A stretch of 64,000 bases of DNA, taken from contig CM060978.1 of NCBI GenBank assembly GCA_030765065.1, forward strand, positions 111,037,192 to 111,101,191. The letters run 5' to 3'. The first letter of the stretch is position 1. Every line of letters begins with the position of its first letter. This document shows positions 1 through 64,000 of the stretch, piece by piece. Source of the DNA: Deroplatys truncata (Eukaryota > Arthropoda > Insecta > Mantodea > Mantidae). The position numbers were made by a program, and so were the translations under genes. The notes under the pieces were generated by a model that was not told the DNA's origin, ran no database searches, and saw only the letters and a program-made list of their open reading frames with translations.

Positions 1-354
1 ATCGGGAAAAAAGCCTTCCGTACTGCAGAATTTCGTGAACAATGTGACGAACGCTTCCGAACGACATTCCCAATTCTACCGTCTGCCGTAATGTCATCCT
101 CCTGTTGCCCTGAATCAGCTCCTTACGCGAGCTATGATCAAATCTGTTGATGCCGTGTTGGGTCGGCATCAATAGATGTCATTCTCTTCGGTGATGTTTT
201 TTCTAACGGCCGCAAACTTTCGACACTATTCTGCGACATGCTGACGAGACATTACAGTCTCTCTGTAAACCTCCACCAGCTGCCGGTGAATTTCAGCCAC
301 GGTTTCATGCTTCGCCCACAGAAATCGAATAACGGAGCGGATTTCTTGGCCAGT
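1..354 (-). pseudogene. SETMAR-type mariner transposase, N-terminal fragment cut by window edge
   Basis: On the minus strand the frame beginning near 354 reads TGQEIRSVIRFLWAKHET, then EIHRQLVEVY and VMSRQHVAE. This is the first helix-turn-helix of the mariner transposases related to the SETMAR transposase half. After stops near 225 and 160, a second frame further left gives ELIQGNRRMTLRQ and GSVRHIVHEILQYG, matching the second helix-turn-helix of the same family. The catalytic DDE/D core would lie off the left edge. In the family these domains bind the terminal inverted repeats. At least two stops and one frame change show that it is dead. No TIR was identified upstream, so the element's right end is undefined. 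Family call is confident; the extent beyond the window is unknown. Confidence 0.8.
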
Positions 355-479
355 CCAAACGAGTAGCAATTTGTCTTTACCTACAACTAGCGCTGTAGGT
401 GGTGGGTGGCTGAAACTCTGCACCATTGCCTCTAGAAACAACGGACCTGACACTGGGTTCGAGATTGAGAAAAATGGGC

Positions 480-1135
480 GGTAGTTGGTGGTGATCCCTG
501 AGGTGTTTACACATGCTAGCTGCTGTGTTGTGTTATCGAAGCTTGTGATTAATAATATTTTGTAGCTGCGGCAGTTTGTTAGTGAAGCAATAGTGTGTGA
601 AAACCTTTATTTGTGTTATTTAGGAAACGGGAATAATCCCAGTCATGTGTCAGTGCCATGTGCTTTCCACGTGCCACTTTATGTTTATTAATATATTACA
701 TGTAGACTATGGCTATATTAAATGTAAAGTGCATATTATACATTTGTTAATTTATCTATTTGGGAATATAGTTTGTGCCACGGCTACTGTGGCGATATAA
801 AGAAGAAATTGTTACATTTGGGGACGTTATAGACGTATATATACTTAATCTAAAACATTACAACACCGTTGTGTTCCCGGGTGTAAATTGAACTTTGGTT
901 ATAATGAATAGAGGTGTAAATAATTGTGACACATACTTTAAAATATGCTATAACAGTGATAATTTGCGTTATAAAATATATTAAACTATGTATATTTGTG
1001 AGGTATAATAAATCAATTATGGATACCTATATGAGTGTGCATAATCATTATTCATAATTATATATTACACGAATATAATTATAATTACATATTACACGGC
1101 GGGCTGACTTTACTGTCAAGTGTTATTTTCCCATC
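480..1135. other. AT-rich noncoding stretch, nothing recognised
   Basis: Strongly AT-rich DNA with no long open frame, no tRNA-like box and no repeat that I recognise. It separates the transposase fragment from the first GT-TIR repeat fragment. Confidence 0.6.
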
Positions 1136-1440
1136 CAGCATCTCTCAACACTTAACACGAAGATTTTCACAAAATTATTCCCACCCCAACTTACTCATTA
1201 TATGGAACACGTTTCCTTATCTTTATTTCCTCGAAAAAAACTCTAATGACGTTGATTAAAATATCGTATGTTTGAGATACGACCTTATTTTTCGCAAATG
1301 GCCTTAAGTTCTGTTCATTCCTTTTGAATTTTAAATATATTTATGTAAATGAAAACCATAAGATATAGACAAAAAGTTACTGCAGGAAATACTCTTTTTG
1401 TAGAGTTAGCCGTTTTCGAAATTTTACACGCTGTATGTCG
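1136..1440 (+). repeat. GT-TIR dispersed repeat, internal fragment
   Basis: Shares the middle of the repeat seen whole at 9518-10400. The shared signposts are a CCCACCCCAA block, then ATGGAACA, then GATTAAAATATC, then ACCATAAGATATAGAC. Both ends and the microsatellite site are missing or unrecognisable. The open frame over it is a by-product of the repeat, not a gene. Confidence 0.6.
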
Positions 1441-2879
1441 GCATTTTTCTTACTGTAAGTGCTTAGGCGAAATATCTTCCAAAAGTGGCGATTTTTTTGC
1501 CATACTGCTACATTTTTATTCCTCCATACATTAAACTTTTGAACGCTGTGAATGCAACTATGCAATTATTGCATAATCTAAAATAGTTTCCGGCAAAAGT
1601 CGTGAATAACCTGACGTTGATAGAGGGACCGTATTTTGTACGAGTACGAGTATAGATACTTGCACTTGTAGGTGATTGTGGTTAGAAAAGTCGTATGGGT
1701 AATATCAGCCTTTTTATACTATTATTTATTTATATGAGGATGACTATGCGGCCAACGTCGAGAAGGTAGTTCAGGCCTTATGACAACAGCGGTGACACAT
1801 GTCAAGGAATAAGTGGCAGTAGTATTCATTTGTTTAAATAGAGAGAAAGAGAGAGATTTTTGCAACACAGCCATGTAGTGCTCTGCTCTTTGCTAAGTAT
1901 TATTTGTCTCAGCTTTGTCTTTTCCAGTTTAACTTATTTTAGTTTGCAATACAAAACACGTGGTTAACTACCAGATGGTATGGAGAGTTCTGTACGTGTC
2001 ACGTGTGAGATTTGGCAGCAGTGGATTGGCTGCTCCATCAGATGTGCGTACAGTGAAAGCTATGACCCATAAGGTCTGCACTATTTTCTTAACGTTAGCC
2101 GCCATATTTCGCTTCTTGCGCTTTGGTTCAGTAAATGCGGAAGTCTGTTTTGAGCTTCTTTCAATCCTTATTAGAACCCTAATGTTTAAATTGTCTATGC
2201 AGGGTGCTTTTCTTTTTTAATCTCTGAAGCAGCTAATATTAATTAATAAATCCCCCTCGAAACTTCTGACATTTTTATTCATTTCAACTCATATCAAATC
2301 AATATGGGAAAATTTCCTTATAACAGTAGGTCTACTGCTAGTGGCACATTTGTAAGGAAAAGGAAACTTAATCTTGTCACCTTACTTTTGAAGCAGTTTC
2401 AGCGTTTTGTGCTCTAAGGTGGAATACCTTCATTCTGGTGAGGTTTTCCTGCCTATATAATGTCTCCAAACAATTTTCTTGCCCCCATAACGTCTATATA
2501 CTACAATGTAGGTACATGATAACTGTATAGGGCACTGTTAAGTTTAGAACTAGTTATGGAACCCCCCTTCTTGAAAGTTTTTCTGGGTTTGGGCACGCCC
2601 TCTCCCTCTCACCTTAAACCCTCGTTTGAAATTGAAATGTTTTATATATAATGCTTTCGACACATTTCAAATTGGTTGATGGTTGAAATTGGCACAAATC
2701 TAAGGGCAGTTTATACTGTCATCCTAAAACTTTTGAGATTATTTCTCAAAATATTCATATTACATTTTTACCACTGCTATTGCTTTATTTGCGCCGCAAA
2801 ATGAACGCACCTGTAACTTAACGTTATGCGACTCATTACTTCTCAAATCTGGCAACCTCAGTGAAGATGCAAAATTTGC
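1441..2879. other. Noncoding stretch, nothing recognised
   Basis: AT-rich sequence with a short GAGA run near 1843-1856. I see no domain, no TIR pair and no tRNA-like box. The 86-residue frame near 1960-2220 has no recognisable motif. Confidence 0.5.
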
Positions 2880-2990
2880 CGAGCATAGCGCCACTATCAG
2901 AAGGAAAACCCCCCAACTCTGGGGGTTATTGCGCAACATGGCGAGACAACTAGTCGGTGACGTCACTCCCACAATGCAAGGTGAAGGACG
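2880..2990. promoter_or_regulatory. Possible promoter-like patch with a perfect CRE
   Basis: A locally GC-richer patch contains the palindrome GTGACGTCAC (core TGACGTCA) near 2957-2966, the full consensus for CREB/ATF-type bZIP binding. Just upstream is a 7-bp stem, AACCCCC ... GGGGGTT (2907-2927). No recognisable exon follows, so regulatory function is only a possibility. Confidence 0.25.
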
Positions 2991-3984
2991 ACAAGACGTG
3001 TTAAGAGCCCAGATAATTAAATACTACTTGGAAGCTTTTAATGTAGAAACAGCGTCTGTTTGCTTTAAATTGCCAGATGCTGGTCTGCGTCGTGCTTTTG
3101 TTAACCTTAACCTGTACATATTGCACAAGTAAAGGAAGTGTATGTGGTTTAGTTACATAGATACCTACCTGGAGATTATTTGTGTTGCTGCAGCCGAGGA
3201 ATGATGTGGCGCCCACGACAGAGAACGAGCACACGTCTAGACCGTCAATACGGAAGCAAGAATTAAAACTAATTTAGCTCGCGTGCTACAATAACAAGCG
3301 TAGGAACATTTGGCAAAATGTGCTCTGCTGCCATTAACCCTGGCGTAGCACTTGGCCAAGAACTGCACTCAATGAGTGGCAATTTCATTCTTGGAAACTG
3401 TGCCACAATAGCGCGCTGCCACACCTTCACATATTCATGAATTGGTAGCAGTGTAGCGAAAAGTTTACTGTCAAAGATTTGATAACCAATCCTAGATAAC
3501 GGTTACGCAGTAGAGACGGAACCTTCCACTTCCACATAGACCGCATGGTGCCGTCTGCCTGCTCCCTATGCTATGTTATGTTTACCGAAAGTTACTTAAG
3601 TACAACTTTGACATTTTCCCACCACTTGAGAAAGTCACTAAAATCTGGTGATATTTGAGTTGTTAGGTTCCATTCATAACGACAACTGTTCCTCAAATGC
3701 ACACCTGTTGCAGGTATTGTGAAGGTCACTTATATTGTATTGGTGCCCTTTTTTATAGTCTTCAAACTTTGCACGCCGACAGTTTAGCCACTAAACATTG
3801 GCTCTCCGAATTCATAATCCTCAAAAGAGCCACTATAATGTATCTCAACTTTCTATGCCAATTATAGATAGAGGTGTTTACAGGACCAATGAACGTTGCA
3901 CTAGAATTTAAGTATGATGCATGTGTGTAATTGTATACTTATTGGGTGTTAATAAACTAGCCGTGCATGATAGAACAATTCGGT

Positions 3985-4062
3985 AGCTGTTTCAGGCTGG
4001 TAGCGCCTATACCTCGCATCCGGAGGTCTCGGGTTCAAGTCCCACGCACCGGCTAATTTGCT
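3985..4062 (+). repeat. tRNA-derived SINE head, degenerate
   Basis: The stretch contains a recognisable T-arm/B box, CGGGTTCAAGTCCC, about 45 bases after an A-box-like GGCTGGTAGCGCC. The cloverleaf is incomplete and the following bases (AATTTGCTTGGGAAC) look like SINE body rather than a tRNA 3' end. I call it a SINE fragment, not a functional tRNA gene. Confidence 0.45.
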
Positions 4063-7000
4063 TGGGAACTTTTTGTGGTTTCAAGTAAATATGGAACTGG
4101 ATACCTCAGTGCCACGACCCAAAGTTTCACCACTCCTACGAAATCAATGGCAATAATATATATGGCACACATAGTGCAGCAGCCTTCACCACTTTCCAGC
4201 AGGTTATTCAAGCAGATGATATGGGAAGGAGACTACAGAAATAAGGTCGTTTCTCCGACATAAACTGACGTGTATGCAGCTGTAAAGTTTAAAAATGCGC
4301 CTAAAGCCAGGCTCTAGAGAAAGAAAATAATAAACATGGCAAAGTCGAGGTTCTTTTTATTTATTTATTAATAGTTTATACAGATACACAGAGAACCTAA
4401 TACAATTATTTACAATTTTAAATAATGAAACTTGATATGTCTCATAATATTAGGCAGAAGAGCCGAAACAATACGTCTTTCATAAATAGGTTGTTTGGTA
4501 ATTTCCGGTTGTATATCTGGTAACTCAAAATGTTAAAATGTTGGTTGCTCTGACATGCGGCATCAGTCATCTTTGTTTTTTTGTTTTTTTGGTAAGCTCA
4601 ATAATGCTGTTTCATATATTATATGCCATTTGAGCCTGTACCTTTATTACTTGCCTCGTTTACATTTGCTGGGCCTGCTGAAATTTCAATGAATGCAGCG
4701 CGAGCTAACAAGTGCACTGCACGACGCAGTTTCTAACACTTTTCTTTTATTTTTCAAATGGTCTATAGATTCACACTTACAGAATTCTGCGGGGTATAGG
4801 ACAAATTTGCCCACTCCATCCAGGAACCGCAACCGTGACCACTCGACCACACAGGCAGTCGTATAGGCTCTTGCAAAATCTCGAAAGAAACCTGCACTTT
4901 GCTGTAACATGTGTACCTCTACCAGGAATCCGTCAGTTACCCCGGGATATGACACATCCTATTCCTGTCTTGCCTTCTGCACGGGATATCCTTTGCTGAC
5001 TGCGATGTCTTTTCTTGTTAGATAACTGACAGGTTATTCACAGGACTAACCGATGAGATGGAGTTAAAATCGGACGAAGTTGTACTAAATATTTAAACAT
5101 GTCATTATATTAATAAATCATAAACATTCCCCAAAAGACATGCAAACCCACCTTCCCTCTTTCACTCGACCACTATCAGAGCCTGCAACTCTGCTCGCGT
5201 TAAATGTAAAGACGCTTCTCGCACTTTCTCTCTCCTTTCCCTGCTGTATTACCCCTCTCTTAAGCTCTATTTTGGTCTCTTCTCCAGCTTCTCCTCTCTC
5301 TCTCTCTTTTCTCAGACATCCTCTTTCTCTCTCCCTTTCCCATACTTTTAACTCTCACACACTCTCATTCTTGACCCAACATTTCTGTCCTGAGAGAATA
5401 TTGAACCCTATACAGCAGAGATGGAATTTGTCTGCACTCCTTTTTGGGCTCTCCTTCTGACGGACACACTCCTTACTAAGTAAGCTGGCAACGAAAGCAA
5501 TTGGTTTCACTATATTCTACTTCAATTGAAAGAAGCATTTCTGCATTCAATTAGATTTTGATTTGTAAAAGGTCTGAAAATCCTGAACCTCATCTAAAGC
5601 TTACAATTAATTAATTACTTCAGGTGATGCATATGAAGAGGACGAGGACGTAGGATAGGGTCTAAAACTTGCATTCGTTTAAATTACGGTAAATAATTTT
5701 GTTTCAGTCCATTTTGATACAGTATTTTATTTAGTTTATAGATTACTTTTATTCATAACATTTATAGACAAAGAACCGCTCCAATGTGTAAAAAATTAAA
5801 TAAACATGAAAACATGATCAAAGCAATCGTGCAAAAATATGAATGACAATCAACGAAATAGTATATTGTGATAACAAGTGCAGTAAGTGGACGAGGAAGA
5901 ATTTGAAAATCCGAGATTCTCCAATGCATTCAACGCATGTGTATTGCATACATTTTTTTCGTTTACGAGAGTGAATAATAGAATTAATAGTACCTATACG
6001 AAGATAAAATTAATAATTCAATAACAATTGTTGCACATGGTGGTTCCAGTAGCAAAGTCACCATTAACCTTGGTGACGAAGGGGCGATCGATTATCCAAG
6101 CCTGGTTGTTGACCTTAAAAAAAGTTCAAGAACTTGTAGCTCATGCTTTACTGGTACATGAGTTAAATGGTAAATATTAAATAAAAGTGAAATAAAGATC
6201 CAGGTATGATTTAAGTGGTGAAATTCAACCATCAAACTTTCATGCCTGCAATAATAATTATATCAAAAGTAAGAGGATTTAATATAGTTCATGAATATAC
6301 GTGAAGGTAGGTTAGGTTACCAGCACTGAATGCAGGAAATCCAATTTCCATAATGACAGCATGAACGGAAACGGATAAAAACACTATCGTAGAAAAATAA
6401 TACTAGTATAATATCATTGCTAAGAAATGTAAAACTATAAAAGTAAAATAAAATACCGCTGAGGCACACGTTATAAAAATCTCTGAGGAAAAGTGTGATA
6501 GCATATTTGGTGAAGTTTGTATGCATAGTTTAAAACCCACTTTGCTTCTGTATTGGTTAAATTACACAGAACAATTGGAAGGAGGCTTTAAAGGTTCACT
6601 TTTTAATTTTTTGCGAGATGGATTGTTTTGAAATAAGTTTTGATTTCTATTGCGCATTTCTGTTTTAAGTGTTTAAAGATTTCCAAGGCTTCCTTTTCAC
6701 CAGCTCAGTAAGTTTTCCCTTTCTCCTTTTAACAGAAGTACGGTAATGTCTCTGTTTCACACGCACCTTGAGGCTTAGTGTGCACCAAAAAGTAAGATTG
6801 CAATGTTGTGTTGGCAACAGCGCTTGGGGACAAGAATGCTGCGGTAGTGTAACTCTGTGGTTTCCCTTTCAGACCACTCCCTGGCGAAGCTTCCAAGAAA
6901 ACCATGGAACGTGTCTGATGAGCATTACGTGAAGTCACATGTGTACTGCGTCATGCATTGCTTCGTGTTGTTGCGAGTACAACGGACCACATGTTGACAA

Positions 7001-7258
7001 GCAAATCATTTATACAGATGTTCAATCTCTAACCACCTGAGTGGTATAACTTATTCATTTCATTGAAAACCGCTTGCACACCTCAAGCACAGACGTTTTG
7101 GCTCCCTCTTCTGGTCCTTATTCTCCCTCTGTTCCCCTATAAAGAATTTTGGGATCATTTCCCAAAATAGAGTTTCCACGTGAGAAATATAACATTATTT
7201 ATATTTCACATCTGCCTTACCCGACGTTACACGGGTGGCATTATAACCGTTTTATGAC
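4063..7258. other. Long noncoding stretch, nothing recognised
   Basis: AT-rich sequence with a TTTA run near 4356-4370, a CT-rich patch near 5215-5340 and many stops in all frames. The frames near 5140-5460 (CT-rich Leu/Ser) and 6729-6938 show no domain. No TIR, LTR or tRNA-like box was noticed. Confidence 0.5.
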
Positions 7259-7260
7259 TA

Positions 7261-8500
7261 CGAGGGAACACTGAAAATTTTTAGAATGTCCATGTTTCTA
7301 AAGACAAATGAAATTTGTTTATACTTGACAGCTACCTGCTTTCTAATGTTTTGCGAGCTGATTGCCGTGTAATTTGTTTGATTTGCTCTAATGGTTTGTT
7401 AATTATCATTTAAACATTTTATGTTCATCCAAAAATGAATTTGACTAGGGAACATTTCCGGGCTATGATTTTTTTACAATTTTAAATTGTCATTAACGCC
7501 TAAACAATGTGAAGATCGGCTTAGAGATGTATTTGGCGAAGAAACCCCATCTAAGCTAATAATTTATAATTGGTACAGTGAATTCAAAAGAGATTTTTTT
7601 TTAGTGATGAATTTCAAAAGACGCCCAAAAACTGCTTTTACTGATGAAAATATTGCTGTTGTTTGAGCAATGCTTGAAGAAGATCGACGTACATCGTATG
7701 AATTTAGCGCGACAATGGGCATTGGTATGATTCAAATCCAAAACATTTTACATCAAGACATGAGAAAACTTTGTTGTCAATGGATTCTACATAAATTGAT
7801 TCCCGATAAAAAAAACAACAACAACAACGCATTGATTGGTGCTTACAAACTCTGAAACAATGCCAAGGCGGCACTTCAAGTTTGTTTTGGAATATCGTTA
7901 TTAGTGATCAATCTTGGATTTATTGTTATGATCCTGAAAAGAAAACCAATCGACTCAATAGATCTTTCAAACAGAACCTAAGCCTACAAAAGTCTGAATT
8001 CGCAGTGTTGGTAAGAAGATGATTGCTAATATTTTTTTTTCTGAAACGGGCCACATTGTTACTAATAGCATTAGAAGTTAGACGTACCGTTACAGCCGAT
8101 GGTACAAAAATGTCTGTTTACTGCAAATTTTTTAAAAACGTCCATAAGGAAAAATAATGTTACATTGTGACAACACATTGTAGCATGCAGCAAAACTAAC
8201 AAATGAGTATCTGGATGCTCTAAAGGTCAGCACTACGAACCGTCCACCGTACAGCCCCGATCTTAACACCTTGTGATTTCTTTTTGTCTCCAAAAATTAA
8301 ATATAAAATATGCGGAATCAGATGAAGCAGGTCTCTGAAGTGCCTCAGGAAGAGTGGCATCATTGCTTTAAGGACTGGTTTCATCAAGTGCAAAAATATA
8401 TTGATGTTAAAGTGGAGTATTTTGAAAAACAATAAAATTATTTAGATTCTTTAAAACAAATCCTTGTTTGATTTTCTACAAATTTTCAATGTCGCCCTCG
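7261..8500 (+). mobile_element. Decayed mariner-like transposon with CGAGGG-type TIRs
   Basis: The left end reads CGAGGGAACACTGAAAATTT and is preceded by TA at 7259-7260. The right end, read on the opposite strand, begins CGAGGGCGACATTGAAAATT. The two ends match over about 28 bp with a few mismatches, as expected for mariner TIRs. The 1240-bp length fits a complete mariner. The right-hand TA is not preserved (TG in its place). Inside lies a relic transposase on the plus strand. It is old by the number of breaks and by the TIR divergence. Confidence 0.85.
7435..8435 (+). pseudogene. Mariner transposase relic
   Basis: The start ATG gives MNLTREHFRAMIF, the conserved N-terminus of a common arthropod mariner subfamily. 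Then come a helix-turn-helix region (near 7510-7660) and RRPKTAFTDENIAVV before 7670. The first catalytic aspartate sits in ISDQSWIYCYDPEKK near 7900-7950. The second is in LHCDNT near 8161-8178. The third is in PYSPDL near 8240-8257. The C-terminus QKYIDVKVEYFEKQ ends at TAA 8433-8435. Multiple stops and frame changes interrupt it (for example the stop right after MIFLQF and one before AMLEEDRR), so it cannot make transposase. In life the protein would excise and paste the element at TA sites. Frame breaks are read directly; the subfamily name is not assigned. Confidence 0.85.
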
Positions 8501-9517
8501 TGTTTAATTAATTAATTTAATTTATTTCCGCCTGTATTATTTATCGCATTATTATTGTGCAATGATCCAAAGTACTCCACATTACTCTTAGAGCTGTCAT
8601 TTCGTAAAGCTTCTATTTGCTTGCATTTCTATTTCTTTAACCTCCCCTCCTCACAGAGAGTCTTCCAAACTATGGAAATGGCATATACAGTGCATCTTTT
8701 AGCGGTGAAAACATTTTCATAAAGATCCTGTAATTCATTAGTTAATCACACTATATAAAATGTTAAACTTTTGAGCCTTTGTTTTAAGTCCCATAGTCAT
8801 TTAATAACATAAAGGCTACACAGTTTTCACATAATACAGGAACCCCTAACATCAGTACTACAAGGAAATAGGGTGAGACTCGTGAATAGGAAGTTTTGCC
8901 ACTCCCAGGCCACTAAGTTTATTTTGGAAATGGCACATAGTCTATAATCATCGAGAAAAATAAACTTCTCAGTTCATCATAAACATCACGGTTTAGTCCA
9001 TAATTGAAATGTTCCATGTTCTTGTAGAAAAACCTGGTCTTTCCATCTCTGATATGCAATATAATGGCGTGCATAAAAAGTGCCCCATAATGGAAGGGAA
9101 CTGTCACCAGCGTGACCAGCTCTGTTTTTTCGAGCATAATTCTAGCCAATAGATTGACTTTACCTCCCCCAAAAGTATGGCCGAACTGCCAAAGGGTAAC
9201 ACTACAACTTATACCTTATACTTGCATGCTGCACTACCATTTTCTTATTGCCATTTAGTAGCGACAACAACTTTGACCTTCGTCTCATGTCGCTATTAGC
9301 GGCCCCCTCCCCCCCCCTAAATGAAAACAAATCCCTCAAGCAGTAACATTGAACGTAATTTGCAATTGATAAAAATCGAATGTACTTTAATTTCAGACCA
9401 TATATGCCCAATATCAGGTACTCCGGTCTTGCACCAATAAACGTCTCCCCCAAATAACACGCAAAGAAAACAAAACAAGACCACTGACAGCCACAAATCC
9501 ATTTGTTTCTCTTTTTT
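8501..9517. other. Noncoding stretch, nothing recognised
   Basis: No repeat or domain recognised. The frames near 8919-9149 and 9202-9567 have no known motif, and the second runs into the GT-TIR repeat. Confidence 0.5.
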
Positions 9518-10400
9518 ACTTTCTCTACTACGTATAGTAAGTAGGGGAAGTATTGCATTCCACCCAAAAATTCGATACCGAGATTTCACCGGAAATACAT
9601 GTTTTGAGACCTCCTGAATCCAAAATAAGCATTTTTGGAAACATGTCCGTGTGTGTGTCTGTGTGTGTGTGTGTCTGTGTGTGTGTGTGTCTGTGTGTGT
9701 GTCTGTGTGTGTGTCTGTGTGTGTGTCTGTGAACAGCATAACTCAAAAACGAACAGTTGGATAAACACCAAACTTGGTATTTCGGTTCAGTATCTTCCAG
9801 AGATGCGACACGAAGGTTTTCAAGAAAATCCCCCCACCCCAAACTACCCTTTACATGGAACATTTTTCGAAAATTTTAATTTTCTCAAAAATGGCTCTAA
9901 CGATTTTGATTAAAATATCATATGTTTAAGATAATGTCATGAGAAATGAAATGTATATTTCGAATTTTCTGGGAATGTCTCCAAAAGTATTCTTCATTGT
10001 GAACGACTTTTGCATAACTGGTAAACCATAAGAGATAGACAAAATTTTACTACACAAAAAATGTAGATCTCGTTAAAATACACAACTTATGTCATATACA
10101 TTTCTTTTGTTGGGTGAACCGTTTTCGAGTTATTGCTTGTTATTCCCTTAAATTTTCCAATACTTATACTTTTTCTCAAATTCGTTATTCATTTTTTTAT
10201 GTCCTGGACTTGCAAAGAGAATGGAATGCGCCGCATAGCAACCAGCGTTAAAATATTTGACTATCGCTTAAAAGCTACCATATTCCTCTTGCATCTACAA
10301 GAAAACTAGCAATAAGATTGACATCTCGATATCTCGATTAACATGAAGCATATGGAGAATAGGCGTTTGTAAAAATAGATTGTACAAGAGTAGAGAAAGT
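9518..10400 (+). repeat. GT-TIR dispersed repeat, most complete copy, carrying a (GT)n tract
   Basis: It begins ACTTTCTCTACTACGTATAG and ends GTAGAGAAAGT, so its tips form an 11-bp inverted repeat. In order it holds AAGTATTGCATTCCACC, GATTTCACCG, a GT-rich microsatellite interrupted by CT at 9649-9731, GAACAGCATAACTCAAAAACG, a CCCACCCCAA block, GATTAAAATATCATATG and a run around AACCATAAGAGATAGAC. The same order recurs in at least three other large copies in this window plus smaller fragments. No coding capacity is visible. The Val/Cys and His/Thr frames across the microsatellite are artefacts. It is best explained as a nonautonomous DNA-transposon-like repeat with a fixed microsatellite site; the superfamily is unknown. 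Confidence 0.75.
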
Positions 10401-11397
10401 CATGTGAGTGTAACACATCAGATTTTTTGTGGTAAATTTCCGGATTGAACTTACGACATCGATTTTGTTTACTGCTGCAGAATCAGATCCGGGAACGGCC
10501 TACCCAGTGTTTGCATCTGAATTATTTCATTGAGTATTTAATGATTCACTTACTTTGTTCATGTTTGTAACTTTCGCAGATAACCGAATATTCACTTAAA
10601 GAAGACACTCCACACTGTTTTAGTTACCTGACTTCGCAGTGAATAACGTCTTTGGACTTAACTGTTACTACACAAACATAAACAGAAGTACTTGAGTATT
10701 GTTTTGAAAACAAGTGCTCAACACATGGTGAATACGTTAATTTTTTGTTTTGTGGTGGATAAGATCGATCATTATCAATAACCCTACTGTTGTGAAACAT
10801 ACAAATATTGAAATAGTGCCTGTTAGCTTCAAAACCTAACGACATAATTGTATTCAAAACCATATATTTTTATTTATAAGGTTATTTTAGTGTATTCTTT
10901 TTGCATTCGGTTTAATTACGCATTAACTTGCAGCAAGTTGATGACACTGCATTATAGGAAGGTTGAGCGCGGAATACGTATTCTACCATTGTCGCTAGCT
11001 TCTTTGCTTTACTGCGCTCTAGCGGTGGGAACGTAAGCCCTGAGTCTAAGCAATCTTGATCCTCTCTCCTGTAAGGACCGCGTAGAAACGTGCATTCCAG
11101 CCATGTCGCACAGCGCCTACGATCGCAGATGGTGCCAGCCTGGAATTGGCTCCAAGCTTCAGAAAGCTACTGGCAGAGCGCGCGCCGCTTAACGCGCCTG
11201 TTCAAATGAGGGAATGCATGCGCGAAAACAATTCTTTATACACAATTCCTACAAATTTCTCTTTCTTTCCCTTTGACATAAATGGTGCCATACCATAGGG
11301 ACACTACCCCAAAAACCTGATTGGTTTAGCCTTTCCTTGTGTACTATAGCGAAACTCTTTCATAGAGGCGGTAACCCTACCACCACCATTTCACTAA
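10401..11397. other. Noncoding stretch, one GC-rich patch
   Basis: Mostly AT-rich. A GC-richer patch at about 11080-11220 contains several GCGC sites but no promoter motif or frame that I recognise. Confidence 0.45.
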
Positions 11398-12611
11398 CAG
11401 AATGGGCACAAAGTCCCGTCACCCCCATAATTAACACTGTATAACGAAACTGCAATTTTCTTTTTTATATTTCAGATATAAACAATGGCTAATACAAGTG
11501 GACTATACCATTGAAGAACGGATGTCACAAGCACTTGGGTTCACGAGAACCACCTCCAAAGGGAACACTTTTGCATTGGGGACAGAAACTGTGTTCTACC
11601 GGCAGTGTTAAGGATAAACCACGAAGTGGTAAGCCATCAACAAGAGGGGAACAATGCAGAGACTTTGTGGAGTCAGTTAAAAATCACCAATGAAGTCAAC
11701 TCGCAAACGATCCGCGAAACTGCGTATATTCTGGTCAACTCCGCTCATATAAATTGACTTAAAATTGCGTCCATATCGAACAAAACATGTTCAAGAATTA
11801 AGTGACTGATTTAACTCGAAGGAAGATGGCATGTGACGCACTTCCTTAGGTGTTTGTCACTATCCTGAAACGTGGCAAAGTGATTTTCAGTTATGAATGT
11901 GCGATATATCGAATTTCGCGATCAAGAAATGTTGTCTTCTAGTCGAAGGACAACCCTTATTTTTATGAGGAGATTGAGAATAACCCTCCCCATGTCATGA
12001 TAGGGGCTGGTATGGACAGTAAACAAATTTAAGGTCCGTATGTTTTTGAACGATCTGTTGGCCAACATGAATATCTTGATATGCTAAGAACATGGTTCAT
12101 ACCCCTTTTGGAAACCCGAGGGGTCAAGAAGACATGTTGGTTTCAGCAAGACGGAGCGCTTCCTCATTTTGCCGTTTCGGTTCGAGAATATCTCAACGAG
12201 GAGTTTCCAGAACGATGGATTGGCCGAGGATCGCCTTCATTGCCAGCTCCACTTAACTGGCCACCTCGAAGTCCTAACCTAATGACATGTGACAATACGC
12301 TCTGGGGATCATCAAGGACAGTGTTGCAGCGCAATGTTATAATACGATTGATGTATTGAAAGAAGCTGTGAGACTTGCTTTCAGACAGATTACTCCAATA
12401 ATGCTGAAAACAATGTCCCACAGAACCTGGCGACGGACTATTTTGTGTTGTGAGCATGATGGTGCCCATACTGATGTTTTAGACATTTACATTAAAGCAA
12501 ACAGATGAACATTAAGATATAAAACAATATCTATAGTGTGTACATGTATTTATAATTAAAGGTTGAATACTTATTTTAAATTTAATTGGGGGTGACTTTG
12601 TGCCCATCCTG
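11398..12611 (+). mobile_element. Tc1/mariner superfamily element of the DD41D type
   Basis: The left end reads CAGAATGGGCACAAAGTC followed by TCACCCCCATAATTAA after a 3-base insert. The right end on the other strand reads CAGGATGGGCACAAAGTC then ACCCCCAATTAAAT. That gives about 30 bp of matching TIR. The enclosed 1.2 kb holds a relic transposase. I could not confirm a TA duplication directly beside the tips, so the exact ends may be a few bases out. Confidence 0.85.
11485..12508 (+). pseudogene. DD41D-type transposase relic with Asn at the third catalytic position
   Basis: In order: a start with YTIEER (helix-turn-helix), GSVKDKPRSGKPSTRGEQCR (linker and second helix-turn-helix, near 11585-11660), and a middle part with stops. 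The best-preserved stretch (12081-12359) contains WFQQDGALPHFAVSVREYLN, then ERWIGRGSPS and SPN. The second catalytic aspartate is the D of QQDGA. Forty-one residues follow before the expected third aspartate, which here is asparagine (RSPN where relatives have RSPD). The tail HDGAHTDVLD lies at about 12448-12484. Several frame changes and stops make it inactive. The 41-residue spacing puts it with the DD41D group (rosa-like elements of flies are the known example). Family placement rests on the motif spacing and is moderately sure. Confidence 0.8.
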
Positions 12612-13751
12612 GAAAGTTTATATCGCCCTACATTGTTTTTCAGGCCAGTCACGTAGAGAACTGATATAGGCCGGGCGGATTCAAAAGTTGATTACCTAAG
12701 GTGGAAACCTTACAGAGGGAAAAACACAATGTTGATCTAGAGGAATGGGCACTTCGATTCTGTCGTGGTTATACTTTAACATCTTTCATGGTATTCTCGA
12801 GTATTTCATTCTCAATAAATGCTCTTTCCGATTATTTCTCTGTTCTACAATTTTTTCTTTCAAACTATAAATACTTAGCTTTTTTGTGATTGGTGTTGCA
12901 ATCACGTTGTGAAACATCATATGTGTCTTTCCTTATCTTTTTATTTAGGTTTGTTCCTATTGTGGAACACGTTTCTTTAAATGCATTTAATTTTATTTTC
13001 AAATACTCGTTTCCTCTGAATGATCTTCTTAGTTGTTAATTATAAATATCGTTGTCGTGTATATAAGTATTTAACATACACTGGAAATGAGCTTGACTAT
13101 AGCAGAGGAAATGCTGCAAGGTTTTCTCACATAAAGGTAAGGTTTTGACATAAGCTCACATGCATGCTTTACTACCATAAACCGTGTTTTCCCTCTTCTC
13201 AGGTGCTAAATTGTAAGTATCTATAGAACAACTACTCCATGGTATTTTCAATGAAAATTCCAAATCACCTTTGCAAGTATTTTCTTGTATGACTCCAACA
13301 TTTAAGTTGAGGCTGTACAATATCTCCAAAACCAAGCGTTGTAGAAAGAAATGTTTTGAATAAAAGTTGCTGGATATTATGGGGGAAAGTAAATGCCATT
13401 AGTCGTGTTTTATTTGTAGGACATTGTGATGGTCATTTTAGGATAAATTTAATTTTTTTAAAATGGGAACCTACATTTCTTATGTTGTTTTTTTCTCTCC
13501 TCATAAAAAACTAAGCAGCATTTTATAAGCACTTTGCAATTGTTCTTACAACGAACGTAAATAACAGCGAAAATTCTGAATGACTGTGCACGAGAGCGCA
13601 ATGAATGGTTGGACCATTCATGGATGGTAATTTGAGAGTCAAGTTACGTTTCCTAATTGAGAACTAACATTTTTATTTTGCTTCCTTATTCCTCACAAAA
13701 TAAACAGCTTTTTATAAACCATTTTCTAATGAGAAAATTTACTTGTGTTTT
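12612..13751. other. Noncoding stretch with a worn direct repeat
   Basis: Nothing coding recognised. Sequence near 13470-13550 resembles 13660-13740: both have a T-rich run, a CTCAYAAAA-like step, then an AGC...TTTTATAA block. This suggests an old local duplication about 170-190 bp apart. Confidence 0.35.
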
Positions 13752-14509
13752 ACTTTCCCTAGCACCTACCTACGTAAAGGAAGTATTGCATTCCACCTTA
13801 AAATACCATTTACAGATTTCACCGAAAATGCAGATTTCGAGGTGTGTGTGTGAACAGCATAATTCAAAATGAAAAGTCGATCATACTGTATATTTAAGCC
13901 CAACCTCTTCCAGAGATGCGACAAGATGATTCTCAAGAAAATTTCCCCACCCCAAACCACTCTTTACATGGTAAAACGTACGTTATCTTTTACTTTCTCT
14001 ACAATTTTGATTTAGATGCTATATGTTTAAAGTACTTCATAACTAATACCATGTATATCTTGAATTTTTTGCGAATAATCTGTGAAGTTCTGTTTAATTT
14101 TGTTTAATTTTGCATAACTGAAAAACCAGCAGATACAGATAAAAACTTACTACGGGACACATGTAGATCTTGTAAAAGCACGCAATTTGTGTCAAAAATT
14201 TTCCACCCGTTTTTTGACGTTGCAATGTTGGACCTTTCTCAAGAGTGCGTGCGTCTTCTAACGGACATGCTTGAAATTTTGGGATTTCTTTCTTTCTACC
14301 GCAAGAGCTTGTTGACACAAATAAACATTTGAATGTTGTTTTCGCATTCTGTAACCTTGCAACTAACATTTGTTGCTTAATTTGAAGTCGTTCCTGAGCA
14401 AAAATGTGTATCGTGATTAAGCAGCATTGTTAGAAGAATCACTTTGTATATGTATAGTTTATAATACACTACAACGGATATATGTGAATTTGTCATTGGC
14501 AGAGAAAGT
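13752..14509 (+). repeat. GT-TIR dispersed repeat, copy with almost no microsatellite
   Basis: Starts ACTTTCCCTAG and carries GGAAGTATTGCATTCCACC, GATTTCACCGAAAATGCAG, then only a short GTGTGTGTG before GAACAGCATAATTCAAAA. The CCCACCCCAAACCACTCTTT block and a GCATAACTG stretch follow. The end GCAGAGAAAGT at 14499-14509 matches the tip of the 9518-10400 copy. The interior of the 3' half is more diverged. Confidence 0.65.
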
Positions 14510-15271
14510 TGTGTGAAGCACCACATCTGACTTTCTAAAGTGTGATTTTTACATTAACCCTACAATGCTGAATGAAATGCAGCTGTAAAGTAGGTGGTAT
14601 AGGCTCGCAGGTGCTGGGTGGAACACAACTGCGCAATCTCAGAGATGTTTCCTTGATGGTAGTGGCACGATCAGCAGTGTTGCAAACTGAGTTTTCTCCC
14701 ACTTATTTACTGGTTTGTCAGTAGGAAACGACTTACCCTCCTGATGTATAAGTTAGGTAACTTTAAAGTAAACAAAGAAAAAGCTGTATTTTATATTGCG
14801 ATGAGATTCATGTTATGTGATACTGTAATGTCACTCTTGGGGTTTAGAATACCATAGTGGTTGAAGGACTGCATGCTCAGTGATAGAGAATTGATCTTAC
14901 TACACCTACTATCTTATGTATTACTCTTCTGCGGGCTTACGTCGCACAAAATGAAGCCAGTTGGATGTTCGGTCAATTACCTACTGACACAAGCATACTA
15001 AACATAACAATATGCAGATTTCAGCTGGTCCATGAAGTTTGGAAATATAAGTATAGCTATTGTTTTTGGTTTGTTTGTCAATTGAATTTAGCTGAATCTT
15101 TACATGCATCTGAGATTTATTTGTTTGTATTGAAGAAATCCAGACGTTGCACATATTCCTACAAACTATTGCACAAGTAAATTTTGACACAATGTGAAAA
15201 ACACAACTTGGATTTTAATATACTAATAACATTTCTTCCCCCTTTGTGTCTGTGTGTCTCTCTCACATACA
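14510..15271. other. Noncoding stretch, nothing recognised
   Basis: No domain or repeat noticed. The two overlapping frames at 14965-15190 on opposite strands have no known motif. Confidence 0.5.
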
Positions 15272-15273
15272 TA

Positions 15274-16573
15274 CCCGGTGTGATAAAAAATTAATGGGAA
15301 TTTTTGTTTTTCTTAAAGAATTTTTATTTAATCATCAGCATAAACTTTATTCTCTCGAAAGTAATCCCCCTCAGATATAATACACTTGTACCAGCGTTAT
15401 TTCCAATCTTGGAAGCCTTCTGGAACTCACTTTTCGATATGGTGTTCAGCGACTTCAGTGATTCTGTTTTTATCTCATCAATGCTGGCAAAACGTCGTCC
15501 TTTTATGGTTCTCTTCACCCTCGGGAATAGAAAGAAGTCGCAGGGGGCCATATCCGGCGAATACGGTGACTAAGGCAGCATAACGGTTTTGTTTTTTTCC
15601 AAAAAGTCACGAATAAGCATTGAGGTGTGAGCGGGTGCATTATCGTAATGCAATTTCCAGAATGGTTCTGCCACAATTCTGGTAGTTTTCTTCGGATTGC
15701 TTCACGCAAACGGCGCATAACTTCCAGGTAATATTTTTTATTGACCGTACGACCTGACGCACTATCGCATTGTAATCGAAGAAGACAGTGAGAAGAACTT
15801 TCACATGTGGTCGAACTGATGCAATTTTTTTCGGTCTTGGCTCTTCAGGCAGTTTCCATTGGAACGATTAGGCCTTAGATTCGACGTCATACCCATATAC
15901 CCATGTTTCGTCACCTGTTATAACCTTCTTTGGAAGTTCTGCACCGTTTTCGACTTCATTTAACAATTCCTGAGCGATGTCTACGTGACGTTTTTGGTCG
16001 AAATTCAACAATTTTGGAACACACTTTGCTGCTACACGTTTCATGCCCAAAACATCCGAAAAAATTACTTGGCATTAGTCAAAGGATATGCGGACATCAT
16101 CAACAACCTCTCTGATGGTAATTCGGCGATTTTATAGAACCATTTTCTTTGCTTCTTCCACATTGACGTCAGTAATTGATGTGTTAGGGGATCCAGGGCG
16201 GTCGTCGTCTTCAACGTCTTCTCGACCCTCTTTGAAAGGTTTATACCACTCGTAAACTCTTGTCTTACTCATAGTAGATTCGCCAAAAGCCACAGTCAAC
16301 ATTTCGAATGCGATGCTACACTTTATTACGTTTTTCAAACAAAATTTAATGTAAAATCTTTGATCCATCTTTTTCGAAAGTAAAAATTCTCCGAACACTC
16401 GAAAACACGCATAACTTTTTCGACTGTCATCAATAAACGAAATATTCAAAACAGCTGAAAATGTAATCATACATCAGGAACATGTATACCAACAATATAA
16501 AACAAGTTTTGAACACCGAATGCATAAAACTGCGAAATTAAAAAAGTGCCCGTTATTTTTTTATCACACCTCG
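15274..16573 (-). mobile_element. Mariner transposon with TIRs and flanking TA on both sides
   Basis: The left end is CCCGGTGTGATAAAAAATTA and the right end, on the other strand, is CGAGGTGTGATAAAAAAATA. The core GGTGTGATAAAAAA is shared, with weaker matching further in. TA flanks both tips (15272-15273 and 16574-16575), the mariner target duplication. The 1300-bp length and the single minus-strand transposase fit a full-length element. Its right end lies directly against a GT/CG microsatellite and its left end follows a GTGTGTCTC run, so it seems to have landed in simple sequence. Confidence 0.93.
15324..16368 (-). pseudogene. Mariner transposase relic, nearly full length
   Basis: ATG at 16366-16368 gives MDQRFYIKFCLKN, a helix-turn-helix start. 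ESTMSKTRVYEWYKPFKEGR and a DDRPGSP linker follow. A second helix-turn-helix has RRITIREVV near 16130, just after a stop. The next block has LNFDQKRHVDIAQELL. The first catalytic aspartate is D of GDETWVYGYD (15910-15912). The second is in HYDNAPAHTS near 15640. The third is in SPDMAPCDFFLF near 15540. RTIKGRRFASIDEIKTES follows. I count at least two stops and two or more frame changes, so it is dead but much better kept than the copy at 7261-8500. The family cuts and pastes DNA at TA sites. Confidence 0.92.
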
Positions 16574-16575
16574 TA

Positions 16576-16588
16576 TGTACGTGTGTGT

Positions 16589-16619
<31 letters not shown>

Positions 16620-16645
16620 CATGTGTGTGTGCGCGCGCGCGCGAT
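16576..16645. repeat. (GT)n/(GC)n microsatellite
   Basis: A GT run with a few A and C interruptions passes into a short alternating GC tract at about 16630-16642. It directly abuts the mariner right end. Confidence 0.9.
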
Positions 16646-17021
16646 TAAAAAATAGCGAAACCAAAGCTATCTTTCTGAATGAGGTTGGTCATGGACATGG
16701 CCATGGTCATTCGATTGTCATAATCCGTTCTTCGTATATTACAGTTTCTCCATAAAGTATACGACTATGACAAATTGTTTGTACTATTTTATTTCTTCTT
16801 CTGTTCCTCCTCTCTCTTATTTTCATCAAGACTGAGCGAAAACAGTCGCGCATACATGCCATAAAAACATAAGAGCTAAAATAATCGACAAGAACAGTAC
16901 ATCATATCACGACGTGTAAGCAGCACAGAGTGAAGGGAGGAGAGTGAGTGAAAGAGAATGGGAATTGAGAGAGGAAGAAAGATGCAGAGTTAAGAATTAA
17001 GAGGTAAAGATAGAAATGTAG

Positions 17022-17085
17022 GAAGGAAGGAAGGAAGGAGAGAGGGAAAAGAGAGATGGAGTTTCAGACTGACTGTAAGAGACAC

Positions 17086-17141
<56 letters not shown>
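17022..17141. repeat. (GGAA)n patch followed by a long (GA)n microsatellite
   Basis: A short GGAA run sits near 17022-17039, in a purine-rich zone that extends back to about 16930. It is followed by about 26 uninterrupted GA units at 17088-17141. Long purine/pyrimidine strand bias of this kind can form triplex DNA. Confidence 0.9.
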
Positions 17142-17148
<7 letters not shown>

Positions 17149-17348
17149 TATTTAACTCACATTGACTTGGAATGTGTAAATCCATTGTGCTCGAGTGACA
17201 TTTCTTTATCTATTCTGAATATTGTTTGTCTCATATTTTTAAGAAAGGAAAAAGTGAAGAAGATTTGGTTAAAAAATCCACTTCGGGAACGCAATTGAGT
17301 TTGTATGTTTTAACAGCTGAGCCCACGAACAGCATACTTGTCGGTGTA

Positions 17349-17384
17349 TTTCATTAGCTCACGTCTTGGCGAGCTAATGAATAC
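17349..17384. repeat. Short perfect hairpin
   Basis: TCATTAGCTC (17351-17360) and GAGCTAATGA (17371-17380) are exact reverse complements around a 10-base loop. Pairing continues imperfectly outward through GGTATT-like flanks. It could be a solo hairpin or the tip of an unrecognised element. No T-run follows. Confidence 0.5.
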
Positions 17385-17571
17385 CTAGATCAAGCATTGT
17401 TGGCGAAGTGGTATGTAACCATTTTTAGGAGAATTTAATACCCACTAATATGCAGCTTAAGAATATGTGGAAGATGTTTTTTTTTAATTTTGATTTCCTT
17501 TATTTACTTTTTTGAGGCCTAATGTTTAAATTTGCTACCAGGAATCTACATAGTATGTACACACAGAAAGC

Positions 17572-17645
17572 GTTCATTACATTCTGTACACAAATTCGAT
17601 AACCAGATTTCATCTGAATACAAGTAAAGTATTTTTAAAAACAGG

Positions 17646-17699
<54 letters not shown>

Positions 17700-18370
17700 T
17701 ATGAGCAACATCATTCAAAAACGGAAAACTTTATATTTAGGCTTAGTATGTTCCAAATTTGTAACACAGATATATCAGCCACCCCAAAATTGGAAAATTG
17801 CCATTTGTGAAAACTGGATCTAATAATTTTCATTAAAATAACATATATTTAAGATATTTATATTATAAATAAAATGTTTATCTTGAATTGTCTGGGAACA
17901 GCTTGTGAAGTTCTCTACATTTGGCAGGATTATTGTATATTTTTTATAAAGACTAAACCGTAAAGAGACAGACAAAAGCTGTAGATCTCTTTAAAACACA
18001 CAATTTATTTCAAATTATATTTCTGTACCATTAGGTATTATCAGATATCAGGTGCCATTGATTTGAAATTTTTCAATACTTTTGTCATTTCCTAAAGTGC
18101 CATCACTATTCAGTTGTTTCTCGCAACGTCATGTCAAGAAAATGGAATTTCAAGGTCAGTATATAGCGACCAGCTTTTAAACATTTAATTATCGCTTCGA
18201 TTTCCTGTATGCCCCTTGTAGGTACGTACAACAAAATCTATCATGATATTACTTCCACAAACTTTGATCTTGATTAGCACTAATAGAAAATAATTAGAAA
18301 AATAAGCTTTTACAATAATAGTAGGTATGTAGACACTAGATAAAAATAAACGGTAGTGGCTAGAGAAAGT
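17572..18370 (+). repeat. GT-TIR dispersed repeat, copy with a pure (GT)n
   Basis: Carries the usual order: CAAATTCGATAACCAGATTT, a pure (GT)25 at 17649-17698, GAGCAACATCATTCAAAAAC, CACCCCAAAAT, CATTAAAATAACATAT, a block with AAGACTAAACCGTAAAGAG, and the end AGAGAAAGT at 18362-18370. The 5' tip is lost. Confidence 0.7.
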
Positions 18371-18750
18371 AACATTTTTTCGAATGATTTGGACGCTCGT
18401 GCAGCAGATACTAGTGCACGTGCTTGACAAACTTCCTCTTCCACAAAAGAATTGTGAATCAAGTTTATCGCCGTTTGTTACAAAGACTGATCTGTTATTG
18501 TCTCCTTGTCAACAGCAAGTGCGTGGCGCTGCCTACGTCCGCAACAGTGCAGTTGACGGGTTTAAACTGCGAATAGCATGCTCTACAAACAATGCTTCAC
18601 CCAATTGTCCAACAACTGAACAGACTGGTAATAAGAACCATCCTTGTCGTACACCTGTAACTCCTATACAAGAGCCACTAAAATAAATCGGGTATATCTA
18701 ATTATTACATATATTTTTTTCGGTAGTATCGGAAAGTGAATATCTTTTCG

Positions 18751-18885
18751 CTTTCTCTACTACGTATAGTAAGTAGGGGAAGTATTGTATTCCATCCAAA
18801 AATTCCATAGCAATATTTCACCGAAAATATGTTTTGAGGCCCTCTGAACCAAAAAAAAGAAGCATTTTTAGTAAAACACCCGCCC

Positions 18886-18921
<36 letters not shown>

Positions 18922-19588
18922 GAGAGAGAGAGAGAGAACACCATAACTCAAAAACGAAAAATTAAGCTCAGTATCTTCCAAAAATACACGTACATTTTCA
19001 AGAATATCTCCCACCCCTAATTACCATTTCCATGGAATCATTTTTCTAATTTTTTTATTTTCTAAAAATGGTTAACATACCATATACTAAACATATTTAC
19101 ATAAAAATAAAATGTATATCTTGAATTTTCTGGGAATACGCTATGAATACCTCTTCATTCGGAAAGAATTTTGTATAATCTTGAATAGCTCGTATACTTT
19201 AAAAGCGATAGACGAAAGCTGCTACACAAAAATGTAAGCCTCTTTAAAACGCACAATTTATTTTAAATAATTCTCTTTTGGCATAAGTAATTTGCGAAAT
19301 GTGCGTTACTAATATTTCGAACTGATCAATGCTTTCATTCTTACCAAGTCTGTCGATTTTCAGTACTTCATCTCGATGTCATGGAAAGAGTATGGAACTT
19401 TAAGGCCAGCATATAGCGTCCAGTTCTTAAACATCTGACTGTCACTATTCCCTTTGTATCTATAACGAAATGTATAGTGTAGCTAATTCTGCAACGGTTT
19501 ACCTCGATTAAAATGAAGCAGATAGAAAAATATGATTTAGTAAGAAAGTTTGGATACCCACCAGTAAACGACAAAGGGTAGATAAAGT
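18751..19588 (+). repeat. GT-TIR dispersed repeat, copy with (GT)n then (GA)n
   Basis: Begins CTTTCTCTACTACGTATAGT and ends GTAGATAAAGT. It holds GGGAAGTATTGTATTCCATC, a microsatellite that changes from GT (about 18888-18918) to GA (about 18921-18937), and ACCATAACTCAAAAACG. The distal part is related to the 9518-10400 copy. After the tip, both copies share a GTGAGTGT(A/G)ACACAT stretch, so the true end may lie 20-30 bases further on. Confidence 0.75.
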
Positions 19589-19710
19589 AATGTGAGTGTG
19601 ACACATATAATTTTTTTTGGGAATGGCATATGGAGTAAGGTTACTTTAATATACTAATTTATTCTTTTTCTTCCCTTCAATTTTATACCAATGATTTTGT
19701 GATTATTATT

Positions 19711-20092
19711 CATTCATTCATTCATTATCTGATTACCCTCCTCTTATGTAGGACTTACACCCCCCAGGACTTACAAGCGGGTGCCTGGGGTCAGAGGCCT
19801 GTCGAGGAGCAGACACTCATGGATCAGACAGAGCATCCAGGATGGGTGATCAGCCCGATGCCTGGTATGGGATGAAGGAAGTAGATGAAACGAAATGTGG
19901 GTGAAATGGATGAAAGGAAAGGTGATGATGGAGCGTTGGTGAAATGAATGGCGGGGGAAATCGGAGAACCCGGAGAAAACCCGCCCAGACGCCGCTTCGT
20001 CCACCACAAATCCCACATGCAGGTCCCTGGGATTGAACCCGGGCCGCCTCGGTGGGAGGCGAGCGGTCTAACCACTCGGCCACGGCGCCGCC
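19711..20092 (-). mobile_element. tRNA-derived SINE (Ser/Leu-type head) with a 13-bp target duplication
   Basis: Read on the minus strand it starts GGCGGCGCCGTGGCCGAGTG, an A box with a long D-arm as in Ser/Leu tRNAs, and has the B box GGGTTCAATCCC (20029-20040). A body of about 300 bp follows and ends in an AATG-type simple tail. TGTGATTATTATT flanks it at 19698-19710 and 20093-20105, a clear target duplication. RNA polymerase III would transcribe it leftward. The same SINE recurs at 41388-41746. The three overlapping minus-strand frames across it are SINE artefacts. Confidence 0.92.
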
Positions 20093-20639
20093 TGTGATTA
20101 TTATTAATATCGCTTATTCCTCAGTAGGTCATATAGCACAGAGCTGGCACAGCAAATTGCGTTGATATGGAAAAAGACAGGGAAAACGAGGAGAGTTGCT
20201 AGCCTAGAGTGAGGTTAAAGAGCAGTAAATGAATTTTTATGGAAGAGATAGGGAAAAGAGGAGAGGTGCTATGGAGGCTAAGTATTGAAGGTGTTCGAGC
20301 GTAGTTCTGGTAAAAATTTAGCGTTCATTGGTATTGGAAGGGTATGCGCGTGTGCACGTTCGCGGTAGGATATGTTATATTTCGGACACTAGAACATGCA
20401 TTTAAGGCACTTTTGCGAGAATTTTAGGCTTTGGAACAGGTGCTATTAAGCCCTTTTATGCGCATTTGGAGCACCTTTAGGATCATTTTGAGAACTTTTA
20501 TCGAAACTGTGGTCACTGAGATATGTATTTTGAAGGGTTCTCATAGGACTATTCCAGGCGCTTTAAATGTATTCTGCGCTATGTATCAGATATTAGCACA
20601 AACGTTTAGAACATTTTAGACCATGGGCAGAGGAAATTT

Positions 20640-22500
20640 CGTTTTTAAACTATTTAGGAAAATGGCGAAGGTATATTCGTGTTATAAGCTACAGGCTTTA
20701 AGACAGTTTGAAGGTATTTTATGCGATTTAAAAGTATTTTAACACCTTTACAAGAATTTTGATGGCTTCTGGCAGGTGTATTTTGGGTACGTTGAAGGTG
20801 TTTTTAGTCTATGGATTAGGTATTGATACAGAATTTTATGACATTTAGGAACACGGACAGAGGAAATTTCAGGCATTTAAAAAGTATTTTGGAAACTGGA
20901 TGAGGTATTTTAATGATATTAGTACAGGTTTATAGAACATTTCAGGACATTCTGAAGCTATTTTGGGCAATTTCATGGATAATTCAGATATTAACACAAG
21001 TATTTTTGGGCAATTTCATGGGTAATTCTGTTATAAACACAAGTACTTTGGGCAGTTTTAAGGGTATTTATGGTATTAAGACAGATATTTTGGGGGTAAT
21101 GTAATGAATAATTTAGGAATTAACACAGGTATTTGGCCAATTTCATGATTAATTCTGGTATTATCGCAGGTATTTGGGACAAGTTTATGCTCCATTCTGG
21201 TATTAACATAGGTATTTTGGGGTAATTTCATGGGTATAATTGCCTATTATAATTTGTCCTTTGAGGCACTTCCGGCACCATATGTGGTGGGAGAGCTACG
21301 TGGCAACCTTTTGCAAGGAGAGGAACGGGATAGCGAAACGCTACCTGGCGCACTCAGCAACAATGTTGATTCATTATTACATATACACGACTAAATAAAA
21401 CAGCTTTATTACATTGTTAAATAAATAAGAAATCATAAGCTAACGTTCACTCTGCGAAACTACTAATACTACAGTAAAAACAATATTTATTACGGCCATT
21501 ATAATTATATATTTAATTATAGCGTTTCAAGGTGAGATAGCGGGAAAAGGGATGGCCATATGTTATTTGTGAGTAGTATATCTGATAACAGAACAAACAC
21601 TTGATAACAGAACCATATCAACGCATAAGAAACGTCGTAATAAGTCTTGCGCAAAATCCGCTCCATAACAATTTAATGTTCATGTAGTAAAGGTAAAATT
21701 TTAATAACAAATAGTTATAAAATTATAAAAAATAATTTATAAATTCTGTGAACCAAACTGTGACAAAGAGCACGTGCTAAATATTGCACTAAGAAGTGCT
21801 CAAAATCACGACAGAACTCACTGCTGAAAACTAAAGCTTTGTTTCATTCTCGCACACTTGTGCGTATTTCACATAATTATTATTTCTTATAACACTGCCT
21901 ACTGTTTATTATACATTACGTAAAGACCTGGTCTATTTGTTTTACACGTGCATTCATTTCTTCCAGGGCTCACCAGATAAAAACGTAATATATTTTAGTA
22001 CGGGTTAGCGTGTGCCAGCAGTATAAATAAATCCGTAAACATTATAAGTGTTAGGTTATGCTGGAGGTTATAGGGCTTTGCCGGGGGGTGGTGTTGGGCG
22101 GTACTGATGGTGTTTGTCACACACGTAGCTGCAGTGACGTGAACTGACAATGAGCTATCTCAAGGGACAAGTTATAATACGCCGAATAAAATTCAGGTAT
22201 TATTACTGGTATTTTAGAATAATTTCATGGGTAATTCTGATATTAACACAGGCATATTGGAGTAATTTCGTGGGCAATTCTGGATTTAACACAGGTATTT
22301 TAGACAAGTTCATGTGAATTTCGAACATCTACATAGGCATTTCGGATTTCTTTTATGGGTATTCGACGGTATATTTTATTACCTTTATAGGCAATTCGGG
22401 GTACTTTTATGAACGTTTACAGCACTGGAATAGGTATTTAGTATATTCTTTAGACATTTGATAATGTTTTATAGAGATTTTCTATCATATTATATCTCTT
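20640..22500 (+). repeat. Loose tandem repeat of about 43 bp in the left Polinton arm
   Basis: The recurring themes are ATTTTGGG.AATTTCATGGG followed by TAATTCTGGTATTAACACAGG. The clearest units are at about 20950-21240 and 22190-22320. Units vary in length and are heavily diverged. The array is split by the 919-bp element at 21253-22171. The same array, inverted, lies at about 36400-37280. Confidence 0.75.
21253..22171. mobile_element. Nonautonomous TIR element inside the Polinton array
   Basis: The left tip is TTTGTCCTTTGAGG. The right tip read on the other strand is CTTGTCCCTTGAGA. Both are flanked by TTATAA (21247-21252 and 22172-22177), which looks like the target duplication. The Polinton tandem repeat is interrupted exactly here and resumes afterward, supporting an insertion. 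There is no open frame of note. The TIRs are short (about 14 bp) and the superfamily is not assigned. Confidence 0.6.
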
Positions 22501-23294
22501 TTGTGATGTTCTGCAGTAATTTCTCTCGTTTTAGTCATATTGACTAGCTTTATGAGCGTCTGTATATTCTAACGTTAACATGCGATAAACCACATATGGG
22601 TAACAGATTTTCTAAGAGATATAGAACTAGCCTAATCTAACCCATCCTGTGTTTTAAGAGATGATATAATTTTATTCAGCTTTGATGTTTTCAAGTGGTT
22701 ACATTTTTGGGGGGCTACGCGTGGAAGACATTTCAGATTTATTTAGCTTTATATTAAGTTAATCGGCGTTTCATTAGATAAGGATTGTAAGGGTAGGCGC
22801 TTCTCCGCTTTATTTGGACTTGAGACCAGCACAAGATTTTGCTCCTAGTGAAACAGTTAACACTTTTTATATATTCTTATTCGTCCTTCTACATCAGACG
22901 TCTGCTAGGTGTATGGTCAGCTTTTGTGTAAACTTCCATTTTATAATTGTAGACTTACGGAGAAAATCCATCATCTGCAATGACTCTTTTATCATCCTAA
23001 GGTGTCAACGGAATTTTATTCACTTCTGGGTACTGACGTAAGAATATCTGCCGTGGCAAGATTAAATTCATCGGTATTCTTATTATTTCATTGGTTTTAA
23101 GGCAGTCCACCTAACTATCAACGGTGATGTCCTGCTTAATGGCACTACTTCTCATTCATATCTTTAATTATTTTTATCACAGAACCATTGGTATTTAGTG
23201 CACACACTTTAAGTTATAGTCCGATAAACCGATGGATGACTTTAGCATTAGCCCAGTGGCGTGCGATGTGTGACAGTATTTTATACCACAACAC

Positions 23295-24098
23295 TGTAAA
23301 TGCCAGAGTGATTGTAGTGTAAATTAGCATTATTGTATGACAATGATTTGGGATGTTTGTTAATTATAAGCATTGTTAGGAAATAAATTTACACGGCCTC
23401 ACTGAAACTGACAATAGGAGCGGGTAACAATGAAGCGAGTTGTTTATCAATTAGAAGAGACAAACAAACGACGTCAGAGTAGCGTGCCTTTCTTTAGAAA
23501 TGGAGGGAATATCTTCCCTAGGGCATATGTGTTCGTGATTTTGATTGGATATAAAAATAGACGCTAATGTTGGCGCGTTTTATTAACCAATAGCAGCTCT
23601 GTTATAATGTTTAGGCATATCGGGGTGAGGGAGTATAAAAAGCTAAAGCCAGAGACGAGTAACGCTCAGTTCAACAGAATCAGTCAAGGGTTACACGTCG
23701 CGCAGTTTAACAGAATCATTCACGATGTACAACGTTACGCAATTCTCAGAATCTGTTGCGTCGTAAAGCTAGTTATAAAATGTGAAATACGCGAATTAAT
23801 AATGTGCGGCAAATAAGTGATTATAGTTACATTCGAAAATATAACAGTTTCAGTCGGGTGTGTATGAAGAGATAAATATCAGAAATTAATGAAGTATGAC
23901 GGCAATAAAAGTGAAACAACAAATTCTTTTATCAGCGTTATCTTTTAGTAACAACTCCTTTCCGTTTACACACCCTGTTTAAGAGATTTGCTCGACTGTG
24001 TAATAATAGCTAGCCGGAGGACAAAGAACCCAAAAATTCAAAATAGTAAAACAATAACAGGCGCTCAGCAATAAGATAACACGAAAGTTACCGCGACA
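23295..24098 (+). repeat. 5' LTR of element A
   Basis: Begins TGTAAATGCCAGAG and ends ACCGCGACA, so TG...CA. Inside are a TATA box (GAGTATAAAAAG, about 23630) and a polyadenylation signal (AATAAAAG, about 23912). About two copies of a unit of roughly 34-38 bp with AACAGAATC and TTACACGTCG lie downstream of the TATA box. It is about 804 bp long. The boundaries are confirmed by the independent copy at 50323-51160. Confidence 0.85.
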
Positions 24099-24101
24099 AA
24101 T

Positions 24102-24121
24102 TGGCTCCCAGAACGTGGGGC
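24102..24121 (+). other. Primer-binding site of element A
   Basis: TGGCTCCCAGAACGTGGGGC follows the LTR after three bases. It is close to the element B site TGGCGCCCAACGTGGGGC and to tRNA-Lys-type sites of gypsy-like elements. The tRNA identity is inferred. Confidence 0.65.
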
Positions 24122-24454
24122 GAAATAACCAGGAAGGGACATTAGAACCAGAACGTGGAGCGAATGGAGCAGTGTAATTAACTACAAGACGCAGATTCCA
24201 GAAACAACCACCAGAACGACTGACGACGCGGATGAGTGGACATCAATAACTACGAGAATAGAAGGCAACAGGGAAATTCGACTACAGGACACCAAGACAG
24301 CGAGACGACGCAGATCCATCGTAGTACGACGCAGAGGCGAATATACATCTAGAAGAGAGGGGCAGGAAGCTGGACATCAAAGCAACATCGTCAGATAGCA
24401 TAATAAAGTTTAGAAAATTGTAAATTTACCTGTAAAAACAAAAAACAACAAAAA

Positions 24455-25522
24455 ATGTTGTTGAGAAGTGTTAGGATTAAGAAAACAATGTCCACTAATA
24501 ATACTGAAGAAATAATTATGGAAGGGGATAATGTAACAGTTAGCTGTAATTCAATACAGGTTACAGAAAATAGCTCAAACAATGTAGGATTTGAGGGAGG
24601 AAATATTAGTGAAGAAAGTGAGAATAGAATAGCAGGAAATGTTAATTTTGATGCTGGTATGATGATGGAAATGCTGAGAAATATTGGTGAAGCATTAAAT
24701 AAGACTATTATAGACCAAGTAGAAAATAATAGGTAATTGAGGGAAGGTATGGATAAGAGAATTGAGAAATTAGAGCAAAAATCAGATCAATTAAGGTAAG
24801 ATATTGATTGGAGTTTAGAACAAAAACTAACTCAGAGTAGTGAGAAATTAGAAAAACTAACTCAGAATATGGAAAAGAATAATAGGGAATTGAGGGAAGA
24901 TATTGGTAAGACCTTAGAACAAAACAGGGAAGAAATTGAAAAGAAATTTATGGAGCTAGATAGTAGTATGATAAGAATGAGAAATGAAAATCAGGAAATA
25001 ATCGCAAGAGAGATAGGAAAAGTTTCAAAGAAAATGTCAGATATGAGCAGGGAAATATCTAACCAAAAAAGCGAGGTTAATAATAAAATTGAACATGTTG
25101 ATGTAAAATGTACAGAGTTAGGTAGCCGAATGAATAGCATTTCAAGTGAGCTAAGAGAGATGAATGAGGCTACGAATGCAGATTTAAATCAGGCGCAAGT
25201 TAATTTCAGAGGGGAGATATCTGAAATTCAGAAGGAGTCGAAAACATAAAGAAATAAGTTGTCTGAAGAAGTTAAAGTTTTGTCTATAAATTTGGATCAA
25301 AAACTAATTTCTGAAATTAACAAGCACCAAGTTGTTCTAAATGAAAATTCCAATCCAGTACAGTTTATTGCAGACTTGTCAGAGTACTTTCAAATTAAAA
25401 AGATGCAGGAAGAAATGAAAATGATAGTTGTTAAAATATGTGTGGTTCAGAAAAATTTAGATTGGTTTCAAATGCTATCAGGGGGTGAAATTTCATATGA
25501 ATCTTTAAGAGGCTATTCATGA
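24455..25522 (+). pseudogene. gag-like region of element A
   Basis: The first part is rich in Glu/Lys/Asn heptads (for example EKIEK-like and EISEIQKE runs), predicting a long coiled coil. A capsid-like block with FIADLSEYFQIKKMQEEMKM then aligns by eye with FLEQLQEYFRLTNVPEGLKM of element B, so the two elements are relatives. The region is broken and is treated as a fossil. Confidence 0.7.
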
Positions 25523-25954
25523 ACAGATTTTGGAAGGTTACGATACAGCTATGAGTAATGCTTAGCCATAGACAATTTGATCCAGGAGAGGGAATAGCAA
25601 TGACCGCTTAAAAAAATAAAGTTGAAAAGTAAATTCAGGATTAATAAAGCTGAACTGCAGAACAAAGTATTGGGATGTAAGAGGATTAACTATGTATATA
25701 TGTCATAAGAAAGGAGAAATAAATTCAGGACAAAAATAAATGTTTAAAGGGGTAAAGATAATTAAAGCAAAACACTTATGTAGCACACAGATAATATGAA
25801 ATTATGTGTAGAATTAAGAGATGTAAATATATTTGTGTAGAGGATGAATATTTTGGTAAATGTGTTCAATAATTACATGATGAACCAGGTTAGAAATCTT
25901 GAGTGTATAAATTTCTATGTCAATAACCTAAGAAAGTATAACCATTTTGTAACG
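25523..25954. other. AT-rich remainder between gag A and element B
   Basis: Noncoding as far as I can see. It may be the end of element A or the far side of the hAT relic that continues beyond element B. AACG at 25951-25954 is the left target duplication of element B. Confidence 0.4.
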
Positions 25955-26627
25955 TGAGACAGAATGTGCCGGAATTAATTTTATTATGTACTAATTTATT
26001 CAGTGTTCAATTTAATCTATAAATTATATAAGTGTACAATGTGAAAACAATGTAAATAGTAATTTTTGTATAATGTAATATTTGTCGTGTACATAATGTT
26101 CCTGTTTCACTAGGTTTAGAATGTCTTGAAAGCTGCAGTTAGGATAGAAACATGCTGTTTCCAGGTGCAGCTAAAACGGTATCTTTTGTGTAAGAAAATA
26201 AAGGTAAAGGTTTTATGACTCTGTTTGTTTCCGCTCCGGATGTATGGAGCGAGGCAAATATTATAACGGCAGTTTTACCGTTGACTTTTAGTAGAGGACC
26301 GTCCACAGTGTAAGACAGTTGAGTTGAGTTCACAGTACAGTTGAGAAGACGGTACTCAGGGGAAGACAGTGGTAATATGTGAACAGGAACAGTATGTAGT
26401 GTTAGAGGGAGGAAGTAATAATAAATAGTCCTAAAGCAAACGTTCCAGTGTGTAATCAATTCCTCTATAAGCTCCCATTGCCACAACTGAGATCGACGAG
26501 CTTATCAAATGTCATGATAGGCAGAGTCCATGCAGACATCACCGCTGAGATCCATCTAGCCAGGGTAACAGCGAGAAGGACTACAAGACGAAGCCACGTC
26601 GAAACAATAGGCAGGGATACCGACGCA
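25955..26627 (+). repeat. 5' LTR of element B
   Basis: Starts at TG and ends at CA. Its 673 bases match the 3' LTR almost throughout. The antisense frame of 115 residues present in both LTRs is incidental. Confidence 0.93.
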
Positions 26628-26631
26628 TAAA

Positions 26632-26649
26632 TGGCGCCCAACGTGGGGC
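26632..26649 (+). other. Primer-binding site of element B
   Basis: TGGCGCCCAACGTGGGGC lies four bases after the 5' LTR. The TGGCGCC start is typical of tRNA-Lys-primed gypsy-like elements. The exact tRNA is inferred. Confidence 0.75.
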
Positions 26650-27028
26650 CTGAATGGAGCAAATGAGGAGAGAATAGGAATCATCAAAAAGGAATTAGGA
26701 GACGCGGGAAAGAAAGAAGATTACACCAAGACAGCAAGCAGAGGAGAGGAGCACAGCGAAGACAGCGTGAAGCGAAAAGAAGAATCTTGTGGAAATATTT
26801 AGTGCAGTGTTGTGATATGTGCAGAGTAGTGAATGTGCCTTAGGAAGGAAGGGGCATAAAATTAAGAAAAGAAAATCATATCAAGAGAATAAAAACCGCT
26901 ACAATATACTACAAGAAGAAAGAAAGAACAAAAAAAAGGTCAGATTAATATTCATGTTAAATTGTAAATCTAGTAATAGTGCTATATAATCTATATTATT
27001 ACGTAATAATAAGGTAATACGTAGGAAA

Positions 27029-29164
27029 ATGTCTGATAAGGGTGAGAATTTTGAGAAAAGTCAGGAGGATAGGGAGAGATATTCAGAACCTGATATGGAA
27101 GTTGGATACGATCAAACGGAAGTAGTAAATATGCCCTTGAGTAGCATTTCTACAGAGGTGAATTTAGATGAAAGCCCAGATGATAGGTTCAGTGACCCAC
27201 TTTCAAACCTAAACATTCAGAGAAACTCCAGTCCAGAGCAGGTAGATAGAGTAGATGTCAGTCAGGTAGAAAATAATGCTCAACCCTCCACACAAAACTT
27301 AGAAGAGAGTAATTTCGAGATACTTATGTTCATGATGAAGCAAATAAGTAGTGAAATGAAAGACATTAAAGGGGAAATAAATCAGAAATTTAGTAGTGAA
27401 ATGAAAGATATTAAAGAGGAAATAAGTCAGAAATTGAGTGGGGAAATGAAGCAACTAAATCAGAAAATTGACAAGCAAAGTAGCGAGCTTCAGAACTTAA
27501 GAGGGGAAATCAACCAAAAGGTGAACCAAGAAATATGTGAAATGAAAGAGAGGCTTAAAGGACAAATGGAAACAATTAATATTAAAATCCAAGGAGAAGT
27601 TAATCAGGTTAGAAAGGAAGCTAAACATAGGGAAAGCAAAATATCTAAAGAAATAGGGAAACAATCAGAAAGGGTAGATAAACTAATGTCGAAACAAGAA
27701 GTAGAGATAAATAAAGTTAGGGAGGAAGTAAATAAAATGCATGTAAATATTACCAATAGTGTAAAACAGGTGGAAGAAAAGATAAGTGCTCAACAGGTAG
27801 AAAATATGCAGGGGTGGAATGATAAATTCCATTCAGTTCGTGAGGAAATATGTGAGAAAATGCATAGTACTAATGATGGGATTTTAAGTCAAGTAAAAGA
27901 TATAAATGACAAGTTGGCAGAGGAAATTAAGAAACAGAATGCAAATTGTCAGAACACACAAAAAGCTGTTGATGTGTTACTACATAAAATTAATAGTATG
28001 CATGTAAATAATAACAGTAGTTCTATGAACAATAATGTCTCCAATGTATTTATTAGTGAAGGTAATGGACGTAGAGAAACCTCTTCTGTATTTTCCAACA
28101 ATGTTAGTGAAGTAACAGGGGGTGCCATTCAAAGTTCTGAATCTAACAATGTAATTTCAGGGACCTTAGGTCAAACAATAGATTCCGGTATGCAATCTTA
28201 TAATAGCAACGTGTTGAGTGACCTACCTCTACCTACTTTTTCGGACGCCAATGATGACTCACCAATTTACTTCCTAGAGCAATTACAAGAATACTTTAGA
28301 CTTACAAATGTTCCAGAGGGATTAAAGATGATGATAACTCGAAAATGCGTGGACCGACATACTTTGAATTGGATAATGATCGCGATGGGTCCTGAAAATA
28401 ATTTTGAATATTTTAAACATCTGTTCCTCAATAGATATTGGAGCGCGAGCAAACAACAAGAATTAAGAGTAAAACTGTGCTATGGTTACTATTCTCCCAG
28501 AGAAAATATCAGCATGGCAGATTACCTTTTGCATAATGCAAGGTATATTAAATACTTAAGACCTCCTGTACCGGAAGTAGATCTCATGGATATGATGGCA
28601 AAGCATTTTCCAATTCATATTCAACGTTCTTTGTTGGTTGCGAAGCCTAAAACGTTAATTGAAATGGTAGACCTAATTTCTGCATTAGAAAGTCAAGAAA
28701 CTGAATCTTCAAATTATTGGGAAAATACGCAACATAACTCGACCTTCAGCCGAAACAATAATCACCAAGAACGTAGGAGACAATCAGGGAGAGAAAACAG
28801 ACCTCGTAACAGATATGAAACTCAGATCCCTCAGTTCCAGCATGGAAATCGAGTAGATAACCGAAGAGATCGCCATGAACGCATAAACTTCATGCAATTC
28901 GAGAATAGATTTTCTCCAAGGCAAAGATTTCGTGGCCGAAACGAATTTTCACACAATTCAAGGGGGCATACAAATAACTGGAGATCTGGATACAATGGAT
29001 ATCATTCCGATGGTGAAAGATCAAATAGATCAATACGAACAACAAACAACCGTGGAAGAATGCAACCAGTTCAAAATCAACGTGATGGCAGACAGGAAAT
29101 CACAGTAGCACCTGTTCAAAATGGCCGCCCTCACATGGATAGTAATACCAGTCAGTTAAACTAG
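27029..29164 (+). CDS. gag-like protein of LTR element B (711 residues, open)
   Basis: A single long frame starts with MSDKGENFEKSQEDRER. Residues about 95-330 are Glu/Lys/Gln-rich with recurring units such as SSEMKDIKGEINQKF, which predict a long coiled coil. Residues about 395-560 form a capsid-like block. LPLPTFSDANDDSPIYFLEQ opens it, then LNWIMIAMG, LFLNRYWSASKQQELRVKL and a leucine-rich stretch ending LISALESQE, in the style of the retrotransposon gag family. Residues about 565-705 are basic and rich in Arg, Asn and Gly (NRPRNRYE, FRGRNEF, NNRGRM). No CCHC zinc knuckle is visible, so nucleic acid binding probably relies on the Arg-rich tail. Known gag proteins form the particle that packages element RNA. 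The frame lies about 400 bases after the primer-binding site. Confidence 0.85.
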   Translation: MSDKGENFEKSQEDRERYSEPDMEVGYDQTEVVNMPLSSISTEVNLDESPDDRFSDPLSNLNIQRNSSPEQVDRVDVSQVENNAQPSTQNLEESNFEILMFMMKQISSEMKDIKGEINQKFSSEMKDIKEEISQKLSGEMKQLNQKIDKQSSELQNLRGEINQKVNQEICEMKERLKGQMETINIKIQGEVNQVRKEAKHRESKISKEIGKQSERVDKLMSKQEVEINKVREEVNKMHVNITNSVKQVEEKISAQQVENMQGWNDKFHSVREEICEKMHSTNDGILSQVKDINDKLAEEIKKQNANCQNTQKAVDVLLHKINSMHVNNNSSSMNNNVSNVFISEGNGRRETSSVFSNNVSEVTGGAIQSSESNNVISGTLGQTIDSGMQSYNSNVLSDLPLPTFSDANDDSPIYFLEQLQEYFRLTNVPEGLKMMITRKCVDRHTLNWIMIAMGPENNFEYFKHLFLNRYWSASKQQELRVKLCYGYYSPRENISMADYLLHNARYIKYLRPPVPEVDLMDMMAKHFPIHIQRSLLVAKPKTLIEMVDLISALESQETESSNYWENTQHNSTFSRNNNHQERRRQSGRENRPRNRYETQIPQFQHGNRVDNRRDRHERINFMQFENRFSPRQRFRGRNEFSHNSRGHTNNWRSGYNGYHSDGERSNRSIRTTNNRGRMQPVQNQRDGRQEITVAPVQNGRPHMDSNTSQLN

Positions 29165-29175
29165 ATTGTGACGTA

Positions 29176-29848
29176 ATGGTTAGGGATCACAGAGGCGTCA
29201 CACAGAATTTCTTAGAGGAATATAGAATTAAGATTGATTTTGAAAAGCATAGTGCTTTTATTCAAAAGGAACATCGCATTTTAAGTGCTCCTTTCATTAA
29301 GAAACAAATTATTCCAATTGAACGCACGCCTGAAGAAATGGAACTTGTTGACTCGGAACTCTTCGTACAGAAAATAATGATTGACAACCCGAGATAGTAA
29401 GTATGCGTACTGTAGAAGGAAACGGACAGAGAGACCTGTTTATTCAGGAAGGGACAGCTATACCGACCGAGCTCCAGGTAGTAAGCCCAGGTATAACCCA
29501 GCAACGGGAGAAAGAAAGAGACAAAAGGAAGAAATTCTTCAGAAATGCAACGATGTCAATGGCCTGAACAATAAACAGCAAGAAATTTAGTGGAATATTC
29601 AGAGTGGTGATAAAGTACTATTACGTAATAAATCGTTGTGGAATAAAATAAAGAAGGAAAACCAAAGATTGATGATCTATTACAAGGGACCGTATGAAGT
29701 CATCAAGAAATTTGGTACGGATACTGTTGAAATTGCTGATATTAAAAATGGAAGAAGCTTAGGAAGATTTCATAAAACCTTGTTGAAGAAATATAAACAA
29801 CCATCGGAAGAGCAACAACTAAAGAAAATAGAGGAAAATGAAAAGTAA
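29176..29848 (+). pseudogene. pol remnant of element B, including an integrase-tail-like piece
   Basis: A short piece just after gag (EYRIKIDFEKHSAF) resembles the region at the start of pol. A later piece has MIYYKGPYEVIKKFGTDTVE, like the GPY/F module at the C-terminus of gypsy-type integrases. The reverse transcriptase, RNase H and integrase catalytic motifs are not seen. It is treated as a fossil remnant. Confidence 0.7.
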
Positions 29849-30355
29849 CGGGTAGAAAAGAAAGAAGAAAGACCAGCAAATGAGAAGTAAAACTGAAAGC
29901 CAGTTAGGTATAATACGGTTGCTCAACTAGGTTGCAAACTAGGGTTGAAATGGTTGTAAATAAAAATAAAATTGCTTAACATTGTATTGTATATAAAATA
30001 GAATATTAGGGATATTGAATATAATATAAATTTATAATAAATATATTGATTATATTACTTGTTACTTATATAGACATGTTAAAATCTAGTATTAGTGTAA
30101 CGTGACACAGAAAAGGAAATCAATAAGTGTTATTTGGGGCGAGAAATAAATGTCAGAGGTATTAAGTTGTGAATAAAGAACAATGTGTGTGTGTGAAATA
30201 CTAGAAATGTCAAAAGGAATGCTGTATGGATGATGAAGTAAAATATTTTGTATTAAAATTAAAATATAAATGTCTAGCTTAGGAAGGAATCGTTAGAATG
30301 TAAAGAAAGAAACAACGATTTAAAATTTTCTTTAACATTCACGATTGGGGCATTA

Positions 30356-31028
30356 TGAGACAGAATGTGCCGGAATTAATTTTATTATGTACTAATTTAT
30401 TCAGTGTTCAATTTAATCTATAAATTATATAAGTGTACAATGTGAAAACAATGTAAATAGTAATTTTTGTATAATGTAATATTTGTCGTGTACATAATGT
30501 TCCTGTTTCACTAGGTTTAGAATGTCTTGAAAGCTGCAGTTAGGATAGAAACATGCTGTTTCCAGGTGCAGCTAAAACGGTATCTTTTGTGTAAGAAAAT
30601 AAAGGTAAAGGTTTTATGACTCTGTTTGTTTCCGCTCCGGATGTATGGAGCGAGGCAAATATTATAACGGCAGTTTTACCGTTGACTTTTAGTAGAGGAC
30701 CGTCCACAGTGTAAGACAGTTGAGTTGAGTTCACAGTACAGTTGAGAAGACAGTACTCAGGGGAAGACAGTGGTAATATGTGAACAGGAACAGCATGTAG
30801 TGTTAGAGGGAGGAAGTAATAATAAATAGTCCTAAAGCAAACGTTCCAGTGTGTAATCAATTCCTCTATAAGCTCCCATTGCCACAACTGAGATCGACGA
30901 GCTTATCAAATGTCATGATAGGCAGAGTCCATGCAAACATCACCGCTGAGATCCATCTAGCCAGGGTAACAGCGAGAAGGACTACAAGACGAAGCCACGT
31001 CGAAACAATAGGCAGGGATACCGACGCA
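30356..31028 (+). repeat. 3' LTR of element B
   Basis: The same 673 bp as the 5' LTR, with about three substitutions noticed. It is preceded by a weak purine patch (GATTGGGG) and followed by AACG. Confidence 0.93.
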
Positions 31029-31079
31029 AACGATGACCTAAAATAGTTCAGGGTACAGTATTTGCTATAAAAATTGTAA

Positions 31080-32811
31080 TGTCAGATGTATGTATATAAA
31101 CACATTAGACCCGAGCCAGTGAATAGTGGCGAGAAAAAGGCAAGATGTATAACATGTGTTAAATGCGTGTGCAGTGTTAAGTGCAAGTGATAAATACCGT
31201 GTGTTACAGGATTCAGGAGACTAAAGATACTTGAATAAAAGAAATGGTCTCTTTCACTTTCGCAATGCAATAATTTACATGAAAGGTCTTTGTCTGGAGA
31301 ATAATGAATAATGCATTAAAGAACCAAAAGTACGAGTGAAAATTTCCAACCGAAAGTAAAGTCGAGATTCTTCAACGATGCTAAATATTCTTTGCCACAA
31401 ATAAAAGTGTCACTATCCCAGGAGTCTAGGTCATCAACAATATGATTAAAACATGAGGTAAGTTCTGTTATTTTCATGCACCGTGTTCACAATCCTAGAG
31501 TTGTAATTGCAACACGTAAGTAACGCCGATGGAAACATCTTCTTGACTTCGGTGGGTTCAGTGTATTTACACGGTTTGTTGAATTAGAAAAAAATGAACA
31601 AAAACCACTAAATGTCTTGAAAAATATTTTACATTGTTTTATCAATTGCACTCATGCGATAAAACTAAGTTAGTTGATGAGCACAGCAGTGGACTGATAG
31701 CGCACTGGAAAATCTTTTCTTCACTTGTGCTTGCAAATCATTTAAATAACCAGAAAATGTTGCAGCCCATATATCCTTGAGCTACGAACCTGTTCTCCGA
31801 CTCACAATTAAAGTCTTTAGGAGTTTTATATACAGGTTCAATTAACACAATGTAAGCGATTATGCTGAGATCTGTAAAGCCTAAAAATCTCTGAGTTTCA
31901 CCCTAGTTTACTTAAAGAATGGCATTGGAGAGTTAAGGTAATTTTACAACTTGCGTCGTTTCGTCCAGCATTAAAACACTAAAAGGTACACATTTTACTT
32001 CTTTCCTTACTATGTTTAGCATTACGTGACTAGAACTTAAGATAATGTAATTTTAAATTCGATTTGACGTTCCTTTGAAAACTTGTAACTTTGGAAGTGT
32101 GTGTCTAATTTGATATCATACTTGGATAGCATGTGCAACAACTCAGTATATTTTGCCGATTAAGGCATTCATCATGCTTGCCATGACCTCTGCAAGGTAG
32201 CTCTTGCTTTGCCAGTAGCAAAATTACAGCGGTTAATCGCTTCATTATTTCTCTATCAGAGTCAACTCCCGCATTGTGTTTCAAAATATCCGACCTGCAT
32301 TGCTCACTTAGTAGAAGGTCTATGCTTGTTTTACCAAAATATTTAAGTTTTGGTATTACAGATAAGTGTGATTGCCGCTTCTCATGTCGAATATTTGCTT
32401 TGTGAAAATTTCTGATACCAGAGAAACCTACACTATTCCATACTCTAGCGGTTTGGAAAAGAATACAAGACCAGACAATAAATTTGTTTTAGATCTACAT
32501 GCAGTTAGCCATTTTGAAGAATTGTAGTATTCAATTTTGAAATGGCGTACATAGATTTTCATTTATGTACTCATAGAAACGTCCGGAGTAGGTCTGCCAC
32601 TTACTATAATGTCTACCATTTCCTGAAATATTAAAACCCCGAATGAAGTATCGGTACTTAACAAATGATTCAAAACACATTGAGTCTGTTGGCAGGCATG
32701 ACTGGCTGCGCTGCCGGATGAGAATTCGTTTGATGAGAAATGCAGAGAACACAAATCCTGAACCGAGTCCCCTTCCATATTTGCTAAACAGCGTAAAACG
32801 GACAATACCAT
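31080..32811 (-). pseudogene. ZMYM1-like hAT transposase relic (DUF4371 type)
   Basis: Reading leftward: a possible N-terminal frame starts at ATG 32811 (MVLSVLRCLANMEGDSVQ). A TTF-like zinc-finger zone follows (NLLSGLVLF-like, then GIRNFHKANIRHEK). Next comes a block with CRSDILKHNAGVDSDREIM and ELLHMLSKYDIKLDTHF. The catalytic-domain signature is VAQGYMG near 31770, with LNDLQAQVKKRF and SALSVHCCAH at about 31680-31740, matching the family pattern GQGYDGA ... VQ ... VHC.AH. Further left come NYNSRIVNTVHENNRTYL and NYCIAKVKETI. Many stops and frame changes mean that it is dead. The family includes ordinary hAT transposons and host genes derived from them. Here the nesting and the decay favour a transposon. 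No TIRs were found; element B may have split its downstream end. Confidence 0.75.
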
Positions 32812-33189
32812 TTTAATCCGCTTGACACTTCAAACGTAAATTTTCAATACTTAACTCATAATATACTAAAACAATAAAGGCACTAACATGTTTTTCTAAC
32901 TAAAATGAATACACAGAAGTTGTTAACAGCGAACACCCGACCGTGAGCTACTTTTATCGTGGAACTTTAAACTTTAACGAGGAATACATACATTGCAGCT
33001 AGCACTAGGCCAGCTGATTTATTGTTGCTGGCGGCAAGAGGGGTGGAGTGTTGGCTGGATGAATGCAAAGGTACAGGAGCTGAACAAAAGAAAAACCGAT
33101 TTATGTTATGTCTTTTATAGCTAAAACATGAAATTTAATACTGTTTACATATGAGCTCATGATACTTAGGGGATAGCTTAGTCCCACTA
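32812..33189. other. Noncoding flank between the hAT relic and polB
   Basis: Probably the 5' part of the hAT element. The boundary with Polinton sequence is near 33190, where reading on the minus strand leaves polB. No TIR pair was identified. Confidence 0.35.
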
Positions 33190-33369
33190 GTCCATTGACC
33201 GCACACCAATTGCATTAGCCTCATTTTTAACTTTCCTAAAACGCCCTCGTTTTGAGTCAAGTGACATATATAGCTTGCAGGGTAATCAGCCGTATCTAGA
33301 TGCTCAAAAAACCGCAGCTTCTCCTGTTATACATCCGTAGTTCTCACTAGATGGACAAATTAAGTTAAA

Positions 33370-33655
33370 ATTAAATTGACTTTTATTTATGGACGGTCTG
33401 TAGTCCTTAGCATCCCATTCTATATTGGGCGTGAAAGACAGTTATTTTGCCCAGAGGCCTCTTTATCATGCTTGAGGTTCTTTTACGTGCCGTACATCTA
33501 CGACACGGGATCATTGGCTTTACTTCCCTTCCGAAGGAAGCCATGCTAAAGATTTTTGCCCCCGAAAAAATTCATCGCCCTCCACCGGGTTTGAACCCGC
33601 GACCTCGGTAACTAGAGGCTAGCATGGTAACCACTACACCTCGACGGACGAAACT
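33370..33655 (-). mobile_element. tRNA-derived SINE inserted in the left polB relic
   Basis: On the minus strand the head CGTCGAGGTGTAGTGGTTAC is followed by the B box CGCGGGTTCAAACCCG. A body then has GGCTTCCTTCGGAAGGGAAG and TAAAAGAACCTCAAGC, and the sequence ends near 33370 in an A/T-rich tail. GTCCATCGAG and GTCCATCTAG lie on its two sides and look like a slightly worn target duplication. PolB-like sequence continues on both sides, as comparison with the right Polinton copy shows. Confidence 0.85.
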
Positions 33656-34314
33656 CGATGGACGGAGGAGTCTGTATCCATATGCATAAACTTCAGATTT
33701 TCAGCTCCATAATACCACAACACATTGTAATAATAACGGTACCTTAATGTCTTAAGAGATGTCCAACACACTCATCGTGATGTATTATGGACTTTTTGAA
33801 CACAATCCGTCGTGGGGCCACATGTATAGGAGCTAAATTAGGTCCATATATAGTTCTGTCGATGAATGTAGGTTTAGCAATCAGCTTTTCCAGATTCTTC
33901 TCACTAGTAAGCAATCGTATGCCCATCCATTTACGTAAGTTCTCCATGGTTATTTCTAACATCGAATTTTTAAAAAGTTTGAACACAGCTTTCTCGAAAT
34001 TATTTGAAGTCTATTATCGTAGTCGGTTATTAAAATCCGACGAACGGTTTTAACCATTGTGACTGTAGGAATTTCAGCAAACAATGGACTTTCCTAAGAC
34101 TTAATTTATGACTAAGAGCTTGCTTCAAGGCCATGTATTGCACTGCATAATACTGCATGATGAGAAATTACCTTCTTTGTAGACGATATCTTAGGGATCA
34201 GGCACTCAGGTAGGAATGTTAGATCGCTGTGCAGGTAGTGGATCTTCACAGGATATTGAGTATGGACTTCTAATAAATATCCATGAGTATATGATTACAC
34301 ATATCCACATATCC

Positions 34315-34317
<3 letters not shown>

Positions 34318-34350
<33 letters not shown>
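34318..34350. repeat. (TA)n microsatellite inside the polB relic
   Basis: About 16 AT dinucleotides, flanked on both sides by TATCCA/TCCATGAG-type sequence. It lies in the left Polinton copy close to the head-to-head junction. Confidence 0.9.
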
Positions 34351-34351
<1 letters not shown>

Positions 34352-34436
34352 ATGAGTTCACCTTTTAGTGTTTCTAGATTGAAATCTTGAAGAGAAACCC
34401 AATCAAATCCGTCATAAGGGAGGGCATGGCACATTG

Positions 34437-35620
34437 TCTTGAAACAAGGTCTTTGCAATGGACTACGTCTGAGGAAATTCCATTGTTGCTGCAATTCCAA
34501 CAGTCGCAATGGTTAAAACCTTATGTCGATTTTAACAACCGGCTACGATAACAGGTTGAAAATTATTTCGAGAAGGACCTGTAGAAACTTTTCAACAATG
34601 CAATGATCGGATTAACCATGGAGAACCTACATAATTGAATGGATATATTGTCGAAACCTCCTTTATAATCACTCCATTACGGGGTTAGAGCACAGGACCG
34701 GAATCTAAAGAATCACATCGCACTTTCCTAACACGGCGTTCGACGGGGGCAAGCTAACAAAATACTTATAACGCCTGAAAACCACCAAAATATTATTAAA
34801 TCATCACGGACAGGAAGGAAGGGACCACCTACATAAATAATTAACATAGTATGAAGTTAGATGTCAAATATATTATATCAAATAAAAGTGATAGAGATTA
34901 CCTTTGTTTGGCGAAGCGCCATGCCTGACACACGTCTTGCTCTACGCACTAGCAAGGCTCAAAGCGGAAGAGAGCTACTTCCTATCTCAAGATGAAACCT
35001 GTTAACCTCCCCTTCTATGTCACTACCTGTTTACATTGCCAACCTAAGAGTTGACCATACAGTGTTACCACAGCACATATTCTTACAGTGTTACCACAAC
35101 CACATGCCACAATATATATGGCTACAGGTAGGAAGAACCTGGAAAGGCTGATTGCTAAACCTACATTCATCGATATAACTATATATGTACCTAAGCTAGC
35201 TCCTGTACATATGACCTCACGACGGATTGTGTTCAGCAAGTCTATATACACCAGGATGAGTGTGTTGGACATCTCTAAGACATTTATGTACCAATCCATT
35301 ATGATGTGCTGTCGTATTATGGAGCTAAAAATCGGAAGTGTGTGTATATAGATACTGATTCCTTCATCCATCGAGTAACAACTAGACATGTACACCAGGA
35401 CAATCGTTGTTTTCTTGAGAATCTAGATACAGCTGATTACCCTGCAAGCTAAATACGTTACTCTGCACAAAACAGGAAGGTTTTATGAAAATTTAAAGAT
35501 GAGGTTATTGGAAAACCCAGCCACCGTTTTATCGGATTCCGACATGAGACGTATGCACTGGATATTCATGGCTCTGTGAATGTTAAAGGTATAAAACGTA
35601 GCGCAATGAAGCAGTGCATC
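34437..35620 (+). pseudogene. Polinton DNA polymerase B relic, right copy
   Basis: It carries SQWLKPYVDFNNRLR, then KNLERLIAKPTF, SVLDISKTFMYQ, the motif C core DTDSFIHR and a C-terminal block with HRFIGFRHETYALDIHG. These are family B polymerase palm and thumb features as found in Polintons. There is no N-terminal exonuclease part in this copy. It is a fossil with several breaks. Confidence 0.85.
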
Positions 35621-36389
35621 ACCCTTTATGCTATGCGGACTGCCTTATAACCAATGAAATAATAAGAATACGGATGAATTTTATCCTCTCACGGAAGCAT
35701 ACTCTCACGCCAATAAAGTGAATAAATTTACGTTGGTATCTTAAGATGATAAATAGTCATTGCACAGGATGGAGTATCAGCATATTCATATTTACATTAT
35801 AGCGTTGGAAACGGTGCTTAAGACCTTAAGAGGTGTCTTCGACCTCAAGATAATGATTTTTTCGTGATCTACAATTATACAATGGAGGTTTACACAAGTG
35901 CTGCGCATAGAGCTAGTAGGGGTGTGATGAAGAATGACGAATAGGAATAAGAAGATAGAAAAGGAAGACGTTAACTGTGCCACAGGGAACAAATTTTAAT
36001 TATGGTCCCAAGTCCATATAAAGAGGAGAGGCGCCTACTCTTACAATCCTTTTGTAATTAAACAACACTATATAAAGTTGAAAGGTCTCCACGCGTAGTC
36101 CCCCCGAAGAATGTAACCACGTAAAAAGATCAGGGTTGAATAAGACGTTATATCCCTTATAATGCAGGATGGGTTAGTTTAAACTAATTCCATATATATC
36201 TTAGAAATACTATTACCGATATACTTTATCGCGTGTTAGCATTAGAATATACAGAAGCTCATAAAAAGATTCAATACGACTGTAAAACGAGAGAAATTAC
36301 TGCAAAACATTACACAATTTGTATAATACGGGAGAAAACATCAATAGAGTGTCTGAAATGTATGTTAAATACCTCTTTCTGTGCTTAAA

Positions 36390-37290
36390 ATGGTCATAAA
36401 AGTACCCCGAAATGCCTACAAAAAGTAGCCAAAAATACTGTCAAAGTACCCTGAAATACCATAAAAGAAGCGGAAAATACCATGTCCGAAATGCCCATGA
36501 ACTTTTCTAAAATACCTATATCAATACAAGACATACCCACAAATTGTATAAAATATGTGTTAATGCTACAATTACCCTGAAGTTGCCACAAAATACCTGT
36601 GTTAATACCAGAATTGCCCGTGGAATTATTCCAAAATACCTATACTGATATCATGAAATTTTGCGAAATTATCTGTGTTAACACTAGAATTACCCATAAA
36701 ATACCTCCAAATTACCTGAGTTAATACCGGAAATACTTGCTTTAATACCAGAATTACGCATAAAAATGCCCAAAATACCTGTGTTAATTCCTGAATTACG
36801 CACGAAATTGCCCCTGAATACTGTGTTAATACTAGAATTTACCACGAAATTACCCCAAAATACTTGTATTAATGTTTGAATTACCCATGAAATTGCCCAA
36901 AATACTTTCATAATATCCTGCAGTATTCAAAAAACGGAATGGTCCAAAAATGTTCTAAAATACCATTAAAATACTTACACTAGTTTCCAAAATGCATTTG
37001 AAATGATTTAATACGCCTGAAATTTCTTCTACTCGTGTTCCTAAGTATCCTAAAAGTCTGTGCCAAACCTAATTCATATCCCAAAATACCTTCAAAGAGT
37101 CCAAAATACTCCTACTTGAAGCTTCAAAAGGTCTATAAAGGTGATAAAATACTTTAGAACAACATAAAATATCTTCAAAATGTCCTAAATCCTGTACCAA
37201 TACCATTAATATACCTGCTCTCCAATTTCCTAAATACGTTTGAAATATCTGAAATTTTCCCTGCCGGTGTTCCAAAATGTTCTAAAAGCC
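36390..37290 (-). repeat. Loose tandem repeat of about 43 bp in the right Polinton arm
   Basis: On the minus strand units recur with AATTTC.TGGGTAATTC and TATTAACACAGGTATTTTGG, the same theme as at 20640-22500. About 8-10 worn units are discernible. Confidence 0.75.
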
Positions 37291-37745
37291 TGTGCTAATA
37301 CTGATCCATAGCGCAGAATACATTTAAGGCACTTGAAATAGCCCTATGAGAACCCTTCAAAATATGTATGTCAGTGACCGAGATACTGATAAAAGTTCCC
37401 AAAATTATACTAAAATTACTCCATATGCCCGTAACAGTGCTTCATAGCACCTGTTCCAACACCTAAAATGCTTGTAAAAGTGCCTTAAATGAGTGTTTCA
37501 GTGTCCAAAGTAGAACATATCCTACCGGGAACGGGCCTACCCCTACCCCTACCCCTCCTTCTCCAATGAATACTAAATTGTTCCCAGAACCACCCTCGAA
37601 CACCTTCAACCCGTAGCCTCCATAGCACCTCTCCAATTTCCCTATCTCTTCCATATAAACTCATTTACTACCATTCAACCATACCCCAACCTAGCATCTC
37701 TCCTCACTTTCCCTGTCCGCTCCGCTGCCCCAGCTCTGTCTTATA

Positions 37746-40700
37746 TAACATACTCTCTTCCAGTAGATTTAGTGCTCTCCTCCAATAGATTTAGCAGACA
37801 TACCTTCGGCTACTTTCGAATTCCTATTAAGAAGCAAAAGGATCTTCCTTCTCTTCTACTACGGGAGCGCGTATAAAATGCGCAAATTTTAACGCCAATA
37901 ATTTAAATATAAGCTATACGTAACAGATATGAGAAGTCTTGCACTCTATGTTCACCAGGAAGAGTGGGAGTTTTTAATGGCAAAGGAGTTATCAAAATCG
38001 TTTGCGCTTTCCGAGAGAATCCTTCGACCAAATAAAAATTCTCTCTATAGTTAGGTATAGATCTATTATCAAGCGTTATCAAGCGGAAATTGAAAAACAA
38101 AGCATTGAAATACAGACAGCTGAGCATCAACTGCGATAATTTAATTTATGGCTGTTTTGCATTGACAGGCGACCTTGATTGTTTGAAAGTGAAACTAGTT
38201 TAAACTTGGTAAGCTTAAGATCAACTACCAAATAGAATTTTATGCCCGTACTTACTATGTCTGTTCCGGGTGCTAGCACCTAAATATGCGAGACTTTGTA
38301 GCAGCGGTCGCAGATATAGCAAATCCAATTGAAGAATGGAAGACAAAAGAACTTGAAAATAAGATGAATAAATAAATTCATCTACTAACATAGTATACCA
38401 CTTCCAGGATATATACACCAAGCCAGTATTTCCAGTACAGAACTGACGGCGCCAAAGGGGTTAACCGGCGAAATTTTAAAGAGCAAAATAATTGTGAGCC
38501 ACTTGCAGGAATTAGTTCAAGTGACAAGTGCATTTTTTCCAATGGAATTTCTGGCAAAGTGCCATGACAATACAAAGATTCCAAAGGTGACGTCATACAT
38601 AATTTTCTAATATATTTCCTAATGGATGTTTTAATAGTATCTGAGCGTATGGAACTGCAAGTAGCCTATATTTTGAGTTTAAGATGTATAAAAACTTCGG
38701 GGAAGAAAATGCATTTGATTGTCTGTGTGATGGTAATAAACCTCCATAAAATTTTCGAAAGCACATTCCATTTCTCTGACTGTGTACTTCATGGGCTCAT
38801 TTATTTCAATATTAGCCAATCTAATTCACAGCCCGTGTCAAATTTGAACCAGTCGCGGTGGATTATCACTGAAATATTGTCAAAATGAGATTGTCACACG
38901 TGAATCCCAATTGCCTAGAATTTCCTGCATCTGATTTAGCAATTATTTTTGCCTTGTACGCTAAAGAAATCCAGAAAGTTTTTTTAAAATAAGAATTATG
39001 TAGAAAACCATGTTTTGGTATGGTATTGGTATGCAATAACATGATTCAGTAAGATTCAATTCAATAATCCGACATGAATTACCTATATTACTTAATCTGA
39101 TTAATATTTTTATTAAACATTTCATTGAGTAAATGTTTTAGCAAATACCACGCATAGTTACATCTTGTTCGGATGAATTCGACAATATCAAAACACTCGT
39201 GATTTTATTGTTTATAATTACTTCAGTTCCGGCAATCATCGAGCTCGTTGTTACTAGATTGTAACGACGTTACAATGAAATTATAGTGATAATCAATAAC
39301 ATGCTATTTAAAAATTAATACATTATTTTTATTGCTTACGTTCTTATGTTTTATCACCATTCTTCGTGCTTTGATTCGATTTCGGAGTAAGATAAAATAC
39401 ATTTGCTTGTATTGGCATTTCATATTTTGTTAAAGCCTCTAATTTTTAGTTGGTATTAAAATATTTGAATTTGATATATAACTTAAACGAGGTAAAACCC
39501 AATTAAATTGTGTAGTTTTTGTTAAAAAAGTAGGAATACAAGGTCACTGCCAAGGTGACTTTTATTGCGTAATAAGGTACAATGCAGAATGGCACATTCT
39601 CACATTGTAATTATTACACCGAATACAACTCATAAAAAGGGGTACTTCTTATATATCCCTTTTACTTATAAGTTCATATTAATTTCCATATTTCAAAAGT
39701 TAAATTTCATTAGGCATAACCAAATCACAGGAAAACCACAATCTCTGTATTGTCGACAAAAAGAATATGGCCTGCAGAACTGCATAATAATCTAGGTGCT
39801 CCATTTTAGTACTAACATTATTACACTTGGCTTCACAGCAGTGTTGTACATTCCAATTCCTATATGTCACTCTTATAATATCATGTAATGTGGATATAAA
39901 TCCTAGTTCCTATGCCTTGTAATTGTAGGATTAGAAACGAGCTTTTATACAACGAAACATGAGGAACAAGAAAGAAACAACGTTATTAATAATTTCTGAT
40001 AAACTACTGCGCTACGCCAGACATTACCTGCATACTGACCTAACCGATCTGTGCACTTTCGTTCCCTAAACCGCTTTTGCACTGTATTGAGCTTTCATCT
40101 TATAGGTAAATTAGGTCTCAGCGAAAGAGAGATACACATCCGCTTCTCAGCAGGGTGGCGGAAATGCCCTCGTTCCACGAGTTAGAAAAATATGCAACAC
40201 ATTACTCCGACCAGCGGCAAGTAAATACAGAAATGAAACTATGCCAACTGTCGGTCAGAGAGGAAGAGAGAGAGAGAGAGAGTAAGCGTAAATCACATTT
40301 TACCCCATGCCGACAATCTATGGCAGTTATCGGCACCACAAATTCTGGTCCCTTTAGTAAGCCCATATGGCGAGTTCACCTTCTTAGCTTTGTCACAAAA
40401 TTGCACAAAAATTGGTAAGGGAGAATAACGTAAAATTATACGTCACGCTAAAGGGCATAGCCACTGTTTTGATACTTTATTTGCCTACACGTGTCACATA
40501 GCAGTAGTAGATTGTATAAAAGACTCACGGTTCGGGATTCCCTTGTACCCTCCCCTAATGGACAGCCCTGCGCAGTATTCTGGTTTTATACTAGCGGGGA
40601 AGATCAAACTATCAGCTGATTGGAACCGTTGTATTGTTTTTTCAGTCGCCTGTTCAATCTACACAGAATACAATGTATATGGAATTACGAGAAACAAAAG

Positions 40701-41029
40701 AGTGGTGACTTAACGCTGCAAAGAATGTGCAATACAGTATTAGAAAATTCAAACCAATAGCAACTAATAGGAAATAATGCAACAAAAATATTTTACCTAA
40801 ATTTTGTGTTTTAATGAGATGCATATTTTTTAAGTTTACGTCTATTTTTTTATAGTTACCATCTACCAATATTACACAACATTCATTCAGAATGATGAAG
40901 ACTTCAAAGGTTGCGGACACGAAGTTCAATATATACATTTATTAATCAGGAAAATAGTATTTTCATTAAAATCGTAAGTGTCATTTTTGAGAATATCGAA
41001 AATAACGAAAACTTGTTTATATAAAGGAT
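37746..41029. other. Long noncoding stretch, nothing recognised
   Basis: AT-rich with a short GA run at 40264-40281. The frames near 38622-38888, 39565-39795 and 40155-40418 carry no recognisable motif. No TIR, LTR or SINE box noted. Confidence 0.5.
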
Positions 41030-41128
41030 AGCTTAGTGTTGGTATATTTTCGTGTCGCATCATTGGAAGGTGAACCTAAATATCAAGTTTGGTATATATC
41101 CGATATTTTGTTTTTGAATTATGCTGTT

Positions 41129-41180
<52 letters not shown>

Positions 41181-41200
41181 ACACACAAACCAATTTAACG
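41030..41200 (-). repeat. GT-TIR dispersed repeat fragment with (CT)n
   Basis: On the minus strand this is the repeat's microsatellite neighbourhood. Read forward it has GTGTCGCATCATTGGAAG, AAATATCAAGTTTGGTAT and TTTTGAATTATGCTGTT, then (CT)n at 41131-41176. The microsatellite lies where other copies carry GT. Confidence 0.6.
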
Positions 41201-41387
41201 AACCTGTTGGCCCGAGAGGCTATTTATTTGTCTATTAGTACTTATTCTCTTCAGGGATTAGGTTTTTGGCCTGATCCGGCTTCACAGTGTCTTCCACTGG
41301 TCTTTCCTTGGTCTTCTTCAATCTCTTCTTTCTTTTTGAATATGGTTTCTGTCCATTCTTTCAAGGTGTTCCATTCAGTTCTCTCTA

Positions 41388-41746
41388 TTCATGCATTCCC
41401 TGTTTAACCTCCTCTTATGTAGGACTTACACCCCCCAGGACTTACAGGCGGGTGCCTGGGGTCAGAGGCCCGTCGCACTCATGGATCAGACAGAATATCC
41501 AGGATGGGTGATCAGCCCGATGCCTGGTATGGGAGGAAGGAAGTAGATGAAACGAAATGATGGTGAAATGGATGAAAGGAAAGGTGATGATGGAGCAGTT
41601 GGTGAAATGAATGGCGGGGGAAACCGGAGAACCCGGAGAAAACCCGCCCAGACGCCGCTTTGTCCACCACAAATCCCACATGCGGGTCCCTGGGATCGAA
41701 CGCGGGACGGTGGCGAGCGGTCTAACCACTTGGCCACGGCGCCGCC
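41388..41746 (-). mobile_element. tRNA-derived SINE, second copy of the 19711-20092 family
   Basis: Same head (GGCGGCGCCGTGGCCAAGTG on the minus strand), same body and same 3' region (CCTACATAAGAGGAGG). TTCAGTTCTCTCTA flanks it at 41374-41387 and 41747-41760. It differs from the first copy by small indels, mainly beside the B box and near the 3' part. Confidence 0.92.
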
Positions 41747-41760
41747 TTCAGTTCTCTCTA

Positions 41761-43146
41761 AAATTTATAATTTTTTCTTCCAGCGGTAGCACAATTTGTT
41801 CACTTTTTGTTACCTATTCCTGACTCTATGTAACATGTGCAACCCTTTACCAATCTTGGGAACCACATTTCAGAAGCTCCTACTACTGCTGGTTTCTGCA
41901 TTAGAATGATGTTTTCTTAACTATAAAGGCAGCGTACTGCTTTAGACAAGTTTGTTCTTAAGGCTTTTAAGAGCCCAGATCTTGAAAGGCGGTGAACGAA
42001 ATTGATAAAACGATGCTAAAATATTTTGTGCACTAAAGTTCAGAAGTATGTATGGGAAACTGAAAAAGAAGCTAAGAAGGAATACTCACATAACATTTTT
42101 AATACTGTAGCGTTGCCAGTGAGTAAAATGAAGCAAGTATCAAAGGATGATGTCAACATTTAGAAAGGATACCAAAATGTGGGTTACCGACAGCAGCTAT
42201 GAATATGGTCCGAAAGGAAAAAGAGATTTGAGGAAACAGGAAAAGCTGCGTACAGGAAGAGGCTACAGCGCCTAACCCTTGAAGAGGAGGAGAAGAACAT
42301 GCTCAAATAAGCACAGGTTGCATTGTGCTGAGATTTACACTACATGTAGTATAAAGGAAAATCCCGGAAAAAGATCTTCAGGAAACTCATTACTATAGAG
42401 ATTCGATCCCGGGCTGTCCAAGTTTTAAGAGTCACGCTACCCTCTACTCCACGAAAATGGTTTAGGTTGACAGTGATAGCAAACATTGATAATTAATTGT
42501 TCTTCTACACAAGCCGTGTGTAGGACAAGGTTGGAAAGAGAGGCAGAATTCTGACTCCGTTTCCATAGCAAACATTATTACATCCGCTATACTAGCGTGG
42601 AAAGTGACACTCTTCAGAAAGCCAGTGTGAGAGAGCTATATAGTTTTTTATTGTCAGTAGAAGGTGTAAGGCTGTTAAAATTGATTGAGCACGGTTAGCA
42701 CATGGACGGTGTGAATGCCGCGGGTCACGTTCACTTTTGTTGAGAGCCGTGGTTTCACTATTATTCGCCAGGTGGGATATGAGCCACTCTGGCGCGGAGA
42801 TTTTTGCGTGGAAACCGGTTTGAGGACTACCGGGCCTGGACTGGACAGGATTTGCCCACACGTTCCGCCAAATGGACACGTGACCGGGCTACCGTGTTCC
42901 TCCCACGCATAGTCTTTTGCACCTGCGGCGCTTTGTTTACTAGTGACGTCAATGTCTCCCCTGGCAACTACAACAGCTGGTTAATTGCTGTGAAATCCCT
43001 GCACTTGAGTTCTCATTCATGGTATATCACTACCCTCATCCTGACGAGATGACCTGCTAATATTCTCATGATAATGTCTCCGCACTAATGGAGGACATTT
43101 AGACATGTGCACAGCTTTAAGTTTCAGCATAGTAATCCATACATAT
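41761..43146. other. Noncoding stretch with one tRNA-like patch
   Basis: A minus-strand tRNA-like patch at about 42385-42450 has GGGATCGAATCTC and GTGGAGTAGAGGGTAGCGTG. A GC-richer block at about 42700-42930 has no recognised identity. The opposing frames there are unconvincing. Confidence 0.4.
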
Positions 43147-44165
43147 ATCGAGAGAGGGGTCGCCGCGGCAACGTGTGCACTCGCTTTCGGGAAGTCCCGG
43201 GTTCGATCCCCAGCGACTGCTTTTTCGTGGTTTCCCGGGTAGGCAGGCGAATGCTGGGGTGTTCATATTCTACCTCGACTGTGCTGCCGCTTATTTCCTG
43301 TACCCATAATCTTCCTTGTCATGTGTTTCAGGGTTATAGGACCAAGCGGCTGTATTCGGTGGGTTGCGGCTGGACAGTGGCTGCGGGATGGCTCAGGCGG
43401 TCACGTCTGTGACCCACATTCGAGAAATAATGGGTTCTAATCCCACGGCCGACTCCCTGACCTATGGATTTCTTCGCGGTTTCCCCGGGTCTCTAGGCGA
43501 ATGCGGGGTAGGTTTATTATATCCCTCGAGCTTCCTTTCCCTCCATTTTAACCCACATTTACCTTTCATCTGCCTGGTCTGTTACAGGGTTGAAAGTGTT
43601 GGCGGGAGTCTCGGTGTTGAATGGCAGGAGAAAAGGATCCTTTGCGTAACCCCTCGTCCCCCGAAATGAGGCGATTTCTGAGTCCCGGGCCCCCAGGGGA
43701 TGTGCAAGCCCGCAGGGGAAGGGGAGTGGGTTGCAACAGCTGCCAACTGGGAGTTTTAATCTGTAAAAGGAATGGGCCCTGCCCTCTGCCCTGTCTTGCC
43801 TATTGGTCCAGCCAGCTTCTATAGTCTCTCACCTCACCCCTCCCTCCCGGGGGCATCCATCTGCAATTAGTCATAGTCATAGTTTTAGTTCTCGGCTCCG
43901 AGTGGGCCCCGCCCGGGGAACCGCCAAGGGTTCAGTGACTAGTGGACGGCGTCGGATACGTTCAATATGAAAACGTTAGGGATCCCGCCCATGTTTGCGC
44001 CGTCGTTATCCTGATCTGGTCGCCCTTCGGGTCTCTCCCTTCATCCATTCCTCCCTTCAAGGGGTCACGCAAAAAGGGGCATTGCTGCCCACTTGCAATG
44101 CTCTGCCCCAGTTGCGGGGTACGTCTTCGCCCGTATCTTTACCTATACTTTTAATCCATACATAT
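43147..44165 (+). mobile_element. GC-rich composite of two related tRNA-derived SINEs
   Basis: The first unit has TCCCGGGTTCGATCCCCAG (about 43194) and a body with TTTCCCGGGTAGGCAGGCGA and TCATGTGTTTCAGGGTTATA. A second head at about 43384-43450 has ATGGCTCAGGCGGTCACGTC and GGGTTCTAATCCCAC, with a similar body (GCGGTTTCCCCGGGTCTCTA). Distal sequence at about 43990-44150 matches the tail of the SINE at 56790-57260. This suggests that the second unit landed inside the first. The frames over it are artefacts of GC-rich SINE sequence. Confidence 0.75.
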
Positions 44166-45869
44166 AATAAAACTAACCTAAAATAGTCAATTATCAACTT
44201 TGAATATATAATAAATATTAACAGATATAGGATATTCTTAAGTAAAAAGAAATAGGTACATTATTTAAATGTTTATGTGCATATTACGTTTTCGGTGAAA
44301 GGCTTTTACACAAAAATGACTGAGACGAGAAACGTTTACTGCCGTACATACGTCAACATTAAATCGTCTTGTTAAGAGTCTCTGGTTGTGAAACCTGTTT
44401 GTGACAGATGTAAACAGAAGGCACTCTTGTACAGTGCTAGTTATTGTCCCTAGGTATGTATGTGTATTGTGTGTTGTGTTGTGTACATTGTGAAGCCTAC
44501 TGGATGGTACGGTAATACTGAACGCTCGTCTTGTTCAGTAGAGTACGCGTATGTAATGGTTAGTTCTCATTGTGTACCAGTACTCATTAGTTGATACAGT
44601 ACGTACACACTTGTCGTGTGAGTTAATTCCATTTGACTTCACAACTGGCAAATGAACATATCAGACTATTCATGCAGCGCTCTTATTATTATACTGCATC
44701 TGCGGCCCCATGCTCCTAAGCTCAGAATGATTACTTTGGTACTACATTTTGGACACACGCGCGCGCGCATGCGCCAACTTTAACGGATTTCTCCTAAGGT
44801 GGGTACTAATGGGGTACGAAGTGTAAAAGTCGGAATATCTCGCCTATCATCGAGTTTTTTGTAAAACTTTGCACATCAGATGTTTATCAGCATATTATTT
44901 CTAACAAGTTTTGATATTTGGAACATTTTGAAAGGATAACTAATAAAGAAGATATACCAACTTTTGGACCGTATTAGTCGTGCGGTACATAAACCGTTTA
45001 CCACGGGAACTACTATAGTTCCAACAGCATAGGTAACAGACACAATTTTGTATACTATTAAAGGTTTACTACTGTATTATTTTTACTGCCACCCCAAATA
45101 AGGTTTTATTGTCGATTTTCAGAATATGATATAACATGTATGTTGCACAGAGAATGAGGTAGGGAAGAAGGTGATGGGGTGGGAGAGAAAAAGACGGTAG
45201 AAAGGAGGAGAGTTTGAGCAGGGTTGCCAATTTAGAGATTTTCTCACCAGATCTAGAGGTTTTGCCTACTGGTCTTGCGGCGAAAATTACTTTATCCCGT
45301 CTACTATATCCTTGACATATTTTACTGGTAACGTATTGGAAACAGGAAGTGTACGCAATGTTTGGGATATTCATGGCAAAACTGTTTTCTTTTACTAAAA
45401 TACCACTTTGTAATATAAATAATAAAATTTCAAATCGAATGAAAGTGTCCTTCTTTTAAGCATATACGAGATTAGTAATAAAATTGTTTTTTGTTCATAG
45501 AAGCTGTAGAACATAATGGTTATAGTGAGATTTATATTTCAAAAAGTTATACTACACTTTCATTTAAAGAAAGGTACAAGTTAATTTCAACAAAATATTA
45601 TATTACATTCACATCACTTTTCTACTCACTCTTCTGCAAGCTATTCCTACTAAATATTATTCCCCTATTTCTTGCTAATCGAGACCAACTTTCATTATGG
45701 ATTTACATATTTCGCTTTAGGTATAAGATACAGCGGGCTAAATTGAGTCAGATTTTAAAAAGCAAGTCCGTAGGACAACCAGAAAAACCAAATAGCGATT
45801 TATCACTTAAAAAACGTGTATGTGAAAATTTAAACCAATAACAAAGAATATCTTGGAAATGGTTAAAGC
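44166..45869. other. Noncoding stretch, nothing firmly recognised
   Basis: Contains GTGT/GTTGTGTT runs near 44460-44490 and an alternating GC tract at about 44756-44768. The 116-residue frame at 45491-45841 and the minus-strand frame at 45069-45374 show no family motif that I know. Confidence 0.4.
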
Positions 45870-46080
45870 CACAAGTTTTTTTAGTTCCATTTATACCTCG
45901 CCATTAATTACATTGGTCTTATCGGCAGCCTTCCTTTTGGAACATATTGCCTGTTGGCAATTGTGTTAACTTGTATTTTCTTGTCGTTGGGTTTCCTGCA
46001 CCTTTTGGGTTTTAATCATTAGATCACATACACACACATTCACACTCTCATTCATACTTCCACACTCTGGGGAGGATGAA
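45870..46080 (-). repeat. SINE 3' part, same family as 58010-58325
   Basis: Shares AGTTCCATTTATACC, CGCCATTAATTACA, TGGAACATATTGCCTG, GTGTTAACTTGTATTT and TTGGGTTTC with the unit at 58010-58325, in the same orientation. The tRNA-like head is missing here. A GT-TIR repeat fragment replaces it to the right. Confidence 0.65.
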
Positions 46081-46084
46081 CGAT

Positions 46085-46262
46085 TTTAGTTTTTTGAGTT
46101 GTGCTGTTCTCTCCTTCTCCCCCGCTCCCTCTCTTACAAATAGACTTTTCTAAAAATACATTTTTGGGTCCCGGGAACTTCAAAACGTGTATTTTCGGCG
46201 AAATCTGAGTGGAATTTTTTGGTGAAATGTAATCCTTCGTCTATGTACTTACTATAGGGAGG
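46085..46262 (-). repeat. GT-TIR dispersed repeat, 5' end fragment
   Basis: Reading forward: GAGTTGTGCTGTTCTCTC, AAATACATTTTTGG, GCGAAATCTGAGTGGAATTT, then ACTTACTATAGGG near the tip. These are the reverse complement of the repeat's 5' third. The microsatellite position holds a worn CT-rich run. Confidence 0.55.
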
Positions 46263-46577
46263 TATAGAGATATCTGGTCATTACAACGGCCTGTGCGCGT
46301 TAATTGTTAAGAAGATGCGTTGCAAAATCGAACACAACGGTCATTGCATATTTGCATTGCGTATGTTTGGAGTGAACAACACTCCAATCCTCTGCTAGCT
46401 GCAAGATATTGTTTCCAATTCCAGTGATAATAATACTCACTTATCTAAAATCTAGTAATTTTGCTCGGTAAGTTGCCAGTTTTGAAGAGTGTGGCTACTC
46501 TGAGAGACAGTAATCTGTACACTTAACACCACAACGCTAACGTCGCTGGTTCTGCTAGTTTGAATATGCAAGACTAA

Positions 46578-47666
46578 TGGCCGTTTGCAGCATTCTCGTT
46601 AAACAAACCATTCAGTGACCTTCAGCTTACCGCGGTAAGAATTTGACCGGGGTAATCATCACACAGCGGAGCACCAATGTTCACCGCAGTTTAGGTGACC
46701 GTGCTTACCTGGCAGGCGCTCACCTTGGTTGAGCGCACCGTTCATTGCAGGTAAACTGTACTGAACGCACCCGGGTGCACATCACGTCGTCTCTTTTTCA
46801 CGTGTTTTTCCTCTTTGCTGAAGCGCATGCATGTACTTTTTAAGCACGCAATGGAGGAAAGCAAAAGCAGATCCAAGTTTCTCTAATATGTTATTAAATT
46901 TAACATGCAGTTCTTAAGAAAATATAGAATGCACAGAGATAGAAACAATAACTATTATATATTTTTTATCTATCGTTTCACGTTTAAGTTCCATTTAGCT
47001 TAGTCGACATTCACCCACTGAAAGAGAGGCAGAAATGAAAGAAGAAGAAAAAAATATTACCCATAGACAATAGTGGAACTCGGAACCTCTTGAGTATGAG
47101 GCTCACATGTTACCTCCACACTACGATGACTGTTCCAGATTCTACCCTTCCGCAATGACCTCCTTAGGTTATAGGATTCTTATATCTGTGCAATTAATGT
47201 ACCTAATATTCCGAAAATGTACTAATTACATTAAATCCATTTATTGCTCTGCTTATTTCTGCCTTGATTTTTGCAACTATGCTTCGACTAATATAATTAT
47301 TATATGAAACGCCGTGATTGTGTGGATTTTCGTCACATCTTGGGTCAGGATATTTAAGGCATCTGTCGACAAAAAGCCTTAAGGCATTAAAAACTACAAA
47401 GCACATTAAAGTAACCTTATCAGTATGCATTTATTGGCGAAACTGGTGTGTTTCTCTTGGGTGAGAATTCTAACCTACACCGTTCCGCCATTTTAACATT
47501 TCAACACAAGTGAAGTTCGAGATAATCGACGAAAACCAGTCGTTCATGGACGGTCAGATTTAACCGCGGTAAAATCCTCGATAAGCTTTTACCGTCGTCG
47601 ATGCACCACAAATGATCCATATTTTTACTACGGTAAAATCTTAATCGAGAATGGTGCACACGGCCA
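46578..47666. mobile_element. PIF/Harbinger-like nonautonomous element
   Basis: The left tip is TGGCCGTTTGCAGCATTCTC. The right tip read on the other strand is TGGCCGTGTGCACCATTCTC. They match over about 24 bases with few mismatches. TAA flanks both sides (46575-46577 and 47667-47669), the 3-bp duplication typical of PIF/Harbinger. Internal sub-terminal sequence has repeated ACCGCGGT and TACCG motifs at both ends. No transposase frame is recognisable. A tRNA-like minus-strand patch near 47065-47125 suggests a SINE inside. Confidence 0.8.
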
Positions 47667-47669
47667 TAA

Positions 47670-50007
47670 GTTATCCTTTGTATATTTATCATAGTAACGC
47701 GGTTAAACGAAGACAAAATCACCAAACTCAACATACAGGTGCAAAATGTGTTAGCTTGAAATCTCCTTACATGTAGTATTTTTTCGAAAAAGTCGAGATA
47801 TAATTGCATTTCATGCAATTTTGCCAAAAGATATGCAAGAAAACATATTGAAATGCTATACATTTTCATAAAAGTTTTAAGCAGTGAAGCGGTAGCCAGA
47901 TAGACGTTTAAAGCTTATTCTAAAAGTGGTTCCAAGTAGATATGTGCCGTATGTTTTGAGAAATATGTACCTCAAACATAAAAGTTGAAACTTCCTCCTG
48001 TACTCTGATCTTACCTGTCAAACTTCAAGAAACATAAAGCTTTAGTATGTTTGCACGTCAACAAGCTCGCAGGAATGTAGCTTTTCTTAACGTGTTCGTT
48101 AGTTACGTCAGTTATTGCTGAAATCAGTTTATTTTTAGATGTGTTATGCACATTTTTAGCCGATAACTGTAAATCATCACGCACAAAGTGTTCTTGTCCG
48201 GGCAGAAGTTCTAATTATTTCTGATTATTTTTGCTGTCGGAACTTTCATCTTCAAACTGCTTTGCACTGCAGAAAATCCTTCAAATTTGTGTTAGTTTCC
48301 AGAGAGAGATATTGACTGAAATCAAAACATTACACAATTCCTTGAATGACTGATGTTACGAGTTGTTGGCATAGTCTGAGCATTAACTGTTAGACGGATG
48401 ACTCCCTTTTATAAGAATTCTTTGACAGTACGTACATGTTTGCTGCGTTTGTTATGCTACTGCGCTGGGAATCTCTAATCTGCTACCACCTGAGCTCCAC
48501 TTACGTCATAAATCACGTCTCAATCTTCGTTTTTTAATTGTATTCTTTAAATAGCTTTGTATTGTTTAAGAATGCGTACGAGTATAGTATAAGTACCCAC
48601 TTCGCTTCTCTTCCATTTCGTTTTTAAAGGAAACAAGGTAAGCCACGTATAGTTGCAGCACATATTTGCTGTTGTTGTTTGCGAGCGCAGTACAACTACT
48701 TAGAAAAGACAGTGCCATTTACGGCTGTGTCAGTTGGCACGTGGCACTCAAGGCTCTTCACGAGACATTCATCCCATACTCGATATCTGGTTGGACCACT
48801 TGTTGAGATTTTGTTTCTATAAACAAATTCAAGGTCTTCATGGATTTGCTTTCTTCGTCGTCTTCCTCCCTTCTACGCCCAAAACTTCTTAACATTCAGC
48901 GAGGGTGCGGCGCTGCTTCAGAAGCGGACCTTGAATCGATGCCAGCCGAACTCTGGAGGGACTGGGATGCATACGTAGCTTCTTCCAAGGCCATCCACCA
49001 GCAATGATGTAGCCACTGTCCCAGGCTGGTGCCACTGACAGTTAATGCTATAGTTTACGGGTGATTTATGGGCGGAGAAATTGTTTTTGTTTGAAGAGTC
49101 CATGCTAGTTTGGATTAGTGAAGGAGCTATAATAGCATACATTTTCTCATCATTATTCATTAGATATAAATATACGTTTGCTTTCAAATTTAGACAGCTA
49201 ATGGATTGCAAAATGTTAATCATTATTATGCTTTAGAGTAATGAACTGATGCTGCCAATTAGGAAAGCGAAGTACTTGTGAGTGGATTTAGAAGCGTTCG
49301 TATAAGAAACTGTACAAGTCTTTTTTTGGTAATACATCAGGCTCCGAAAGCTCCTGTATGGCTTAGTGGAGTGGTTTTAAAGTTCAAGTATTTAAGACAA
49401 AACCTAACCTGCATAACTGAATATGCGATACATGAAAGGTTACTCTTAAAAACCACCTAAAGAAGAAAAAGGGTGCAGAAAGTGTAGATAGAAATCTCCA
49501 ATTCTTTGTTCATATGGAAATCATCATCGCCCACCTCCTTGGTGTAATGGATAAACCTTTTTCCCTTATCTGAAAAGATAAATTTCCAATAGATTTCACC
49601 GTTTCAGACCTGAGGCTCAATAATCACTACTACATTATTCATGGTCTCTGCAGACTGAGATATGAAGGACGTTAAATCTTAAAAAAAAAAAAAAAAAAAT
49701 AAATAAATAAATAAAAAACTGCTTGTTTCAGGGTCCATAGAAGACAAATATTTTTGTTGCTAGGTTTGTACATTAGTGCATATTTTATGAGTTTTTTTTT
49801 TAAAGGTTTCTTCAAGATTCCCTTGTTAAAGAACACTTCAAGTTTTTCGGAGCATTTGCCATCAAACCTATCATCCAATTTGGGACATATAGGAACCTTT
49901 AGCAAGGTGTCATGTTGTAATGAATATTAGCTCAACTTACGCTAAATGACACTAAAGATAAGCAAGCCTTAGTTAAATGTGAAAATGGCCACCATTTTGC
50001 TCAGCAT
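47670..50007. other. Noncoding stretch with an A-rich tract
   Basis: A poly(A) run followed by AAAT units at 49680-49716 looks like a retroposon tail, but no head was found on either side. The minus-strand frame at 48918-49223 has no recognised domain. A tRNA-like CCACCTCCTTGGTGTAATGG near 49530 may be the head of a worn SINE. Confidence 0.4.
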
Positions 50008-50110
50008 ATGAGGTTCTTTTACGTACAAATAAACATCACCAGGGTCTTTACTTTCTCAACAAAGGAAGCCACATTACGGATTTTTATACTCCCAAACATT
50101 AAACACCATG
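50008..50110 (-). repeat. SINE fragment, same family as 33370-33655
   Basis: Shares GAGGTTCTTTTACGT, CTTTACTT.C...AGGAAGCCA and a GATTTTT...CCC stretch with the SINE inside the polB relic, in the same orientation. The head is absent. Confidence 0.55.
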
Positions 50111-50322
50111 CTGCTAGTTATTGCTGATGAGCAGGTGCTTGGAACAGGTAGTCGCATGCCCGTCACTGATAGCAAGTGTAAAGGTGAGTACGAAACAAAA
50201 TTTGGTAGACTGCTCTCTAAAATAGTGACCTACAGAAGCTGAGGAAGATTAGTTTACTATACCCGGGGGTGATGTGGACGTGAATACCATTCATTTTCAG
50301 GCAGCAATTTATATCACAAAAA

Positions 50323-51187
50323 TGTAAATGCCAGAGTGATTATAGTGTAAATAAGCATTATTGTATGACATTGATTTGAGATGTTTGTTAATTATAAGCA
50401 TTGTTAGGAAATAAGTTTACACGACCTAACTGAAACTGACAATAGGAGCGGGCAACAATGAGCGAGGGGGTGAGTTGTTTATTAATTAGAAGAGACAAGC
50501 AAATGACGTCAGATTAGCGCGCTTTTCTGTAGAAATGGAGGGAATATCTTCCCTAGAGCATATGTGTCCATAATTTTGATTGTATGTAAAATAGACGCTA
50601 ATGTTGGCGCGTTTTATTAACCAATAGCAGCTCGGTTATAATCTTTAGGCATTTTGGGTGAGGGAGTATAAATTCCGTGCCAGAGACAGGTTTCGCTCAG
50701 TCCAACAGAAGGATTCGCGGGTAATACGTCGTGCAGTCCAACTGAATCATACCAAGGTTATACGTCGCTCAGTTCATCAGAATCATTCGCGGGTTACACG
50801 TCGCACAGTTTAACAGAATCTCTCGCGTCGTAAAGTTAGTTATAAATGTGAAATATGCGAATTAATAATGTGCAGCAAATAAGTGATTATAGTAACATAA
50901 AAAATATAACAGTTTCAGTCGGGCGTGTATCAAGAATAATTATGTGAAATGAATAAAGTGTGACGGCAATAAAAGTGTAAAAACAAATTCTTTTATCAGT
51001 GTTATCTTTCAGTAATAAATCCTTTCCGTTTACACACCCTGTTTAAGAGATATGCTCGACTGAGAAATAATAGCTAGCCGGAGCACAATGAACCCAAAAT
51101 GCAAAATAATAAAACAATAACAGGCGCTCAGCAATAAGATAACACGAAGTTACTGCGACAAATTGGCTCCCATACGTGGGGCAGATA
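50323..51187 (+). mobile_element. LTR and primer-binding site of family A, otherwise lost
   Basis: The LTR begins TGTAAATGCCAGAG at 50323 and ends TACTGCGACA at 51160. It is followed by TTGGCTCCCATACGTGGGGC (51163-51182), and similarity to element A stops soon after. At about 838 bp it is longer than the LTR at 23295-24098 because it holds about three copies of the AACAGAATC/TTACACGTCG unit where the other has about two. The TATA box region is GAGTATAAATTCC. It is a fossil remnant with no coding part. Confidence 0.85.
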
Positions 51188-51189
51188 AA

Positions 51190-53750
51190 CATGAAGCATT
51201 TTCCAACTACCAACAAATATCTACTTCAATTTGGCACATTTTAGTTTTGTTTTCTCACGTCGTGTGATGTTAAAAGACCCCTTTCGACTACGTCTCACAT
51301 TTCCAAACTCGTTCTGCAAAGGTGTACTTACCGCACTTGTGTCGGAATATTATTCCTTTTGAACAGAGTATACAAAAATCCATCTGACGTGTAAAAAGGG
51401 GCAACCTTGGCAACTCATCTTTAGAGCTTGGCAGCGGAAAAACTATATGGAAAGCAAATGAAACATGATAGTCTGCAACACTAATGAAAATGGTTAAACT
51501 AGCAGTGAATAAGTTATGTAAGCACAATACGAGTCTTTTAACGAATTTGCAGAAACAAAATTCAGTAGGTGGGATAAAATGAAAGGGCGAAAAGAAAACG
51601 AGAAAGCTGTGGCGATTGACAGTTGTGAATTATTGAAATTAGCGATCTTTTTACACCGCTTACCTCGTTGATTGATGAGCTATTTATCGTAGAATGAGTG
51701 AATCTCGTTTAGAGAGAGGCCTCTTCAGGGCCGCCATCGCAGCATTTGTATTCTGAGTTAGAGGTTAAGTTCGAGGTCAGTTTGACATTTGCAAGTGCCT
51801 GAAGGTACCCGGCTTTTACGTTCTTAGAAACTCAACAGATCATCTAAATCCAAGTATTCGCTATCGGCTAATCTTTACGTCGCTGCTGGAGAACAAGGAC
51901 GGCTGCCAGGAGCGGAGCTTTGTTAGAGAGATACGTAATATGATTGTGTTTAGTTCACTTACTGTCCAGAAACACTTACTTCATTGAGCCTTTTTGGTTA
52001 ACTGTTTCATTTCTCCATGGCTGATTAGAAAGTGCTTTCGCTGGTCCAGCATTTTAAGAACCTGCTCCAAGGCGGATGGCGGCGCCATCCAAGGCCGAGC
52101 TCTGACAGGCAGAATAAACTTACAGCATTCTTAGTCTCCACTATTAGCTTATTTTCTTTCATATTTGCCTAATATGTTGTATTCAAAACGTCTAGCTTTA
52201 ATAGAGAAGAGGGGGAGATGTCTTTGAGATGTTAAAATACAAAACTGGGCAAGACAGGTCCGTCACTACAAATCCTTAATTATCATCTGGTTTTCACATC
52301 CCTTCGCCTCTATTCGAGTCATTTTCCTTAAAATTGTCTATCATTTGGTGCTTTCTTTTGTCCGGAATCTTACGCATATTCATCATTTTTTCCAATGCGT
52401 CTCTTATCAGCAATTCCTTCTCATACAATGCCAGTCAATTTATTTTCCTCTTCCTGGTCAATTAAGTACTCTTGTTCCGTCTATTTTGTCTAAAAACAAC
52501 GCCAATACATATTTGTCTCCATGATTTACTCTATTAATTTTCTAATCTACATTCCAAATGTTCCCAAACGCTTATCTTTACGTAGCCGAGATGTCGAACT
52601 TTCATTGTCACACCCTACACGGACCACTTCACTAATTGCTTCTTTAGTGCTCTCTTCTAGGGTTCACAGAACATGTTTCTATGAAAAGTTTTCCTTGTCA
52701 TCTTCTGAATTGTTGGCAGCACCTCACGCCTACGCTAAACAATATACATACGCACGCACGCGTTTGTATATAGTTAAATTCCCTCATAATATCTTAAGTG
52801 TACGGAAATAATAATGACTGAGTGGTCCAACTAGCCTTGTGTCCGAAGAGCTGAAGAATTTACTCAGCATTTGTCTGTTTTGGATAGGTATAAATTCCGA
52901 ATAAATCTTATTCGGACAACTCGCCACACTCGAGATTCGAACCGGAGTTCTCTGGAGACAGATATGCTAGTTAGTATATGACTATGACATTTATTAATTA
53001 ATTCATCGCGATAATAAAATAAATACCAATATATAAATGTATATATGTGTGTGCGGGCGCGCGCGTTGCATTTACTAATGGCCTGAAAACAAAATGATGG
53101 CCTGCCAAACACTCTAAATGATACAATTTTAACAAAAGAATGTTTCTAGTAACAAACTCACACAGCGTCTTCTACTGGCCTCAAATAGTACCTAAAAGTT
53201 ATAGCGTTATCTAGTGCACTCCTACCTACTCTCGAAGCAGTTTAATGTAACTGATTTTCGTTATTGATGTTTAGTTTGTCAATTTGCGTTACATAAACTT
53301 CTACCTCTGAAGACAGTGAGGTCGAGCGAGAGGGAGAGGAAGAGTGAGACAGCAAAACTATGTCTTCCATTTGTTTCAATAAAACAAAAAACAAACACGT
53401 CTAAAGGAATTGCTTTCACGTTCTCGGCAATAACACTGACCATTAAATAAGAAAACGTGCACGCAAAGTAAGTAAAACTGCAGGTATATTACAAACAACC
53501 GCATAATTATAGAACATTCTCTCACAAATCGAGAAGTTATGCGGAGAAGCAAAATTGTAAGTAATAGCAGATTAATACGTTAAGTGGCTGAATGCATTGG
53601 TGCCGAAACAGTGTAAACGACAGAATAACAATAATATATTTTCGGAGCAATTCAGGGAACATTAAGATGACAAAACACTCAAATTAAATAATAATTTAAA
53701 TAACTTTTAAAACTTTAAAAATGTTGAAAGCCTTATTTCTTTTTAAATAC
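51190..53750. other. Noncoding stretch, nothing firmly recognised
   Basis: A weak tRNA-like B box on the minus strand lies near 52932-52945 (GGTTCGAATCTCG). An alternating GC tract is at about 53054-53066. Frames here lack motifs. Confidence 0.4.
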
Positions 53751-53752
53751 TT

Positions 53753-53753
53753 C

Positions 53754-53818
<65 letters not shown>
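53753..53818. repeat. Mirrored (CA)n-(GT)n microsatellite, a simple-sequence palindrome
   Basis: About 13 CA units run directly into GTGTGTCTGTGTGTGT, so the two halves can pair as a long hairpin with almost no loop. Confidence 0.9.
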
Positions 53819-53821
<3 letters not shown>

Positions 53822-55655
53822 GATTTATCTATATGCGTTCAACCCCATTTTAGTTACATTTTTATTAAACATTTCAAAATATTGGTTGAAAAAAACTGCA
53901 TTTGGATTTTAAATAATATGCATAGTCTCTTATATTTGTGATTTTTAAATATGTCCGTTCTCGTTTAATTGCAAAATTTTTGTATACTACTCTATAAACT
54001 GTACTATTTTGTATATAAATAGCATTTTAGTATAAAAATTGTGCAAATATGCAAATTCGTATTTGCAGAAATTGAAAAAGCTTAAAATTTGACATTCGTG
54101 AGCATATTTTTGAAAACACAGTGAAAAATATGAACAGTTATTTCAATCTACGGAAAACAATTCAGAAATATTGGCGTTTAACTGTGGACTTTTAAAATTT
54201 CAGCTCATATGCTGCGTTTGGATGCAAATTCGTTTAACCGATAAAGTTAAAACAGATATGAAGAATAAAGCATAAATTAAAGTCTTAACGATATTTTTAA
54301 GAACAATACCGACAAATGTTGCGAATATACATAATGTGACTAGAAGATAACAGATTAACAGAGTCAATTTGTGAAAAAACAATGGTTATTGGAAGAAAAA
54401 AAATTAACTACCAGTTAAAGCCTAATCCATCTAGGGTTTTTTCTAGGTTTTCCTCAGTCCTCAATACTGGTAAATGCCGCGGAGGTACCGGCGTTAGGAA
54501 GGAACGCTTCCTTACCAAATTTATTTTCCCAATAATCATTTAATTTCATGGATCGCCAGTGTCACCGTCGTTCTGCATTAAGAACGGTCGTTAAACGCTA
54601 TTACACACATGATGTGCGAAACTTCTTACAACGTTACTATTCGTAATTAATGTTCCCTTTAGAATGTCTCTAGGAGTTTAATAAAAGTCTTCACTCTCCT
54701 GTGAAGCGTCTACACTTCGTAAACATGTCTTCTACGCTAATCGAAGTCTCTCAAACGTCCAGGAAGGTAAAGGAGCCAAGTCTAGAGTTTTGTGGTAGAG
54801 CCCGGGAGTTTGACAACCCGCCAAGCTAAACCAACTTATTGCACCGGCAGGCAGTGAAACAGTCAAGTACACGCGAACTTTTTCTCTTCACGTTCGGAAA
54901 CGACACTATGGTTCTGAATGCTATAAGTAATTACGAAACGTATTAAAACAGCTGTATTATCAACATCTTTATCTTTAATTAAAAATCAACCAGCCGGATC
55001 CCAGGAACAAAACAATACCGTGATGCAACTGCATGCTGACTTGAAAGATATTTATGATCTTTCTGCGATTAAGATTTCAGATTCAGAAAACCTGCTTCAC
55101 GTTTAATTAATGTTATTCAGTTAAACTCTTTTATCTTTTTATCGCATACGGCATCGGTTAACAAATCTCTTACAAAAGGAATGCCGGTCGCATTCTTGTT
55201 CCGGGCGTGATGGCGCAGTTAGGCCACGAATAGAACTCCATTTCCTAGTTTTGACGGCTGTTTAATCAGCATGTAAAGTACTGCGATACGTCGCCTTTAA
55301 CTGTTTATCTCGCGATGGACACAAGAAACGGTAAATGACGTTGTCTCTAGCCATCCAATTTAAACTCAACAATGTTTCCAATAATGATAATGCGTTCTGC
55401 ATCTTGGTATAACGCAGATGACAAATTCTCCTGGATAAAACATATTGATTATATCAGCAAACTTCCAAAGCAATCGATCTGCTTAAAATTTGAGGCAAAG
55501 CTACTTGCCTACCTTTTCTCATAACATATTCTCTCATTCTAACTATCCTGGGCGATAACAAAGTAAATAATCTTAAAATTACAGAAAACAATCTGATGTT
55601 GCATTCACATTCTCTACCATTTAACGTTTATTAGTGGGTATACTAATTGCTCTTA
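53819..55655. other. Noncoding stretch with a possible SINE scrap
   Basis: About 54432-54545 has GGTTTTCCTCAGTCC and GGTAAATGCCG, reminiscent of insect SINE bodies but too worn to assign. The rest holds nothing that I recognise. Confidence 0.35.
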
Positions 55656-55659
55656 CGAA

Positions 55660-56381
55660 AGTTTATTTTTCTATCTACTTCATTTTAATTAAGATAAACC
55701 TTTGCAGAAGTAGCTACATTACACATTTCGTTAGGACACAAAACGAACAGCGATAGTCAAATGTTTAAAACTGGACGCCATATGCTGGCCTTAAAATTTC
55801 ATACTGTTTCTATGCAATCGCAAGAAACAACTGATAATCGATGGGATCTAAATGAACGACAAGCCATTGAACAAATGGAACCATTAATAACCGATATCTC
55901 GGAAATGGGCGAGGCCACAAAAAGTTATTTTATATAAATTGTGTGTCTTAAAGAGACCTAGATTTTTCGTGTAGTACGTTTTCGTCTATCGCTTAACGTT
56001 TACCAGTTATACAAAATTCCTTCCGAATAAAGAGGACTTCACAGTCAATTCACAGAAATTTAAAAACATACATTTTATTTGTCATATAAATACGACTTTA
56101 ATCAAAATCGTTAAGTCATTTATTAGAAAATCAACAATTTTGAAAAATCTTATATGTAAAGCGTAGTTTGGAGTTGGAGAATTTGATGAAAATATTCGCG
56201 TCGCCTAAATACCAAGTTTTCGTTTTTCAGTTATGCTGTTCAAGGACATGCCTGGAACTGTTTCTAAACAATGTTTTTATTCAGGGGGCCTCAAAACACG
56301 TATTTTTTATGAAATCTCGGTATCGAATTTTTGGGTGGAATGCAATACTTCTCTACCTATTAGGTACGTGGTAGAGAAAGT
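55660..56381 (-). repeat. GT-TIR dispersed repeat, inverted copy without a microsatellite
   Basis: The right tip is GTAGAGAAAGT at 56371-56381, the reverse complement of the family's ACTTTCTCTAC start. Reading left from there come CCACCCAAAAATTCGATACC, GATTTCATAAAAAATACGTG, then the AACTGAAAAACG neighbourhood where other copies carry GT. The distal part includes TTCGGAAGGAATTTTGTATA-like sequence. The left tip near 55660 is worn. Confidence 0.7.
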
Positions 56382-56576
56382 AAAAAGCACTACAAACTGT
56401 ATCTGAGCACATAGAATGCAACTAAATATGAAGGTAACCTCTGCGAAAGTGAAAAACGCAATAACGTTCAAGAAATAATTATTTCCCTTAGTTCCTGAGC
56501 TATAGTTGCTATCTATTTGGTGCAATAGTTTACTCATTCCATATATTATTACTTTATTCTTTTTGCTATTAATAAT

Positions 56577-56598
56577 CATTATTATGATTATGATTATG

Positions 56599-56634
<36 letters not shown>
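56577..56634. repeat. (ATT)n microsatellite
   Basis: Roughly 17 ATT units, the first few with G interruptions. Similar (ATT)n runs lie at 57508-57534 and 58359-58396. Confidence 0.9.
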
Positions 56635-56636
<2 letters not shown>

Positions 56637-56789
56637 ATACTTCAGTATCCTTTAAGTAGGAAAGAAGAAAAATGACTGTAGCTCAGAAAGTAAGCGAAAT
56701 ATATATGTTTATATGACGTTTTAGCTTGTTTTATGTCCTCTATTAATCCTTTATGGGTTTCCCTCATGCACTTGGCAACACCGAGCGAG

Positions 56790-57260
56790 AAGACTCCCCG
56801 GTAACGTGTGAGCTTCGCATTCGGAAGCTACCAGGTTCGATTCCCGGCGACAGCCCACTCTGACTATGGGTTTTTCTGGTTTCCCCGAGTCGGTAGGTGA
56901 ATGCTGGGGTGTTCCTCTACTACCACGACTTTCCTGTACCGATCATCTCCACCATCATGTGTTTCAGGGCTGAAGGACGAGGCGGCAGTGTTCGGCGTGT
57001 TGCAGCTGGGCGGTGGAGGCGAGCTTTGTGACGGTTTCTTCCTGGCGTCGGTCGAACTGCTCAGCTAGATTCCGCCTCCGGATGCTCTTGTAGAGCCCGT
57101 CCATGCTTGCGCACGTCGCCCTTAGGATCTGATCGCCTTCGGGTCTCTTCTCTACTCTTCCTCCCTGGGATCACGTTCGAAGGAAAAAGAACCTAATTGC
57201 GGTGCCCTGCCCCGGTTTCGAGAGCCCTCCGTAATATGTACCTTTACTTTTTACACCCCG
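56790..57260 (+). mobile_element. tRNA-derived SINE related to the cluster at 43147-44165
   Basis: The head has CCCCGGTAACGTGTGAGC and the B box AGGTTCGATTCCCGG (about 56832). The body has GGTTTCCCCGAGTCGGTAGG, GAATGCTGGGGTGTTC and TCATGTGTTTCAGGGCTGA. The distal part has CGCCTTCGGGTCTCTT and CCTGCCCCGG. It aligns by eye with 43147-43375 and 43990-44150. Confidence 0.8.
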
Positions 57261-57504
57261 TAATTCCCATTGTAAAATTATTGACAATACGTACATTTAA
57301 AAAAATAAAATAAATCGATTAAGTGTTCCATCTCCTATTATATAATCTTCACTATACAAAATTACTAAAGAAGAAATTCATATAACAAAACTTACTAATG
57401 TAATCGTTTAAACAATTATTAATTTATGCATATATCGCAATTTAGTTAAGACTAGAAGTTACTTTAATCCGTCTTAGTAGTACACACATAAATCTTCGAA
57501 GATA

Positions 57505-57535
<31 letters not shown>

Positions 57536-58009
57536 TCGCTGATAAATTTTTAATAGAACGTGTGTTGTGTTCACTAGAAGTAAGTTTAGTCAATAAATTA
57601 TTGCAAGCAGCAGTGAATGTAAACGCAGTCTAAGAGTTAATATTGTAATATATGATTAGCTAATTTAAACTCTCTGCTATTCTATTGGTTCAGTGCCGTG
57701 GCTCAAGTTGACGTGCGCTGCTCCAGCTCCCGGCCTTGTAATGCACTTAGATTTGAGCACACTCATTGTGGTGCAGATTTTTCGACGCATGCGTAAAACC
57801 GCTTACCATAGTAAGGAACATGTGTAGCCACGATTGGTAGCGATGAGGGGAGGGGTTAAAATAACATTTTTCTTCTAGGGTACACGTGGTGCTGACCACA
57901 TCTTCCGTATCGCTTGGAAATCGCTCACCTCTGCCGTAGATCTGAGACGGCAGGCGGTCTGGTATGCCTTAGCCCTTTATGATTTTCCTGCCACACACGA
58001 CCCATAACA
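57261..58009. other. Noncoding stretch with (ATT)n
   Basis: (ATT)n at 57508-57534. The remainder is unassigned. Confidence 0.5.
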
Positions 58010-58325
58010 TAGAGAAGTTCAGTTTCTTAAAGTTCCATTTATACACCACCATTAACTATAATGGTCTAATCTAATATGTTCCTTGGAACATATTATTGCC
58101 TATGTCAATGGTGTTAATTCGTATTTGCTTGGCTTGGGTTTCTAATAAACTTTACTTTTAAATATTTAGATTGTACACACATTCATGCTCTCGTTCCTAC
58201 TTTCAGATCTGGGGAAGATAGGGAATGATCTTGGCCAGAGAAAAATCCCCCTCCCTAGCCGGGAATCGAGCCGGTTACCACTCGCACAGCAGGCAGCTGC
58301 TCTACCGACGAGCTACGGGGCCAAC
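58010..58325 (-). mobile_element. tRNA-derived SINE with a recognisable head
   Basis: On the minus strand the head GGCCCCGTAGCTCGTCGGTA is followed by GAGCAGCTGCCTGCTGTGCG and the B box CGGCTCGATTCCCGGC, close to a normal tRNA layout. The body continues left to about 58010 and is shared with 45870-46080. It is a SINE rather than a tRNA gene because the tRNA-like part runs straight into the body. Confidence 0.8.
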
Positions 58326-58355
58326 CATTTCAGTAGCATTTAGATATTTTGGAGC

Positions 58356-58395
<40 letters not shown>

Positions 58396-58489
58396 TAGTT
58401 TTAAACTTACAGAATGCCTTGACAAAACTTTACTGTTTTTACGGCTTAGCTAAGATAGGGGCCCTATTTGCATTGTACCAATAGATCTA

Positions 58490-59090
58490 GATATCCAGAT
58501 TTCACCAAAAGTGCACATCGAAAGGTCCCCTGATTTCGAAAAATTCCCCTAACCTCAAACTAGCCTTCCAGGAAGAAGCGGAAAATTGTTCTAACGATGT
58601 TGATTAAAATATCATATGCAAAAATGAGTAATATATATTTCAAATTTCCTGCACATACCCTCTGAAGTAGTCTTTATATTCTTTGAAGTTTATATAAGTG
58701 TAAAATATGATTATAAACCAAAACACACTGCAGGAAATAACAAATATCAATAGGATATATAACTTTTGTGATAAACGTTTTCATATTAATTTCCGAAATA
58801 TTCGCTGCTATTTTGATTTTGTCTGATTCATATCTTTCAGTTAAGTGGTTTCTATTTTGTTTCTCATGATCCTGTATAAATAGTAGTGACGTCATGGCTA
58901 GTATATAATTATGGATTCACAGTTGTGTTTTATCTCAGCCTGCAAAGGGCATTATACTTATTATAACTGAAATCAGTTTCGTCTAATATTTTTAAAGATA
59001 AACAGGAAGCATGCAGAAAAAGTAGTCTGCTCCATAAATCAATAATTTGCTAACAATTGTGAATATATACAATGGATAGAAATGGTGATG
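58490..59090 (+). repeat. GT-TIR dispersed repeat, worn copy
   Basis: Keeps CCAGATTTCACC, CCCCTAACCTCAAACTAGCC, GTTGATTAAAATATCATATG and a terminal GATGTGAATGTTACACTT that matches the sequence just after the tips of other copies. The microsatellite site and the inverted tips are lost. Confidence 0.6.
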
Positions 59091-61075
59091 TGAATGTTAC
59101 ACTTATTTTTTAATCAGAAGATAGTACTTTCATCTGTTTAATCCAGTTGGATATATCAGAAAATCACTATCAGGTAGGGGCAGTATCAAAATATTGAATT
59201 TATAGGGATGCCTTTGCACTTTTTGCAAGGTACACGTAATTCGTCGTTATTAACACGCTAAACAGAAGAGATGTACGAACAGAATGTCGTTAACTGCCTT
59301 TTCTCTACGTGTTACTATGGGCACCCTTGAATTACCTACGTTCTATTTGGTTTGTAAACAAAGAGCATTTACCGTCCATTAGCAGTAATGCGATACTTGG
59401 GTTATAAACTCAAGAAGAAGTAGAAGTGAAGAAGGTGATTCATTTTCATCCTCTTGCAAGAAAAAAAGCAGTTAAATCCGAGGACTTCTGAGCAGTGGTG
59501 ACCTGTGAAGTTAGATAGTGGTACGGTCCTGCTTTAAGTTATCGTGTCACAGATTTTCGAGCATTAGACCTATAATTTTTTGTGAATCTCTGAGATCTAT
59601 TTAAATTTAGTTACTTTTATTGTCACGAATCACTCTGATATGCTAGTCAGAAGCAAGCCCAGATATACGAAGAAGATGAATGACTGGTTAATTAACCTGT
59701 CCTCGAGGGGTACCCTAATGCTGGTAAACTTTTATTTTCTTCTTCTTCAGCTACAGGACCCGTAGCTGTACATATACCTGTAGTGGCCTGTTCGTCTTCG
59801 AATTTTTTTATCGATCCGTCTTGTTCTTGACCAATATTGCTTCTTCCCATTGGTACATAATGGAGTATTCATTTAGGAAATCTACCATCTCAATTCGTTT
59901 TAAATGAACACTGAAGATACCAAGGTGTTGTATACATCCATGCCTTTATGATCTAAAAGAGTGAAACCTTTAACACTTCGGAGGAACTTCATTTCATTTG
60001 ATTCAGTTTTTCTTTTGGCTGTTCTAGCTGCAGTTTGTTTTGTACTTTAGACTTATAGAACGCCTATCCTCAGCAGATAGGACACAGAAGGAAGAATTTT
60101 CTCCACTGTAACCACTGAAGAAACATTTTATTTCGTACGAATACATTTAACAACAAGAATCATGGAACACACCTTGGCATTGATAGGATATCCAAGCTTG
60201 CCATCTTACTAATAGAACTGTTGTTCTCGAGGTGAGAAACCTATACTAGGAAGTTTTCCGCACTTGCCTGAGCCCGCAGTCGTCCTTACCAACAATTAAA
60301 TTGACGGTTCATATGCAAACGATGAACAAGCATTCATTCGGAAAAATACACATCTCTAAAGCGAATATCTTACTGAAAATAGGCAGTCCAATTGCTGTTA
60401 CAACTGTTTTTCAGAATTGGTAGAAAAGTGTCGTTCGTTATCTCTAGATTGAATTTCTTAGAAACCATCAGTTGCAATGAGATTCCTAAGCGCCCTTCAG
60501 TGTGTAAATATAATTAAAGTTGTGCCTGCTCTACGAAATGTTTCATGGAAATAAAAATGATCCTGATATGGAGTTTATATTTTTGAGCGAACTGCCTTAG
60601 TAAGCCTTATCCACAGATGGATGAACTCTAATATCACAATAAATAAATTCATTCTAATAGACAAGTACGTATTACACTTCAGTGTAGTGTTTTACCAACG
60701 TATTTACTACCAGTTCAAAGAAAGGCAAAAATGTTTACAACTGAAAATATATAATTTTAATTTAAGAATGTAAAAGCTCGGTTTTAGGTTTTCCATGCTT
60801 CATGTGAAGGAAAATGTTAAGCAGGATGGAATTTTCTAGAAGCAAAAGTGCCTTCGAATGCATCGTTGTTGGAACTATAACTGGCGCAACAGTTCTAGAC
60901 ACGTGAAAATCTTAATGACAGCTATGAAGCTAGTTACCTAGCAGATCAGGAGGTGACCGTCGTCTGCTCTGCATGTTGCAGGAGTGCGTGGGACAGTCAT
61001 TGTCAAATATCCGTACACCGTTATGCACTGCATTGCGCTGATAAACTTAGTTATATACCGTATATTAAAATCTAC
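59091..61075. other. Long noncoding stretch, nothing recognised
   Basis: No frame over 60 codons with a motif, no tRNA-like box and no TIR pair recognised. Confidence 0.5.
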
Positions 61076-62687
61076 GCTTAGTATAAAAAACACTGTCAAT
61101 CATTGCCTCCAATTCTTCCACACCTAACAACCCTTCCTCTTCTGCGGAATCACTCACATTATTGCCGTCATCACTGCTGTCACTACTTTCTGCACCATTA
61201 TCCTGGATGAGAATTCTTTCTATTTGATTTTCTGCAATTCCGTATTCTTCAAAATAATGATTCTTAATTTATTCAACATGTCGACATACATTTTCCCATT
61301 CTGGCCTTCCAATTTCAGCAAATTGCTGGCGTTATAACTGCTCCACATATTTTAATTTAAAAGTGATATTTCTGCATGCCACCCATTTTTGATATCAGCC
61401 CAGATTAATTCGATTGGGTTTAGTTCTGGGCGATACGATGGCAGTCTAAGTACATTATGGCGATGTTGTATTACTATCTGGTCAAGTATGTATGACTTCT
61501 GAAGCTGTTTGGTGGCTTTAATTAAGTTATATAGCTTTGTTTTACTCATGCTTTCATCTAAAGCTTTATTATGTCTAAGTAACCAAGCTCTCATTTCTTC
61601 TTTCAAGGAATTTTAGGTAGGTGGTTTGTCATTTTGAGTGTTGACGCATTGTGAAGCATTGTCGATAACCAGAACAGACCCAGCAGGCATATTAGGTATC
61701 AACATGGCGTTGATTCACTTCATGTAATTTTCTGTATTCATTTCTTGATAAAATCTCCTGTGGTTTGTTGCGACTTGTAAAAGAAGGGCATTTGGAACGA
61801 AGCCGATCTTTCCAACAGCATGAACGATAACAGGTATTTGCCCTTTAGCAACAGGAACCTGCAACCTAATTCGCTATCGTCACTCCAACTTTTAGATGTT
61901 GTACGACTGCTGTGTATGTAAGACTCATCTTCATACACTATAGTATTTTTCTGAAATTTGTAGCAACACCTTTAAAATTGATGCTGATATAAGTACATAT
62001 AAAATTATAGTCATTTGGAAAGGTAGAATCAAACTGAAAAATTAAATGCCATAGCCGGGATTTAAACCACGGATCTTAGGCTTTCCGTGCCGTTGCTCTA
62101 ATCGACTAAGCTATCATGGCAACATTTACTTTTTATGTTTATTATTTTATTTTATTATTATTTTTTATTTTATTTATTTATTTTGCTTTTCTGTTAGAAC
62201 TCTTCTATTTGATTTCGGTTTCCTCCACTTGAACCCTAAATCTTTAATAATTTTTCTGAGATTTGTAGCACCACCTTGAAAGTTTCTGCTGTCTTTCAGC
62301 TTGATGAGCAATCTGCTTATTGTTAGCACAGTTTTTTCTTTCACATAGAAATTGTGAATCGTGCGACGAATGACGCATTCGAAATCGTCTATTTCTGTAA
62401 TACGTTTAGGGACCTTATGTTTCTTCCCAGGTGTGTCAAATGGCATTCTTTCATCCATATGTTTTTTTCTTATCTTTGAGAACTCTGGAAACGGAACTCG
62501 GTGAAACACCAGTTGCTTTGACTACTCTTTCTTTCTCTCTCTTAAGGCTTTTGTGGAACTCGGATGAACATATAATTTCTTCCTTCATCTCTGCTTCTTG
62601 CTTCATGAAGTCGATGACATTTGCCATTATTTCCCTACTTTGACTATGTAACACCTTACCACTTAACTTTGGAAACATAGGAGCCAT
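61076..62687 (-). pseudogene. IS630/Tc1-type transposase relic with an acidic C-terminal tail
   Basis: Reading leftward from ATG 62687: MAPMFPKLSGKVLHSQSREI, then an N-terminal helix-turn-helix with VVKATGVSPSSVSRVLKDKK. A second domain has RITEIDDFECVIRRTIHNFY and KIIKDLGFKWRKPKSNRR. The catalytic residues are D of YEDESYIHSS (about 61930), D of VLVIDNAS (about 61670) and E of PELNPIELIWADIK (about 61410). The tail near 61090-61200 reads AESSDSSDDGNNVSDSAEE in one frame. A few stops and frame changes (for example between 61606 and 61738, and a stop near 61270) break it. A tRNA-like insertion separates the DNA-binding and catalytic parts at about 62000-62175. I found no convincing TIRs. Proteins of this form occur in insects both as transposons and as single-copy derivatives. 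Confidence 0.75.
62030..62125 (-). repeat. tRNA-derived SINE insertion in the transposase relic
   Basis: On the minus strand TGCCATGATAGCTTAGTCGA, then TTAGAGCAACGGCACGGAAA, then the B box GTGGTTTAAATCCCGG. It sits between the DNA-binding and catalytic portions of the transposase relic. A T-rich simple stretch lies beside it (62130-62180). Confidence 0.65.
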
Positions 62688-62689
62688 GG

Positions 62690-63372
62690 TTATAAATATA
62701 ACAAATATAAAATAGGCACTATTTAAGTACTGCTCTCTTTGAAATTACAATATGCGGACACTTTCTATGCAGACTGTATGTGTTACGCACTGTGAGTAAG
62801 CAAATGTATTATATCGCTTTCGTTGATTAAGCTAAACATAAACCATTCCTAGGCTCGGCAGCTGGGGTGGCAATCAAGGTCACGACTCCAGAAGTTTTGC
62901 GCGAGTAATACCAAAGCAGCTCTAATTATAAAGCTGAGTTTCAGTAATTAGCCAATAGTTGCGCCACCGCTGTAAGCCGATATTGCAATTGTAGCGACAA
63001 ATCGCTAAATCTGGAGAATATATGTACCCTCTTGTGCTTAAACATTGACTGCTGACTCTTTAGTGAACTTAACATATTTTGCATAACAGTTCTAGACTTG
63101 GTCATTTGCTTATATTATGTTTTATTTATTTATTTATTTATTCATTTACTTGATAAAGTTTTAAGAAAACTTCACAATTGGCTTCTATTTTGATATTTGG
63201 CCCTGAACACACATTCTGAACTACTACAATTCATACAGACTTAATAACTAAATATGGTTATCCACAATTACATTGCCCTTCTCTCTCGTCACTGTCCATT
63301 TCTGCTTACTTTTTTGATGTATGTTAAAATTCTTGTACATCGGCCTGTTAACACATTTAATCTTACTTGTAC
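62690..63372. other. Noncoding stretch, nothing recognised
   Basis: A TTTA run lies at 63120-63145. No gene or element recognised. Confidence 0.5.
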
Positions 63373-63379
63373 TTTTGAA

Positions 63380-63463
63380 GGACATGTTTCGGAAGGCGTT
63401 CCTCCCATCTTCAGCTGCTTATGACTTAATGAAGATGGGAGAAATGCCTTCCGAAACATGTCC
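63380..63463. repeat. Strong hairpin with 34-bp arms
   Basis: Left arm 63380-63413 starts GGACATGTTTCGGAAGG and ends CCCATCTTCA. Right arm 63430-63463 is its reverse complement with about two mismatches, around a 16-base spacer. Hairpins with a TTTCGGAAGG/CCTTCCGAAA core of this type may be structured ends of retroelements. No coding part is attached here. Confidence 0.8.
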
Positions 63464-64000
63464 TTTGAAAACTACAGCATAACTAAGGCGAGTGCCAAGA
63501 CGTCGACCTACTAGAACTTTTAACACATTTTTTAATTCACCGTGAAAAATGTTACTGTTTTTAACTTTTATAAAAAGTGCATGGCATATACTTAGAGGAA
63601 GCGAAGATATCGTCTTAGCCTTATCATCAATTTCTAAGTTCTTAGCTTACAAGTCGATTTTTTCGTCATGGCACGGCAGAAAGGAGAAGGTAGTCTAGGG
63701 TGGGGAGAACGACTGGCAGTATTCCTCTTGTGTGGGGCAATGTGGGGCAACACTCACTCGGAAAGCGTGGTGATGTCACCTTATCTCACGTTGTATACGC
63801 GCCTGCTGCTCTGTTATTGCTGACCCAACACCCTTCCCAGAAGATAAATGGACTTACTGCGCACGCAGATAAGCGAGTCACCAGAAAAAAATCTACCATT
63901 ACGTCCTGGTATTCTTGAAGACAGGGCGCTCAACCCGGCTATCGCACTTCAATCCGGGGTCAGGAGCTTTGTGTTGAGTTGTTTGACGGTACGTGGATTC
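63464..64000. other. Noncoding right edge, nothing recognised
   Basis: No domain or repeat recognised up to the window edge. Confidence 0.45.

Follow-up and report, generated by a model that had tools for sequence, protein, structure and literature searches.

The stretch of DNA analysed here (the window, 64,000 nucleotides of contig CM060978.1 from Deroplatys truncata) contains two arms, at 20123-34434 and 34431-37754, that are inverted relative to each other and ~80% alike (Table 1). Relics of the polB gene of a Polinton/Maverick, a large transposon resembling a virus, sit in the inner parts of both arms, on opposite strands, and the same non-coding DNA lies outward of each. The initial annotation had recognized both properties, and both are borne out: a reference polymerase matches the left relic on the minus strand and the right relic on the plus strand by tblastn, and the outer arms mirror each other with identities of 79.8% and 78.5% in two aligned pieces. 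The minisatellite in the left outer arm has a 42-43 bp period.

Table 1. Features of the inverted locus, in coordinates of the window
Feature	Position	Strand	Remarks
Candidate left target-site duplication	20117..20122		TTCCTC
Left terminus	20123..20128	+	AGTAGG; arm alignment starts exactly here
Left outer arm	20123..23253	-	Non-coding terminal part with minisatellite, then polB end; mirrors 35503-37754
Left-only stretch, ~950 bp	21238..22189		Within minisatellite; without mirror in right arm
Nested insert, 9,958 bp	23254..33211		In left arm; contains LTR-type element
Left inner arm, polB relic	33212..34434	-	Reference residues ~885-1193, gapped; from tblastn and frame-tolerant alignment
Left-only stretch, ~296 bp	33357..33652		SINE-like by eye; absent from right arm
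Loop	34137..34430	-	polB present only in left copy; 294 bp, unmatched
Joint	34431..34434		ACAT, assignable to either arm
Right polB relic	34431..35800 (end approximate)	+	Reference residues ~988-1295
Right-only stretch, ~470 bp	34648..35117		Without mirror in left arm; ATATAT at both borders
Right outer arm	35800..37754	+	Non-coding terminal part, minisatellite 36487-36906; mirrors left outer arm
Right terminus	37749..37754	-	CATACT (AGTATG on other strand); arm alignment stops exactly here
Candidate right target-site duplication	37755..37760		CTCTTC

Self-blastn of the window pairs 20176-21134 with 37717-36731 (E 0.0) and 22190-22976 with 36615-35848 (1e-112) in inverted orientation. Further inverted pairs are 22967-23238 with 35773-35518, 33210-33355 with 35513-35367, 33653-33900 with 35376-35132, and 33923-34136 with 34642-34431. 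The inverted similarity expected between 20128-23290 and 35600-37745 is present in this comparison, with one-sided interruptions. Mirrored pieces total ~2.8 kb by hand sum, and the outer pieces have mismatch fractions of 0.20 and 0.22, the polB pieces fractions of 0.16 to 0.24. Since the left arm is interrupted by the ~10 kb nested insert, the palindrome was originally ~6 kb long.

The reference polymerase, encoded at locus L001, was used as a tblastn query against the window. It matches the left relic with E 2.6e-18 when five pieces are summed (9e-17 with three) and the right relic with E 3.2e-16 and 3.4e-11; the next-best match in the window has an E of only 1.1. The reference gene adjoins an rve integrase gene and its product has palm motifs that we take to indicate a pPolB, and on these two grounds it is treated as one. 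For the L001 protein, no polymerase assignment came from Pfam, PHROGs or the PDB, and relic pieces matched no polymerase family in Pfam (9 pieces), PHROGs (2) or NCBIfam (4). The sole profile match to a relic piece is NCC-H (Pfam, E 0.015), which is below its cut-off, and one piece searched by sequence against the PDB gave no match. The pieces, 45-98 residues in length, are probably too short and decayed for profile searches. Peptide patterns from the relics, two run against viral_contigs and one against genome_contigs, hit 1, 114 and 61 stretches, none of which was confirmed by tblastn. Two degenerate-motif scans of viral_contigs returned the same single contig each time, and a search with the 431-residue polymerase piece of that contig matched only itself. 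An AlphaFold model of this piece was set aside (mean pLDDT 31.7).

Four large stretches are each private to one arm. The same 9 bp, GCATTAGCC, lie in direct orientation on either side of the nested insert (23245-23253 and 33212-33220), and the right arm is unbroken at the matching place in the arm alignment. The SINE-like stretch is bordered by ACTAGATGGAC and ACTCGATGGAC, a repeat match of 10/11. No tRNA gene was found by ARAGORN. The stretch within the minisatellite is either a left-arm insertion or a right-arm loss. Inverted joints are a known type of assembly or library artefact, produced for example by a chimeric or adapter-less hairpin read. Such a read should give near-identical arms, but here about 1 base in 5 differs and the one-sided stretches are not the same in the two arms, direct repeats bordering two of these stretches. 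An artefact is rejected on arm divergence and private stretches, and its probability appears very low.

Vertebrate Mavericks end in the motif (AGT)2 (PMC8097293), which AGTAGG matches at 5/6 positions and AGTATG at 4/6. A Maverick-like AGTA terminus bounds the similarity at both outer sides: identity falls from 24/30 immediately inside the termini to 7/30 immediately outside, and the flanks, compared over 1.5 kb per side, show likeness no greater than that of shuffles. The outer ends had been placed at 20128 and 37745, and local alignment shifts them to 20123 and 37754. The 6-bp candidate target duplication, TTCCTC / CTCTTC, is not clean (4/6), and is equalled by 4.8% of random 6-mer pairs from the window. 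The terminal repeat here is the entire palindrome.

These borders bear on whether the fold-back took place in the chromosome after insertion, when a broken end inside polB might have folded and been copied, as in human inverted duplications (PMC3907307). Copying would then be expected to continue past the element into the flank, but the mirror stops at AGTA at each end, with unrelated flanks beyond. The joint anatomy is the same, with an unduplicated spacer and, at 13/21 sequenced joints of the human series, an overlap of 2-8 bp, and two coinciding stops (see below) could reflect an element that had already decayed. On the other hand, the 294 bp loop is smaller than the spacers of 766-70,466 bp given in the human report (PMC3907307). 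With the flanks not mirrored, a chromosomal fold-back is disfavoured and seems very unlikely.

At the joint, inverted similarity stops at 34136 / 34431. Part of the loop corresponds to reference residues 915-958 (tblastn, L001), and an (AT)n run lies within it at 34318-34349. The joint peptide on the left matches at reference residue 885 (score 30, against 14 for the second-best placement), and polB upstream of this residue, sought at the left joint, gave no fit (score -16). The right copy starts near residue 988 in a frame-tolerant alignment. Accordingly, the N-terminal polymerase part is missing from the right copy, as first noted, but it is missing from the left copy as well, which begins at 885. 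The absence of a spacer at the joint likewise holds, while the position proposed for it, 34436/34437, gives way to 34431-34434, where ACAT fits both arms. This 4-bp overlap, taken from reading the alignments, would arise at a random fold-back junction with P 0.021. Nested insertion of two Polintons is rejected because the right arm, at its inner side, breaks off within polB and not at a terminus.

Two closely related Polintons might instead have inserted close together and oppositely oriented, so that polB faced polB, and a deletion between a chance point in each polB gene might then have joined them. Ordinary events suffice here, overlaps of 4 bp are usual at deletion joints as well, and the target duplication is imperfect. 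However, the breakpoints would have to coincide within ~300 bp in an element of ~13-25 kb, the length range of vertebrate Mavericks (PMC8097293), for which a rough hand estimate gives a few percent. Extension of terminal repeats is a further possibility: end-to-end copying would have lengthened the repeats to take in the polB end, and a later internal deletion would have taken out the central part along with one polB flank. Repeat length is not fixed, as terminal repeats of intact vertebrate Mavericks range from 46 to 1,447 bp (PMC8097293), but a ~2.8 kb repeat is roughly double the maximum of that survey and two events are needed. In addition, the asymmetric joint less than 300 bp from the repeat edge is a prediction of a single fold-back. 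Extended repeats are therefore considered quite improbable.

Codon positions in polB provide information on the timing of arm separation. Frames were assigned by hand from open pieces, and those of the two arms disagree at 89 columns. Mismatches at the three positions are 51:49:55 of 247/248/246 sites in right-arm frames (chi-square P 0.83), 41:28:43 of 194/193/193 in left-arm frames (P 0.17), and 32:22:32 of 155/156/154 where both frames agree (P 0.31). The third-position excess is 0.02 (95% -0.04 to 0.09) in right-arm frames and 0.04 (95% -0.02 to 0.11) in left-arm frames. There is no third-position excess, and thus the arms separated at about the time constraint ended, or later. Second positions vary least in left-arm frames (0.145 vs 0.21-0.22), and from this low difference some past constraint on polB is possible. 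Two long-separated active lineages are rejected, given that third positions show no excess. For the same reason, two insertions followed by a deletion would require elements that were nearly identical when constraint ended, and this history is regarded as unlikely, although it keeps some weight.

In the region common to both arms there are 5 stops in the left copy and 6 in the right, and two coincide, at residues 1029 (TAA/TAA) and 1277 (TAG/TAA). None of the frameshifts (9 left, 7 right) coincide. The two coinciding stops suggest that polB may already have carried damage when the arms parted. Such early damage suits a defective element mobilized in trans, but also a later event. In a comparison of this locus alone, the codon pattern and the two stops are consistent with derivation of both arms from one molecule.

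A fold-back joint fits best, because the arms form an inverted pair, the unmatched loop is short, the joint has an overlap of 4 bp, third positions show no excess, and the mirror ends at the termini of the element and not in the flanks. The initial annotation had preferred a fold-back to two chance insertions; fold-back is indeed the best fit to geometry, overlap, termini and codons, and two insertions with a deletion are a less likely alternative. The reading that we favour, with modest confidence, is that a Polinton molecule snapped back prior to integration and was inserted as one unit. It is weakened by the imperfect target duplication, the coinciding stops, the low second-position difference in left-arm frames and the outward direction of polB. 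The error would have been one of copying, with snapback priming by the protein-primed polymerase, and a protein-primed replication intermediate is a plausible place for it. While the linear element was being copied, the nascent 3′ end would fold back inside polB, and synthesis would resume on the complementary strand ~300 bases away, helped by the 4-base overlap. Copying would then run outward to the same terminus and yield a ~6 kb linear molecule with the polB-side terminus at each end. The integrase of the element, acting in trans, might integrate this palindrome as a single unit, and subsequent insertions and long unconstrained decay would mark the arms independently. The locus would then be an integrated, now dead palindromic Polinton derivative, and may record an error of copying that predates its arrival in the chromosome. 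A snapback genome has one terminus at both palindrome ends and a short unmatched loop, both of which are present; the snapback genome is read from the integrated fossil, and the free DNA molecule is a proposed stage.

To our knowledge, the replication of Polintons and the existence of a free linear DNA stage are known mainly by inference. A twice-kept terminus and a mirror symmetry that ends at the termini are the trace expected when a free linear copy folds back in error. Should further copies exist, genome sequences alone would suffice to test this through the joints and target duplications of those copies, which would also demonstrate that the integrase can use molecules whose two ends are identical. 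This raises the question of whether Polintons make palindromic snapback genomes that behave as satellites. Two polB-side termini would allow replication and integration in trans despite a dead polymerase, so that families of palindromes are expected; this is a speculative and rather doubtful proposal. If true, the joints of palindrome families would mark the turning points of the polymerase. Among the matches listed from the open-licence literature, titles and abstract openings mention no palindromic or head-to-head Polinton, a weak indication of novelty.

The locus resembles Polinton/Maverick elements (Polintoviricetes) in three respects: its polB relic has a homologue in the L001 polymerase, whose gene adjoins that of an rve integrase; its terminus is near the (AGT)2 end motif; and its non-coding ends are repeated. 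It differs in having the polB-side terminus at both ends and two head-to-head polB copies that read outward, whereas vertebrate Maverick modules generally face the centre (PMC8097293), an orientation that speaks against the favoured reading. With the L001 integrase as the single tblastn query, nothing in the window matched down to a threshold of E 1, and the locus is therefore a derivative with deletions that falls short of full membership in the group. Loss of the integrase is expected of a palindromic structure. Two other L001 open reading frames of at least 80 aa gave a best E of only 0.089 against the window.

Other systems show parts of this pattern. Human fold-back inverted duplications, as reported in PMC3907307, share the unduplicated central spacer and, at 13/21 joints, an inverted overlap of a few bases; here, in contrast, the mirror ends at transposon termini and the loop is shorter. 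In the account of yeast ODIRA in PMC10766183, template switching leads to an inverted palindromic linear that can recombine with the chromosome, but a resident chromosomal origin is required and transposon ends are absent. Linear plasmids are treated as relatives of Polintons in PMC11071308, and a deletion derivative of the Kalilo plasmid is, by the title of its report, shortened and forms hairpin and duplex DNA (Vierula and Bertrand, 1992); this likeness by title concerns a mitochondrial plasmid of Neurospora. Adeno-associated virus, as described in PMC8235507, is a parvovirus and not protein-primed, and its snapback subgenomes are seen in particles, whereas the present locus is a chromosomal fossil. 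Nevertheless, those subgenomes are self-complementary and defective, keep one terminus, are symmetric or looped, and include head-to-head dimers (PMC8235507), features that recall the arrangement proposed here.

The window resembles eukaryotic nuclear DNA rich in mobile elements, with one stop-to-stop frame of at least 150 codons. Self-comparison reveals numerous diverged repeats and two inverted arms, and the arms' inverted similarity, proposed in the initial annotation, is confirmed by pairwise alignment of the pieces, gaps excluded (76.0–84.2% identity). The mirrored pieces, summed by hand, amount to ~2.8 kb per arm and ~6 kb in total. On balance, the palindrome is read as a snapback Polinton molecule that probably formed before integration and would have been inserted as one unit.

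Mirrored and one-sided parts of the palindrome
Feature	Position	Counterpart or arm	Identity	Basis or flanks
Mirrored piece	20123-21174	37754-36700	79.8%	pairwise alignment
Mirrored piece	22190-23253	36615-35503	78.5%	pairwise alignment
Mirrored piece	33210-33355	35513-35367	76.0%	pairwise alignment
Mirrored piece	33653-33915	35376-35118	84.2%	pairwise alignment
Mirrored piece	33923-34136	34642-34431	78%	blastn
Nested insert	23254-33211	left arm		9-bp repeat GCATTAGCC on both flanks
One-sided stretch	21238-22189	left arm
One-sided stretch	33357-33652	left arm
One-sided stretch	34648-35117	right arm

The polB comparison rests on one locus and one distant reference polymerase, from L001, a 17.4 kb IMG/VR contig retrieved with a degenerate palm motif. 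Its ORF of 1,299 residues adjoins an rve integrase (PF00665, E 6.7e-8) and received no polymerase name from Pfam, PHROGs or PDB; from its palm motifs and the rve neighbour, we take it to be a protein-primed polB. According to PMC4642659, Polintons are universally characterised by a polymerase together with an rve integrase. With this polymerase, tblastn places the relics on opposite strands, as had been claimed: left on the minus strand (E 2.6e-18), right on the plus strand (E 3.2e-16 and 3.4e-11), and no match with E <1 elsewhere in the window. N-terminal of its palm part, residues 546-600 of the reference resemble endonuclease VII, by PF02945 (E 0.0012, below the cut-off) and by PHROG 2914 (residues 549-605, E 1.2e-4).

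The left relic extends to a methionine at reference residue 885, where its 14-residue end scores 30 (next best offset, 14); upstream there is no fit, the 12 would-be preceding residues scoring -16. The right relic starts near residue 988. Mirror symmetry stops at 34136 and 34431, and therefore 34137-34430, which contains an (AT)n run and a 12-bp direct repeat (at 34277 and 34346), is an unmatched loop. An abrupt joint had been placed at 34436/34437; it does lie in polB, but its position is 34431-34434, where ACAT fits either arm. Random fold-back junctions drawn within the inner left arm shared at least four bases in 2.1% of trials. If two elements had inserted separately and a deletion had then joined them, both breakpoints would have to lie within ~300 bp of the same place, and such a history is considered unlikely.

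Local alignment of the arms starts at AGTA on either side (20123 and 37754). Read inward, the termini are AGTAGG (left) and AGTATG (right), and identity is 24/30 bases inside versus 7/30 outside. Among vertebrate Mavericks, AGT twice is the commonest reported start, and 6-bp target duplications are reported for intact elements (PMC8097293). The 6-mers adjoining the termini here, TTCCTC and CTCTTC, match at 4/6 positions, which 4.8% of random window 6-mer pairs equal. No flank mirroring was found in the 1.5 kb past each end (inverted score 43 versus a mean of 41 and a maximum of 63 in 60 shuffles). A chromosomal fold-back would have identical joint anatomy but would mirror the flanking DNA, a feature not seen here, and appears very improbable; chromosomal joints of this kind are reported with spacers in 21/21 sequenced, of 766-70,466 bp (PMC3907307).

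Other repeats are present around the palindrome. A 90% identical pair (19716-20093 / 41387-41747) is SINE-like by eye, and one copy stops ~30 bp before the left terminus. A diverged family occurs in both orientations (9513-10109, 13748-14194, 17627-18184, 18745-19592, 55602-56387), and 62047-62120 (-), with an Rfam tRNA match of 37.7 bits and absent from ARAGORN output, is possibly a tRNA-derived repeat.

Some one-sided stretches could be losses from the opposite arm. For the two that direct repeats flank, the simplest account is insertion after the palindrome had formed. The 9-mer GCATTAGCC is present at least twice in 10/100 window shuffles, and its copies here coincide with the break in mirror symmetry. 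Within the nested insert lies a young LTR-type element (25955-31028), flanked on both sides by AACG. Its direct repeats, of 673 bp with TG...CA ends, share 99.6% identity, and the first is followed by TGGCGCCCA, which may be a primer site. For the element's single long ORF (26990-29164, 724 aa), every match falls below the cut-off, the best being Apolipoprotein (E 2.8e-6), and the Pfam families listed include no reverse transcriptase. Near the insert's left end is one copy of a ~0.9 kb direct repeat (23274-24136 / 50302-51196, 84% identical).

By codon position, polB mismatches between the arms are 51/247, 49/248 and 55/246 with right-arm frames (chi-square P 0.83), 41/194, 28/193 and 43/193 with left-arm frames (P 0.17), and 32/155, 22/156 and 32/154 where both frames agree (P 0.31). 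The third-position excess is 0.02 (95% -0.04 to 0.09) with right-arm and 0.04 (95% -0.02 to 0.11) with left-arm frames; second positions differ less often when left-arm frames are used, so that some constraint in the past is possible. The 246 codons compared show 30 silent and 101 residue differences. Thus, from these counts and the codon-position mismatches, divergence looks mostly unconstrained. Most polB lesions are private to one arm. In the region common to both there are five in-frame stops on the left and six on the right, two of them coincident (residue 1029, TAA in both arms; residue 1277, TAG and TAA), and no coincident frameshifts among nine left and seven right. The chance of at least two coincident stops is 0.005 to 0.04 for 246 to 80 codons at risk, and therefore the polB of the arms' common ancestor may already have been dead.

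In the favoured snapback reading, a free linear element would have folded back during copying. One such event explains the inverted arms, loop, overlap and exact termini, and also why coding and non-coding parts have diverged to a similar degree; we infer a link to protein priming. The kalilo linear plasmid reportedly has, by the title of a paper cited in PMC11071308, a hairpin-forming deletion derivative on record. Adeno-associated virus is reported to form snapback genomes, some looped and some not (PMC8235507), and in yeast, inverted linears are reported to arise by template switching (PMC10766183). The polB copies here point outward, whereas vertebrate Maverick modules are described as generally pointing toward the centre, with the cane toad a reported exception (PMC8097293).
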